Shown: positions 1 to 50,684 of the stretch, in pieces | How positions within the stretch are numbered: position 1 is the first letter of the stretch | Layout of the letters: every line of letters begins with the position of its first letter | Origin: Sphaerochaeta sp. | GTDB taxonomy: Bacteria > Spirochaetota > Spirochaetia > Sphaerochaetales > Sphaerochaetaceae | Direction: 5' to 3' | Assembly: GCA_016342655.1 (NCBI GenBank) | Contig: JAEINL010000020.1 | Span: 1 to 50,684, forward strand | DNA length: 50,684 nt | Notes under the pieces: generated by a model | Told to the model about the DNA's origin: nothing | Seen by the model: only the letters and a program-made list of their open reading frames with translations | Database searches by the model: none | Position numbers and translations under genes: made by a program

Positions 1-91
1 TCCTGCTCGGACAAATGCAAGGAATTGCTTCCTGAGCTCAGAAATCTACTTCTTGGCTCCCATACCATTGGATTTGATGAAGAAGGTAAAG
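1..91 (+). pseudogene. IS66-type transposase fragment (copy A)
   Basis: The first 91 bases read on the + strand as 30 residues of an IS66-family TnpC, ending in a G-F-D-E-E-G-K segment that matches the region of the first catalytic Asp of the DDE domain. They align without gaps, over about 30 residues, with the end of the opposite-strand copy at 76-1103 (shared D-K-C, P, L-L, S, G and D-E-E-G-K), but the DNA differs, so this is a paralogue and not a simple duplicate. After base 91 the reading frame runs into the antisense of the other copy and is no longer transposase. The 5' part lies outside the window. Confidence 0.6.
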
Positions 92-107
92 CTTTACCTT
101 CTTCATC
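76..107. repeat. perfect 32-bp palindrome joining two IS66 fragments
   Basis: Bases 76-91 (GATGAAGAAGGTAAAG) are exactly reverse-complemented by 92-107. Each arm encodes the D-E-E-G-K catalytic motif of a different IS66 transposase copy, one on each strand. Matching stops exactly at 75 and 108. It may be a genuine fold-back junction or a chimeric join created at a conserved sequence near the contig end. Confidence 0.9.
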
Positions 108-1103
108 TGCGCCGAGGACGAGAGAGGATTGCAGCAGGCTGGTTATCAGAGGTCTCACATCATCGCACTTGTCTGCAAAATTCTTACAGATAGTGAATAG
201 GGTGCCTGTACTGAAATCGAATCCAAAAGTAGAACAGATTTTGGCAATCCTATCGTAGGAGATGATTCCCATCATCCTCAGAAGGATAACCAGATTCTTG
301 ATGTTCGGGCCATGCTGCTTGGAACCGGTGACATAATGGGGAAAGGGTCCCAGCACTGTCTGGTTTGCTTTGTTCGGACAGATGAACTCCCAGCTCTTGT
401 ACTCGGTCTGCAACACTTCGAACACGATATCCTTGGTGTAGCGTGTGTCACACACCCTGCCGAGCAACATGCAGGACGCTAGGTTTTTGCACCCTGTGCA
501 CTCTTCGGGAAAAAGGTCGACAAACCGGTCAGAAACCTCTTTGAGCTTCATGCCGCTACCCTTATGCCCAGGAAGCCTGCCAGGATTCTCTTGAGTCTTC
601 TTACGCAGGGACAAGTTCTTGTCCACCTTTTTTGTGGTGAGGTTCCCTGTGCTTTTTGAAGGGTTGGAGGCGGAAGGAGGGAGACTGCTGTTGGAACTGT
701 CGTTGGACTTTGCAGACTTGCCCTTCTTGTTCTGATCATCCAAAGAGGCGGCAAGAGCTGTAAGCTCGCTGTTTTTCTCCAAGAGTTCTGCGTTATGTTG
801 TGCCAGCTCCTGTTTTGATCGGTTCAGGGACTCATTGGTCCTAGTGATTGTTTCGTTAGCCTTGGCAAAGGTTTCGCTGGTTGTATTAAGGAATGCAACA
901 GCGGCAACAAGTGCTTTGGTCTCAGCTGGACGATCAGCACTGTTGTTGGATTCAATGATCCTGCTTTGAGCTGCGACGGTATCCATTAGGGCTTTAATGA
1001 TAGCAAAGAGCGCCTGGTAATCAGCAGGAAGATCAGCGGAGATATTTACTGAAGTCCCTTTCAGGACCTCAGTAGCGTTGCTGTTTTTGCGATTCTTACC
1101 CAT
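76..1103 (-). pseudogene. IS66 family transposase TnpC, N-terminal part (copy B)
   Basis: An open frame starts at the ATG at 1103 (AGAGGG about 9 nt upstream) and reads about 342 residues. A long Ser/Asn/Lys-rich and probably coiled-coil N-terminus is followed by the Ser-Leu-Pro-Pro-Ser linker typical of IS66 TnpC, a Cys-rich zinc-binding segment (C-T-G-C then a further C), and the start of the DDE domain at L-G-A-D-E-E-G. Homology stops at the palindrome at 76-107, where the frame enters the antisense of copy A and stays open to the window edge. The catalytic core after the first Asp is therefore missing. No tnpA or tnpB precedes it. It is a broken element and is unlikely to be active. Confidence 0.75.
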
Positions 1104-1234
1104 GGACAAGCCCTCTTTTATACTGTCCATTGTAGCATGAAAAATAGCAAAAAGTCAATCTAAAAACTAAGTTAATTACTTAAGGTGTATATATTTAACT
1201 GTCTATCTAAGCATCTAAAAGCCCAGGAGAAGCA

Positions 1235-1262
1235 CAAGGAAGGCCCTAGAAGGCCTCCCTTG
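1235..1262. other. stem-loop between rloB and the IS66 remnant
   Basis: CAAGGAAGGCC at 1235-1245 pairs with GGCCTCCCTTG at 1252-1262 (10 of 11 pairs, 6-nt loop). It lies downstream of the rloB stop and could end that transcript, but no T-run follows the stem on the - strand, so a terminator call is weak. The rest of 1104-1345 is AT-rich and shows no gene. Confidence 0.35.
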
Positions 1263-1345
1263 CAAAAAAATGGTTTCAAACTCAAAAATATGAGTATATG
1301 CTTATATAGGATATAAATAGTCAAAAAATTGGAACGACTAAACAG

Positions 1346-1975
1346 TTACGCACAGACTTTACAATCTTGCCGAAAGTTGCAACCTTTGCACGTATCCAAA
1401 TGCTTGATGAGAAGAGAAATCTCTGAAAAGGAGCTTTGAGAGATATCATTTTCTTGACTCAAGCCCGCTAAGATAGTTTTTGAATTCTTTAAAGCTGTTT
1501 TCAGACCATTGTTTTCTTCAAGCTTGTCGAATATGCCGGATGAGGTTAGGTATTCCTTAGTTTTATCATAATTTTCAAGATGAATGCGCAGCACTTTTTT
1601 TAATGCTTCATATGACTCATAGATACGCATCTGAGGGTTTTTCATGAAATGCATGAGAAACCAAATTTCAATGCAGGGATTACTCGTAATTGGGACTATC
1701 CTTTTTGACATTTTTTTGCAGGCCTTTCGAAATTCCTGTAACGAATTTTCACGAAGGATGGCATCAATATCAAGAACACAAAACGCAATATCAAATCCTT
1801 TGGAACACAGTTCTTCTGCTTTGGCAAAAATATAGGTATAGCTTGAATGTTTGGGAAGATCAGGTTTCAAGGAAAACGAGTATCTACGATTTTTCCTGAT
1901 ATGGTCAAAGTATATCCACTCAGTCAATCCTTCTCCAATGATGGCTATTGATTTTTTTAGAGGTTTCTTACTCAT
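1346..1975 (-). CDS. rloB: RloB-like TOPRIM-fold protein (AbiLii-like)
   Basis: A 209-residue protein with TOPRIM-type features: I-I-G-E-G with Glu15, L-D-I-D with Asp69 and Asp71, and the RloB signature N-P-C-I-E-I-W at 99-105. RloB proteins are partners of RloA ATPases, and the lactococcal abortive-infection pair AbiLi/AbiLii has the same arrangement; the TOPRIM protein is thought to be the nuclease-like effector. The start overlaps the end of the upstream ATPase gene by 8 bases, which implies translational coupling. An unusual point is the C-terminal Cys cluster (C196, C199, C205, C208, a CxxC-CxxC pattern) that could bind metal. Family assignment is fairly firm. The role in phage defence is inferred from the family. 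Confidence 0.75.
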   Translation of the reverse strand: MSKKPLKKSIAIIGEGLTEWIYFDHIRKNRRYSFSLKPDLPKHSSYTYIFAKAEELCSKGFDIAFCVLDIDAILRENSLQEFRKACKKMSKRIVPITSNPCIEIWFLMHFMKNPQMRIYESYEALKKVLRIHLENYDKTKEYLTSSGIFDKLEENNGLKTALKNSKTILAGLSQENDISQSSFSEISLLIKHLDTCKGCNFRQDCKVCA

Positions 1976-3269
1976 TTTCGTTCCTGTTTACTACCGGACT
2001 ACCCAAAATTGGTTTCGCTCCAAGCTTTCCACTTCGATAGAAATTTGCAAGATTGTTATTTTTATGGAGCTTGAAATCTTGGGCGCTATAATACTCGCTG
2101 CCACCAGTCTCATCTTTCTCACAGAACCAGACCATATCATTTCTCATATAATCCAGTTCCATCATGTATTGTGCATGGGTCGTCGCAAGTATCTGCGAAT
2201 CTTTGGAGTTCATGAGAAACATTTGGAGGAAGAAGGTAGCGAGATCCGGATGTAGGGAGGATTCTAATTCATCAATGGCAACAACATGAGAATTTGCCAG
2301 CAGCTTTTGTAGCACACCCCCGAGCCCAAAGTATCGTAAGGTGCCTTGAGATTCATCCTCAGCTAAGATTTGGTATACCCCCTGAGTAGTTTCATGCGTA
2401 AAATAAAGTTCTTTGGTCTCAATATGTTTGTCTTTCTTAAGTTGCTCAAGAAGACCCTTTGGTGCTCCTTGCTCGGTTAGGTTGTTGAGCAACTCATCGT
2501 CAACAGCAATCCTATTGTTTTTGATCTCCAAATCAGCTATCTGGAAGTCTGCCTTTTCCAAAAACTTGACGTAGAACTGTTTTCTTTTCACATCACCAGC
2601 TAAACGTTCAAGACTCCAATCTCGTAGGAGAACCGAAGGTGTAATCATGGGCATCAGAGTTTCCTTGAAATAGCCGATGACGGTATCCAAAGCTGGAGAG
2701 TGAATGTTACTTTTCTGATAGGCATATAAGGCCGTGGAGTTTTCCAGCGTATTACCGTTGAGTATGGTCTTGTCCTTCGCTGATAAGGAACATTTGGCTC
2801 CTATGGTCAGCTTTGATACTGAATTTTCAGTATCGAAGGTACGGGTAAAGAGGGTAGCTACCCTTCCTTCCGGATTAAACCGTAGTGATTCACGATGGAT
2901 ACGCTTCCGGTCAATGCAAACAGTATACTCATACCGAATCCTAGCAATAAAGAAGATAAGAGAGAATGTTCCCGGTTGGTTGCGAGTTTCTTTGTCTAGG
3001 GCAAAAGGTATGAAAGGCGTATCCTCATCCTTGGTATCAGGGGCAGAAAGAACAATGGTACGGAGAAACCCTAGCGCCCTCAGAAGGTTTGTTTTCCCCG
3101 AGGCGTTGTACCCGTACAACACACAAAGTTTCAACAGACGGACTGTGTCATTTACTTGGGTGCACAGGTACTCTTCTGCACCAGTTTGTATTTTGTTGTT
3201 TGCAAGAAAACTCAACGTCTGCTTGGTCTTAATGGACCGGAAGTTTTCAACAGTAAATTCTTGAATCAT
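1968..3269 (-). CDS. rloA: RloA-like AAA family ATPase (AbiLi-like)
   Basis: A 433-residue ABC/SMC-like AAA ATPase. Walker A is G-Y-N-A-S-G-K-T at 53-60, a signature-like E-S-Q-G-T-L-R lies at 306-312, Walker B is I-D-E-L-E at 332-336, and an A-T-T-H switch has His365. The N-terminal F-x-V-E-N-F-R-S-I is typical of this AAA_15/AAA_21 group, which includes OLD, AbiEii-associated and PARIS AriA relatives. The start is supported by AAGGAT 6 nt upstream of the ATG and by a promoter at 3312-3340. It is the first gene of a two-gene operon with rloB. The probable role is as sensor ATPase controlling the RloB effector (inference). Confidence 0.78.
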   Translation of the reverse strand: MIQEFTVENFRSIKTKQTLSFLANNKIQTGAEEYLCTQVNDTVRLLKLCVLYGYNASGKTNLLRALGFLRTIVLSAPDTKDEDTPFIPFALDKETRNQPGTFSLIFFIARIRYEYTVCIDRKRIHRESLRFNPEGRVATLFTRTFDTENSVSKLTIGAKCSLSAKDKTILNGNTLENSTALYAYQKSNIHSPALDTVIGYFKETLMPMITPSVLLRDWSLERLAGDVKRKQFYVKFLEKADFQIADLEIKNNRIAVDDELLNNLTEQGAPKGLLEQLKKDKHIETKELYFTHETTQGVYQILAEDESQGTLRYFGLGGVLQKLLANSHVVAIDELESSLHPDLATFFLQMFLMNSKDSQILATTHAQYMMELDYMRNDMVWFCEKDETGGSEYYSAQDFKLHKNNNLANFYRSGKLGAKPILGSPVVNRNENE

Positions 3270-3311
3270 AATTTTATCCTTAATTTACGTAGATTAAATA
3301 CGTTTATTGGT

Positions 3312-3340
3312 ATTATATAATCAATTTACGAAAATATCAA
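3312..3340 (-). promoter_or_regulatory. sigma70-type promoter of rloAB
   Basis: On the - strand, TTGATA (3335-3340) and TATAAT (3312-3317) are separated by exactly 17 bp, giving a predicted leader of about 35 nt before the rloA ATG. Confidence 0.75.
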
Positions 3341-3425
3341 GAAAATTCAACCTACACTTTTTTGTATCATAGTATGTGAGTATTCAATCATTCTATCTCA
3401 TAACCACGGGTTCCTCTAAACTACG

Positions 3426-3455
3426 AAGGGGGAACCTGCTTGCAGATTCCCCCTT
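3426..3455. terminator. hairpin downstream of the ROK gene, probable terminator
   Basis: AAGGGGGAA (3426-3434) pairs perfectly with TTCCCCCTT (3447-3455), with an inner CTGC/GCAG stem. It lies in the roughly 240-base gap between rloA and the end of the ROK gene. The downstream sequence is T-rich on the + strand but only weakly so on the - strand. A near-copy occurs at 11711-11748. Confidence 0.5.
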
Positions 3456-3509
3456 GGTGATTCTTATCTTATCTTCTCTATCGTCTCTTACCTACTTTTC
3501 TTACCTTCC

Positions 3510-4670
3510 TTACCGCACCTTAAACGGCGTCTCCTCCACAGTTTCCAGATAGGTCAGGATGTTCTTCAGGAAATAGTCCATAAAATAGACAGAGCACTGC
3601 TCGGGGATGCTTGGAACAGGAGACTCCTCAATTCCCATGAAGTTAATCCAGGAGGGAATTAATGGGGTGATTTCCCGTGCAAGGTCTGCTATGAAGGTAG
3701 TGCCAAATATGTCTACCATCCTACCACAGGCATATATCTTTTCAATGCCCATAAGCGTCGTTACGTTTGCAAGGATTGGTGCAAGGTAGGAGAGGATCTT
3801 CCCATAGAAGCCAGAAGCTTCTCCGTCCCGAATGAGTCTCAAGGCCTCTTCATACGGCAGATTGAACCTTGCTTCAATGAAGTCTCTGGAAATAAAGGCA
3901 GAAAGGCAGTTCTTTCCACCACACCAGCAGGTAACATCCTCATCAGGGTTGGTCACCTTGAGGTGCCCAAGCTTGCCTGGCATATTATTGGCACTTGTTT
4001 TCTGGATATGCCCGTCCAGGGCGATGGAACACCCAATTCCCGTATCAAGCTTTACTACCATGAAGTTATGGGGCTTGGTATTGGTGAGGTTAACATGACT
4101 GCAGATAAGGTTGGTCTCATTGAGCAGAAAGAAGGGAATATGCAGGTATGCCTGCTCTTGTCCAAGATCTACATCCTTCAAGGCCAAGGCCTTGATATGG
4201 GTCAATTTCCTATTATCCTCATCAATGATGCCCTCAGCACTCATTACAATGGCAAAAACCCTAGTATTGGCATACTTGAGGGCATTTTCAACACCTTCCT
4301 TGATGATGGTGATGACATCCAACGCTTTGTCTAAGGCGTATCTATCGTACTGCAGCACTTCCCCGTCACAGGTATTCAAGTACACTCCAAGACTATTGTA
4401 GGTAAACTCTAGGGAGATGATCAGAAAGGCCTTGAAGTTCACCTGCAAGCCAATGGGCTTTCGCCCATAGCCTGGAGCATCCTCAAGAGGAAACTCCAAG
4501 ACATAGCCGAAGTCACTCAACTCCTTGACCAGGTTCGACAGGGTCTGGTTGGAAAGCTTGGTAAGACTGGAGACCTTCTTCCTGTTGATCCCAGGATTGG
4601 CCGTGACAACCTCAAGAATCTTGGTGTAATTCTTGATCTTCATCTTGTCCTGACTCGTCGTCCTTACCAT
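3510..4670 (-). CDS. ROK family transcriptional regulator
   Basis: A 386-residue protein with an N-terminal winged helix (about residues 14-70, N-R-K-K-V-S-S-L-T-K-L-S-N-Q-T-L) and a C-terminal ROK sugar-kinase-like domain. It carries the ROK zinc motif as C-W-C-G-G-K-N-C-L and a glycine-rich D-T-G-I-G segment. ROK repressors of the NagC/XylR type sense a sugar or sugar phosphate. It is the last gene of the transport operon, 18 nt after the phosphodiester glycosidase, with AGGG about 5 nt before the ATG. It probably controls this operon in response to the imported ligand or a breakdown product. The ligand cannot be read from the sequence. Confidence 0.85.
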   Translation of the reverse strand: MVRTTSQDKMKIKNYTKILEVVTANPGINRKKVSSLTKLSNQTLSNLVKELSDFGYVLEFPLEDAPGYGRKPIGLQVNFKAFLIISLEFTYNSLGVYLNTCDGEVLQYDRYALDKALDVITIIKEGVENALKYANTRVFAIVMSAEGIIDEDNRKLTHIKALALKDVDLGQEQAYLHIPFFLLNETNLICSHVNLTNTKPHNFMVVKLDTGIGCSIALDGHIQKTSANNMPGKLGHLKVTNPDEDVTCWCGGKNCLSAFISRDFIEARFNLPYEEALRLIRDGEASGFYGKILSYLAPILANVTTLMGIEKIYACGRMVDIFGTTFIADLAREITPLIPSWINFMGIEESPVPSIPEQCSVYFMDYFLKNILTYLETVEETPFKVR

Positions 4671-4688
4671 AGCACCCTACCTAGTTTG

Positions 4689-6035
4689 TTAGTTTCGTAG
4701 TACCAGTGCTGAAGGGACAGGCCGTTCAGCTTCAAGATCAGAAGGGTCATACCTATCTGATATTTGCATATGCCGGACACCTTCTAAGAGGATCTGGGCT
4801 GACCCTCCCCCATCAAGATTGAGAATATCAGCATAGCCGTGCGAGGCACAGAACTTTGCAAGCTCCAAAAGAGAGCACCCGGTACTGTCGCTCTTGGGCT
4901 TGTAGCGTAGCTTCCCAGCACCCTCAGCCCAGATGAGGACAGCTTCCCCTTCGGCATTGCTTCCCACTGCAATGCGAGCGGCTCTCGCAGTCTCAAACGG
5001 CAAGGGGTAGACAGTAGAGGGAAAGGAAACCTTGTCCTTCTCCTTGTTGTAAAAAGGACAGGTCAGGGATTCGATCATCGTATGGTCTTCCATCATGGAA
5101 GGTCCTACCTGTATCCCAAAGACATACGCTTCCAGGCCATGGTAGATAACGTGTGTGTCCGTGACTTCGAGAAGGTTGTCTACGCTGAGGACAAACCCTG
5201 CCATAGGGATGGTGGTACCACCACCAGTCTTTATGGCTATGACCTGGTCTTCTGTAATGATGATATCAGTTCCTGTATGGATGGGCGTCCTTCGTTCTTC
5301 GGGCCTGAAATGAAATACAGCATTCTTGTTGTGGCTGTATGCTATCCCGTCAATCTCCACTGCAAGGCTGGTCAGTTCCTCTTGTTGTACAGTTGTCCTT
5401 CCTTGTTGGTCAACAAGGAGCACAGGGCGATGGTTGAGCGGAGGCATCATAAGTACTCCATCCTTCAAAGCCAGCCCATAGGGTGTGCCCAATTGGCAGT
5501 ATGGGGAGTCCAGATCAGTCGGGTCCATCAGGAAGAAGTGGGAATTGACTATGCAGGGCACTTTCTCCTGCTGGGAGAGGAATCCCATCTTTGCATTGAT
5601 AGGGACAAACAGTACGTCAGGGCGCTGCCCCTTTACTGTCTGTATCAGAGAATCTTTCTCTAATTGCGCAATGATCATAGAGGCTTTTTCATCGTCAACG
5701 ATGAAAGAACCTTCCCACCGTATCTTACCCTTCTTCACCTGGTCGTTGAGGTACACCGAAACGGCTACATTCTTGACGAAGATGCTTCCCTCCTCATGTT
5801 CCCCAGGACAATCGATGGCCATATCCTCGGGAACATGGAAAAAGGCGATCAGACCATGGAGGGCCGGGTTCTTAGGCAGTATGTTGGTAGTGTACAGCCT
5901 GGCTATCTCGCTGATAGCCTTTTTGCCAAAATCAGGAAACAGAAAGTCAACCTTGTTCCAGTCGAACCCCTCGACTACCTGATACCTCTGTATCTCACCA
6001 CTGTCACTCTGCATTGTCTCAATTCTACTTCGCAT
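4689..6035 (-). CDS. phosphodiester glycosidase (NAGPA/DUF2233 family)
   Basis: A 448-residue protein whose C-terminal half carries the NAGPA-family fold: a G-G-G-T-T segment, a central strand region and the signature L-N-L-D-G-G-G-S-A-Q-I-L near the end. Family members hydrolyse the bond between a sugar C1 and a phosphodiester; the human uncovering enzyme removes GlcNAc from GlcNAc-1-P-mannose. No signal peptide is visible, so it should act in the cytoplasm on an imported substrate. Its start is 1 nt after the permease stop codon, and its ribosome site AAGGGAT lies inside the last permease codons, which indicates strong coupling. The roughly 240-residue N-terminal part is not recognised. Confidence 0.75.
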   Translation of the reverse strand: MRSRIETMQSDSGEIQRYQVVEGFDWNKVDFLFPDFGKKAISEIARLYTTNILPKNPALHGLIAFFHVPEDMAIDCPGEHEEGSIFVKNVAVSVYLNDQVKKGKIRWEGSFIVDDEKASMIIAQLEKDSLIQTVKGQRPDVLFVPINAKMGFLSQQEKVPCIVNSHFFLMDPTDLDSPYCQLGTPYGLALKDGVLMMPPLNHRPVLLVDQQGRTTVQQEELTSLAVEIDGIAYSHNKNAVFHFRPEERRTPIHTGTDIIITEDQVIAIKTGGGTTIPMAGFVLSVDNLLEVTDTHVIYHGLEAYVFGIQVGPSMMEDHTMIESLTCPFYNKEKDKVSFPSTVYPLPFETARAARIAVGSNAEGEAVLIWAEGAGKLRYKPKSDSTGCSLLELAKFCASHGYADILNLDGGGSAQILLEGVRHMQISDRYDPSDLEAERPVPSALVLRN

Positions 6036-6036
6036 A

Positions 6037-6873
6037 TTATCCCTTGATACCTGAACTCATTGTATTTTCTATGATGAATCGCTGGCAGAAGGCAAAGACC
6101 ATAAGCAGTGGTAGCACAGAAAGCACACTGCCTGCCAACAGCAGGTTCCATTTAACGTCATATTGGTTTTGGAATTGTGACAGTGCCACTGTTACCGTAT
6201 ACAGATTCCGATCTGAAAGATAGAGCATCGGTCGCAAGAGATCATTCCAGTTGTTCATGAAGGCGATGATGAACAGTGTGGCCACCGGACCACTTGCCTG
6301 GGGCAGGTAGATTCGTCTGAACATCTGGAAGGCATTGACCCCGTCGATGATCCCTGCGTCAAACAGGGCGGAAGGCACCTGGTTGAAAAACTCCTTGAGC
6401 ATAAAGGTGCCGAATGCCCCTGCCAGGAAGGAGGGGACTATGAGTGGCAGGTAGGTATCGAGCCAGTTCAACTTCAGAAAGAGGAAATACTCTGGAATGA
6501 TAGTCACCTGCACGGGAATCATAAGGGTGACCAACAGCACACTGAATACCAATCCCCTTCCCCTGAACTTCATCTTCGCCAGGGAGAACCCTGCAAGGGA
6601 GCATACGAAAACCTGACCAAAGGCCGCCAGTGTATACACCCATAGGCTGTTGAAGGTGTACCTGCCAAAGTTGTAACGGGTGAAGACATTCCTGTAGTTA
6701 TCAAACGCCTGGTCGGTAAACAACAGGTCAGGGATGAATTTGGGAGGGACGGAGAAGATGTTCTTGTCCGACATGAACGAGTTGGACACCATCCACAGGA
6801 AAGGGAATACGTAGATGATGGTGACAAGGCTGACAAGCAGCAACCTATAGGCTTGCACATGCGTTCTTTTCAT
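6037..6873 (-). CDS. carbohydrate ABC transporter permease, MalG type
   Basis: A 278-residue inner-membrane permease of the CUT1 family with about six hydrophobic segments and the EAA loop D-A-G-I-I-D-G-V-N at roughly 175-185, followed by F-R-R-I-Y-L-P, where the ATPase docks. It starts with GGGAGG 7 nt before the ATG. It is the third component of the transporter, 12 nt behind the MalF-type permease. No ATPase gene is present here. A shared MsmK/UgpC-type ATPase encoded elsewhere is the usual solution in this family. Confidence 0.9.
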   Translation of the reverse strand: MKRTHVQAYRLLLVSLVTIIYVFPFLWMVSNSFMSDKNIFSVPPKFIPDLLFTDQAFDNYRNVFTRYNFGRYTFNSLWVYTLAAFGQVFVCSLAGFSLAKMKFRGRGLVFSVLLVTLMIPVQVTIIPEYFLFLKLNWLDTYLPLIVPSFLAGAFGTFMLKEFFNQVPSALFDAGIIDGVNAFQMFRRIYLPQASGPVATLFIIAFMNNWNDLLRPMLYLSDRNLYTVTVALSQFQNQYDVKWNLLLAGSVLSVLPLLMVFAFCQRFIIENTMSSGIKG

Positions 6874-6885
6874 TGTTTGGCCTCC

Positions 6886-7773
6886 CTAATCCAATGGTTG
6901 GGCATAATGCTTTCGTATGCTCAGGTTCATGATGGTCAGGAGCCCCACAAAGATCAGCAGGATATACGCAATTGCTGAGGCGAATCCTACCCGGTAGTAG
7001 ACGAAGGCGTTGAGATAGACATCATAGACAAGGGTATTGCTGGAATTACCAGGACCTCCCTTGGTCATTGCATAGATCAATTCAAAGTTCTTGAAAGAAT
7101 CAATGATGGCAATGGTAAGGACAAAGAAGACTGTGGGCATCAGCATAGGCAGCGTTATCCTGAAGAAGCTCTGAATAGGACTTGCCCCGTCAACCTTTGC
7201 CGATTCCAATGTCTCCCCCGGAATATTCTTAAGGCCAGCAAGGAAGAGGATCATGTAGTACCCTGACATCTTCCAGACCTGCACGAAGGCTACGGTATTC
7301 AAAGAGAGCTTCATGTCCCCCAACCAGTAAGGAGGGGTAATGCCAAAGGCTTCGATTACGTTGTTGATCAAACCGTAGGTAGGGCCAAGCATCCAGTTCC
7401 ATACGATACCAACAGCAACTGCTGAGGTTACGACCGGAAGGTATATGGCAGCACGGAAAAAGCTGATCCCCTTGAACTGGACATTGATAAGCGTTGCAAG
7501 GGCAAGCCCAAGAACAATGGAGCCGACAACATATATGAAAGAGAACTGAAAGGTGTTCAGGATAATGGTGATAAATTCTTCACTCTGAAACAGTTCCCTA
7601 TAGTTTCCAAACTTCAGAAAGACAGGGGCGCCCAACAGGCTCCAATCGGTAAAACTAAGGTAAAAGGAGGAGATGATCGGAATCAGGCGAAATACCAACA
7701 GTCCGATCACTGTGGGGAATATGAATAGCCATGGTGTCAATTTTCCATGCCATTTGTAGGATACATCAGCCAT
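6886..7773 (-). CDS. sugar ABC transporter permease, MalF/UgpA type
   Basis: A 295-residue permease with the EAA loop E-S-A-K-V-D-G-A-S followed by F-F-R-I-T-L-P. The N-terminal W-L-F-I-F-P-T-V-I-G is typical of CUT1 inner-membrane proteins. AAGGAA lies 6 nt upstream of the ATG. It is separated from the binding-protein gene by 64 nt that contain an intercistronic stem-loop, and it pairs with the downstream MalG-type permease. Confidence 0.9.
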   Translation of the reverse strand: MADVSYKWHGKLTPWLFIFPTVIGLLVFRLIPIISSFYLSFTDWSLLGAPVFLKFGNYRELFQSEEFITIILNTFQFSFIYVVGSIVLGLALATLINVQFKGISFFRAAIYLPVVTSAVAVGIVWNWMLGPTYGLINNVIEAFGITPPYWLGDMKLSLNTVAFVQVWKMSGYYMILFLAGLKNIPGETLESAKVDGASPIQSFFRITLPMLMPTVFFVLTIAIIDSFKNFELIYAMTKGGPGNSSNTLVYDVYLNAFVYYRVGFASAIAYILLIFVGLLTIMNLSIRKHYAQPLD

Positions 7774-7793
7774 AGTTCATTCCTTTTCAAGTA

Positions 7794-7822
7794 TGGCGCC
7801 CATGCTCTGGGCAAGGGCGCCA
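7794..7822 (-). promoter_or_regulatory. intercistronic stem-loop between binding protein and permease genes
   Basis: TGGCGCCC (7794-7801) and GGGCGCCA (7815-7822) form a perfect 8-bp GC-rich stem with a 13-nt loop. In sugar ABC operons such structures commonly protect the binding-protein mRNA or attenuate transcription into the permease genes, giving excess binding protein. No T-run follows on the - strand, so stabilisation is more likely than full termination. Confidence 0.6.
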
Positions 7823-7837
7823 AGAAAGCAGTAGCCC

Positions 7838-9154
7838 TTACTTGTAGAAGCGAGCAAGAACAGCGTTGATATTATTTGTTCCCTTACTGAAGGCATCGGC
7901 AAAGCTAGCATGCCCATTCAGAATGGCGTCAATGGTTCCGTTGAGCCCGAGGGTCTCGGACCCACCGTAGCCTCTCCATTCACTCCAACCCATGGTAAAG
8001 GAGTTCTTCATAGGGCCTGCGGCCTGTCTGATAAGAAGATTCATGTCCTTCCCGGGCTGTTTGTTTGGATCGGCGAACAGGGGATCTTCTGCGAGCTTCT
8101 TTGCAGAGGGGATCTTTCCTGCCATGTAGACATCAAGGTCGAGTCCTTCACCTGCTATATACCTGGCGAATTTCCACGCCATTTCAGGATTCTTTGTATT
8201 GGGAGCTATGGCGTAGCTGTCGGGCCAACCATAGGCCATGTCTCTCGAGCCATTGGGGCCGACAGGAACTTCGACCATTCCCCATCTCATGTCATCGCCA
8301 AGGTTCTTTCTGAAGATATCGACGAACCAGGAACCATCAACCCACATTGCAGCAACACCTTGGGGGAATACATCCTGCTGTTGGAAGGAGGTCATGTCCT
8401 TCTGGGCAGGAGCTACCTTATCGACCAGCACAAGATCAGTGAGCATTTTGATTGCATCCATGGCATTCTTGTCAGGAGCAAAGCGCATGGTCTTGTTGTC
8501 GACTAAGTTCCCGTTGTTTCCAAACACCCAAGGTTCGATGTGGGCATATCGGCCATAGAACCAGAATCCCCACTGGTCGATCTTTCCATCTTTGTTCTTG
8601 TCAATGGTTAGCTTCTTGGCAGCGTTTTTAAATTCATTCCAAGTCCATTTATCGGTGGGATATGCCAACCCTGCTGCATCGAAGGCGTCCTTGTTGTAGT
8701 AGAGGACTGTGGTAACCAGTGCGAATGGAATGGCATAATAACTGTCAGTCCCACTGGTGGCTTTGTTTGTATCGAATATGGATGTATAAAACACGTCGAA
8801 GGTGTCATCCTTCTGGATGAACTCATCAAGGTTGTATAACAGGCCGGCCTTTGCCCACTCTTCAAGGTAGCCAGAGCTCATGGTGAATACATCAGGAAGC
8901 TTGTTCTGGTTTGCCTGGATACGGATTTTAGTCCAATACTCTTTGGTCCCGACCATAGTATTGTTGATCTTGACCCCTGGGTTTTCAGCCTCAAAGGTAG
9001 CTATGATCGTCTTGTTCTGCTCGGTCATATCAGGGTCCCAGGTCCACCAGTCAAGGACTATCTCCTTGTCCATAGTGGCTGCCTCTTTGGTTCCAGCAGC
9101 GAATAGAGTGCTGAAAACCAACAAGACCAGCAGGATAGCTAGTAGTTTCTTCAT
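7838..9154 (-). CDS. extracellular solute-binding protein (SBP_bac_1) of sugar ABC transporter
   Basis: A 438-residue protein with a clear Sec signal peptide (about residues 1-21, ending L-F-A-A-G), followed directly by T-K-E-A, a mature start seen often in Sphaerochaeta and Treponema binding proteins. No lipobox Cys is present, so it should be a soluble periplasmic protein. The body matches family-1 sugar-binding proteins (D-W-W-T-W near the start, Y-A-I-P-F-A, and W-K-F-A-R-Y-I-A-G near residue 330). A strong ribosome site, AAGGAG, lies 8 nt from the ATG. It sits between the HAD phosphatase (19 nt upstream) and the permeases. The substrate is not evident. The glycosidase in the operon suggests a phosphodiester-linked sugar. 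Confidence 0.9.
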   Translation of the reverse strand: MKKLLAILLVLLVFSTLFAAGTKEAATMDKEIVLDWWTWDPDMTEQNKTIIATFEAENPGVKINNTMVGTKEYWTKIRIQANQNKLPDVFTMSSGYLEEWAKAGLLYNLDEFIQKDDTFDVFYTSIFDTNKATSGTDSYYAIPFALVTTVLYYNKDAFDAAGLAYPTDKWTWNEFKNAAKKLTIDKNKDGKIDQWGFWFYGRYAHIEPWVFGNNGNLVDNKTMRFAPDKNAMDAIKMLTDLVLVDKVAPAQKDMTSFQQQDVFPQGVAAMWVDGSWFVDIFRKNLGDDMRWGMVEVPVGPNGSRDMAYGWPDSYAIAPNTKNPEMAWKFARYIAGEGLDLDVYMAGKIPSAKKLAEDPLFADPNKQPGKDMNLLIRQAAGPMKNSFTMGWSEWRGYGGSETLGLNGTIDAILNGHASFADAFSKGTNNINAVLARFYK

Positions 9155-9173
9155 ACCGTTTTCTCCTTTTTCG

Positions 9174-9839
9174 TTACGAAATGCTTATATCCAAGGCGCA
9201 GGCCAGCTGCGCTATATCGCTTACAAAAAGACTACCATCGATGCCCTGTGCCAGGAGGGCATCAGAGCCCCTATACCCCCATGTGGCCAGGTATATCCTA
9301 TCGGCAACCCCTTTGGCTGTTTCGTAATCTATCTCCGTATCTCCGACATAGATGAGTTCTTCAGACGATCTGAGGGAGGATTTGAAGTCCAAGAGGGAGC
9401 TTGCATCTGGTTTTGGCTCAAAACCAGAATCAATCCCATACACCCGGGAAAAAGTGATTGAGGGAAAGTGTACAGCAAGGATCTTTTGTGTCAGATCAAC
9501 ATGCTTGTTTGAGATGATGCCAATGGGTATGCCTTGACCTTGAATCGCTTCCAACAGGGAGCATATGCCTGGGAAAGGCACAGATAATCTGGCTGGTTCA
9601 TCCGTGTAGAGAGCGAACATATCGGCCTCGAGTTGGTCCTTCTCCTCCCTACTCCAAGAGGGCACCCTTTTCCCAAGGGTAAGGGAAAACATGGAAGCAA
9701 GACCCTTTCCAGCTAGAGAGAGATTCTCTTGACGATCGGTGAGGGGAAGACCATGCTTAAGCAATACCGTATTGATGGCGGCAAGGAGATCTGGGGTACT
9801 ATCAATGAGGGTTCCATCGAGATCGAATACAATGCCCAT
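9174..9839 (-). CDS. HAD superfamily phosphatase (Gph/PGP-like)
   Basis: A 221-residue HAD hydrolase: motif I F-D-L-D-G-T-L-I-D at residues 5-13 with the nucleophile Asp, motif II I-I-S-N-K-H near 112-117, a Lys within the following region, and motif IV Y-V-G-D-T-E-I-D-Y-E near 166-175. A helical cap lies between motifs I and II, as in phosphoglycolate phosphatase and beta-phosphoglucomutase relatives. It is the first gene of the operon, with AGGAG 7 nt before the ATG and a leader of roughly 88 nt. In this context it may dephosphorylate the phosphomonoester released by the phosphodiester glycosidase (inference); a housekeeping phosphoglycolate role is the alternative. Confidence 0.82.
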   Translation of the reverse strand: MGIVFDLDGTLIDSTPDLLAAINTVLLKHGLPLTDRQENLSLAGKGLASMFSLTLGKRVPSWSREEKDQLEADMFALYTDEPARLSVPFPGICSLLEAIQGQGIPIGIISNKHVDLTQKILAVHFPSITFSRVYGIDSGFEPKPDASSLLDFKSSLRSSEELIYVGDTEIDYETAKGVADRIYLATWGYRGSDALLAQGIDGSLFVSDIAQLACALDISIS

Positions 9840-9933
9840 GATACGCTCCTACACAAAATAGAATCAGAGCGGTTAGCAACAAGCGATGGAAATACAGTAG
9901 GAAACAAGTCAAACCAATTAATCCATCGGTTGT

Positions 9934-9962
9934 ATTATCTCACGGGATAGGGTATCTGTCAA
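9934..9962 (-). promoter_or_regulatory. sigma70-type promoter of the sugar-transport operon
   Basis: On the - strand, a consensus TTGACA (9957-9962) is followed after exactly 17 bp by GATAAT (9934-9939). It reads into the HAD, binding-protein, permease, glycosidase and ROK genes. The spacer holds an imperfect repeat of TATCCC/ATACCC that might be part of an operator. Confidence 0.75.
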
Positions 9963-10044
9963 ACTCTTCTCTAGCCATATTGGAATATTAGGAAATTTTC
10001 TTTGATTGTCTTTTGCCTATAACTCTGCTACCATTGGGTTACTT

Positions 10045-10062
10045 CAGAGGTCAGTACCTCTG
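10045..10062 (+). other. stem-loop in the leader of manC
   Basis: CAGAGGT (10045-10051) pairs perfectly with ACCTCTG (10056-10062) around a 4-nt loop, ending about 22 nt before the first possible start codon. It may be part of the 5' leader or an operator. No convincing promoter pair was found upstream on the + strand. Confidence 0.35.
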
Positions 10063-10083
10063 GAAATACCCTAGGGAAAGAGA

Positions 10084-11448
10084 GTGCCTATGAAATCCAT
10101 ACTATTGGCTGGAGGTTCTGGAACCAGGCTCTGGCCCCTGAGCCGTAGTACATACCCCAAGCAGTTCGTCAAGTTTCCAGGGATGGAATATACCCTGTTT
10201 CAAATGGTCTATACCCGTTGTCTGGCCCTTTCAAAACCAGAAGAAATCTATGTTGTCTCCAATTCGGCGTATGAAGCCTTGCTGTATGCACAGATTGAAG
10301 AGCTTGGCATCAAGGTATACCCCCATACAATCCTATTGGAACCCATAGCACGGAATACCCTTCCCGCCATCTATTATGGCGTGAAGGAGATTCAGAAAGG
10401 CGGTGATGATGTGGTTGCAGTATTTCCCAGTGACCATCTTATCCGCGATCCTGAATCCTTCACTTCCCAGATAAAGAAAGCAATACCTCAGACTGGAAAA
10501 AACATCATTACCTTTGGTATTACCCCTACGTCCCCTGAAACCGCCTACGGCTATATCAAAGGGGGGAAGCCCCTCTCTGATGGGGCTTTCATGGTCGATC
10601 AGTTCAAGGAAAAACCCAACCTGGCCCTTGCCCAGGAGTATGTGAAAAACGGCTACTTCTGGAACAGTGGCATGTTCATGTTCCGCACTGACCTGTTCAG
10701 TGAACAGGTACGCCTTCATGCCCCTGAGGTATATGAAGCTTTTGCTTCAGGTACCGTAGAGGAATCCTTCCAAAAGACACCAAAAATCTCCATCGACTAC
10801 GGGGTGCTGGAGAAAACAGATTGCATTGCAGTACTTCCCCTGCAGATAGTGTGGAATGACTTGGGTAGCTTTACTGCTTTTGACTGCGAATATGAGCAAT
10901 TCAAGGATTCTCAGGGCAATATCAGGTTCCATGATGACCTCTTCATTGATTCCTCAAAAAACCTCGTCTATTCCGACAAGCATAAGATAACAGCAGTCAT
11001 CGGCTTGGATAACATCGTCATCGTAGACCAAAGCGATGCCTTGCTGGTCTGTGCAAAGGATGCGGCACAACAAGTCAAGGGTGTTGTTGACCACCTGAAG
11101 AGTCTTAATGACAAGCGTTCTGAAAGCTCTGATTTTGGGTATTTCCCCTGGGGAACCCAGCAGACTCTTTCTTCTGATATCTCCTGGGTGTTCCAAAAGT
11201 TCACCATCACCAAGGCCTGTGCCTTGGCCTATGAGAAGCATGATACCTATTCTGACCAATGGACAGTCGTGCATGGATCAGTATCCTTGTCTGGCAAGGA
11301 TACTGATTGTCTGTATAAGGCAGGGGACAGTTTTACCCTTGAGCAGAAGGGCTTGGTAACATTTGACATCCTGGAACCAGAGACGGAACTGTTAGTTTTG
11401 AGAATGAATTCTGAACCAATCTGTATCTATGGCAAGGAAGAGCGTTGA
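10084..11448 (+). CDS. manC: mannose-1-phosphate guanylyltransferase (ManC-like), degenerate isomerase domain
   Basis: A 454-residue protein with the N-terminal GDP-mannose pyrophosphorylase signature L-A-G-G-S-G-T-R-L-W-P-L-S-R, then P-K-Q-F, and F-P-S-D-H and E-K-P further on. It makes GDP-mannose from mannose-1-phosphate and GTP. The C-terminal part (about 345-450) follows the type II phosphomannose isomerase cupin (P-W-G, W-T-V-V-H-G). However, the H-x-H-R-x-E-H metal motif is replaced by K-H-D-T-Y-S-D-Q and the later His is absent, so isomerase activity is doubtful. The start may be GTG 10084 (AGGG 7 nt upstream) or ATG 10090. It stands alone on the + strand, divergent from the transport operon and convergent with the glycan cluster. 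Confidence 0.85.
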   Translation: MPMKSILLAGGSGTRLWPLSRSTYPKQFVKFPGMEYTLFQMVYTRCLALSKPEEIYVVSNSAYEALLYAQIEELGIKVYPHTILLEPIARNTLPAIYYGVKEIQKGGDDVVAVFPSDHLIRDPESFTSQIKKAIPQTGKNIITFGITPTSPETAYGYIKGGKPLSDGAFMVDQFKEKPNLALAQEYVKNGYFWNSGMFMFRTDLFSEQVRLHAPEVYEAFASGTVEESFQKTPKISIDYGVLEKTDCIAVLPLQIVWNDLGSFTAFDCEYEQFKDSQGNIRFHDDLFIDSSKNLVYSDKHKITAVIGLDNIVIVDQSDALLVCAKDAAQQVKGVVDHLKSLNDKRSESSDFGYFPWGTQQTLSSDISWVFQKFTITKACALAYEKHDTYSDQWTVVHGSVSLSGKDTDCLYKAGDSFTLEQKGLVTFDILEPETELLVLRMNSEPICIYGKEER

Positions 11449-11575
11449 GTTTGCCCTCACTGCGTAGGCCTTCACTTAGAATGAAGGGTTCTGCTCCAAG
11501 ATGATGCGCTGTCCCATGAGTTACTTCATACTTACAATGAAAGGTATCAATACCCCAGGGCAAGCCCTGGATCCA

Positions 11576-11594
11576 GGAGGCGTTGCCTCCTTTT
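11576..11594 (+). terminator. rho-independent terminator of manC
   Basis: GGAGGC (11576-11581), a 3-nt loop and GCCTCC (11585-11590) are followed by TTTT on the + strand. It is preceded by a second 7-bp stem at 11555-11570. Confidence 0.6.
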
Positions 11595-11710
11595 CCGCCC
11601 CAAGGGACGGGGTATCTCACCTTGCTTTCCCGGCACTCGCTCGGTAATGGAAGCATGGTAATGCTTGTGCTACTCTCACTTCGTTGGGGAATCACAATTA
11701 TGCCTCAAGA

Positions 11711-11748
11711 CACCAAGGGGGAACCTGTCCCCAGATTCCCCCTTGGTG
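11711..11748. terminator. long hairpin between convergent transcription units
   Basis: CACCAAGGGGGAA (11711-11723) pairs perfectly with TTCCCCCTTGGTG (11736-11748), with an inner CTG/CAG. It lies 52 nt beyond the end of the glycan gene run and closely resembles the hairpin at 3426-3455. It probably works as a bidirectional terminator. Confidence 0.6.
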
Positions 11749-11799
11749 TTTCATTCTCATTACTGTACTTTTCTTAGCTACCCTACCACAACGGAATTG

Positions 11800-13620
11800 T
11801 TATCTGTCCATCTCCTGGAGCGCCTTAACAAGCTTTCCATTGTCAGCTTCATCACGAACAGCCAGTCTTATGAACTGCTTGGGAGCTATGCCCTTCTTAG
11901 TTGACAAGTCCTTGATAAAAATATTGTGCTTATCAAAAAGCTCAACTGCCAAATCAAAGGATCTTTTACCTCCTAAAACTTCACACATAATGTAGTTCGC
12001 CTGTGAAGGAAGGGCTTTCAGATAGCTGATCGTTCCTAAATCCTGCATCAGGCTCTTTCTTGCCTGGATAATCGAAGTAAGGGAGGATGCATACTGGGCC
12101 TTGTACTTATTCCATATCTGCATGAAGAACTCCCCGTAGGAGTTGATGTTCCAGATGGAGACTTGCTTTGCAATCTTAGCCAATACCTCTTTATCGGTTG
12201 TAGCGAGAATCCCAAGCCGTACTCCAGGAACCCCGTAAGACTTGGAAATACTTTTTATCACGACCAAGTTGGAATATTGCTCAAGTACGCTTTGATCCAA
12301 GAGAGAGACCTCATCTTTCGAATCAACAAAATCGCTGAATGACTCGTCGACAATGAGGGTTATGGTTCTCTCTTGAGCCCAGGATACGAGTCTGAGGACT
12401 TCTGCATAGGGAATGTAGTTTCCTGAGGGATTATCAGGATTGATCAGAAGCAGGGTCGAAAGATCCTTGTCAGAAAAATAGGTAATTAAATCATCGACAG
12501 TGTAGGAGAAATCTTTGTCTTCTACTGTATAGACACAAAGCTGTTCAGCTTTACACCGGTTACGGTACTCGTCAAACGAGGGAGATACCATACCAATGCG
12601 ACCTTCTGTCATCTCTATGAGACCCTTGATGAGTTCAGCAGCCCCATTCCCTACGATGACATTGCTAGCATGCAATCCATAGTAGTTGGCAGCAAGAAGG
12701 TTGTTCACCTTCTGCCCTGATGGATATGCACGCAGAAGGACATCAAAGCTCGCCTGCATCTCCTCTACCAGCTTGGTGGGAGGGTAATAGGGATTGACCA
12801 GATAACAATAGTCCAAGAGATTAGGATATCTCCAATACCCCCCATACCTGCTACAAAGCTTGTTGTATCGATCTGAGGGGTCCTTTGCAAACATGCTTTC
12901 TGCAATATCAAGGTCTTGCACGTCATCTATCTCATACCATTTCTTACCTTCAAGGACCAAGGCTTTAATCTCAGGCTTGTCCAAGAGAGCAATGACTTTC
13001 AGTACCTGCTCATAATACTCGTTGTCACCCAAGGCCTTGCTATAGGCTTCAAGGAAGGGTACATAATGGCTATTGGAAAACTCCTTGCTGAACTTATAGA
13101 TATTGACCGTCTTATAATAGTGGTGAACATTGCTGAAGCAAAAATGGTTCTTGTCCAAAAAGCTGATGATATTTTGTTCCTCATCCAAGGTTATGACAGT
13201 GCCATCCATCCAGCTCTCATATTTTGCTACCAAGGCAAGGCTTGGATAAGGATTCTCTATTAGGCTTTCAAGCACCCCGTCTTCAATGATGAGGTCAGAC
13301 TCGAGAAGAAGAGTATCCTGTTCAAGAAGATATTCCTTGGCAAGGAAAAGAGAGTAGATGTTGTTAGTCTTGTCATAGATCGGGTTATCAACAAAGACAA
13401 TGGGGGTTGTAATGTTCAAGGTACTGATATACCTGATCAGCTTCTGTCCCATATACCCCACTACAATGACAATCCTATCCAAGCCCTGGCTATCGAGTTG
13501 TCGCAACCCTCGCTCTATGAGCGTCTCACCATTAACCTTCACCATGCATTTGGTATTATCTGCAGTAAGGTCCTTCAATCTTTTTCCCATACCTGCGGCC
13601 AAAATTATTGCTTGCATCAT
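11800..13620 (-). CDS. bifunctional cytidylyltransferase / class I aminotransferase (PntC-AEPT-like)
   Basis: A 606-residue fusion. Residues 3-240 are a LicC/PntC-type nucleotidyltransferase (I-I-L-A-A-G-M-G-K-R-L at 5-15, K-C-M-V-K-V near 24-29, and W-Y-E-I-D-D at 228-233). Residues 250-606 are a fold-type-I PLP aminotransferase with N-P-D-N-P-S-G at 394-400, Asp425 and the Schiff-base Lys460 in S-I-S-K-S-Y. Treponema denticola has a comparable cytidylyltransferase fused to 2-aminoethylphosphonate transaminase, used to make CMP-activated phosphonoalkylamines. The next gene upstream is licD, whose products transfer such CDP/CMP-activated headgroups to glycans. A choline-phosphate or amino-alcohol role is the alternative. 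No PEP mutase is in the window. ATG 13617 fits the GGGAG site better than 13620. Confidence 0.72.
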   Translation of the reverse strand: MMQAIILAAGMGKRLKDLTADNTKCMVKVNGETLIERGLRQLDSQGLDRIVIVVGYMGQKLIRYISTLNITTPIVFVDNPIYDKTNNIYSLFLAKEYLLEQDTLLLESDLIIEDGVLESLIENPYPSLALVAKYESWMDGTVITLDEEQNIISFLDKNHFCFSNVHHYYKTVNIYKFSKEFSNSHYVPFLEAYSKALGDNEYYEQVLKVIALLDKPEIKALVLEGKKWYEIDDVQDLDIAESMFAKDPSDRYNKLCSRYGGYWRYPNLLDYCYLVNPYYPPTKLVEEMQASFDVLLRAYPSGQKVNNLLAANYYGLHASNVIVGNGAAELIKGLIEMTEGRIGMVSPSFDEYRNRCKAEQLCVYTVEDKDFSYTVDDLITYFSDKDLSTLLLINPDNPSGNYIPYAEVLRLVSWAQERTITLIVDESFSDFVDSKDEVSLLDQSVLEQYSNLVVIKSISKSYGVPGVRLGILATTDKEVLAKIAKQVSIWNINSYGEFFMQIWNKYKAQYASSLTSIIQARKSLMQDLGTISYLKALPSQANYIMCEVLGGKRSFDLAVELFDKHNIFIKDLSTKKGIAPKQFIRLAVRDEADNGKLVKALQEMDR

Positions 13621-13736
13621 ACTCTCCCGTTACCAATGTATTCCTGAAATATATAGTTAGTAGGAAACCCAATACTATGGAGTATATACCAAAGCGACTC
13701 GTCGTTGGGCAAAAGCCCAAAGATGAGCTACAATTC

Positions 13737-14534
13737 CTATTTCTCTTGTTTCCATCCAACCTTATAGCGATGCTCCGAAGCTTGTTGTTCAATCGGGGGC
13801 AGTTTCAAGTAATCACCATACAATCCTGTCAGATTTGACTCGTAATCTGAAATAGCATAAAACGAAGCGTCCTCAAATTCGAGCAAGACTGGATGTTCAA
13901 AAGAAGATCGGGCGATTGTAACCAACTTCGCTTCACCAACCATAACAGCAACGTCTTTGCTAGTTTCATACGGGTAGAGGAGACAGTTCCGTTCCAAGGC
14001 TTTGATCACTTTCCTCACAGGGAAGAAGAGAGCTACCCCACGGGCTACCAATAATAGCAAGTCTTTAGGTATGCTCCATTCCCTGGAAAGATAATACTTC
14101 ATGCTCATATGAAGCTTATACAGAAATTTCTGCCTCTTATACAAGAGAACCTGCTCTCTCTTATCTGGAGGGAGGCCATCGACTGGGAAGATGTCTATAA
14201 AGACACCCATGTCTGGATAGGTATTACGAAGAGTCTCTTGAAGATATGTACGCGTATCATACACCTTTGCATACGGGTAACAGTACGCAGGGTCCAAGGA
14301 GGATGAGACAACCTTATAGTGCTCACTCTGGAAGGATTGGATAAAAATATCATAATCAGGTCGAGGCATGATGAGGTCGATGTCATCATCCCAAGGGATG
14401 AAGCCCTTATGGCGCACTGCACCAAGAAGGGTCCCATACCCCAAAGAATAGGTAATATCGTGAGCAAGACAAAAAGCATGGATCTCTTTCATCATATCCA
14501 GCTCAAGGTGTTTCATTTCATCCAAGTTAATCAT
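13737..14534 (-). CDS. licD: LicD family phosphotransferase
   Basis: About 265 residues with the LicD core: Y-G-T-L-L-G-A-V-R-H-K-G-F-I-P-W-D-D-D-I-D followed by M-P-R-P-D-Y. The clustered Asp residues are the metal and nucleotide-binding site of this nucleotidyltransferase-like fold. LicD enzymes move phosphocholine (or related phospho/phosphono groups) from a CDP/CMP carrier to a surface sugar. I chose ATG 14534, preceded by GAGGAA. An upstream in-frame ATG at 14558 would add 8 residues, and the small TACACCT/AGGTGTA palindrome at 14554-14570 overlaps that upstream start. It follows the CDP-glycerol-type transferase gene and precedes the cytidylyltransferase fusion, which probably supplies its donor. 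Confidence 0.85.
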   Translation of the reverse strand: MINLDEMKHLELDMMKEIHAFCLAHDITYSLGYGTLLGAVRHKGFIPWDDDIDLIMPRPDYDIFIQSFQSEHYKVVSSSLDPAYCYPYAKVYDTRTYLQETLRNTYPDMGVFIDIFPVDGLPPDKREQVLLYKRQKFLYKLHMSMKYYLSREWSIPKDLLLLVARGVALFFPVRKVIKALERNCLLYPYETSKDVAVMVGEAKLVTIARSSFEHPVLLEFEDASFYAISDYESNLTGLYGDYLKLPPIEQQASEHRYKVGWKQEK

Positions 14535-14663
14535 AAAAAATGCTACTTCCTCATACACCTAAAAGGTGTATTAAGATAGTAGCATAGAACAAAGATCTTA
14601 GTCTAAAATTGGTATGGATTCTTTGCCAAATTCCAAAAAGGAAATGATGATGGCAACAAATTC

Positions 14664-15884
14664 TTATGATAGCCCCTTCTGCTTCTCCAGCAGAAAATCT
14701 ACAACCCGCTCCCCACTCTTTCCCCGATACTGCCACGCTGTGTCCTTGGCTTTTCTTCGATTCTCAGTCAGCACCTTGCTCTGACATGCATCAAGCAAGA
14801 CTTGCCTGATGACAGGAAAACTCTCCGGCTTGAGTTCAAGGCCTATCTCATCCAGTACCCTGAACTTCCAGGGCTCCTCTTCAATGTCATAGGAGTCATA
14901 AGGCATTGCATCGAAGTCTGACTTCACATACATACAAGGCCGGTCAAAAAGAAACGTGTAGTCAAAGATTACCCCAGAGAAGTCTGAGAGCATGATGTCT
15001 GAGCGTGATAGGGATCCAAGATTCTCCCGGTTGAAGTCCCACTCTAGATTTGACTTCTGCTCATACCGTTTCTTCAGATGCTCAAGCATGTCCTTCTCTG
15101 ACTGTGCAGACTGGGGATGGGGACGGACTATGATGGTGAAGCCAGTCTCTACCAAGGGATCGAGAAGCTCCTGCCCATACCGAGAAAGGATGCCACTCTT
15201 CCCCCAGGATGGGGCTACAAGGACCGTGAAGGGATGCTCTTCCTCAATCTTGAGTGACGACACCTTCTCTGCAAGGACATCCAGATAGGGGCATCCTACA
15301 ACTTCAAGCTCTTTCACCTGTATCCCCCGTTGGCCTTCCAGCAATCTGATATGGGCTTTCTGGTATTCACCGGAAAGTAGCACCGAATCAAAATAATCCA
15401 GACCAAAGAGACGGTAGCTGGTAGCATCGTCAACAGCGTGCATGAGGTGGGAGTAATGCTTCACGCCCCTGGAACGTTTGAGTTGGTATACATCAAGACC
15501 GGGGGTGGTCATGAGGCATACATCCGCCTCAAGGAAGTTGAGGCGGGTGAATGCCTTGTTTCCCTCCCCTATGAACTCTGGCCTAACATAGGTGTACTGT
15601 TCTGAAAAGACAGGATCCTTCTCTGAGGAAGTATAGAACACTACAGGCACCTGTCTCTTCTCAAACTCCTCTACAATCGGCTTGAAGACATTCCAGTACC
15701 GGTCTCCTTCAGAGTAGATGACGAAGGGATAGCGGTCCCCATTGGCTACTGCCTTTCCTCCTGAAAGTACAAACTTCAACTTTAGGAAGGCCGCTTTACC
15801 GACAAAGTAGAGCATTGTCACCAAGCCTATGACAATGGAGAAAAGCATGCTTCCCGTACCGGGGTCTATATAGAATACCATCAT
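14664..15884 (-). CDS. CDP-glycerol glycerophosphotransferase-like protein (TagB/TagF family)
   Basis: A 406-residue protein with an N-terminal membrane anchor (about residues 10-35) and a GT-B-type Glyphos_transf domain. Recognisable parts are H-A-V-D-D-A, a V-A-P-S-W-G-K-S-G strand-loop, R-P-H-P-Q and the S-D-I-M-L-S-D-F-S-G-V-I-F-D-Y motif that holds the donor-site residues. Family members transfer glycerol phosphate (or ribitol or hexose phosphate) from a CDP donor to teichoic-acid-like or capsular chains. AAGGAAG lies about 9 nt upstream of the start. It lies 25 nt after the YidC-sulfatase gene. No CDP-glycerol synthase (tagD) is in the window, so the donor is unproven. Confidence 0.8.
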   Translation of the reverse strand: MMVFYIDPGTGSMLFSIVIGLVTMLYFVGKAAFLKLKFVLSGGKAVANGDRYPFVIYSEGDRYWNVFKPIVEEFEKRQVPVVFYTSSEKDPVFSEQYTYVRPEFIGEGNKAFTRLNFLEADVCLMTTPGLDVYQLKRSRGVKHYSHLMHAVDDATSYRLFGLDYFDSVLLSGEYQKAHIRLLEGQRGIQVKELEVVGCPYLDVLAEKVSSLKIEEEHPFTVLVAPSWGKSGILSRYGQELLDPLVETGFTIIVRPHPQSAQSEKDMLEHLKKRYEQKSNLEWDFNRENLGSLSRSDIMLSDFSGVIFDYTFLFDRPCMYVKSDFDAMPYDSYDIEEEPWKFRVLDEIGLELKPESFPVIRQVLLDACQSKVLTENRRKAKDTAWQYRGKSGERVVDFLLEKQKGLS

Positions 15885-15909
15885 CTTATAATACTTCCTT
15901 ACTCAGTTC

Positions 15910-18618
15910 TTAGCGTTCTATTGGAGCCCAGTTCGATTCTTCAAAGATATTGTCATGAACTGTAAAACTCATTGTATAATTTTTATCAAATTTAGTATTT
16001 TTTGGGTTAGGCATCCAATCGGCTTTATAGGCATGCACCAAACTCTTGTCAACCTCTTGAATCAGGTCTTTCTTAGTAAATGGATTGAGAGTAGAGACAC
16101 CAAGACCTTCAATTGCAAGAATCGGTGCATCAGCATTTGTCATAAAAGTTGGATCTGTGACATAGTCGCCGACCGCTCTAAAATCTTTCACAAGGAGCAA
16201 AGGATTAAATTGAGAGTACAAAGAATTGTTCTGGCTGAAGTCATCAAATACAGGGGTTTCCAACTCATACCCATGATCAGCAACTAGTATTATCCGTGTA
16301 TTGTCATACACTCCCATTCTCTTTAATTCCTCAAGCCATAATCCTATTCGCTTTATTGAGGCAGCATTTACGTGATAAGACCCAGTTTGTTTCTCTGTTA
16401 AGCCAGAAAAGGGGGTTTTTGAATTGGTCACAACACTTACATGCTCATATTCTGGGGCTTGCAACAGCCTTGGAGAATGTGGGGTCTCATTTGTAATAAT
16501 TGAAAAAGTATTCCCTTTTGCCTTTGTTTCAGTCAGTTTGCTTAGATAGTATAATTCAGTATACGAGTCTAAAAATCCTTCATCATCATTATATGAATGT
16601 TTCATTGAAAAATATTTACCTTCGTCATATATGATTACACGCATACTAGGTGGTGCCAGCTTAAAAATACTAAAAATAGGGAGATATTTTTTTGTGATGA
16701 CACTAGAATCAGAAAAATCATCATCCCCAGAAGAATGCTCGGTCCTAAAGGGCAGAGTATAGTTTCCAAGCACATTCATTGCGCGTATCTCAGGATACGG
16801 TCTAAAAGGACTTAGATCTCCGGACCAAACATAATTTGAAAACGGGGGATCTGTTACAGTAACAGAGTAACCCGCATCAAGAAAGATCTTTGGAAGGACA
16901 AGCAATGATTCATTATGCACATCTATAAGCTTGGTGCCTCTTGCTTCCATATTGTCAGGAGTATATTCATACCCTCCCAACATTGCAGGTGCGCCCGTTG
17001 TAGTATGGGCGCCGAATGAAACAGTATTGGGATAATATACAAAACCTTGATACTGGTCCATTAATTTAGGTGACTGATTCATGATATAGGGGAAATATGC
17101 ACTCAAAGCCCGGTCGAGGAATATGAATACAACATTATTCCCTTCTTTGGATAGGTCCACAATCGGTCTCATATCATCTGCATGAATAGTGTTTTTTTGG
17201 TTCTCAACAAGATTTCCCTGATGTTTTTTAAAGCTACTGTGAGTAATCCCCATGTTGTACACACCAGAAGCCAGCGATGCTAAAACCAAAACAGTCAATG
17301 CACCTGAGACAATCTTGGTCCTATCATTCTTGAATAACAAAAGGATGATGCCAAAACTACCAATTCCAGCAGCCAATGATCCATATGACAGTGCAGCAGA
17401 AGGAATTAAAAAGCCTGTATTATCAAATTGTATAAATGAGTTTACAACACTGTAATTCCCACTAAAGACAAATACATTAAGCAAGGAGGAAACGGAAAAC
17501 CCTACCAAGAGAATCGTAAACAGAGTTTTTACTTTATCGCTAAATAACCCATAGATAACAACAGGCCAAGCACAAAAGATACCAAAGAAAACCACAAGAG
17601 AATAAAAAATCAAATCCAAGGGATTATCAACTGAGCCTAAAAATGAAAACTCAATTGGAGATGAAGCTATCAGATTTGAAGGAATAACCAGTCCGCATAG
17701 AAGCCAGAGGAATGTACAGGAAAGAAAAAAAATCGTCTTTCTTCGTTTCTTATTTTCTGCCCAAGAGGCCAAATATTGCACATGGATATAATCTATCAGC
17801 CTTAGCACTTGTAAAGAAAAAATGAGCACAAGACAACCCAATACAATAATGAGTCTCTTAGTATTGGTCATGCCAGGATTCAGGTACATAAACATACTAC
17901 CGGCAAGAACCCCAAAAGAGGCAAATCCAATGCTCACCACTTGCTTTACATGCTTTAGTTTTTGCAGGCTATTCTTCACTAATGAGAAAATATTATTCAG
18001 AGTCCAATACAAAACTAACCCTGCTGGAGAAGTGTACAAGAGAGCCAGAAACAACAATGCCATCGCATACAGCTGAACCTTCTCTCGCAAAGGAAAGCCT
18101 TTTGTATAGATTGCACCTGCAACCACATTGATGAATGTCATTACTATAGGAAGCAGATTTATTCCAATACCATTAACCACTAAAAGGTTATCAGGTTTTC
18201 CCAAATCCTTGATGAATAGAAACCCAACACCTTGTAAGAGTTCAAAATTTGAAAGGAAATGAAATGCAGCAATAAAAAAGGGAATCTGAATCAAAAGACT
18301 TACTGAGCTTCTGAGTACATACATAGGATGGTAATGATTTTGTCTATAATATGTTGAAAGCAACATGAATTGCTCATCACCCTTGAAGGTTGATTTTATG
18401 CGAGTAATCCCTGGTTGTAACTTCATCCTTTTGTCACGTTCGGTCTTTTGAAGTTTATCGGCAATTAGATATAACGGTAGGGCTAAAACATTAATAGCTA
18501 TACTGACACCGACAATCGCAAGACCAAAGCTAGAAAACCCTTTATAGAAAAAAGTAAAAATGAATTCTACCAACAATTCCAAAGGATAGATGATTGTATT
18601 ATAAAGAAGAGCACCCAT
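15910..18618 (-). CDS. YidC/Oxa1-domain protein fused to a periplasmic sulfatase-like (LTA-synthase-type) domain
   Basis: A 902-residue protein. Residues 25-220 match the YidC/Oxa1 insertase core: membrane segment I at 30-52, a charged cytoplasmic hairpin with F-K-G-D-E-Q, then L-I-Q-I-P-F-F-I at 109-116, F-I-K-D-L-G-K-P-D at 135-143, and the S-P-A-G-L-V-L-Y-W-T-N-N-type segment near 197-210. The groove Arg expected in membrane segment I is replaced by Asn43. Residues 225-455 add about six further membrane segments. Residues 490-850 form an alkaline-phosphatase/sulfatase-fold domain with Asp502, a Thr nucleophile candidate in A-H-T-T-T-G (537-542), E-T-P-H (711-714) and D-H-G (781-783). Such domains transfer phosphoglycerol or phosphoethanolamine, or hydrolyse sulfates. 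Neighbours (CDP-glycerol-type transferase, LicD) favour a glycan-decorating transferase. Confidence 0.75.
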   Translation of the reverse strand: MGALLYNTIIYPLELLVEFIFTFFYKGFSSFGLAIVGVSIAINVLALPLYLIADKLQKTERDKRMKLQPGITRIKSTFKGDEQFMLLSTYYRQNHYHPMYVLRSSVSLLIQIPFFIAAFHFLSNFELLQGVGFLFIKDLGKPDNLLVVNGIGINLLPIVMTFINVVAGAIYTKGFPLREKVQLYAMALLFLALLYTSPAGLVLYWTLNNIFSLVKNSLQKLKHVKQVVSIGFASFGVLAGSMFMYLNPGMTNTKRLIIVLGCLVLIFSLQVLRLIDYIHVQYLASWAENKKRRKTIFFLSCTFLWLLCGLVIPSNLIASSPIEFSFLGSVDNPLDLIFYSLVVFFGIFCAWPVVIYGLFSDKVKTLFTILLVGFSVSSLLNVFVFSGNYSVVNSFIQFDNTGFLIPSAALSYGSLAAGIGSFGIILLLFKNDRTKIVSGALTVLVLASLASGVYNMGITHSSFKKHQGNLVENQKNTIHADDMRPIVDLSKEGNNVVFIFLDRALSAYFPYIMNQSPKLMDQYQGFVYYPNTVSFGAHTTTGAPAMLGGYEYTPDNMEARGTKLIDVHNESLLVLPKIFLDAGYSVTVTDPPFSNYVWSGDLSPFRPYPEIRAMNVLGNYTLPFRTEHSSGDDDFSDSSVITKKYLPIFSIFKLAPPSMRVIIYDEGKYFSMKHSYNDDEGFLDSYTELYYLSKLTETKAKGNTFSIITNETPHSPRLLQAPEYEHVSVVTNSKTPFSGLTEKQTGSYHVNAASIKRIGLWLEELKRMGVYDNTRIILVADHGYELETPVFDDFSQNNSLYSQFNPLLLVKDFRAVGDYVTDPTFMTNADAPILAIEGLGVSTLNPFTKKDLIQEVDKSLVHAYKADWMPNPKNTKFDKNYTMSFTVHDNIFEESNWAPIER

Positions 18619-18777
18619 TATGATTTAATTCTCCAAAAGGCTAATATACACACGATTAGCCCTATATATTTTTTCAACTATAGCACAAACAAAGAGCAGA
18701 ACATCCTCAGAAACGATACTAGATCTATCTTATACCAATAGGTGAAGATATTTCTTGAAATTGGAACCTTGCCTCAA

Positions 18778-19692
18778 CTAATAGGGTATCCTTTGGAACT
18801 TTATAATAACCCAAGCAATAGGATATCCCAAAAAAACCAATACACGTTTGTACCAAGCATTTAGCCCATGCATGAGTTCTTTCATACCTGTATGAGAAAG
18901 CATGGCACATCTAGAAACACTTAGAAGTGCACGAAGGATTTTCTTATTATAGGTAATCTGATCAAAGCACTCATTAAGAAAAAACAAATAAACATAGTAA
19001 TATGTCCGCCAACGTGTACTTGAATGCATCTTTCCCGCTGCCAGAGAATCTGGAGAGTCTGTATAATATATTCGAAAAACATCATTTGTACAGTATTGAT
19101 CATACTTCTTATTGATCTTCTCCCAAACCATTCCCTCTGAGACAAACTTAGTATCTGAGAAAACAGGAAAGGGAAATTCTTGCAAGACACTAAGCTTCCT
19201 GCAACAAGATTTATCTTTAGGGTACTTTACAATTACCTTGTGTTGTGCCCTTCCCTTCAAATCATTTATTCCGGGAGGAAAGGGCTTTCCTACAAGTTCT
19301 CCCGTCTGACTATCAAAACAAAGACCCGAAACACACCAAAACCTATCATAATCCTCAGGAGGAATTCTTTCCCAATTTTTCTTAATCAGGGATAAGGCAT
19401 TATCAGTCAGGGCATCATCAGAATCTATAATATGCACATAGGGGCTTTCTATAACATCTAGAGCATAATTCAGTGCAGTATGTTTTCCCCCATTTTCCTT
19501 ATAATAATAGCTAATCGGAAATGTAGCAGTTTTCTGGTAGCCTTCAATCAGTTCCTTTGTTCCATCCGTTGAACCATCATCGACTACAACCCAATCAAAA
19601 TCAGAAAACTCTTGTTTACATAAACTATCAAAGACTCTAGGCAATGTATGAACTCTATTATATGTAGGAGTCAAGACTGTAATATATGGCAT
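18778..19692 (-). CDS. glycosyltransferase family 2
   Basis: A 304-residue GT-A enzyme: T-V-L-T-P-T-Y-N-R at 4-12, V-V-V-D-D-G-S-T-D-G-T near 35-45 and the DxD motif as I-I-D-S-D-D-A near 92-98. It adds one sugar from a nucleotide donor to the growing repeat unit at the cytoplasmic membrane face. AAGGAGAG lies 8 nt before the ATG. The gene is AT-rich, like the other transferases here. Acceptor and donor cannot be told from sequence. Confidence 0.88.
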   Translation of the reverse strand: MPYITVLTPTYNRVHTLPRVFDSLCKQEFSDFDWVVVDDGSTDGTKELIEGYQKTATFPISYYYKENGGKHTALNYALDVIESPYVHIIDSDDALTDNALSLIKKNWERIPPEDYDRFWCVSGLCFDSQTGELVGKPFPPGINDLKGRAQHKVIVKYPKDKSCCRKLSVLQEFPFPVFSDTKFVSEGMVWEKINKKYDQYCTNDVFRIYYTDSPDSLAAGKMHSSTRWRTYYYVYLFFLNECFDQITYNKKILRALLSVSRCAMLSHTGMKELMHGLNAWYKRVLVFLGYPIAWVIIKFQRIPY

Positions 19693-19744
19693 TTATTTAT
19701 CTCTCCTTCAACAATTGCAAATATCTATAATGCAGGTATTTATT

Positions 19745-20848
19745 TCATTCGTAATAATCATTGCATACCTGTTCGATGGTTGCTAGCCATTTTCTGGAAA
19801 TAATACGGCTATCCAACTCTTCCCGAACTTTCACGGCCTCTTTCCCTAGCTCTCTTTTTAGTTCTTGATTTTCAATCAGTAAGATCATTGCCTCAGCTAA
19901 TAGGCTGCTATTCATGCGAGGAACGACTAGCCCATTCTTCATATGAGTGATCAAAATACCATGGCCTTCGCTATAATCTGTTGAGATTACGGGCAATCCC
20001 ATTGCCATCGCTTCCAACAAGGCATTGGGCATTCCTTCAAAATCTGAAGAAAGCACAAACATCTCTGCGGTTTGTAACTTTGTAAATATGTCTTTCTCTA
20101 TCCCTGGAAGAAAAACACAATGGCCAAGATTGTTCTGTTGTATCTGCATCTCCAATTCCTCTCGCAAATCCCCTTCCCCATATATTGTCAAACTATAGTC
20201 AGGATGTATGCTAGCAACTTTGGAAAAAGCCTCTATCAGGAGAGCATAATTCTTTTGCAATGATAACCGTCCAACACTGATAATCTGCTTTGTCTCATTT
20301 ATTGTGGTATTGGGTGCAGGGATGTCTTCCAAATAAAGAGGATTTCCAATGACTGTCCCTTGTACAGTCTTCTTAGGATAATAGTATGACATTGCACTTT
20401 GTGTCTGAAAAATAGCACTAGTTACACAATGTCGATAGACAAATCGAATAATTCTCTTTTCCCATCCACTAAACGAAGTTGATGTGTTGGGGTCATTCCG
20501 TTCTGATATGATAAAAGGAATCTTTAACCCTACAGAAGCAATTGCTGCAATAGTTCCAGAATAAGACATCATTCCTAAGATGACATCAGGCTTTTCATCT
20601 TGAATTGTTTTTCTCAGACGCCTAGTAAGTGTATAATAGCGAAATAATGGATTCGGTTTAGAAGACTCATCAAGCTGGATGCAGTTAACACCTTTCAGTA
20701 GAGGATATGCTATATCAGTATTCATCAACGTGATGATGGTTAATTCATTCCCCTGTAGAAAAAAAAAGTTTGCCAGATAAGATGTAACCCTCTCTGCTCC
20801 ACCATATGACATCCCTGTTATCACAATAGCAATTTTCTTTTTCATCAT
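19745..20848 (-). CDS. glycosyltransferase family 4
   Basis: A 367-residue GT-B enzyme. The acceptor domain has G-M-S-Y-G-G-A-E-R at about 12-20. The donor domain has V-G-R-L-S-L-Q-K-N-Y, then D-F-E-G-M-P-N-A-L-L-E-A-M-A-M-G-L-P-V with the E-x7-E-type motif of retaining GT4 enzymes. The start overlaps the stop of the upstream GT2 gene by 4 bases (ATGA), so they are co-translated. The closest general type is the N-acetylgalactosamine or GlcNAc alpha-transferase group, but specificity is not assignable. Confidence 0.88.
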   Translation of the reverse strand: MMKKKIAIVITGMSYGGAERVTSYLANFFFLQGNELTIITLMNTDIAYPLLKGVNCIQLDESSKPNPLFRYYTLTRRLRKTIQDEKPDVILGMMSYSGTIAAIASVGLKIPFIISERNDPNTSTSFSGWEKRIIRFVYRHCVTSAIFQTQSAMSYYYPKKTVQGTVIGNPLYLEDIPAPNTTINETKQIISVGRLSLQKNYALLIEAFSKVASIHPDYSLTIYGEGDLREELEMQIQQNNLGHCVFLPGIEKDIFTKLQTAEMFVLSSDFEGMPNALLEAMAMGLPVISTDYSEGHGILITHMKNGLVVPRMNSSLLAEAMILLIENQELKRELGKEAVKVREELDSRIISRKWLATIEQVCNDYYE

Positions 20849-21777
20849 ACTCTTCCGCTTCTTGCAAGTTGAAAATCTCGGACAATGCTTTTTGCAGAAA
20901 GATATATCCCATGATGAAGGAAGACCAAATCCACATAATTCCTAAGAGAAGGTTCTAGAAAGAAAGCATATCTTTTCTTACTCCCTAGTATAATTTTATA
21001 AATATTTTCTAAGATTTGTTTCTGGTTGGGTGTAGGATGCTTTTCTATAAAAGATTTTTCAAACTCCATTAGCAGCAATATTTCCGAGACATTTTTCATA
21101 ATCCCTTCAGCAGAAGGTGCTACAAGAGGAGAATTGTTGGTTTCATGTCTTCGAAATTTAATTGACCTATAGTTAATGAGATATAGTGAATTTTTTAATA
21201 GCCCCATATAGGACAAGAAGGCATCATGAGACATTTTCTCATCCCAATACGAACTAACTTGTTCAAAGAATGACTTTTTAAAACAATAGGTACACCCGGG
21301 CCTTAATGTGGACTGAAGATTCTTACGACTAGGAAGGACTCTTCTTACCTTTCTGTTATCTGAATGAAAGCGAGACCTTCTAGAAACAGGAGCTCCTCCC
21401 TCTACAACATACGGGAAGTAATTAGACAGAAGCACGTTGCAATCAGGTCTTTCTTCGAGGGTTTCCATCATTATTTCACACTTATTCTCAAGCCAAATAT
21501 CATCTTGGTCACACAAGAAAATTACATCGCCTTTTGCCTTAGGGATGTTATACATATAGTTCTTCTTCCACCCAAGGTTCTTTTCATTTATATGAAGAGT
21601 CCACCCTAGGTTGTGCTTTTGTATATATCCAGAAACTATAGCAGGGGTTCCATCTGATGAGCAATCATCAAAGATGAGAACTTCGTGAGGAGCAAGCGTC
21701 TGAAGCCTTAATGAATCAAGCTGTTCCTCTAAAAACTTCGTACCATTATATGTTGTCATTACGATTGAATAGTTCAT
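20845..21777 (-). CDS. glycosyltransferase family 2
   Basis: About 310 residues. It opens with Y-S-I-V-M-T-T-Y-N-G-T-K-F-L-E-E-Q-L-D-S-L, then I-F-D-D-C-S-S-D-G-T and the metal-binding F-L-C-D-Q-D-D-I-W. The D-Q-D-D-I-W form is common among rhamnosyltransferases, which would suit the rfbABCD genes in the cluster. I chose ATG 21777 (GGGA 5 nt upstream) over the in-frame ATG at 21810, which lacks a ribosome site. It is coupled to the downstream GT4 gene by a 4-base overlap. Confidence 0.87.
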   Translation of the reverse strand: MNYSIVMTTYNGTKFLEEQLDSLRLQTLAPHEVLIFDDCSSDGTPAIVSGYIQKHNLGWTLHINEKNLGWKKNYMYNIPKAKGDVIFLCDQDDIWLENKCEIMMETLEERPDCNVLLSNYFPYVVEGGAPVSRRSRFHSDNRKVRRVLPSRKNLQSTLRPGCTYCFKKSFFEQVSSYWDEKMSHDAFLSYMGLLKNSLYLINYRSIKFRRHETNNSPLVAPSAEGIMKNVSEILLLMEFEKSFIEKHPTPNQKQILENIYKIILGSKKRYAFFLEPSLRNYVDLVFLHHGIYLSAKSIVRDFQLARSGRV

Positions 21778-21878
21778 CTTATTCCCATACTTGTTATTTT
21801 TTGCGGACATACATAGGCAACGACCAGATTACCTCTTAGAACACTGCTTTGCAAGGTCACATAACTGTCAATCAGAAT

Positions 21879-23432
21879 TCAGCTTTGGATTTCTTTCAGA
21901 CTAACCTTGCGCTTGCGAACAGCCACTATCCTTTGAAAGACCTTAAGGGTCTCTTTAAATTCTTGCAAGTGACTGAAAAATAGCAAATAGACCACATTGG
22001 GAACAATTGCACAAACCAACATTGAAACCATCAGAGCGAAAAAAGGGTTGTTGATAGCAATAAAAGAGAGGCAACCGAACGTTGCAGCCCCTGACGCAAT
22101 AGTCACGAGGGTATACTTAAAATATTTTGAAAAATACTGGGTCAGTGGCATTTCAAACCCGAACCGGAAAACCACATAAGGCTCGATCCAAAAACACGTA
22201 GTCAGAGTACTCACAGAAGTTCCAATCAAGACACCGATGATTCCAATCCTTCTTGCCAGGACTATTGATACCAGCAAATTGACTCCAGCTTCAAACAGGG
22301 GCTTATAGCGGTCATACCAGAACAATCCCAATGAATCCTTGAAAGTAAGTACTGGTTTTCTCATACCTGAAAGGTAGTAGTTCAAGGCGATCACAAATAC
22401 GATACTTTGTGGAAAGAGATATTGCTCCCCTAACCATAAGGAAATAAAAGGATTGTACAGGGCAAATAGGCAAATGGCTGTAAAGCCATACACCCAGGCT
22501 GATATAAAATTCAACTGATCAAACACTGGCTTACTACCTACGGCCTCTTTCTCTGCAGAAAGATTCCCAATGCTCGCAGTTATGGAAGAATAAATAATGC
22601 CAACAATACCACCTACTGCAGCTTGAATCATTGTGTAGTTTGCATACAAGCCAGCACTAGCTAGATTAACAAATTTTACTAAAAGGATATTGTCAGTTCC
22701 ATTGACCAAAACGGTCCCAACCTTGTGAAATGAAAGGGCAATGATATTCTTCTTGATCTTGCCTCTTTCATCTCTGGATAAGGGGATCTCTGCTTTTTCT
22801 CTTAGATAAGGATATAGAGCATGAACTTTTATGTTTATCGCTAAGTTTTCACCAATAGTGCAAACAAGCATAACCACAAGAAATAGAATATAATTTCTTG
22901 TGCCAACCAGTACCAATATCTGTAGCAAATGTTTTACTACTTGAAATCCAAAAAAATACACTGAATCAATATATTTCTTCTGGTCCGCTATAAGGACTGT
23001 TCGCTTATACCCTAAAAAGTAACTGCTTGCAGAGTTGATCACATACAGCCAGTAAATGAAGTACAGATGTGGTATATCCGGAACATCCTTCATCAGAAAG
23101 TGAAGAAAGGGAGTAAATGACAACCCTATTAGCAATACCAACGTTCCGATGAGGAAGTATGCGTTTCTATACAATTTCATGAGTGCCTGAATTTTTTGGG
23201 TTTCATTGAATGCAAGCGGTTTATATAAACTATAAGAAATTGCGGCACCGACACCCAACTCGGCCAAGGAGAGCATCGTAAGAACATTGGAAAACAATCC
23301 AGAGAGCCCCAAATAATCAACTGACAAGAATACCACAAAGATTTTACGGGCAATGAAGCTACTGATATAGCTTAGGATGAGTCCAATAGTTCCAAATTTT
23401 ATGTTTCTTACTGAATTAGCTAATCTTGACAA
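21879..23432 (-). CDS. Wzx-type polysaccharide flippase (first copy)
   Basis: A 517-residue polytopic membrane protein of the MVF/Polysacc_synt family with about 12-14 hydrophobic segments. The N-terminal pattern (S-F-I-A-R-K-I-F, then G-L-S-G-L-F-S-N-V-L-T-M-L-S-L-A-E-L-G-V-G-A-A-I) is typical of lipid-linked oligosaccharide exporters. It flips undecaprenyl-linked repeat units to the periplasm. The start is TTG 23432 with AGAGG 7 nt upstream. A second, unrelated-looking flippase lies at 42245-43753. Confidence 0.87.
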   Translation of the reverse strand: MSRLANSVRNIKFGTIGLILSYISSFIARKIFVVFLSVDYLGLSGLFSNVLTMLSLAELGVGAAISYSLYKPLAFNETQKIQALMKLYRNAYFLIGTLVLLIGLSFTPFLHFLMKDVPDIPHLYFIYWLYVINSASSYFLGYKRTVLIADQKKYIDSVYFFGFQVVKHLLQILVLVGTRNYILFLVVMLVCTIGENLAINIKVHALYPYLREKAEIPLSRDERGKIKKNIIALSFHKVGTVLVNGTDNILLVKFVNLASAGLYANYTMIQAAVGGIVGIIYSSITASIGNLSAEKEAVGSKPVFDQLNFISAWVYGFTAICLFALYNPFISLWLGEQYLFPQSIVFVIALNYYLSGMRKPVLTFKDSLGLFWYDRYKPLFEAGVNLLVSIVLARRIGIIGVLIGTSVSTLTTCFWIEPYVVFRFGFEMPLTQYFSKYFKYTLVTIASGAATFGCLSFIAINNPFFALMVSMLVCAIVPNVVYLLFFSHLQEFKETLKVFQRIVAVRKRKVSLKEIQS

Positions 23433-23514
23433 TTCAAAACCTCTTAACGAACTTGTTTCCTTAGGTAACAGCTAGGCAAATATATGGAATCCCTCATGCA
23501 AATCAATCAAATTG

Positions 23515-24282
23515 CTATTCTCCTGCGCGAAAATCTGGACGGCCATTTGTCCAATGGCCTCCAATGGTAGCATGATCCTTGTAGTATTGTTCTTCTTCGG
23601 AAGGATCACTGACGCTAAAATACCATGGCAGATGATGAGCTGTATATGGATAGGCTGTTCTAATCATTTTAAAACAAGCAGGTTTGCTAATCCTTGCATA
23701 GGGTCTATGTAAGGCAAAAGTGGTATCAATTGAAGCAAGAAATGAAATATCATCAAGCTTATGCTCCCAATGTTTCTGTTCCCAAGCTATCACTTCATCT
23801 TTCTTTTCATACTTATCAGGAAGATCATCTATTGCAAGAGAAAAGCCCACTTTTTGAACAAGAGGATATTTCTGTAATAGTGAAAAGAACGTTTCCATAA
23901 AATTATCAGGACAATCATCAACAGGAACTACGTCCGGGTCAGTATATACGAAATAGTTTTTTCTGATCGATTTATAGAGATCAGATAATTCCAATGCTTT
24001 ATAGCCCAAGTTCTTCTCCAAAAATATGATTTTACAATCTAAGGATGCATAATACTCCAACAGGGGAGGATAGGTAGAAGCATTATCCAAGACAATTATA
24101 TTCTGGTATCCCCTAACTTGAAGCCAGTCAATCTGTTCTTTTAAGAAAGTAAATCTATTCCTGTTATTAATGATGATGGGAATCTCTTTATATTTGGGAT
24201 TTTTGATAAAAAATCCCAATACATAATTTCGTATGGCAATAAAACCGTTATATTTTTTATACAGTACATCATGCATTGTCAC
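23515..24282 (-). CDS. glycosyltransferase, GT2-like
   Basis: A 255-residue protein with a GT-A core: I-P-I-I-I-N-N-R-N-R-F-T-F-L, V-L-D-N-A-S-T-Y at about 68-75 and Y-T-D-P-D-V-V-P as a DxD-type motif near 112-119. It is shorter than standard GT2 enzymes and belongs to a group found in polysaccharide clusters without a defined specificity. The start is GTG 24282 (AAGGA 9 nt upstream) or ATG 24276. It precedes the wzx gene in the operon. Confidence 0.75.
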   Translation of the reverse strand: MTMHDVLYKKYNGFIAIRNYVLGFFIKNPKYKEIPIIINNRNRFTFLKEQIDWLQVRGYQNIIVLDNASTYPPLLEYYASLDCKIIFLEKNLGYKALELSDLYKSIRKNYFVYTDPDVVPVDDCPDNFMETFFSLLQKYPLVQKVGFSLAIDDLPDKYEKKDEVIAWEQKHWEHKLDDISFLASIDTTFALHRPYARISKPACFKMIRTAYPYTAHHLPWYFSVSDPSEEEQYYKDHATIGGHWTNGRPDFRAGE

Positions 24283-24421
24283 AGCGCTATTCCTTTATCC
24301 AAACATCATCAAATTACATATTGAAACAAAAAATCAGGTACCCAAAAATTCCTATCCGCTATCATCAATCCTAGTATTGTATCAAGAATCAAGCAAGCAG
24401 TTACAAAATTAGCACATCAAA

Positions 24422-25600
24422 TCAGCGGAGCAGAGTCTCTTTAACAAGCTCCAAATATCCAGCCCATCTGCTGAACAGTAAAAAATTTGCGACCGCTATC
24501 ACGCCTATCCCCAAAACACAGAGGGGTAGTTTTCGTAGTGTTATGGTTTTCCCTAACGTAATATGTTCATCCGAAGTTGTTCCAATAAGCGTATACAAAA
24601 GAGGGGGGATTATAACGACAAACAAAACGTCTATCACCCTGGTGACAATTGGAAGGAAGCCGAACAGGCCTGCAATGATACTGACAACCAGGATCGCATT
24701 TAAGTTTTTCTTTTGTTGTTTGGAGATAGTATCATTAAAACAAAAAGTCAGATATACAAACTCAACCATGAAAAATAGGATTGTCTTTAGAAAGCTGCTT
24801 CCACGATAGTCAAGCGACAAATGATATTCGATAAAACTCGGGAAAGAGACTTGTGTAGCTAGAAAACGGGTAAATTGAATCACCAAGCCCACAAAAAAAT
24901 CAAAAACCCGAAGAATGTATAACCCCATAATTGATAAGGAAATAATCCTATAGGTTCGGATTTTTACAGTAGGTAAAAACAAATAGGATACTAGTACGAT
25001 AAGGAATATTAGTGCTGAGCTATGAAAACTGAAAGCCAGCAAGAATGAAATCAATCCAAAGATATACCGTTTTCGATAGATCATCGCATAGCTTAGCATA
25101 CAAAATGAAATAGCCAATCCAGAACGTAGCACAATCCCAGTGTACATGAATCCATAGTATGAAACAAACAAGATGAACGCAGGAAGAACCCTATATTGGG
25201 TTGTAGGAGCATCATTCATACTTGTTGAAATAAGTATTGCAGCAAAAGTACCAACCCCAACGGTGAGTAACGCTACAATAAAAAAGAAAACTTGGTATGA
25301 AGATGATATCAAGCTAGTCACTTTGCAAAGGTTGGCAAAACCTATTTCCATATCGCCGGCAGCTCCAAATTCAGGCCTACCAAATCCAAACGTAAATTGG
25401 TATGAGTCCATGTAGTTAAAGAGATCAATATAAGGGATAGTGTCACGAACGGTACTTGGCCTAAAAGCAATCATGCACAAAAAGGCAAAGAAGAGTATTC
25501 CACTAACAAAATGATCTAGTCTAACCGAACCCAAACGTGTAGCAAAGTAGGCTATTAGCGTCACTAAAAGAAAAGCAACATTCAACATATAGAAAGCCAT
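24422..25600 (-). CDS. EpsG/Wzy-like polysaccharide polymerase
   Basis: A 392-residue membrane protein with about 10 hydrophobic segments. The EpsG-type N-terminus has F-R-P-S-T-V-R-D-T-I-P-Y-I-D-L-F-N-Y near residues 46-63 and G-D-M-E-I-G-F near 83-89, the charged periplasmic loop that marks this family. Members join lipid-linked repeat units in the periplasm. AAGGGG lies 8 nt before the ATG. It is the only polymerase candidate in the window although two flippases are present. Confidence 0.82.
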   Translation of the reverse strand: MAFYMLNVAFLLVTLIAYFATRLGSVRLDHFVSGILFFAFLCMIAFRPSTVRDTIPYIDLFNYMDSYQFTFGFGRPEFGAAGDMEIGFANLCKVTSLISSSYQVFFFIVALLTVGVGTFAAILISTSMNDAPTTQYRVLPAFILFVSYYGFMYTGIVLRSGLAISFCMLSYAMIYRKRYIFGLISFLLAFSFHSSALIFLIVLVSYLFLPTVKIRTYRIISLSIMGLYILRVFDFFVGLVIQFTRFLATQVSFPSFIEYHLSLDYRGSSFLKTILFFMVEFVYLTFCFNDTISKQQKKNLNAILVVSIIAGLFGFLPIVTRVIDVLFVVIIPPLLYTLIGTTSDEHITLGKTITLRKLPLCVLGIGVIAVANFLLFSRWAGYLELVKETLLR

Positions 25601-25811
25601 AGGAATCCCCTTAGATGTACTATCGTATAAAGTCCAATCAGTATCCGCTTAAACTGTTCTCACTATTTTCAATCGGAGACATGAAAGTTCTTCTTCTTTG
25701 TGATCAAATACAGAAATTCTCGATCTCGTGGTTCACGTATGTAATCCTTTTGGCATAAGAAAACATAGTGCGAAAAAACAACTCCTCGATACAAACAAAC
25801 CAATGCCTCTG

Positions 25812-27104
25812 CTACCTTCCCACCGAGTAGTACTCCACCCCAGCTTCTTTCATCTTCGCTGGGTCAAAGAGGTTCCTTCCGTCGTAGACCAAGGGAGTCC
25901 TCATCAGACGCTTGAACTCTGAAGGAGCAAACGCTTTGATCTCCTTCCAGTCGGTGAAGATGAAACAGACCTGAGCACCAGAGAGGGCTTCCTCGATGGT
26001 GGGGGCATACTCCCTCTCAAAGGAGTACTGCCTCTTGCAGTTCTCCTGGGCAACCGGATCAAATGCTGTGATTCGTGCACCATGATCCAGAAGGAGCGGG
26101 ATGTTGTACAAGGCAGGGGACTCCCGAAGATCGTCAGTCCCTGCCTTGAAGGCAAGACCAAGCACTGCAACCTTGATACCATCGAAGGTAATCATTCGCT
26201 TGCAAGCCTTACGGTACAGCAGTGTCCTTTGGGTAGTGTTTACTGAGACCGCTGCAGCAACGGTCCTAAGGTTGTAGCCATGCTGCTGTGCAAGGTATTC
26301 CAGTGCTTTGGTATCCTTGGGGAAACAACTCCCCCCATAACCAACCCCTGCCTTGAGAAAGCGGGAACCTATACGTTCATCATAGGCCATGCCACGAGCA
26401 ATATCCTCTATGTCAGCACCTACCAATTCACAGAGGTTGGCCAGGTCGTTCATGTAGGAGATCTTAAGGGCCAGGAAGTCATTTGCTGCATACTTGCTCA
26501 TCTCAGCACTTCTGTGGGAGATAGCAACAATGGGGAGGCCGAAAGGGGCATAGACTGCACGAAGCGCAGACTCTGCCTTTTCGCTTTCCACCCCGATAAT
26601 GATGCGCGTTGCGTGCATCATGTCGTGCACGGCTGAGCCCTGGGCAAGGAACTCAGGGTTGGATGCCACTTCAACCGAGACATCCTTCACCAAGGAGTCC
26701 TTGATGAACTGCTCAACCTTGTCATTGGTCCCTACAGGGACTGTTGACTTGACGACAACCAGGCAGTCATGCTCAACACTCTCAGCTATCTGGCGAGCTA
26801 CGGTCGCCAGATAGCTGAGGTTGGCTGAACCGTCAGGGAGCTCTGGTGTCCCTACCCCGATGAAGATAACATCTGCAGAGGCATAGGCACGTGTATAGTC
26901 AGTGGTAAAAGAGAGCAAGCCAGAGGAAAGACCTTCTTGCAGAAGTTCTTCCAAGTCCGTTTCATAGATAGGGCTGATGCCACTACGAAGCATCTCTATT
27001 TTCTTTGGGTCTACGTCAACACAGGTGACGGTATGCCCTACATGGGCAAAACAGACTCCTGCAACAAGACCGACGTAGCCGGTACCGGCTATGGTGAGGT
27101 TCAT
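25812..27104 (-). CDS. ugd: UDP-glucose 6-dehydrogenase
   Basis: A 430-residue protein with the full UDP-glucose/GDP-mannose dehydrogenase layout: a Rossmann start I-A-G-T-G-Y-V-G-L-V-A-G at 4-15, E-F-L-A-Q-G-S-A near 150-157, the catalytic Cys in G-V-G-Y-G-G-S-C-F-P-K-D at about 250-261, and a C-terminal UDP-binding domain with F-K-A-G-T-D-D-L-R-E-S-P. It converts UDP-glucose to UDP-glucuronate with two NAD. The close UDP-ManNAc dehydrogenases are less likely given the Q-G-S-A motif. It follows rfbC by 21 nt, so a uronic acid is probably part of the glycan. Confidence 0.9.
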   Translation of the reverse strand: MNLTIAGTGYVGLVAGVCFAHVGHTVTCVDVDPKKIEMLRSGISPIYETDLEELLQEGLSSGLLSFTTDYTRAYASADVIFIGVGTPELPDGSANLSYLATVARQIAESVEHDCLVVVKSTVPVGTNDKVEQFIKDSLVKDVSVEVASNPEFLAQGSAVHDMMHATRIIIGVESEKAESALRAVYAPFGLPIVAISHRSAEMSKYAANDFLALKISYMNDLANLCELVGADIEDIARGMAYDERIGSRFLKAGVGYGGSCFPKDTKALEYLAQQHGYNLRTVAAAVSVNTTQRTLLYRKACKRMITFDGIKVAVLGLAFKAGTDDLRESPALYNIPLLLDHGARITAFDPVAQENCKRQYSFEREYAPTIEEALSGAQVCFIFTDWKEIKAFAPSEFKRLMRTPLVYDGRNLFDPAKMKEAGVEYYSVGR

Positions 27105-27125
27105 ATAAAAGCCTCCGATTTTCTA

Positions 27126-27683
27126 TTACGAAACATTATTCTTTTCAACGGATACATATGGCAACAAAGTATCTTTTGCACTCATGGAGATCTCACAATC
27201 AAGCTCTGGCCACTTAATACCAATGCTAGGATCATCCCAAGCAATCCCCCCCTCATCCTCGGGGTGGTAGTATTCATCACACTTGTAGGTAAACTCCGCT
27301 ACATCCGAAAGAACCAGAAACCCATGGGCGAAGCCCTTGGGTATGAAGAACATGTTCTTTCTCTCTGCTGAAAGCACCTCTCCAACATACTTGCCCCAGG
27401 TGGGGCTGCCCTGCCGAAGGTCAACGGCAACGTCAAAGACCTCGCCGGTAATGACCCGCACCAACTTGGCCTGGGGATAGGTCTTCTGGAAGTGGAGGCC
27501 CCGCAGCACGCCCTTGCGTGACATGCTCTGGTTGTCCTGCACGAACTCACAGAAAATGCCGGCCTTCTCAAAGTCGGCCTTGTTGTAGGTCTCCATGAAG
27601 TAGCCGCGCTCATCACCGAACACCTTGGGCTCAATGGTGAACACCCCTTCTATCCCTGTCTTGTTGAATGTGAACTGTCCCAT
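27126..27683 (-). CDS. rfbC: dTDP-4-dehydrorhamnose 3,5-epimerase
   Basis: A 185-residue RmlC cupin: G-Y-F-M-E-T-Y-N near 28-35, Q-D-N-Q-S near 49-53, G-V-L-R-G-L-H-F-Q with the catalytic His near 64, and the D-V-A-V-D-L-R-Q-G-S-P segment with the second catalytic Asp/Tyr network. It performs step three of dTDP-L-rhamnose synthesis. Only 6 nt separate it from rfbB. The gene is visibly richer in G and C than the glycosyltransferase genes beside it. Confidence 0.94.
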   Translation of the reverse strand: MGQFTFNKTGIEGVFTIEPKVFGDERGYFMETYNKADFEKAGIFCEFVQDNQSMSRKGVLRGLHFQKTYPQAKLVRVITGEVFDVAVDLRQGSPTWGKYVGEVLSAERKNMFFIPKGFAHGFLVLSDVAEFTYKCDEYYHPEDEGGIAWDDPSIGIKWPELDCEISMSAKDTLLPYVSVEKNNVS

Positions 27684-27689
27684 TACCTG

Positions 27690-28751
27690 TTACCTGCCTG
27701 CATACATCTGCTCGTAGTACTTCTGATAGGAGCCACTGGTCACATGCTCCATCCACTTCCTGTTCTCAAGGTACCACCCGATGGTCAGCTTGATCCCGTC
27801 CTCAAACATTATCTCAGGCTCCCAGCCAAGCTTGTCCCTGATCTTCTGTGGATCTATGCCATACCGCCTGTCGTGGCCCTTGCGGTCCACCACATGCCGT
27901 ATGAGGGCCTCTGAGACTGTGGGGTCTATAGTGGTCCGCACATACTCGATGATGCTCTTCACTATGAAGACATTGGGCCGTTCGTTGTGCCCACCCACAT
28001 TGTAGACCTCCCCGCTGGTGCCTTTCTGCAAAACCATGTCTATGGCCTTGCAGTGGTCAGCAACATAGAGCCAGTCTCGTACCTGCATCCCATCCCCATA
28101 GACAGGAAGCTCCTTGCCGTTCAGGCAGTTGTTTATCATAAGCGGAATGAGCTTCTCGGGGAACTGGTAGGGCCCGTAGTTGTTCGAACAGCGGGTTATG
28201 TTCAGCGGAAGCCTGTAGGTGTCCCCATAGGCCTGCACAAACAGGTCAGCCGCGGCCTTGCTCGCAGAGTAGGGGCTATGCGGATCAAGGGGGGTTGTCT
28301 CGGTGAAAAAGCCTTCAGGGCCCAAGTCGCCATACACCTCGTCGGTGGATACCTGCAGGAACTTCACCCCAGGTCGGTAGGTGTCATCACCTGTCTGCCA
28401 GGCGGCCTTGGCAAGGTTCAGCAGGTTCAAAGTACCCATCACGTTGGTCCTTGCAAAGACATCAGGGTCCTTGATGGAACGGTCCACATGGCTTTCGGCT
28501 GCAAAGTTCACCACATAGTCAATGGGATATGACAAGAATATCTTCTCTATCGCTTCCTTGTCACAGATGTCTGCCTGTACGAACACATGCCTCTTGTCAT
28601 CCATGACAGAGGCGAGGTTCTCCAGGTTCCCTGCATAGGTAAGCTTGTCCACATTGACGATGAGGATGTCCTCATGCTTTTCAAGCAGGTAGTGGATAAA
28701 GTTGGAACCGATGAATCCGGCCCCTCCTGTCACCAGGTAGGTTTTGCTCAT
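27690..28751 (-). CDS. rfbB: dTDP-glucose 4,6-dehydratase
   Basis: A 353-residue SDR enzyme: G-G-A-G-F-I-G-S-N-F at 8-17, D-K-L-T-Y-A-G-N-L, the S-T-D-E-V-Y-G-D-L catalytic segment, and the Y-x3-K pair in S-P-Y-S-A-S-K-A-A. R-C-S-N-N-Y-G-P-Y-Q-F-P-E-K is diagnostic for RmlB. It performs step two of dTDP-rhamnose synthesis. Its start overlaps the rfbD stop by 4 bases. It is markedly GC-rich compared with the flanking genes. Confidence 0.95.
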   Translation of the reverse strand: MSKTYLVTGGAGFIGSNFIHYLLEKHEDILIVNVDKLTYAGNLENLASVMDDKRHVFVQADICDKEAIEKIFLSYPIDYVVNFAAESHVDRSIKDPDVFARTNVMGTLNLLNLAKAAWQTGDDTYRPGVKFLQVSTDEVYGDLGPEGFFTETTPLDPHSPYSASKAAADLFVQAYGDTYRLPLNITRCSNNYGPYQFPEKLIPLMINNCLNGKELPVYGDGMQVRDWLYVADHCKAIDMVLQKGTSGEVYNVGGHNERPNVFIVKSIIEYVRTTIDPTVSEALIRHVVDRKGHDRRYGIDPQKIRDKLGWEPEIMFEDGIKLTIGWYLENRKWMEHVTSGSYQKYYEQMYAGR

Positions 28752-29647
28752 TGCATACGCTCCATCATAAGGTATTTTTCCATAAAGCTATCGAGGGCGA
28801 CTTTCCAGTCACGCATGCTGTCCCCGATAGTTGCCCGAAGACGGTTATTGTCTAGGGCTGAGTAGGCAGGACGCTTTGCAGGACGGGGAAACTCTGCAGT
28901 ACTGCAGCCATGCACAGGAACCTCAAGACCAGCATCAGAGACAATCCTAGATGCAAAGTCAAACCAGCTCACAGGCTCCCCATTGCACGTACAGTGAAAG
29001 ACTCCTGTCTCTGTTGATGCACCAAGGGCCAGAAGCTGATAGGCAAGATCCACGGCACAGGTGGGGTTCCCCACCTGGTCGCTGACCACAGCAAGGCTCC
29101 CCTTCTCCCGGGCAAGACGGAGCATGGTCTTCACAAAGTTGTTACCCACATACCCATAGAGCCATGCTGTACGGCAGATACAGCTGTTGGAACAATGAGA
29201 GGTAACAAACATTTCTCCAGAGAGCTTGGTACGGCCATAGGCCGTATTGGGGGATGGCACATCACTTTCCCCATAGGGACGGTTTCCCGTCCCTGAGAAT
29301 ACATAGTCAGTGGATACATGCAAGAGACGCGAGCCGTACTGCTCACAGGCGATGGCAAGATTCTTAGGCCCTAGGGCATTCACCTGGTAGGCACCATCCT
29401 CGTTTGTCTCACAGCCATCCACATTGGTCATGGCGGCACAGTTGAAGACAAGAAAGGGAGTATGCAGAGCAAAGAAAGAGAGCACAGCAGGCAGGTCTGT
29501 GATGTCCAGCTCATCGGCGTCTACAGGAACAACCTTGCTTTGGGCATAAAAAAGGGGAAGCGCACCCAATTCGGATGTTCCTTCCCCAAGTATTTTTGTC
29601 AGTTCATTGCCAAGTTGTCCCTTGGCACCTGTAATCAGTATGTTCAT
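28748..29647 (-). CDS. rfbD: dTDP-4-dehydrorhamnose reductase
   Basis: A 299-residue SDR: I-T-G-A-K-G-Q-L-G-N-E-L at 4-15, N-C-A-A-M-T-N-V-D near 70-78, S-T-D-Y-V-F-S-G near 112-119 and Y-G-R-T-K-L-S-G-E with the Y-x3-K pair near 136-144. It performs the last step of dTDP-L-rhamnose synthesis, NADPH-dependent. It lies between rfbA (9 nt gap) and rfbB (overlap). Confidence 0.94.
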   Translation of the reverse strand: MNILITGAKGQLGNELTKILGEGTSELGALPLFYAQSKVVPVDADELDITDLPAVLSFFALHTPFLVFNCAAMTNVDGCETNEDGAYQVNALGPKNLAIACEQYGSRLLHVSTDYVFSGTGNRPYGESDVPSPNTAYGRTKLSGEMFVTSHCSNSCICRTAWLYGYVGNNFVKTMLRLAREKGSLAVVSDQVGNPTCAVDLAYQLLALGASTETGVFHCTCNGEPVSWFDFASRIVSDAGLEVPVHGCSTAEFPRPAKRPAYSALDNNRLRATIGDSMRDWKVALDSFMEKYLMMERMQ

Positions 29648-29656
29648 GTAGCCATA

Positions 29657-30541
29657 TTAGTATTGTATCTTCCCTTCCGCAACCCTTTTCAGGTGTTCCC
29701 CATAGGGACTCTTGCCATAGCGGGAGGCACTGACAAGGAGTTCCTCCTTGGTTGTCCAGCCATTGTTGAAGGCTATCTCCTCGGGAGCCGAGATCTTGAT
29801 GCCCTGTCTCTTCTCGATCATACGGACAAAGTCAGCAGCATCGACAAGGCTGTCCATAGTCCCTGTATCAAGCCAGGCAAAGCCACGGCCAAGAAGCTGG
29901 ACCTTCAAAGTGGCATCCTCAAGATAGAGGCGGTTCAGGTCAGTAATCTCAAGTTCACCACGAGTAGAGGGTTTCACTTGCTTGGCAAAAGAAACCACCC
30001 TGTTGTCATAGAAGTACAGGCCTGTAATGGCATAGTTGCTCTTGGGTTCCTTGGGCTTCTCCTCAACGCTGACCACATTGCCTGAAGGATCAAACTCCAC
30101 AACCCCGAACCTTTCAGGATCGGGGACGAAGTAGCCGAAGACTGTGGCCTTGCCTGATTGGGCGTCACGGACAGCAGACCTAAGCAAGGGAGAGAACCCA
30201 TTGCCATAGAAAATGTTGTCACCAAGCACCATGGCACAACAATCATTGCCTATGAATTCTTCTCCCAACAGGAAAGCCTGTGCCAAGCCGTCAGGGGAAG
30301 ATTGCACCTTATAGGAAAGGGATATACCAAATTGGCTTCCATCACCCAGAAGATGCTCAAACCTAGGAGTATCGTCAGGTGTGGAGATGATCAGGATATC
30401 CTTGATGCCTGCCAGCATAAGGGTGGAAAGGGGATAGTAGATCATGGGCTTGTCATAGACAGGCAACAGCTGCTTGCTGGTTACCATGGTAAGGGGATAG
30501 AGACGGGTTCCTGCGCCTCCGGCTAGAATAATTCCTTTCAT
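29657..30541 (-). CDS. rfbA: glucose-1-phosphate thymidylyltransferase
   Basis: A 294-residue Rml[19 protein letters not shown] at the N-terminus, [16 protein letters not shown], and D-N-I-F-Y-G-N-G. This is normal length for the short RmlA type. It activates glucose-1-phosphate with dTTP as the first rhamnose step. A very strong ribosome site (AGGAGGT 5 nt before the ATG) and a promoter candidate at 30578-30606 suggest that the rhamnose block can be transcribed on its own. Confidence 0.95.
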
Positions 30542-30577
30542 TGCTACCTCCTCTGATAAAATCTAAAAAAACATACC

Positions 30578-30606
30578 ATACTACTTGTATCAGGACTCTT
30601 TATCAA
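30578..30606 (-). promoter_or_regulatory. promoter candidate for rfbADBC-ugd
   Basis: On the - strand, TTGATA (30601-30606) and TAGTAT (30578-30583) are spaced by 17 bp in the gap between the wzc-like gene and rfbA. The -35 is close to consensus and the -10 is weaker. Confidence 0.5.
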
Positions 30607-30629
30607 AAATTGGAAACCAAGAAGAATTT

Positions 30630-32720
30630 TTAAAAACCAGACAATCTTTTTTTATCCTGTTTCTGTATCCTGTACTTCTCCCACATAAAAGGCCTACCAA
30701 ACATGGTATTAAACACTATTCCAAGGATTGGCACCTTAGTAACAGAAACAGTTGCAAGCAATTGTTTCATTGCTTTCTTTGATGCTATGCCTTGACGTAT
30801 ATTCAGTACAAGACCTGTTGAATTCTTTGCAACTGCCAATAGGTTTGAAGGTGATCTGAATGTAGGTCCATCTATGAGAATGATATCATATGCTTCAGCG
30901 GCTGTTTGGACAGTGCTTGAAAAGGCTTCAGAATTCAGAATTATTGACAATTCATGAGGTTCGCCATCGATAGATGCCAGGTGAAGCAATGGCAGTTTGG
31001 TATCTGTCTTCTTTACTGCACCCAAATCCATGTCCTCTAAAGATACTTTTTTAACAGAGGTGTCTGAAGCTACGATAGAATCGTAGATATTAGGATACAT
31101 TGTCTCTTCACTGTTAGTTCCAATCATCAACACTTTTTTACCATTTTTCATTATGGAAAGAGCAAGATTCAAGACTATTGATACACCAGACTCTCTATAT
31201 CCCAAACTTGAAAAGCAATAGACATTACCACCATTCGAAGTGCCACCATGCTGCACGATGCCAGCTAATTGACTAAAAGCTTCAGAGGTTCGACCTGCAA
31301 GACTAATAAATATACCTAATTCAATACTTGAATGATTATTGTTTCTCTGATTTTTGGGAATAGTAGTCCAAATTGGAATTTGTTCTCCAACAAATTTTTT
31401 TATTCCAAATTCATCAATAAGCGAATCTGAAAAAGTATCATACAGGAGAATACATAAAAACCCTAGAGCTAAACCCAAAAACAAACCCAATGCTAGAATA
31501 AGAAGAGTAGGGGTATTTCCATCCAAATCTTTAATTTGCACAGGTTCAACAACAGAAGTTGGATTTAAAGCAATAGATCTATTTTCTTCAAATGATTTGA
31601 GCTGGTTGGTATATTGAAGTACTTTGCCTTTATATTGATTTAGATCATAATTTATCTTTTCTTCAATCAAGGCAATAGATCTGAACTCTTTTAAAGAGTC
31701 AAAATAATATTGTTTTTCATCAGCAAGGAAAGAAACTTTTACACTACTAGTAATTTGAGGAAGAAAAACTTCAGCCTCAGCTTGTCCTTGTATCAAGGAG
31801 AGATGATCTAGCAAAGCAAGCTTGCTTTTTTCAAGGTTTTCCCAATAAAACCCACCAGGGGAATCTTCACTCACCACTTCATTGGCCTTAGTCTGTTTAA
31901 TTAGTTGGGCAATCTGAAAATAAACAAGATTACTGTACTCCTGTGTATAATTCTCAACAAGACTAACACTTGTTGGGTCTACAATCCTCAGAACTCCTAA
32001 AGTTTTTAAACCATCTTCAGCAATTATATTAGGGTCAACCTCCCGTAATAGTATTTCTAAAAAGTTAAGTATTCTGTGGTAGGAACTATTATTAGCATTA
32101 TATTCTACATATATCGGTCTAGATTGTAACTCATCCCTAGCTAGTTCTGCTTCTACGAGACTGCTCTCTGCTTGTCTTAGCATTGTTTTAAGCAAGCCAT
32201 GTTCTTTATCCAGCTGTTCATCTGATATCTCTGATAGCTTCGCATCAAAGGCAGTGTGCAAGGCAGCAATAAAAGCATTGGCAAAATCTTGATTGACATG
32301 CTCAAAGGAAACTGTAACTTGGTTGGTATTTTCGATTTCAGATAGTTCAATCTTTAAAAGCAGGTTTTTAAATTTTTTCTCTTCAAGCAACAAATCACTG
32401 TAATCAGTGCCATCTTTGCGTGTATATGCACCAAGTTCCATAGAACCCAAAGCTTTGGCCACAACACCAGTACTAGTAAAATATTGTATTTCATTCACAA
32501 TACCTGTAGAGGCTGACTTGTTTCCAGTATTTTGCACCAAACTCGCTATAGGCTCTACCGTTATCGTAGTGGTCGCCGTATATGAAGGTGTACTAATCAA
32601 CGCATATCCTAAACTTAAGGCTACTACGCCTACAACCACAACCAACAATAATACAATATGATTTTTTACAATACACAGTAATTCGGCAATACCGTTACCT
32701 TCAGAATATGACTTATCCAT
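30630..32720 (-). CDS. Wzc-like chain-length regulator with degenerate BY-kinase domain
   Basis: A 696-residue protein. Membrane segment 1 is at about 21-43, a long periplasmic Wzz-type region with coiled-coil stretches extends to about 405, membrane segment 2 is near 410-432, and a cytoplasmic ParA/BY-kinase-like domain fills the last 200 residues. Wzc-type proteins set chain length and help assemble export machinery. In the kinase domain the Walker A expected at S-S-x-x-x-G-E-G-K-S/T reads S-S-L-G-Y-R-E-S-G-V-S with no Lys, Walker A' is M-I-G-T-N-S-E, and only the Walker B-like I-I-L-I-D-G-P remains. The C-terminus has no Tyr cluster. ATP hydrolysis and autophosphorylation are therefore unlikely (inference). 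Confidence 0.8.
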   Translation of the reverse strand: MDKSYSEGNGIAELLCIVKNHIVLLLVVVVGVVALSLGYALISTPSYTATTTITVEPIASLVQNTGNKSASTGIVNEIQYFTSTGVVAKALGSMELGAYTRKDGTDYSDLLLEEKKFKNLLLKIELSEIENTNQVTVSFEHVNQDFANAFIAALHTAFDAKLSEISDEQLDKEHGLLKTMLRQAESSLVEAELARDELQSRPIYVEYNANNSSYHRILNFLEILLREVDPNIIAEDGLKTLGVLRIVDPTSVSLVENYTQEYSNLVYFQIAQLIKQTKANEVVSEDSPGGFYWENLEKSKLALLDHLSLIQGQAEAEVFLPQITSSVKVSFLADEKQYYFDSLKEFRSIALIEEKINYDLNQYKGKVLQYTNQLKSFEENRSIALNPTSVVEPVQIKDLDGNTPTLLILALGLFLGLALGFLCILLYDTFSDSLIDEFGIKKFVGEQIPIWTTIPKNQRNNNHSSIELGIFISLAGRTSEAFSQLAGIVQHGGTSNGGNVYCFSSLGYRESGVSIVLNLALSIMKNGKKVLMIGTNSEETMYPNIYDSIVASDTSVKKVSLEDMDLGAVKKTDTKLPLLHLASIDGEPHELSIILNSEAFSSTVQTAAEAYDIILIDGPTFRSPSNLLAVAKNSTGLVLNIRQGIASKKAMKQLLATVSVTKVPILGIVFNTMFGRPFMWEKYRIQKQDKKRLSGF

Positions 32721-32781
32721 TCATGAACCCTCTTTTCCATTAATTACATAATATTCGTTATATACATGAATTTCCAGCAAA

Positions 32782-32898
32782 CGAGTAAACCACTCGAAAA
32801 TATTAGGGATTTTTCATGGATACCGACCACTATTTGCTGAAATCAACACCAGTCACTCAGCTATTGAAACCCTTCAATATGGGGCCACAGGGGTGTGG
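32782..32898 (-). promoter_or_regulatory. structured leader upstream of the wzc-like gene
   Basis: The 241-nt gap between legF and the wzc-like gene contains three perfect small stems: CGAGT/ACTCG at 32782-32796, ATTGAA/TTCAAT at 32863-32878 and CCACA/TGTGG at 32885-32898. No consensus promoter pair and no JUMPstart/ops sequence was found. A TATAAT hexamer occurs near 32930 on the - strand without a good -35. Hairpin-rich leaders of long polysaccharide operons often serve antitermination. Confidence 0.35.
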
Positions 32899-32972
32899 TA
32901 AGAATTTTTATCGGGAATTATAGCTCAGCTTACAATACCACCCACTCAAAACAGAAGAAAGGCCCAGAAAAA

Positions 32973-33731
32973 TCAAAAATATTCTTTTACTCTTGAGAAT
33001 ACTACGCTGAATTCTGACTTCGTATGAAAAAGATGTTTTGCAATAGCCTGCATCATCTCAAAATCATTTTCATGATCCAAATCCAATACAGCTGTATCAA
33101 ACATTTTAATAATATCACAGTTACCTTCAAAAATATTTTTCCCACTTTTCAGAAACGCTGGAGAATAGGCATACAATGAAGCATTCATGTCGAATATCTC
33201 TGGAGCTTCTTGTCTCGTGTTAAAATCTGAGGAAAGCACCCGTTCATATCCAGTTCTTGTTTTTTTCACCATGTTGAAATAAGGATTTCTCCTAGCATCA
33301 GTTACAGAAAAAACCACATCGGCTGTTGATTGATTTTTCTTCTTGATGATAGCCCCAATATCATCAACGGTTCTCAAAGGGGCAGTAATATCTAAATCCA
33401 GTATTATATCGTATTCTTTACCAGTTTTCTTTTTCATTTCATGCAGACAATTCTGAATAACCATCACTTTGGGAGTATTGTCCAAGCCCAATGCATCTTC
33501 TCTTTGAATTATTGAAACAGAGGGGATTTTTTCTTTCGAAAATAAGCCTATCAGTTCAGCGCTGTCTGTATTTACTACGATATCACAATTGATGCCTGGA
33601 TTCTTTTCCATGAACAGGTCCAAAGCTGCTAGGGTATAATATGGCAATGGATACCCAAGAAAATCTCTGATGTTCTTATTCTTAATACCCTTTGATCCAG
33701 CCCTTCCACAAATCGTACATAAAATATTCAT
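32973..33731 (-). CDS. legF: CMP-nonulosonate (probably CMP-legionaminate) cytidylyltransferase
   Basis: About 252 residues, NeuA/PtmB type. C-G-R-A-G-S-K-G-I-K-N-K-N at the N-terminus is the CTP-binding loop, and R-T-V-D-D-I, F-S-V-T-D-A-R-R-N-P-Y and L-D-L-D-H-E-N-D-F-E follow as in acylneuraminate cytidylyltransferases. It activates the nonulosonic acid with CTP. ATG 33731, with AAGGAG 7 nt upstream and a 4-base overlap with the preceding oxidoreductase stop, is preferred over a longer reading that starts at 33758. Context (LegB, LegC, PtmE) points to legionaminic acid and not Neu5Ac. Confidence 0.83.
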   Translation of the reverse strand: MNILCTICGRAGSKGIKNKNIRDFLGYPLPYYTLAALDLFMEKNPGINCDIVVNTDSAELIGLFSKEKIPSVSIIQREDALGLDNTPKVMVIQNCLHEMKKKTGKEYDIILDLDITAPLRTVDDIGAIIKKKNQSTADVVFSVTDARRNPYFNMVKKTRTGYERVLSSDFNTRQEAPEIFDMNASLYAYSPAFLKSGKNIFEGNCDIIKMFDTAVLDLDHENDFEMMQAIAKHLFHTKSEFSVVFSRVKEYF

Positions 33732-34681
33732 TCCATTACTCCTTTGGTAGCAATGCACAAGGTCTTCAAAGCTGCAGCTATTGTATTGGTATTTTCAGAG
33801 GTACCCTCGAGCACAGAAAAAAATTGCTCAATCTCTTTTCGCTGATAGTCATTCCTTGATTCCTCGAAGTGAATAGTCTTGCCAGTCTTCAAATACCGAA
33901 TCTCATTCTTTAAAAGATCACCTACAATCGTATCATCAGAGGAAAAGAGCTGAATCTCCCGAATGGGTATACGGCCAAAATAATCCAAGTGGATCTCTAC
34001 AGTAAGATTAGGATATTTGGCGATATAAATTGAAAGATCATCACTGTTGATCTCAAGATTTGAAAATGTACCCCTAATATTCGTTACCTGTTCAGGAAAT
34101 CCCAAAAGATAGATGAGATAATCCCATTCATGTATCAAATCGATAGAAACACCACCCCCAAATTCCTTATGGGCACTATATGATTTTCTATAGTCTTGAG
34201 GAGGTCTCCATTCCGGAAGATAGCTTGAACATATTGCTCGTACTGAATATACGTTAGTGAGGTCATATTGTGTCTTCATATACTGGACCACTTGGCTATA
34301 TCGCAAAGGGCAAGCGACATAATAAGTCATGTTTGGATCCAGATTCAGCTCTTGTAGAGAAAGGCTTGAAGAATCAAAAACCGGCTTTTCAATGAACATA
34401 TGCTTTGTTTTGGATACATACTGTTTTATTGTAGCATAATGAAAGGAAGTTGGATTTGTTATGAATAATATATCATAATCATCTGGGACTTGTTCATATG
34501 CATAATATATATTAGCGATATTGGGCAGAATCTCGTTGCCGATAGCACCTCCCCTACCGCTTCGAATAACATCAATGCTGTAGGTACAACCCTTTTTCCC
34601 CAAAACTTCAACAATGTTATGCAGGTGTCTTGTTGCTATGGAACCTAATCCTATTATTCCAATTTTATAATCAACACTCAT
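33728..34681 (-). CDS. Gfo/Idh/MocA family oxidoreductase (with EKP motif)
   Basis: About 317 residues. The N-terminal NAD(P) Rossmann motif is I-G-I-I-G-L-G-S-I-A-T-R-H, and the family's catalytic E-K-P is present as F-I-E-K-P-V. The C-terminal alpha/beta domain includes G-G-G-V-S-I-D-L-I-H-E-W-D, with the conserved Asp/His region. Family members oxidise or reduce sugar or inositol hydroxyls. ATG 34681 (GAGGGA upstream, 11-base overlap with the preceding gene) is preferred to 34693. It lies between legF and a second oxidoreductase, so a redox change on the nonulosonate or a partner sugar is likely. Confidence 0.8.
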   Translation of the reverse strand: MSVDYKIGIIGLGSIATRHLHNIVEVLGKKGCTYSIDVIRSGRGGAIGNEILPNIANIYYAYEQVPDDYDILFITNPTSFHYATIKQYVSKTKHMFIEKPVFDSSSLSLQELNLDPNMTYYVACPLRYSQVVQYMKTQYDLTNVYSVRAICSSYLPEWRPPQDYRKSYSAHKEFGGGVSIDLIHEWDYLIYLLGFPEQVTNIRGTFSNLEINSDDLSIYIAKYPNLTVEIHLDYFGRIPIREIQLFSSDDTIVGDLLKNEIRYLKTGKTIHFEESRNDYQRKEIEQFFSVLEGTSENTNTIAAALKTLCIATKGVME

Positions 34682-35660
34682 CAGATCCCTCAATCAAGTC
34701 AATCAAGCTTAGGGTTTTCTTATCTTTTTCAAAACTATACATTGGTTGTTCTTTTTCTTGCACCACTGCAAAAAAGGATTCGATTTCTCGATAATATGCA
34801 TTCTCTATCACAAAGCTAGAATAACCTTCCAAACTATCAACCTTATCATATAGCTGAATATTGACATCCAGTTTTTGCTTGAAATCATATTCAAAGAGAC
34901 CAGTGGGAGAACCGTTCCAGGTTAAATATACTTGCTCATTAAAAACCTCAAGGTTTCTCACAGCTTTTCTTGAGATGACGTCAACAGCCAACAAGCCCTT
35001 GCTTCCAGAAGAATGCTCTATCATCAAGATATAATTATCATCATACCCAATATCCAAACCACTGAGCCTATTTTTTTTGACTTGAACGTCAACGACATCA
35101 CCAAACACCTCAAGCAACCAGGGAAGCTCAATGGCTAAAAGCTCTCTGCATCCGTTGGTTCTCTTTTCACCAACAAAGAAATTTGTATAATGCTCCCACG
35201 GATGCCAATCGGGAAGATACTGACCGACATGGTAGGTATAATTAAAGGGAGTGGCAGAAGTGGTCACAGCAGATCTGATATGCTTTATCTCTTCCCTATA
35301 TAGAAAAGTTGATGAAAGGAACAAGACCAGATTTTTCTTTCTAGCTAATTCACAATTTGCTTCATATCCATCATCCACCAAATTCAATTCTGTGAAGACA
35401 TGTAACCCATATTCCAAACAACTCGAAATTATTTCATTGTGTGATAAAGGGGATGTGCAAACAAAAACACATAGCAATTCTGTTAAGATGGGGATATCAC
35501 AAAGGTTTTTATATGTAATGATTGAGTATTCTTCTTCACATTTCGTTCTCCGTTCCATGTTCAAATCAATCCCAATCACCTGAAAAGAGGAATCATATTT
35601 CTGAATCAACCGAATCCTTCGCCTACCCATGGAACCTAAACCGATCACTGCTATGTTCAT
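34671..35660 (-). CDS. Gfo/Idh/MocA-like protein lacking the EKP lysine
   Basis: A 329-residue protein with the Rossmann start I-A-V-I-G-L-G-S-M-G-R-R-R and a Gfo/Idh/MocA-like C-terminal domain. At the place of the catalytic E-K-P it reads F-T-E-L-N-L-V, so the Lys that binds the nicotinamide and substrate is missing. It overlaps the NeuC-type gene by 4 bases and the EKP-containing paralogue by 11 bases. It may be an inactive or altered partner in a hetero-oligomer with that paralogue (inference), or catalyse a different step. Confidence 0.72.
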   Translation of the reverse strand: MNIAVIGLGSMGRRRIRLIQKYDSSFQVIGIDLNMERRTKCEEEYSIITYKNLCDIPILTELLCVFVCTSPLSHNEIISSCLEYGLHVFTELNLVDDGYEANCELARKKNLVLFLSSTFLYREEIKHIRSAVTTSATPFNYTYHVGQYLPDWHPWEHYTNFFVGEKRTNGCRELLAIELPWLLEVFGDVVDVQVKKNRLSGLDIGYDDNYILMIEHSSGSKGLLAVDVISRKAVRNLEVFNEQVYLTWNGSPTGLFEYDFKQKLDVNIQLYDKVDSLEGYSSFVIENAYYREIESFFAVVQEKEQPMYSFEKDKKTLSLIDLIEGSDEC

Positions 35661-36832
35661 GCTTCCATTACCTTAAGATCAAAAAACTGTTTCTTCAAAT
35701 CAATAGTATCTTCTAACAAAACCTGCTTTATACAAGTTGCTATTAACTCTGAACTATTCCCATTCCCATAGGGATTGTCTGCCATTTTTACTTTTTCTTT
35801 GAACTCTTTGCTTAAGGCATATTTAATAGCCCTTTCTATATCATCAGAAACCGGTTTGCAGTTGATTATGCTAGCTGCCTGGAGCCTCCCCTTCTGGCGA
35901 TCTCCAATATTAATTGTGGGGACATGTAAGCTGGGCACCTCAATTATACCACTTGAGGAATTTCCAATGACAAAAGCACTGTGTTTTACTGTTGAGAGAT
36001 ACCGCTTTGTACCTAAAGAGGCAAAGACTACTGCGTTCTTATGGGTAGCTACAAACTCATCAATCATTTCATTGATAACCCGACCATCAGCATCAGCGTT
36101 TGCCTTGGAAAAAACAAATTCCAAATCAGGATGTGCATGGAAAACATCAAGGATGGTCTTAAGCTGGATTGCAGAACTGTCCTTTTCCAAAGTCACCGGA
36201 TGAAAAGTGACCATGACTAAAGGGTGGTCAAGCGAAAAACCCAAGAATTTTCCAAGACTAGCCCTATCAAGCAACTTCTCGTTCATAATATTTTCAATTC
36301 CAAGTGCACCCACATTATATACCCTTGAAGGATCCTCCCCAAGTTGGATAACTCGCTTTCTATACTCTTCAGTGCTGGTAAAATGGAGATAGCTCAGCTT
36401 GGTGATAGCATGTCGATAAGCCTCATCCACAGCTCCTTCAGTTGCTTCTCCACCATAGAGATGAGCTATGGGTATTCTTTGGTTCATTGCAACACAGCAG
36501 ACAGCCAGAGTTTCATACCTATCGCCAAGGACAATCAACAAATCAGGCTTTAGATCAGCAAAATACTCAGAGAACCCTATCATGGCCAATCCCATAGACT
36601 TGGAAATGGATGATGGGGTGTCAGAGCTGAGCAAGATCTCTATCTTCTTGTCAATTTCTATATTGTCTTCCTCAATTTCCTTATATGTCAGCCCGAACTC
36701 TGGAGAGAGGTGGGCCCCAGTCACCACAACTCGGATATCAAACTCTCCAAGTTGCTGTAACTTCAGAATAAGGGGACGCAATAATCCATACTCAGCTCTT
36801 GTAGCAGTAAGAATGCTTATGATTTTTTTCAT
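35657..36832 (-). CDS. legG: hydrolysing nucleotide-GlcNAc-type 2-epimerase (NeuC/LegG)
   Basis: A 391-residue GT-B-fold epimerase: T-A-T-R-A-E-Y-G-L-L-R-P at 9-20, V-V-T-G-A-H-L-S-P-E-F-G near 37-48, L-G-D-R-Y-E-T near 101-107, H-L-Y-G-G-E near 123-128 and G-N-S-S-S-G-I-I-E-V-P near 294-304. It releases the nucleotide and inverts C2 to give the six-carbon precursor of the nonulosonic acid. The 4-base overlaps with both neighbours show tight coupling. The GDP-linked substrate is inferred from the accompanying PtmE and LegB. Confidence 0.87.
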   Translation of the reverse strand: MKKIISILTATRAEYGLLRPLILKLQQLGEFDIRVVVTGAHLSPEFGLTYKEIEEDNIEIDKKIEILLSSDTPSSISKSMGLAMIGFSEYFADLKPDLLIVLGDRYETLAVCCVAMNQRIPIAHLYGGEATEGAVDEAYRHAITKLSYLHFTSTEEYRKRVIQLGEDPSRVYNVGALGIENIMNEKLLDRASLGKFLGFSLDHPLVMVTFHPVTLEKDSSAIQLKTILDVFHAHPDLEFVFSKANADADGRVINEMIDEFVATHKNAVVFASLGTKRYLSTVKHSAFVIGNSSSGIIEVPSLHVPTINIGDRQKGRLQAASIINCKPVSDDIERAIKYALSKEFKEKVKMADNPYGNGNSSELIATCIKQVLLEDTIDLKKQFFDLKVMEA

Positions 36833-37824
36833 ATTTCTATCAATTCATCCTCTTGAAAGCTTCTCTTGGAAACCTTGCCCAACACCTCAAACCATCGCAT
36901 AGGACTAATTCCATTTCCAGGACGTTTTGTTGTTATGTTATCCTCAGAAAAGTTTTCCCCTTCCACAATGTGCCTACTTGCAATGATGCTTTTCCTAACA
37001 ATGGGGATATTCTTGATCTCAGAAAGACTTGGCTTCTTCTCACCTGAACCCAAAGCAACCTCAATATTTCGTATGGCATTAACCATAGCCTTGAGCTCAT
37101 CAGGTTCCAGGCTCGCCTTATGGTCAGGACCTTCCATCTGTCGATCAAGAGTGAAATGCTTTTCTATCACTGTAGCACCCAAAGCCACAGCTGCAATAGG
37201 TACCTCGATACCTTTTGTATGGTCAGAATATCCTACGCTTACATGAAATTCTTTTCTCAGCGTCTCCATTGCACGCAGGTTTACTTCTGCATAGGGCGCA
37301 GGATACTCGGTAGTGCAATGGAGAAGTGTGACCTCACCACAGCCATACTCTCTCAAGACCTTCAAGGCATCACTAATTTCTTCAATGGTGCTCATACCTG
37401 TAGACAATATGATGGGCATATGTGTTTGTGCGATTTTGATAAGATAGGGAAGATTGGTGATCTCTCCAGAAGGTATCTTCCAATACTTCATGTTCAGCGT
37501 TTGTAAGAACTCGATGCTATGAAAGTCAAACGGGGTAGATAAGAAGGAAATATCCCTTTCCTCACAGTATTGGGCAAGTAGAGCAAATTCGTCATATGAA
37601 AGTTCCAGCTTCTGAAGCATATGTAATTGGCTTTCATCATTCTTGGTTTGCTTTTGCTGATATTCCGCCTTAGTGGCCTTTCCAGAAACCAAGGCCTCTG
37701 CCTTGAAGGTCTGAAACTTGATGCAGTCAACACCTGCTTCCTTGGCAGCATCAATCATTTTTCGTGCTAGGTCCAAGTTCCCATTATGATTGACCCCTGC
37801 CTCTGCAATTATGAACGTTTTCAT
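36829..37824 (-). CDS. legI: nonulosonate synthase (NeuB/LegI)
   Basis: About 331 residues. The N-terminal TIM barrel starts F-I-I-A-E-A-G-V-N-H-N-G and contains K-F-Q-T-F-K, S-T-P-F-D, P-S-G-E-I-T-N and S-T-G-M-S. E-K-H-F-T-L-D and G-P-D-H-K-A-S-L follow, and a C-terminal antifreeze-like SAF domain covers about 275-331. It condenses PEP with the 2,4-diacetamido hexose to the nine-carbon acid. ATG 37824 overlaps the acetyltransferase stop by 4 bases; a TTG at 37845 would add 7 residues and is less likely. Confidence 0.9.
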   Translation of the reverse strand: MKTFIIAEAGVNHNGNLDLARKMIDAAKEAGVDCIKFQTFKAEALVSGKATKAEYQQKQTKNDESQLHMLQKLELSYDEFALLAQYCEERDISFLSTPFDFHSIEFLQTLNMKYWKIPSGEITNLPYLIKIAQTHMPIILSTGMSTIEEISDALKVLREYGCGEVTLLHCTTEYPAPYAEVNLRAMETLRKEFHVSVGYSDHTKGIEVPIAAVALGATVIEKHFTLDRQMEGPDHKASLEPDELKAMVNAIRNIEVALGSGEKKPSLSEIKNIPIVRKSIIASRHIVEGENFSEDNITTKRPGNGISPMRWFEVLGKVSKRSFQEDELIEI

Positions 37825-38465
37825 CTTGGCGAAACAACCTTGCAAGGGTTGCCATAAGCTGTTGATTGGTCAGGAATATTCTGAAGAGAGACACTTCCGA
37901 TTCCAATCATAACATTAGATCCAATTTCCAGTTGTTGCCGAATAACACTGTTGGCCCCTATATGGGAGTCATTTCCAATCGTAACGGATCCACAAAGGAC
38001 AGTTCCTGTTGAGATATGAACAAATTGCCCTATTTTACAATCATGTTCAATAGTTGCAGAGGTATTGATAATGGAATAATCACCAATAGTCACCCCTGCA
38101 TTAACAACAACATTTTTCCCTATGAAGATACCTTTCCCCAACTCGCAGTCTGCACTTACATGTGCACTCTTATCAATAATATTTGGGACTGAATACCCGA
38201 TGCTAGAGAGTAATGAAGACAACCGCCTTCGGGCACCTGTATCCCCAATGCTACCTAATGAGACAAAAGCATGAGTAAAACCTCTCCCATAGAGCTCTTG
38301 GAGGTCATCATCGAAACCAATCACAGGAATACCTAATACAGTTTGTGTAGAAGTTCCTTCCTTTTCTATAATACCAATTTCTGAGTACTCATTCGATGAA
38401 CTAAGCGTATCAATGATGGACTTGCAATGTCCTCCAGCTCCAAGTAGCAACAACTTCTTACTCAT
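37821..38465 (-). CDS. neuD: NeuD/PglD-type acyltransferase (candidate LegH)
   Basis: A 214-residue protein with an N-terminal Rossmann-like domain (L-L-L-G-A-G-G-H-C-K-S) and a C-terminal left-handed beta-helix of hexapeptide repeats (for example I-G-K-N-V-V-V-N-A-G-V-T-I-G-D and I-G-N-D-S-H-I-G-A-N-S-V-I). H-D-C-K-I-G-Q supplies the catalytic His. These acetyl-CoA enzymes N-acetylate the 4-amino sugar (PglD/LegH) or O-acetylate sialic acid (NeuD). Since no other acetyltransferase is in the cluster, the LegH step is the likely job. It overlaps ptmE by 8 bases. Confidence 0.8.
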   Translation of the reverse strand: MSKKLLLLGAGGHCKSIIDTLSSSNEYSEIGIIEKEGTSTQTVLGIPVIGFDDDLQELYGRGFTHAFVSLGSIGDTGARRRLSSLLSSIGYSVPNIIDKSAHVSADCELGKGIFIGKNVVVNAGVTIGDYSIINTSATIEHDCKIGQFVHISTGTVLCGSVTIGNDSHIGANSVIRQQLEIGSNVMIGIGSVSLQNIPDQSTAYGNPCKVVSPR

Positions 38466-39507
38466 TGGTCTCCAACCTCTTTTTCATCAATTCCAGCTCT
38501 TCCAATTGCCCCATATCCATCCAAGCCTTCTCGCTCACTGGATACACTCCAACATTCTTTCCTTGCTTCCGATACTTATCCATTATCTCCGGAAAACTAA
38601 TCGACTCATTCATCTGGAGATCTTCAATGACTTCAGGTTCTACAAGGTATAACCCAGTATTTGTAAGAAAGGAATACTCAGGCTTTTCTATGAAAGAATC
38701 AATTGTGCCATTCTCTGACATGTTTATGACACCGTAAGGTATCACCACATTCTTGAGAGCACAGACCATGGTGATGATATTCTTGTCACGCTTATGCTGG
38801 CGATACATGCTTGCATAGTCAGCATCAATGAGAATATCGCAATTGGAGAAAAAGAACGTATCATGTAGAGTTCCCTTGAGAAGAGAAAGCCCTCCACCAG
38901 TCCCTAGGGGAATATCCTCGTCCACAAAGTGGAGATTATATTCCTTAGGAGAATCTGCAAAAAATGCTTTGATCAGGTTTTTCTTGTGGTTCACTATAAC
39001 ATGAAAATCGTTGCATCCAAATCGTTGGAAACGGATCATGATCAATTCAAGGATTGGCTGGTCGCCAATAGGGATGAGAGGCTTGGGTAAAATCTTGGTA
39101 TAAGGATACAGCCTAGAGCCTACACCCCCAGCATTGATGACAACAGGAATTGCCAAATCACTTTTCTTGGTGAGCTCAAAATCATTTGCAAATAACAGTG
39201 ATTCAACAATTCCCTGTTCATCTATCATAGGGAGGGCTGTAATGGAGTACTGGCGCATAATTTCCCTTGCACTGGCCCTTGTCTCCCTAGTGACGCTTTT
39301 GGGGTTGTACGTAGCAACCTCGCTTACTGCAGCATCCAACCTGCCATTACGGATCAGATGACGACGGATATCCCCATCGGTCACTACAGCCTTCAGTTTC
39401 CCTTCTGGTGCAATCAACAGGATCCTTTTGGCGGTCTGGTCCAATTGCTCCAAGGTTTTTCGTATGGTCGCATTCTCATCAATGAACAGTTGCTCTAAGG
39501 TACTCAT
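38458..39507 (-). CDS. ptmE: CBS-domain nucleotidyltransferase, PtmE-like (glucosamine-1-phosphate guanylyltransferase)
   Basis: About 349 residues. A CBS pair occupies roughly 1-115 (V-T-D-G-D-I-R-R-H near 52-60). It is followed by a nucleotidyltransferase domain with V-I-N-A-G-G-V-G-S-R-L-Y-P-Y-T and L-P-K-P-L-I-P-I-G-D near 122-150. This architecture matches Campylobacter PtmE, which makes GDP-glucosamine for the GDP-linked legionaminic acid route. ATG 39507, with GAGG 8 nt upstream and 2 nt after the legC stop, is preferred to 39534. The CBS pair may sense a nucleotide (inference). Confidence 0.82.
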   Translation of the reverse strand: MSTLEQLFIDENATIRKTLEQLDQTAKRILLIAPEGKLKAVVTDGDIRRHLIRNGRLDAAVSEVATYNPKSVTRETRASAREIMRQYSITALPMIDEQGIVESLLFANDFELTKKSDLAIPVVINAGGVGSRLYPYTKILPKPLIPIGDQPILELIMIRFQRFGCNDFHVIVNHKKNLIKAFFADSPKEYNLHFVDEDIPLGTGGGLSLLKGTLHDTFFFSNCDILIDADYASMYRQHKRDKNIITMVCALKNVVIPYGVINMSENGTIDSFIEKPEYSFLTNTGLYLVEPEVIEDLQMNESISFPEIMDKYRKQGKNVGVYPVSEKAWMDMGQLEELELMKKRLETNE

Positions 39508-39509
39508 AT

Positions 39510-40679
39510 TCACCTCACCATATCCTTCAGACACGCAACAACACGGTCAATATCAGATGTATCAAGATTAGTACTGCAGGGGACATTCACAATTCGCTTC
39601 TGGTATTCCAAGGCTTTTTCAATTTTGAATGACCGGAAACTCTTGTAGGGTATCTGTTCATTGATCAATCCCCAAATAGGTCGTGTCTGAATCTTTTGCT
39701 CTGAAAACGCTGCTATGACCTCATCCCTAGACAAAGGAAAGCCTTCTTCAAGATACAGTGAATAGAACCAACGATTAGAGCGGATATCCTCCCTAAAGGG
39801 AAGCATTGAGATATGATCAATTGTAGCAATTTGTTCTGTATAGTACTGGTAATTGGAAATTTTGGTTTGGATGAATTTTTCCAACTGCTCCATCTGTGCG
39901 AGACCTAAAGCTGCCTGAAGGTTTGTCATGCGGTAATTGAACCCGATCTCATCATGTAGGAAATTTATTTCGTCACTCTTTGCCTGGGTAGTCAGATGCT
40001 TGGCATGTTGCAGTTGTCCACTGTCAGGAGAGACAATCATCCCTCCCCCTCCGGTTGTAATGATCTTATTCCCATTGAAGGAGTAGATTCCAAAATGGCC
40101 AAGAGTCCCAGCATGCTTTCCTTTGTAAGGGCCATCAAGAAAAAAAGAGCCAATAGCTTCTGTGGCATCTTCAATGACTGTCAAATTGTACGTAGTTGCA
40201 ATATCGAGAAGGTCTTTCATATTTGCAATGTTTCCAAATACATGGACCACCACAACGGCCTTTACATGCTTACCTGTTGCACGATCAATGAGTTTCCCTT
40301 CGTCAAAACTGCATTCCGTTTCACAGAAGTCTCGAAGTTTCACGGGATCAAGACAGAGGGTATCGTCACAATCCATAAAGATTGGTTCGGCTCCAACATA
40401 CCGTACAGGATTCACAGCAGCAATGAAGGTAAGAGAAGGGACTATAACTATATCATTTTGGGTAATCCCTGAAAGCAACAATGCAACATGAATTCCAGAG
40501 GTACCATTCTGACAGGATACGGCTCCTGGAGAACCTACATATTTGGCTACTACGTTCTCAAAATCATTGACATAAGGCCCTCCTGTAGAAACCCATTCGG
40601 TATCTACAGCCTGTGTCACATACTTCAGTTCATTTCCCTTAAGGTTAGGAACTGATAGTGGGATGAACTTTTGCTCCAT
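39510..40679 (-). CDS. legC: DegT/DnrJ/EryC1 aminotransferase, LegC-like
   Basis: A 389-residue PLP aminotransferase of the sugar type: T-E-W-V-S-T-G-G-P-Y-V near 27-37, C-Q-N-G-T-S-G-I-H near 56-64, D-A-T-E-A-I-G-S near 168-175, and the PLP Lys in S-F-N-G-N-K-I-I-T-T-G near 202-212. It installs the 4-amino group on the 4-keto-6-deoxy sugar made by LegB. It ends 2 nt before the ptmE start and lies 11 nt from legB. Confidence 0.87.
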   Translation of the reverse strand: MEQKFIPLSVPNLKGNELKYVTQAVDTEWVSTGGPYVNDFENVVAKYVGSPGAVSCQNGTSGIHVALLLSGITQNDIVIVPSLTFIAAVNPVRYVGAEPIFMDCDDTLCLDPVKLRDFCETECSFDEGKLIDRATGKHVKAVVVVHVFGNIANMKDLLDIATTYNLTVIEDATEAIGSFFLDGPYKGKHAGTLGHFGIYSFNGNKIITTGGGGMIVSPDSGQLQHAKHLTTQAKSDEINFLHDEIGFNYRMTNLQAALGLAQMEQLEKFIQTKISNYQYYTEQIATIDHISMLPFREDIRSNRWFYSLYLEEGFPLSRDEVIAAFSEQKIQTRPIWGLINEQIPYKSFRSFKIEKALEYQKRIVNVPCSTNLDTSDIDRVVACLKDMVR

Positions 40680-40690
40680 TTGAGTGACTC

Positions 40691-41668
40691 CTAGATATTA
40701 TAAATATCAATTTTGTATTTTTCTAAGTTACCCTTGAAAAACTCGATGGTTTCAGCCAAGCCCTGTTCCAAACTATATGAAGGACTCCAGTTGGTGAGCC
40801 TTTTGATTTTTTCATTTGATCCAAGCAGTCTGTTGACTTCACTATTTTCTGGACGCAAACGCTCTTCATCACATACAATCGAAGCCTGAGGGTTTATCTG
40901 TCTGATCAGCTCAGTAGCAAGTTGGCCGATGGAAATTTCCCTTTGGGTCGCTATATTGATTTCCTCACCGATTGTCTTATCCGACTTGGCAATCTCAATG
41001 AATCCTTGGACAGTATCTTTCACATAGTTGAAATCACGTGTGGGAGACAAAGCTCCCAACCTGATCTCTGTCTTACCTGCCAACAATTGGGTGATAATTG
41101 TAGGAATAACTGCCCTTGCAGACTGTCTCGGCCCATAGGTATTGAATGGGCGGACGATAGAAACAGGAGTACCAAAACTCCGATAGAATGACTCGGCAAG
41201 ACGGTCAGCCCCTATCTTGGTTGCAGAGTATGGAGATTGCCCTTGGAAAGGGTGGTTTTCATCAATAGGCACATACTTAGCAGTCCCATACACCTCGGAA
41301 GTGGAGGTTACCAATACCCTGCTTGTTCCCAATTCACGTGCTGCCTGAAGTACGTTAAGGGTGCCCTTGATGTTTGTATCAACATAGGTATCAGGGGAAT
41401 GATAGCTGAAGGGGATTGCAATGAGGGCTGCAAGATGAAAGACTTCATCAACACCTTTCAGGGCTTGCTTTACCCCATTTGGATCGCGGATATCTCCTTG
41501 GAATATTTCTATCTCATCAAGAATTTCCTTTGGTAAAGTATCAAGCCAACCCCAATTATTGAAGGAGTTATACAATACAAAGGCACGAACTTTTTCCCCA
41601 GCTCTAACCAATTCTTCTGTCAGGTGGCTACCGATAAAACCATCGGAACCTGTTACTAATACTTGCAT
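40691..41668 (-). CDS. legB: NAD-dependent nucleotide-sugar 4,6-dehydratase, LegB-like
   Basis: About 325 residues of an extended SDR: V-T-G-S-D-G-F-I-G-S-H-L near 4-15, F-H-L-A-A-L near 78-83, T-S-T-S-E-V-Y-G near 118-125, and Y-x3-K in S-P-Y-S-A-T-K-I-G. R-P-F-N-T-Y-G-P-R-Q-S-A-R-A-V-I is characteristic of the LegB group. It starts the nonulosonate pathway from a GDP-GlcNAc-type sugar. ATG 41668 with GAGG 7 nt upstream is preferred to the TTG at 41689. It is the first gene of the nonulosonate operon. Confidence 0.87.
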   Translation of the reverse strand: MQVLVTGSDGFIGSHLTEELVRAGEKVRAFVLYNSFNNWGWLDTLPKEILDEIEIFQGDIRDPNGVKQALKGVDEVFHLAALIAIPFSYHSPDTYVDTNIKGTLNVLQAARELGTSRVLVTSTSEVYGTAKYVPIDENHPFQGQSPYSATKIGADRLAESFYRSFGTPVSIVRPFNTYGPRQSARAVIPTIITQLLAGKTEIRLGALSPTRDFNYVKDTVQGFIEIAKSDKTIGEEINIATQREISIGQLATELIRQINPQASIVCDEERLRPENSEVNRLLGSNEKIKRLTNWSPSYSLEQGLAETIEFFKGNLEKYKIDIYNI

Positions 41669-41697
41669 TATACCGCCTCTATATATCAACTTAAAAA

Positions 41698-41725
41698 ATT
41701 ATAATGTCAACAAGACCACTTGAAA
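41698..41725 (-). promoter_or_regulatory. promoter candidate of the nonulosonate operon
   Basis: On the - strand, TATAAT (41698-41703) lies 16 bp after TTTCAA (41720-41725), giving a leader of about 25 nt before legB. An overlapping alternative, TTGACA (41705-41710) with GATATA 17 bp later, would leave almost no leader. Confidence 0.4.
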
Positions 41726-42244
41726 TAAACGTTGAGCTAATATCTATAGAATCTAAACATGAGCTATTCTCTTTTTGATTTAAGGTGATAAATATACTTT
41801 TCTACTTATTCTACATCCATTATCGGTTTCTTTGAAATTACATTAATTGCTATTACTTTATCGCACCAAAAAAAATCACATTTTTTAGATTTCACAAGAT
41901 ATTACCTCACTTATATAAACACCTTTTTTGCAACAAAAGATAAAATTTAGACGTTTGTAGTTATCTTCAGCAAGCTAAGAATATTCAAGGGGGGTTCAAT
42001 ACAGTCCTTGGACAGTTGCCATATTTGAAATATATTTGAGGTCCATCTTCCTAGTGTCAATCGATTGGACCTAAAGAACTACAGGTTTAATGAGCATTAT
42101 TGGAAAGTGTGTCATGTATATTGAGGTATTCAGCAACCCAGCATTGCTTTCTCCCGTACAGTAGGTATACCCTCAATACCTTATAAACAGATTGAGAAAA
42201 TATATTCCCCGAAGGTTTCTAGCTCTCGTTTACAAATGCTGATT
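41726..42244. other. AT-rich intergenic region without a gene
   Basis: About 520 bases between legB and the second wzx. No ORF with family features was found on either strand. The sequence is very AT-rich with several homopolymer A/T runs. It separates two operon segments and may mark an old recombination or insertion boundary. Confidence 0.5.
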
Positions 42245-43753
42245 CTAAGCGCGTATCTTTTGTAATAGTGTTTTTCTTGTTTTTTTTGTTAGATACATCC
42301 AATATATACATATGCAGTAAAAGACAAAATATATTATAATTTGAAGAAGCAACTCCATCCACCCAATAATAGGGTAGAAGTTTTGAATGCTAGTACCTAC
42401 AGCCAACGATAGAGAAAGTGGTACAGCAAGTCTTATCATCCAATAAAAATAGTATCGCATTTTTAAATGTGCAACTCGAGAGTAAATAATGGAAAGACCA
42501 AGACCATTCCCGAGGAAGATACACACGCCAGACAAGACGGCACATCCAACTGCTCCATATACCTTAATGACTGGATAGCACAACACAATATAGATGGTTA
42601 CCACCCCAGAATACAACCAGGCTCGATATTTATGTTTGTTCATTGCAGTGATAACAGTTATTCCAAAATTTTGTGTGAGATCCCAAGAAAAGGGAATCAT
42701 AAGGCATAGTGTTAGATAATACACAAGGCTAAACTGGTCTCCAATCCAAAGCATAATAAAAGCTTTTCCATACACAATAAAACCAGAGAGCACCAATCCC
42801 AATACAACTCCCTGTACTTTGCTATAAGAAATAAATAATCTATTGATTTCTCCGGAATTATCTTCCACTGCAGTTACTAATTTTGATACTTTTGGAATCA
42901 TCAAACTGTTCAACGATGAAGAGATGGTAACGTAATACTGTGTAATCTGAAGGGCAAAAGAAAAAATCGCAACACTTGCAGTACCTATCATTGCTCCAAG
43001 AAAGAGCTTTCCAGCTTGCCAGTACACAAGATCAATAACTGCCACTACAATCAAAAAAAACGAAAACTTCAACATAGCTAATGATAGTTCTTTATCAAAA
43101 TACTTTACAGAGAATGAAACGTGTAAAAATTTCTTGTTATACAAGTAATACCCTAATAACATAGCTATTGCCAGAATAAGTTGAACAAAGGTAAGAGTAA
43201 CTGCATACGGTTTAACCATCAATAAGGCATAGGAAAGAAAGGGGCGAACTACACTACTTATTATTGACACCATTCGTAGAAAGACAAATCGCTCATGCGA
43301 ATTAATCACAGCAGAAAAAACATTTGTAGGAAACGCAAGAGCAAATGAGATAATTCCCAACCAAAGCATAATAATCCCTTCTCTTTGTTGAAGAGTCGTT
43401 AGTATGGGGGAATATATCGATACGAAGAGTTTCATCAGGGGAAATCCAGCTAAAATCAAAATACCAGCCATGCAAAGATAAATGACCAGAGAGGTTGAAG
43501 TCACCTCATGTTCCCGTTTTTTATTCTGCTGAGTTAATGCCTGAGAATAGTATCGAACTGTGGTTGTTGAGAGCCTTAAGTCCATCAACCCAAGATAGGC
43601 AGTAATTGCTCCAATAATCTGGTATAGTCCATACTCTTCGATAGTGAGGATTTTTAGAACCAAAGGAACATACAACAATCCAATAAAAACACCCATAAAA
43701 GTGTTTATATATGAAAGTACTGCTCCGGCCTTGATTTGATTAACTTTCATCAA
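42245..43753 (-). CDS. Wzx-type polysaccharide flippase (second copy)
   Basis: A 502-residue polytopic MVF-family protein with about 12-14 membrane segments. N-terminal G-L-Y-V-P-L-V-L-K-I-L-T-I-E-E-Y-G-L-Y-Q is typical of oligosaccharide translocases in capsule and O-antigen clusters. Its start overlaps a truncated GT4 remnant by 4 bases (ATGA), showing it was once co-translated with a glycosyltransferase now mostly lost. It differs clearly from the flippase at 21879-23432 and may serve a different repeat unit. Confidence 0.86.
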   Translation of the reverse strand: MMKVNQIKAGAVLSYINTFMGVFIGLLYVPLVLKILTIEEYGLYQIIGAITAYLGLMDLRLSTTTVRYYSQALTQQNKKREHEVTSTSLVIYLCMAGILILAGFPLMKLFVSIYSPILTTLQQREGIIMLWLGIISFALAFPTNVFSAVINSHERFVFLRMVSIISSVVRPFLSYALLMVKPYAVTLTFVQLILAIAMLLGYYLYNKKFLHVSFSVKYFDKELSLAMLKFSFFLIVVAVIDLVYWQAGKLFLGAMIGTASVAIFSFALQITQYYVTISSSLNSLMIPKVSKLVTAVEDNSGEINRLFISYSKVQGVVLGLVLSGFIVYGKAFIMLWIGDQFSLVYYLTLCLMIPFSWDLTQNFGITVITAMNKHKYRAWLYSGVVTIYIVLCYPVIKVYGAVGCAVLSGVCIFLGNGLGLSIIYSRVAHLKMRYYFYWMIRLAVPLSLSLAVGTSIQNFYPIIGWMELLLQIIIYFVFYCICIYWMYLTKKTRKTLLQKIRA

Positions 43754-43983
43754 CTGATTTTATTAGAAGAATATAGAAAATTCACACGTTTTTCTTCCGA
43801 AAAGTTCCAATCAAATTTAGCCATGACTGCATTACCTCGTTTTGTCGTTTGTATTCTCATTTCCGGATGTTCAAAATATAAAATCAGATTATCAGCCAAG
43901 GTTTGAGGATTTTTAATTGGAAATACTAAACCCAAAATCTTATCAGTTATCATTACGCAAAATCCTCCATTATTCTTTATCGA
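43750..43983 (-). pseudogene. C-terminal remnant of a GT4 glycosyltransferase
   Basis: The last 67-77 residues of a GT4 enzyme are recognisable: L-G-L-V-F-P-I-K-N-P-Q-T-L-A-D-N, then a helical tail with F-D-W-N-F-S. This matches the donor-domain end that normally follows the E-x7-E motif. Upstream the frame meets a TAA at 43984-43986, and no further GT sequence continues before the IS66 element at 44220. GGAGG lies 10 nt before ATG 43953, so a short peptide could still be translated and keep wzx translation coupled. Confidence 0.7.
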
Positions 43984-44219
43984 TTACCTTATGTTTTAAA
44001 GTGCGACATTTGAAATAATCTGCAGTGGCTAGTAACTAAAACAGAATGCAGTGAGACTGCACTGAAAGATCGTTAATAGACTATGCATACACTTATAGCA
44101 TATATTACTCCTTGCCCCCTAAAACTAAATCTTGGGCAACATCCAAATAAATTTGAATGCTAACGATTATTCTACATTATAAGCCTGACAAAGCAAATTG
44201 CTTGCTTACAATCTTTTGT

Positions 44220-44227
44220 GTATGTCT
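44220..44227. repeat. 8-bp target site duplication (left)
   Basis: GTATGTCT directly precedes the left inverted end of the IS66 element and is repeated exactly at 47850-47857 after the right end. An 8-bp duplication is the IS66 norm. Confidence 0.9.
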
Positions 44228-44298
44228 GTAAGCTTCATACCAATACGTCATTTCAATGATAACTCCAATCCCTTATCATCTGGGCAAGGAGAATTGAT

Positions 44299-44712
44299 AT
44301 GGCTACCAGACTTACGTTATACAGACGCAGCATCCTTACCCAATACAATGCCAGAACACCGGGCATGACTGATGTTGTGTTCTGCAAACATCACAAGATC
44401 AAGAGAGAGGAGCTTGAATGCTGGAAAACCCTAGCTGCGACCGAGGTGGCAGAGGTTATCTTTGCTGTCAAGGCCCAGGAAAACAAAAAGAAACCGGAGG
44501 AAAGGTCGGGCCTCTTTGACAGTGGGACCCTTTCCATGATTGAGGTCCTTTCAGGAAGGCCAGAATCGGATGAGGATCTTTTGCCAGAAGTTCCCCTCCT
44601 TATTGAAAATCTCCGGATGCAGGTGATGCTGAAGATTGCAAGCCTTCCATGTTCGATGCGGCATGTGGAATATCTCTACAACCTGGAGGAGTCCCTTGAT
44701 GCAATCAGATAG
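44299..44712 (+). CDS. tnpA: IS66 TnpA-like accessory protein
   Basis: 137 residues encoded at the tnpA position of the IS66 element, 50 nt inside the left end. The N-terminal part could form a helix-turn-helix-like DNA-binding unit; the C-terminus is helical. Sequence alone gives only a weak family match, so the call rests mainly on position and its 14-base overlap with tnpB. Its exact role in IS66 transposition is not established. Confidence 0.65.
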   Translation: MATRLTLYRRSILTQYNARTPGMTDVVFCKHHKIKREELECWKTLAATEVAEVIFAVKAQENKKKPEERSGLFDSGTLSMIEVLSGRPESDEDLLPEVPLLIENLRMQVMLKIASLPCSMRHVEYLYNLEESLDAIR

Positions 44713-45070
44713 GCCCTTCATCCATTCCCTGGAATCCAGGAGATTCTTCATAAGACCCGGCAGCACCGATTTCAGATGGGGAATAGACATGCTCGCCGCT
44801 TGTGCCGTGGCCACCAATTCGGATGCCGCTCTCAGCGGTGCGGTCTTCGTCTTCTGCAGCAAGAGCAGAAACCAGCTGCGATTCCTCTTCTGGGAAGGAA
44901 ATGGCTGGTGGTGCCTAACCCGCAAGATCCTAACCCAGAAGTTCATATGGGTCCAACAGAATGATGATAAAATCTCTCGGGAGGCCCTCTTCGAACAGGT
45001 CAGAAGCCTTGCTGCAGACCCAGGAGAGTACCGTACAAAGGCTCTCAGAACATGTGCCCAATTGTCCTAA
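44699..45070 (+). CDS. tnpB: IS66 accessory protein TnpB
   Basis: About 123 residues from ATG 44699, with the TnpB pattern: G-S-T-D-F-R-W-G-I-D-M-L-A, then S-G-A-V-F-V-F-C-S-K-S-R-N-Q-L-R-F-L-F-W-E-G-N-G-W-W and F-I-W-V. This matches the Orf2 family needed for IS66 transposition. The start overlaps tnpA by 14 bases. It appears intact. Confidence 0.85.
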   Translation: MQSDRPFIHSLESRRFFIRPGSTDFRWGIDMLAACAVATNSDAALSGAVFVFCSKSRNQLRFLFWEGNGWWCLTRKILTQKFIWVQQNDDKISREALFEQVRSLAADPGEYRTKALRTCAQLS

Positions 45071-46897
45071 ACAAGCAACTTAACTGTATACTGCAAAAAG
45101 AATAAATTATATTTTTATCATGTAAAACCATTGTGTCTTTCCTCATGGGATGCTATCATTACCCATGATGGAAACCGAAGAAGACAAACAAAAGCGCATC
45201 GATAAACTGGAGGCCCAGGTAGCTGCCCTGACCCTTTCGGTGAAGGCTGCGAACAAGCGGTACGAAGGGTCCGTACTCAAGTATGATACCCTCGATGCCA
45301 CCCATTCCAAGACTCTTGAGGACCATTCCAAAACCCTTGAGGACTACAAAAGGCTGCTAGCCTTTGTCGACAGCCTCAAGGAAAACATTTCAATCGACAA
45401 GTGCATGCTCTGGGCTGCAAAGACCGAGAAACAGAGCAGCAAGGAGCTGAAGCAGCTCAGGAAGGACCTTGCCGACTATACCATCACCAACCAGGAAAGG
45501 ACCAGAGACCATGACATCGCCGAGGCGGATGCCCCTCCCCAGTCTTCCAATGATGCCGTCATTGCCGGGATACTTGGGGACAGACCTGAAAAGCCTGAAA
45601 GCGGCAAGAAAAGATGGGGACGACAGCCTGGGGTGCAAACCTGCGGAAGGAAGATGTCCTCTTTTGATGCACTTCCGCGCCACGAGGTGAACAATGACCT
45701 CAGGGAAGTCTCAGATGCAGAGTATGCGGCCACCCTCACATTCATCAAGACTGTGACACACCAACAGTTTGACTATGTCAAAGGGTATTACCGTAACAGG
45801 GTGACCATAACCCATCTCTACAGTGACAAGGATGGCAAGGTTGTCTCCCTTTGCAACAAGCTGGCCCCAGATTTCGTCAAGGGCGGCAAGCTGACCAACG
45901 GGGCGGCTGCTGCTATTGTCGCAGACAAGGTCCTCTGGGGGCTCCCCATCTACCGACAGGCAAAGCGCATAAACATGATAAACAGCTCCAATATCGTGGA
46001 TGCCCAGATACTGAATTCCTATTTCCTCGCCGCAGGGGACCTGGTCACACCCGTATGGGAGGATCTCCTTTCCTACATCAAGGGCCAGAAGGCCATTCAT
46101 GGGGATGAGACGACGCTCCTGTGCATTCACAACACGGAAAGGAAGAAGAGTGCCCTCGGCTATGTCTGGGCACTTTCCTATCAGGGCAATGACCATCCCG
46201 CCTCCTATTTCCACTTCTACAACACCAGAGGATATGATTGTGCAAGGGAGCTGTTCGGTGACTGCAGGGGCATTGCCCTCCAGACTGATGCCTATGGTGC
46301 TTATTCAACCACCGCGGCGGAAATAAACGAAAGCCTTGCAAAAACGATAGAACAGGAGGAAGGGGAAGAGGCCGCAAAGCAGTTCCTGCAGGATACCCAG
46401 GCTCTCCTAGAAAAAGGTATCGTGCTGGCAGGGTGCCTGGCTCATGCACGTCGAGGAATATTTGTATGCTACAAAGCAATTTACAAGAAACTCCCGGAAA
46501 GCGAAGGGTTCGTCACCTGCAACACCATCCTGGGGCTGATCGGCAAGCTGTATGGAATTGAGGAAACCCTGCGTGCCAAACGCCCCGGGGACAATTCGGA
46601 TGAAGCCGAATTCCTGGCAGACAGGAAGAGATTGGCAGAGCCCATACTTGCATCGCTTGAGACGTATGCAAAGGAACGGGTCTTGCTCCATCAAGGTGAA
46701 GTGAAGCTGAGAAAGGCCCTCAACTATATCCTGAACCAGATGCAATACCTCCGGAATTACCTGGCAAGCAGCGAACTGACCTGCGACAACAATTTCCAGA
46801 TATGCGAACTTTTAGAAAATGCGCAGGAACAGCCAAGAACCATCACCCATAGGGTCAATTGTAGTATAGCCGCCTGAATCCTGCGCATTTTCTTTTG

Positions 46898-47125
46898 TCA
46901 CCTTAGTCCACACTTCCTGGCCATCAGGTCCTCCTTGCCTTCCCATAGGGGCTTCACATCCTTGTCCTGTTCTGGAGCAACAGCCTTCAGAGCTTCTCGG
47001 AGCATCTCCATCGATGGTTTTGCATAAAGTCGAGTAGTATCCAACTGGGCATGCCCGAGAAAGCTAGAGACCAAAGCCCGCGGCATCCCATTCTGGTAGA
47101 GCGTGGTTGCTTTTGACCTTCGAAA
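46898..47125 (-). pseudogene. tyrosine recombinase C-terminal fragment (copy 1)
   Basis: About 75 residues of a phage-integrase-family enzyme: F-R-R-S-K-A-T-T-L-Y-Q-N-G-M, then F-L-G-H-A-Q-L-D-T-T-R-L-Y with the Leu-Gly-His box and the nucleophile Tyr. The upstream sequence in this frame is antisense to copy 2 and not recombinase, so the N-terminal and core domains are missing. The conserved second Arg codon (CGA) is exactly at the break. Confidence 0.8.
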
Positions 47126-47342
47126 CAAGGCGACATACCTGTACCAACATGGAATGGCACTTGAACAGGTATCCACATTGCTGGGACATTCCCAGCTGGA
47201 AACAACGCGAATGTATACAAAGCCTTCCCTACAGCAACTGAGGACCATGATTGAGAAGATCACTCCCAAATCAGACCAAGAGCAACAGCCTCTGTGGCAG
47301 GGCAAGGAGGACGAAATCTCAAGGAGGCTAGGCTTGAGGTAG
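47119..47342 (+). pseudogene. tyrosine recombinase C-terminal fragment (copy 2)
   Basis: About 74 residues: R-N-K-A-T-Y-L-Y-Q-H-G-M, then L-L-G-H-S-Q-L-E-T-T-R-M-Y with the Leu-Gly-His box and Tyr. It is collinear with copy 1 but clearly diverged, so it comes from a paralogous gene. It begins at the same conserved Arg codon, inside the shared TTCGAA (47119-47124). Both fragments end in similar tails (K-P-L-W-E-G-K-E-D and Q-P-L-W-Q-G-K-E-D). Confidence 0.8.
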
Positions 47343-47449
47343 ATAACAAAATGCGCAGGAATTGTTGGGGACTAGGCACAAGAAGGCCAATTACAGCCAT
47401 CGTTTGAGTATTGTTTCGGTTCCTGCGCATTTTCTAAAAGTTCGCATAT

Positions 47450-47481
47450 AGCGACAAATGCGAAATTTCGCATTTGTCGCT
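47450..47481. repeat. perfect 32-bp palindrome at the right edge of the fold-back element
   Basis: The 13-bp arm AGCGACAAATGCG (47450-47462), a 6-bp self-complementary centre AAATTT and the inverse arm (47469-47481) fit the layout of a tyrosine-recombinase core site. It sits exactly between the fold-back element and the resuming tnpC codon. Confidence 0.85.
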
Positions 47482-47849
47482 GAGAGGGAAATCAAGACCT
47501 TTGTAATTTCACGCAAAAACAGTCTTTTTGCCTCTACCGAGCGGGGAGCCCTCGCCTGGACCAAGCTCATGACCGTGATGCAGACTGCGATACTCAACAA
47601 AATCAATCCTACGCTATACCTGAAGTACCTGCTGGACAAGATAACGGTGATAATGAATTCAGGGGCTAAGGCCAAGGACATCGACTGGTCACAGTTCCGG
47701 CCTTGGAACCTGACGCCCGAACAGCTGGAACAGGCCTGGGATGCTTGAAATAGCTTCAAACCCATAATACACCCTTGCTCTTGCATTACCTAAGCCATTC
47801 TAATCCAATGGCTGGGTGAGGTGTACCCACGTATTGGTATGAAGCTTAC

Positions 47850-47857
47850 GTATGTCT
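47850..47857. repeat. 8-bp target site duplication (right)
   Basis: GTATGTCT immediately after the right IS66 end, identical to 44220-44227. Confidence 0.9.
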
Positions 47858-48019
47858 GGTCTGTATCTATTTTGGATTTCCAGTGTGATTAATCCTTATA
47901 AACATACCAGACACTTTTTTTTATTGTCAACATTAAATTTCTTTGGACCTATTAGCTTATTTTCGCCTTGTGTTCCATGTTACGGAATTCAGGGAACTCT
48001 ATGAATGAGCTATTGCAAT

Positions 48020-49186
48020 TTAAGGATATAAAGCTTCATGGAATAAATTAGACCACTGACTATAGATAATCTCAGGCAAAAATCTTTTTGAACTAATAAC
48101 AGCTTGCTTTGCAAGTTTTATCCGATATGCATCATTGTCAATTAATTTTTGTACTGCTCTTGTAAATTCATCTAAGTCATCATTAGTAGTCAAGACTCCG
48201 TTTTCTCCTGTATCGATCAAATCATAAACAGAACTAAAGGAATTCATGACAACGGGAACACACCCATATTGTTGGGCTTCAGTAATTGTCATCCCCCAAC
48301 CCTCATAGGCTGAAGTTAATAAAAATATTGAGGCTTTCAAATAATAGCTTCTAGGATCTTGTCTCCCAGCAAATTCGATTCTTCTTAGGCCTCTTTTTTG
48401 TATAAGCTCGGAGTAATACGGCTTACTTCGTCCATCACCAACAATAATCAATGACCAGTCTGGATAGCAATCTTGAATTCTTTGCCACATAAAAAAGACA
48501 TAAGATAATTTTTTTTGACTCTCCTCTAGTCGCGAAACAACCAGAATAGTTTTTTGTTTTTCCAAAATTTCTTTTCCAGAAGCAAAATGGGTAAAAGAAA
48601 GAGGATTTCCTATTGCACACAACTTATTTGTATTTTTAATTTTATAAATTGAACTAAAATCTATGAAGAATCTTGAAGATAATAGAACAAATTTATCTGA
48701 AGCTCTGAAAGCAGTTCTAAATTTTCTATGAATACTATGAACGTACAAACTATTAAAAATAGGAAAGATTGTTAGCAATATTGCTGCTCTTACCCGTTTA
48801 ATCCATTTTGGATTATACCGTAAAGACTCTAATAAGGTTGTCTTATTTCCAATTTTTTCATACCCAGGTTTATTATGTAGCGCACTTATTATTTTACAAT
48901 TTACCTGTTGCCGGATCTTCTTTAATTCATCAGCAAAATAATATGCCTCAGGAACATATAAAACATCAATCATATATTCATTTACATATTTTATTACATC
49001 CTTAACAATATCTTTGTTTCTCTCAAGTTCAATTACTTTTTCTGATTTACCCGCTAGTATTTTAAAAAGACAATAGCATGTATCATTTTTAATACTAGAT
49101 ATATAGTTAGCCAGTAAAATTGTGGTTCTAGAACCACCTGAATCTGTGATATCAATATCACGACTATAAAGAAATAAAATATTCAT
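48020..49186 (-). CDS. glycosyltransferase family 4
   Basis: About 388 residues, GT-B fold. N-terminal I-T-D-S-G-G-S-R-T-T fits the acceptor-domain loop, V-V-S-R-L-E-E-S-Q-K-K-L begins the donor domain, and S-A-Y-E-G-W-G-M-T-I-T-E-A-Q-Q-Y-G-C-V-P-V is the E-x7-E region. ATG 49186 with GAGGG 4 nt upstream is preferred to an in-frame ATG at 49273, whose extra 29 residues are not GT-like. It is very AT-rich and is isolated between two insertion sequences. Before the IS66 insertion it was probably the upstream part of the glycan cluster. Confidence 0.85.
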   Translation of the reverse strand: MNILFLYSRDIDITDSGGSRTTILLANYISSIKNDTCYCLFKILAGKSEKVIELERNKDIVKDVIKYVNEYMIDVLYVPEAYYFADELKKIRQQVNCKIISALHNKPGYEKIGNKTTLLESLRYNPKWIKRVRAAILLTIFPIFNSLYVHSIHRKFRTAFRASDKFVLLSSRFFIDFSSIYKIKNTNKLCAIGNPLSFTHFASGKEILEKQKTILVVSRLEESQKKLSYVFFMWQRIQDCYPDWSLIIVGDGRSKPYYSELIQKRGLRRIEFAGRQDPRSYYLKASIFLLTSAYEGWGMTITEAQQYGCVPVVMNSFSSVYDLIDTGENGVLTTNDDLDEFTRAVQKLIDNDAYRIKLAKQAVISSKRFLPEIIYSQWSNLFHEALYP

Positions 49187-49425
49187 TTTCCCTCGCAGAT
49201 CTGACCAAGATTGTATCAAAATTGCAAACAATGCATCTTCACTATTTGTCTTCAGAATAATTTCTTGATCCAAATAATGAAATAAGTCATGACATATTCA
49301 ATACACAATCCCTAAAATACTTACGGTTTTAGAATTTTCAATATTGCTTCACCTAGGATTATGGAGGCAAAGTGGTAGTTGTATATCTTGCTTTTAAAAT
49401 CTGAGTTTTGCAGTCCTTTTTAGTA

Positions 49426-50580
49426 CTATTTCTTCGGACCGGTTTTAGGCCCCTCTTTCTTCACCCTTTTCACTCTAGATTTGGGACGGCATCCCTTGGG
49501 AATCTCGAACCCGAAACAGTCGAATATATCGACCTGCTTGCCTACAAACTCCGTGATGATCTTGGCCTTCTTGGGGTGCTCTATCCTGCGGATGCTCATG
49601 AGTTCCTCGTACATGTGGACCCGTGTGGGAAACATCTTCTCAAGGGTTGGGCTGTTGCTGTAGATGTGGTGGATGTAGGAGTTCAGGATAAGGGCAAGGA
49701 ACTGGATGAAGACCCTCCCGTTGGTGGATAGTTCGGTGCTTGTCCTCAGTCGCCTGCCGTTCTGGGTACTCTTGATGAACATGAAGGTCTTTTCTTGCTG
49801 GTCTCTCAAGCGATACCTGTCCAGTATGTGGGTAAGGGAATACTTGTCCTTGTCCATATTGTTGCACAGGCAGGCAAAGAAGCCAGAGAGGGCATACTGT
49901 CGCCTCACGACTTCGCCCTTCTCCTCAAAAGACAGGAGCATGCTTGTATCCTCATCCACCGTAAGGGAGAAATGCTTGGAGAACTCGTTTATCGCCTCAT
50001 CGGACAGGGGTATCTGATCCTCGATATGGGACTTCAGGCTTTCGCTGTTGCGATACATGAAAAGCGCAATCTCCTTCTTCTTGGCACCCTGCAGCTCAGG
50101 GTCAAAGAAGAGGCAGAGGCGCAAGGCTGTGGTTTCCCTCAGCTTTCCCTTCACATGCACCTCAAAGGGATACTCACCATCCATGCCATAGAGCTGGTGC
50201 TTCCCGATATAGTTCCCGGTCACACAGAAAGCCTCAAGGTCAATGCCTTCTATGGTGGCCCTGATCTTCTTGTCGTCCGTCTTGGCCATCATGATGAACC
50301 CGAGCTGCCTCTTTACCAGCAACTCGAGCGTCTCAAAGCTGATATACCCCCTGTCGAGCAGAAACTGGATGAGCTTGAAGCCCTTGAGGTCAAGCTCCTT
50401 CAGGGTGGTCGCAAGGGTACGGGCATCGGTTATGTTCCCTGGAAGCACCCGGTAATGGACTGGCTGGCCACTTGTCACATCATACAGGACCAGCATATTC
50501 ACCTGTGCTTGGGGGTCATGCTCCTTGTTCTTGCCATGGTGGCTGTCTGCCAGACGGGTGCTGTAAATGGTGAAGCTTGT
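49426..50580 (-). pseudogene. IS4/IS1634-like DDE transposase, 5'-truncated
   Basis: About 384 codons remain open, from the codon after a TGA at 50581-50583 to the stop at 49426. Recognisable are T-S-F-T-I-Y-S (right after the first catalytic Asp in relatives), V-L-Y-D-V-T-S-G-Q-P-V-H-Y-R-V-L-P-G-N-I-T-D, L-D-R-G-Y-I-S-F-E-T with the second Asp, and a C-terminal Y-x2-R-x3-E-x2-F-like segment (Y-R-L-R-D-Q-Q-E-K-T-F). The N-terminal domain and first Asp are missing, replaced by a 22-bp palindrome and IS21-like repeats. The nearest ATG, at 50502, is internal. Confidence 0.8.
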
Positions 50581-50583
50581 TCA

Positions 50584-50605
50584 GAAATTCCGATATCGGA
50601 ATTTC
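50584..50605. repeat. perfect 22-bp palindrome at the truncation point
   Basis: GAAATTCCGAT (50584-50594) is exactly reverse-complemented by 50595-50605. It lies directly beside the point where the transposase frame ends, just before the repeats at 50611-50640. Confidence 0.85.
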
Positions 50606-50684
50606 AGGACAAATGCCGATACTGGAAAAATGCCGATACTTCATTTTAATATAAGTACAAGTCCTTGTATTTGCTAGAATAGTT
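50606..50684 (+). mobile_element. possible end of an IS21-type element
   Basis: AAATGCCGATACT occurs at 50611-50623 and again at 50628-50640, 17 bp apart, with a related CCGATAT at 50590-50596. Serial short repeats near the end are known for IS21-family elements, which bind their IstA transposase there. No istA coding sequence is reached before the window ends, so this rests on the repeat pattern only. Confidence 0.4.

Follow-up and report, generated by a model that had tools for sequence, protein, structure and literature searches.

What would a membrane-protein insertase fold be doing in the same polypeptide as a domain of periplasmic phosphotransferase type? The question is raised by one gene in the window (by which we mean the whole stretch of 50,684 nucleotides analysed, from Sphaerochaeta sp.), where an earlier note, made from the DNA letters, had described a 902-residue frame at positions 15910..18618 that joined a YidC core to a sulfatase-like domain. 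This frame was confirmed exactly (902 codons with an ATG start) and lies on the minus strand, which the note had left unstated. By ORF call and structure model it encodes three consecutive parts, referred to here as Y-T-S: Y, a module of YidC/Oxa1 fold (residues 1-222, 17953..18618, minus strand); T, a hydrophobic part (residues 223-480, 17179..17952, minus); and S, a domain of alkaline-phosphatase fold and EptA/LtaS/PbgA type (residues 481-902, 15913..17178, minus).

Architecture and occurrence of the fusion gene

The claim of a YidC core was borne out by both profile and fold. Pfam 60KD_IMP covers residues 31-216 (E 1.7e-23; 83.8 bits against a cut-off of 35), and TIGR03592, the YidC C-terminal domain, scores 85.6 bits, barely above its cut-off of 84.3; phmmer aligned residues 12-218 with E. 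coli YidC and residues 9-216 with B. halodurans YidC2. The earlier note had staked its reading on residues 25-220 taking the YidC fold; when residues 1-225 were modelled alone (26-row alignment, mean pLDDT 89.8) they adopted that fold, and the best Foldseek matches were solved YidC structures, namely 3wo7 (B. halodurans YidC, TM-score 0.72), 6al2 and 3wvf.

Extra membrane segments had also been claimed, about six of them, and are present; by hydropathy their number is seven, at residues 226-455 of T, which is helical in the model. Together with the five helices of YidC, seven segments would place S outside the cell membrane. Pfam Sulfatase matches residues 495-788 (E 8e-7; 29.1 bits against a cut-off of 25). 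The whole of Y-T-S was predicted from a 42-row alignment with a mean pLDDT of 87.9, and its nearest Foldseek matches were PbgA/YejM, EptA, MCR-1, phosphonate monoester hydrolases and LtaP (6xlp, 5fgn, 9nww, 4uop), with TM-scores over the full length that are low (0.21-0.27 among the matches listed), as expected for a multi-domain query.

The catalytic-type residues read from the window copy proved to be a family trait: Asp502 (codon 17113..17115, minus strand), Thr539 (17002..17004, minus), His714 (16477..16479, minus) and Asp781 occur in all 75 distinct full-length copies, and His782 in 74 of them (Asp781-His782, 16273..16278, minus). The run Thr539-541 fared differently; Thr539 is its sole conserved position (42 of 42 alignment rows), and a three-Thr motif was dropped. 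We take Thr539 to be the nucleophile and Asp502, Asp781 and His782 to be metal ligands, as in the EptA/LtaS/PbgA-type family. True sulfatases, the formylglycine enzymes, have a Cys or Ser nucleophile; a true sulfatase was ruled out by the Thr at this place in all 75 copies. The fold, lying behind a membrane part, and the conserved residues suggest that S is probably a phosphotransferase of EptA/LtaS/PbgA type.

The fusion itself is real. Full-length fused copies are found in 65 of the 76 loci examined, and the 75 distinct sequences among them rule out a sequencing or assembly artefact. Separate genes, which the earlier note had named as evidence against the fusion, do exist in relatives (L061, L062, L063), yet fused loci far outnumber them, and the separate forms adjoin G, the partner gene described below. 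An ordinary YidC mis-joined to its neighbour was ruled out as well, since Y forms its own branch against 12 ordinary spirochaete YidCs (SH-aLRT 100) and since an ordinary YidC sits elsewhere in the organism's own genome. A role in defence was set aside, the one PADLOC match (E 0.025) being taken as chance.

A search for the architecture across genomes recovered the family in 72 of 895. In the phylum of the window, the fusion protein matched 69 of 296 genomes, or 68 once G099, whose Y-profile match of 133 bits lies in a 539-aa frame, had been removed; by the Y alignment, there were matches in 3 of 348 and 1 of 251 genomes of the phyla of two outlying matches. A scan of a genome collection gave 39 loci, 35 of them labelled Treponema or other spirochaetes, and hosts include Treponema berlinense and T. 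bryantii. The few copies labelled Bacillota or Chloroflexota come from metagenome bins and could reflect transfer or mis-binning. In the window's own family the fusion is present in 2 of the 13 genomes listed, so that gain by transfer is possible there.

On the Y profile, full-length Y scores at least 278 bits and ordinary YidC 80-133 bits; with G099 and the probable ordinary YidCs of G038, G092 and G183 (103-115 bits), this profile separates the two less widely than first judged. Some loci overlap or represent one genome found in two ways (the copies in L021 and L066 are identical, and those in L017 and L025 are 98.7% identical), and residues were therefore counted on sets thinned at 95% identity: Y from 100 to 89, ordinary YidCs (30 loci among the matches listed plus the own-genome copy) from 31 to 27, and full-length copies from 84 to 75.

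The groove and the conserved residues of Y

The earlier note had read Asn43 (codon 18490..18492, minus strand) in place of the groove arginine of YidC. Asn43 does stand opposite that arginine in the alignment with E. coli YidC, in the column that holds the groove Arg or Lys, and the replacement extends to the whole family: among 89 distinct Y sequences the position is Asn in 51, Thr in 24, Ser in 13 and Phe in 1, with Lys or Arg in none, whereas it is positive in 27 of 27 ordinary spirochaete YidCs (Lys in 26, Arg in 1). According to the available part of one study (PMC8920935), a positive residue here is strictly conserved in all YidC homologues.

Other positions set the two groups apart as well. 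Ser39, Tyr96, Thr161, Tyr171, Ser197 and Asn208 are invariant in Y (89/89), whereas ordinary YidC has other or varying residues there; position 103 is Arg in 84, Lys in 4 and Gln in 1 of the 89, and Gly or Ser in 26 of the 27 ordinary proteins. From the alignments, Y appears to have gained a positive charge close to the beginning of its second membrane helix and to have lost the central one of the groove. In a tree of 40 of the 100 Y rows and 12 of the 31 ordinary YidCs, the branch between the two (SH-aLRT 100) was drawn as 2.12 on either side of the root. Y is also the best-conserved part of the protein; the window copy has a median identity of 56% in Y, 25% in T and 38% in S to the 83 other full-length copies.

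These residues bear on whether Y might still be a working insertase, kept for one client, most likely G or T-S itself. The YidC fold is retained, and Trp205 is kept in 89 of 89 Y sequences at the place of E. coli YidC residue 517; in the portion of PMC8920935 available, E. coli YidC tolerates loss of its positive groove residue if position 517 is aromatic or hydrophilic. The same source reports, however, that S. mutans YidC2, which has Trp at that place, needs its positive residue, and with the two results opposed, the missing charge cannot by itself decide whether Y has lost insertase activity. Against a working insertase stand the ordinary YidC also present in the own genome and the difference between the invariant residues of Y and those of the 27 ordinary YidCs; it is also hard to explain why an insertase should be attached to every one of as many as four enzyme copies in a locus, as in L064. 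We consider this explanation improbable.

The partner gene, its neighbours and the separate forms

Downstream of Y-T-S on its strand lie three genes, the first of which, G (14664..15884, minus; 406 aa), encodes a CDP-glycerol-type phosphotransferase (Pfam Glyphos_transf, E 1.6e-9; 37.7 bits against a cut-off of 22.1). Among the 895 genomes, drawn from three phyla, G was found in 70 (66 of 296, 3 of 348 and 1 of 251), 69 of them with the fusion family; the family occurred alone in three genomes and G alone in one. With genomes treated as independent and kinship ignored, the Fisher p for this co-occurrence is 2e-98. Spirochaete genomes were searched with single proteins at E 1e-30, and those of the other two phyla with alignment A2 (for Y) and with the G protein of the window (for G); in the paired searches genome identity was judged by genome handles. 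The three genomes with the family alone (G159, G171, G175) are 85-91% complete, and G175 has a 35-residue piece of G at a contig end; the one with G alone (G222), in which no Y was found at E 1e-5, is 66% complete. In G038, S is present, and of Y there is just the first quarter, next to G where a contig ends. Of 76 loci, 44 have G adjoining a Y/S gene on its strand and 51 have it anywhere; the remaining 25 show no G in the available stretch, and many loci are short. These counts leave out L040, L041, L078 and L079-L108, which are the window copy, ordinary YidC loci and a duplicate. That G is a near-obligate partner of the fusion family is well supported.

Across 48 G sequences the N-terminal tail YIDPGTGSmL is near-invariant, as are His146, His149, RPHPQ and DFSG, and the only membrane segment, residues 9-36, follows directly on this short tail (residues 1-36 together, 15777..15884, minus strand). 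A six-frame scan of the loci for the tail motif gave 56 matches. In 50 of them the frame was 380-520 aa long; the frames of the other 6 were shorter or longer and also read like G N-termini. Within the loci scanned, no match fell outside G-like frames.

Proteins with short N-out tails belong to the typical substrates of YidC. The groove of Y might accordingly be a docking site that holds the tail and membrane helix of G, with G inside and S outside in one complex, and with lipids crossing by some other way. Such docking would fit the near-invariant tail in front of a single membrane segment, the confinement of the motif to G-like frames, the likeness of the tail to those of typical YidC substrates and the co-occurrence of G with the family. 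The topology of G on which it depends is itself predicted, and a mirror-tree comparison gave r(Y,G) of 0.787 and r(S,G) of 0.750, a difference that is not significant (bootstrap interval -0.024 to 0.122). On balance we find docking possible but rather doubtful as the whole explanation; it is nearly as good as the passage of lipid through Y proposed below, and both could hold together.

The next two genes are a LicD-family phosphotransferase (13737..14558, minus; 273 aa; Pfam LicD, E 2.7e-44) and N (11800..13620, minus; 606 aa), in which Pfam and PDB matches (6pd1, 1jyk, 3ftb, 1lc5) identify a PntC/LicC-like nucleotidyltransferase and a CobD-like PLP enzyme. If N works like the PntC-transaminase fusion, its PLP half should supply the amine for activation by its other half. 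Decarboxylation of CobD type, acting on phosphoserine or phosphothreonine, would yield ethanolamine phosphate or aminopropanol phosphate; the score of N against TIGR01140 (CobD), 178 bits, is below the cut-off of 290.6. N clusters with proteins of eight other loci, and the member in L066 scores best as HisC, not CobD, so that head groups may differ between loci. A LicD cluster member lies within five genes of the fusion in 6 of 76 loci and a member of the nucleotidyltransferase-PLP cluster in 9 of 76. Of the decoration machine that the earlier note had drawn from these neighbours, G holds as a near-constant part (69 of 72 family genomes), while LicD and N-type fusions recur and are not obligate.

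The surroundings (Wzz-type, EpsG-type, glycosyltransferase, nonulosonate-type and sugar-nucleotide genes) mark the window as a surface-polysaccharide locus. Such a locus, rich in cytoplasmic glycan enzymes, would also suit an S that draws on ordinary phosphatidylethanolamine or phosphatidylglycerol as EptA and LtaS do, with Y anchoring the enzyme or locally refreshing the lipid and G carrying out a separate glycan step. The fold likeness of Y-T-S to EptA, MCR-1 and LtaP points the same way, but the near-constant pairing of G with the fusion family in three phyla is left unexplained, and we give the use of ordinary lipid little credence.

The loci with separate genes show what keeps company with Y. 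In L061 the run of genes opens with PEP mutase and phosphonopyruvate decarboxylase and continues with a nucleotidyltransferase-aminoethylphosphonate transaminase; Y (238 aa) comes next, then G (439 aa) and lastly a membrane protein of phosphatase type (607 aa). The three phosphonate genes all score above their NCBIfam equivalog cut-offs. In L062, Y and G are followed by a 594-aa protein that had no Pfam match and is tied in through 55% identity to the 607-aa protein of L061. The phosphonate genes of L062 lie on the opposite strand and are less sure, the PEP mutase being recognised by Pfam, the decarboxylase by a match below the Pfam cut-off and the transaminase fusion by BLAST clustering only. 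The third gene of L061 and L062 matched neither the S profile nor, by hhalign, anything of S, and is not orthologous to S. This suggests that a partner enzyme of such a kind, not S exactly, is what Y and G require. L063 has two fused copies with, beside them, a 221-aa Y and then a 664-aa T-S, and in L065 three successive fused copies accompany phosphonate genes and G. Members of the phosphonate-type clusters occur in 8 of 76 loci (L017, L019, L028, L036, L061, L062, L065, L075), a count made by cluster membership and not by annotating every member singly; the PEP-mutase-cluster member of L075 is short (289 aa). No PEP mutase was matched in the own genome; the phosphonate link is thus not directly applicable to this organism, and phosphonate was rejected as its own head group.

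Arrays of two to four fused copies add a further pattern. Over 25 tandem pairs from 14 loci, identity is 50-94% in Y, 18-69% in T and 30-74% in S, and in every pair Y is more conserved than either T or S; with repeats counted once (n=12), a single G accompanies the array in 8 regions, two G in 3 and none in 1. A better-conserved Y, varied T and S and mostly a single G would follow if a shared donor or partner were served by Y and the copies of S differed in acceptor.

A proposed membrane machine and its known relatives

The reading we prefer, at a probability of about 0.45, is a membrane machine for surface decoration in which G loads a head group, Y passes it across the membrane or hands it over, and S transfers it to a glycan. 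Cytidylyl-activated groups are cytoplasmic and S is periplasmic in type, so that a lipid or lipid-linked form must cross. In vitro, phospholipid scrambling is reported in the available part of PMC10491306 for E. coli YidC and other proteins of the Oxa1 family; taken with the near-constant presence of G and with a Y that is either joined to S or adjoins G, this suggests the division of labour just given. N would make a cytidylyl-activated small phospho-amine, which here may be ethanolamine phosphate or aminopropanol phosphate in view of its CobD-like PLP half, an aminoethylphosphonate enzyme standing in place of that half in some other loci. G, held to the membrane by its one N-terminal helix, would move the head group from its CDP or CMP carrier to a lipid or lipid-linked acceptor at the inner face; Y, with no central positive charge in its groove, would let the polar lipid head cross and hand it to T-S; and S, an EptA/LtaS-type enzyme with a Thr nucleophile, would put the phospho-head group on a periplasmic surface glycan.

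The assembly, that is the fusion, the folds and the partnership with G, is well supported; the role of Y, which the earlier note had proposed as a scaffold or a lipid or substrate channel, together with the lipid donor, its passage through Y, the direction of transfer, the acceptor and the head group used here, is what we infer. Several observations weigh against passage of lipid. EptA and LtaS function without a YidC module, and the need for a lipid-moving part is not obvious from them. N, LicD and phosphonate genes are each near a minority of loci, the mirror-tree does not single out Y over S as the partner of G, and loss of the groove charge need not alter YidC function, judging by the E. 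coli result in the accessible part of PMC8920935. More tentatively than the machine as a whole, we suggest that in this family the YidC fold, through loss of its groove charge and acquisition of polar residues of its own, became a flippase specialised for phospho- or phosphono-head groups carried on lipid, which would make it a new class of membrane transporter, coupled within one chain to S and, through an inserted N-tail, to G.

No published description of the Y-T-S fusion was found in the literature searched, outside which most subscription papers lie, nor any work joining YidC with a sulfatase, nor anything usable on lipoteichoic-acid-like glycolipids of treponemes. Each part nevertheless has known relatives. 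T-S resembles EptA/MCR-1, LtaS/LtaP and PbgA/YejM in coupling a membrane part to an alkaline-phosphatase-fold domain with Thr and residues of metal-ligand type. Enzymes of the EptA/LtaS/PbgA type have five membrane segments, whereas T-S has seven and carries Y in front; identity to the EptA, MCR-1, PbgA/YejM, LtaP and LtaS entries among the matches listed is 10-15%. G shares the profile of TagB/TagF (PF04464) and its RPHPQ and DFSG motifs, and differs in the near-invariant YIDPGTGS tail, the single membrane segment and the link to Y.

The Pnt pathway (Rice et al. 2019, PMC6697681) shares its PEP mutase, decarboxylase and PntC-transaminase genes with some loci, where they lie beside Y and G, unlike the own genome with no PEP mutase. 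That study, in the part available, follows the pathway as far as CMP-AEP and calls the steps from phosphonate synthesis to decorated bacterial surfaces enigmatic; the words 'insertase' and 'sulfatase' occur nowhere in its main text. The module described here offers co-inherited candidate genes for the export-and-transfer step after phosphonate synthesis, and if the flippase proposal were true it would supply that missing step for CMP-activated head groups such as 2-aminoethylphosphonate.

With YidC/Oxa1 (PF02096, TIGR03592), Y shares its fold and profile scores above the cut-offs, but it has no positive groove residue (0 of 89), forms a separate branch, is fused to T-S and is carried in addition to an ordinary YidC. 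A large family of YidC fold thus does without the residue that PMC8920935, in its available part, calls strictly conserved in all homologues. It provides a natural test of whether biology makes use of the lipid scrambling that insertases show in vitro, and the fold of an insertion machine has here probably been given a new job.

A nucleotidyltransferase joined to a PLP enzyme

In protein N, encoded at window 11800-13620 (-), a nucleotidyltransferase and a CobD-like PLP enzyme form a single chain, an arrangement which could possibly allow one protein to convert phosphoserine or phosphothreonine into a CDP-activated amine. The cluster of N was present in 9 of the 76 loci examined, and the PLP halves were mixed among its members.

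Recurring neighbours and unusual members of the fusion family

A second cluster recurring near the YidC-phosphatase fusion, with an MBOAT O-acyltransferase as annotated member, was found in 9/76 loci (locus L010, 11364-12911, and eight more). Two loci carried fusion-family members split over two adjacent or overlapping frames (L072, 6187-7826; L076, 1-3902), which may represent either assembly errors or decayed copies. Among the 89 distinct sequences of the YidC-fold module, only that of L018 (6001-8691) has phenylalanine at the groove position.

Other genes of the window and the surface-polysaccharide region

A protein with a NAGPA phosphodiester-glycosidase domain is encoded at 4689-6035 (-), adjoined by a ROK-family gene. 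IS66-type and DDE_Tnp_1 transposases (45150-46877 (+) and 49426-50502 (-)) lie at the edge of the polysaccharide region. The surface-polysaccharide genes, at 30630-43753, include a Wzz-type gene, a gene for a Polysacc_synt flippase-type protein, and NeuB, UDP-GlcNAc 2-epimerase, DegT aminotransferase, PglD-like and cytidylyltransferase genes, a set as in nonulosonate synthesis.
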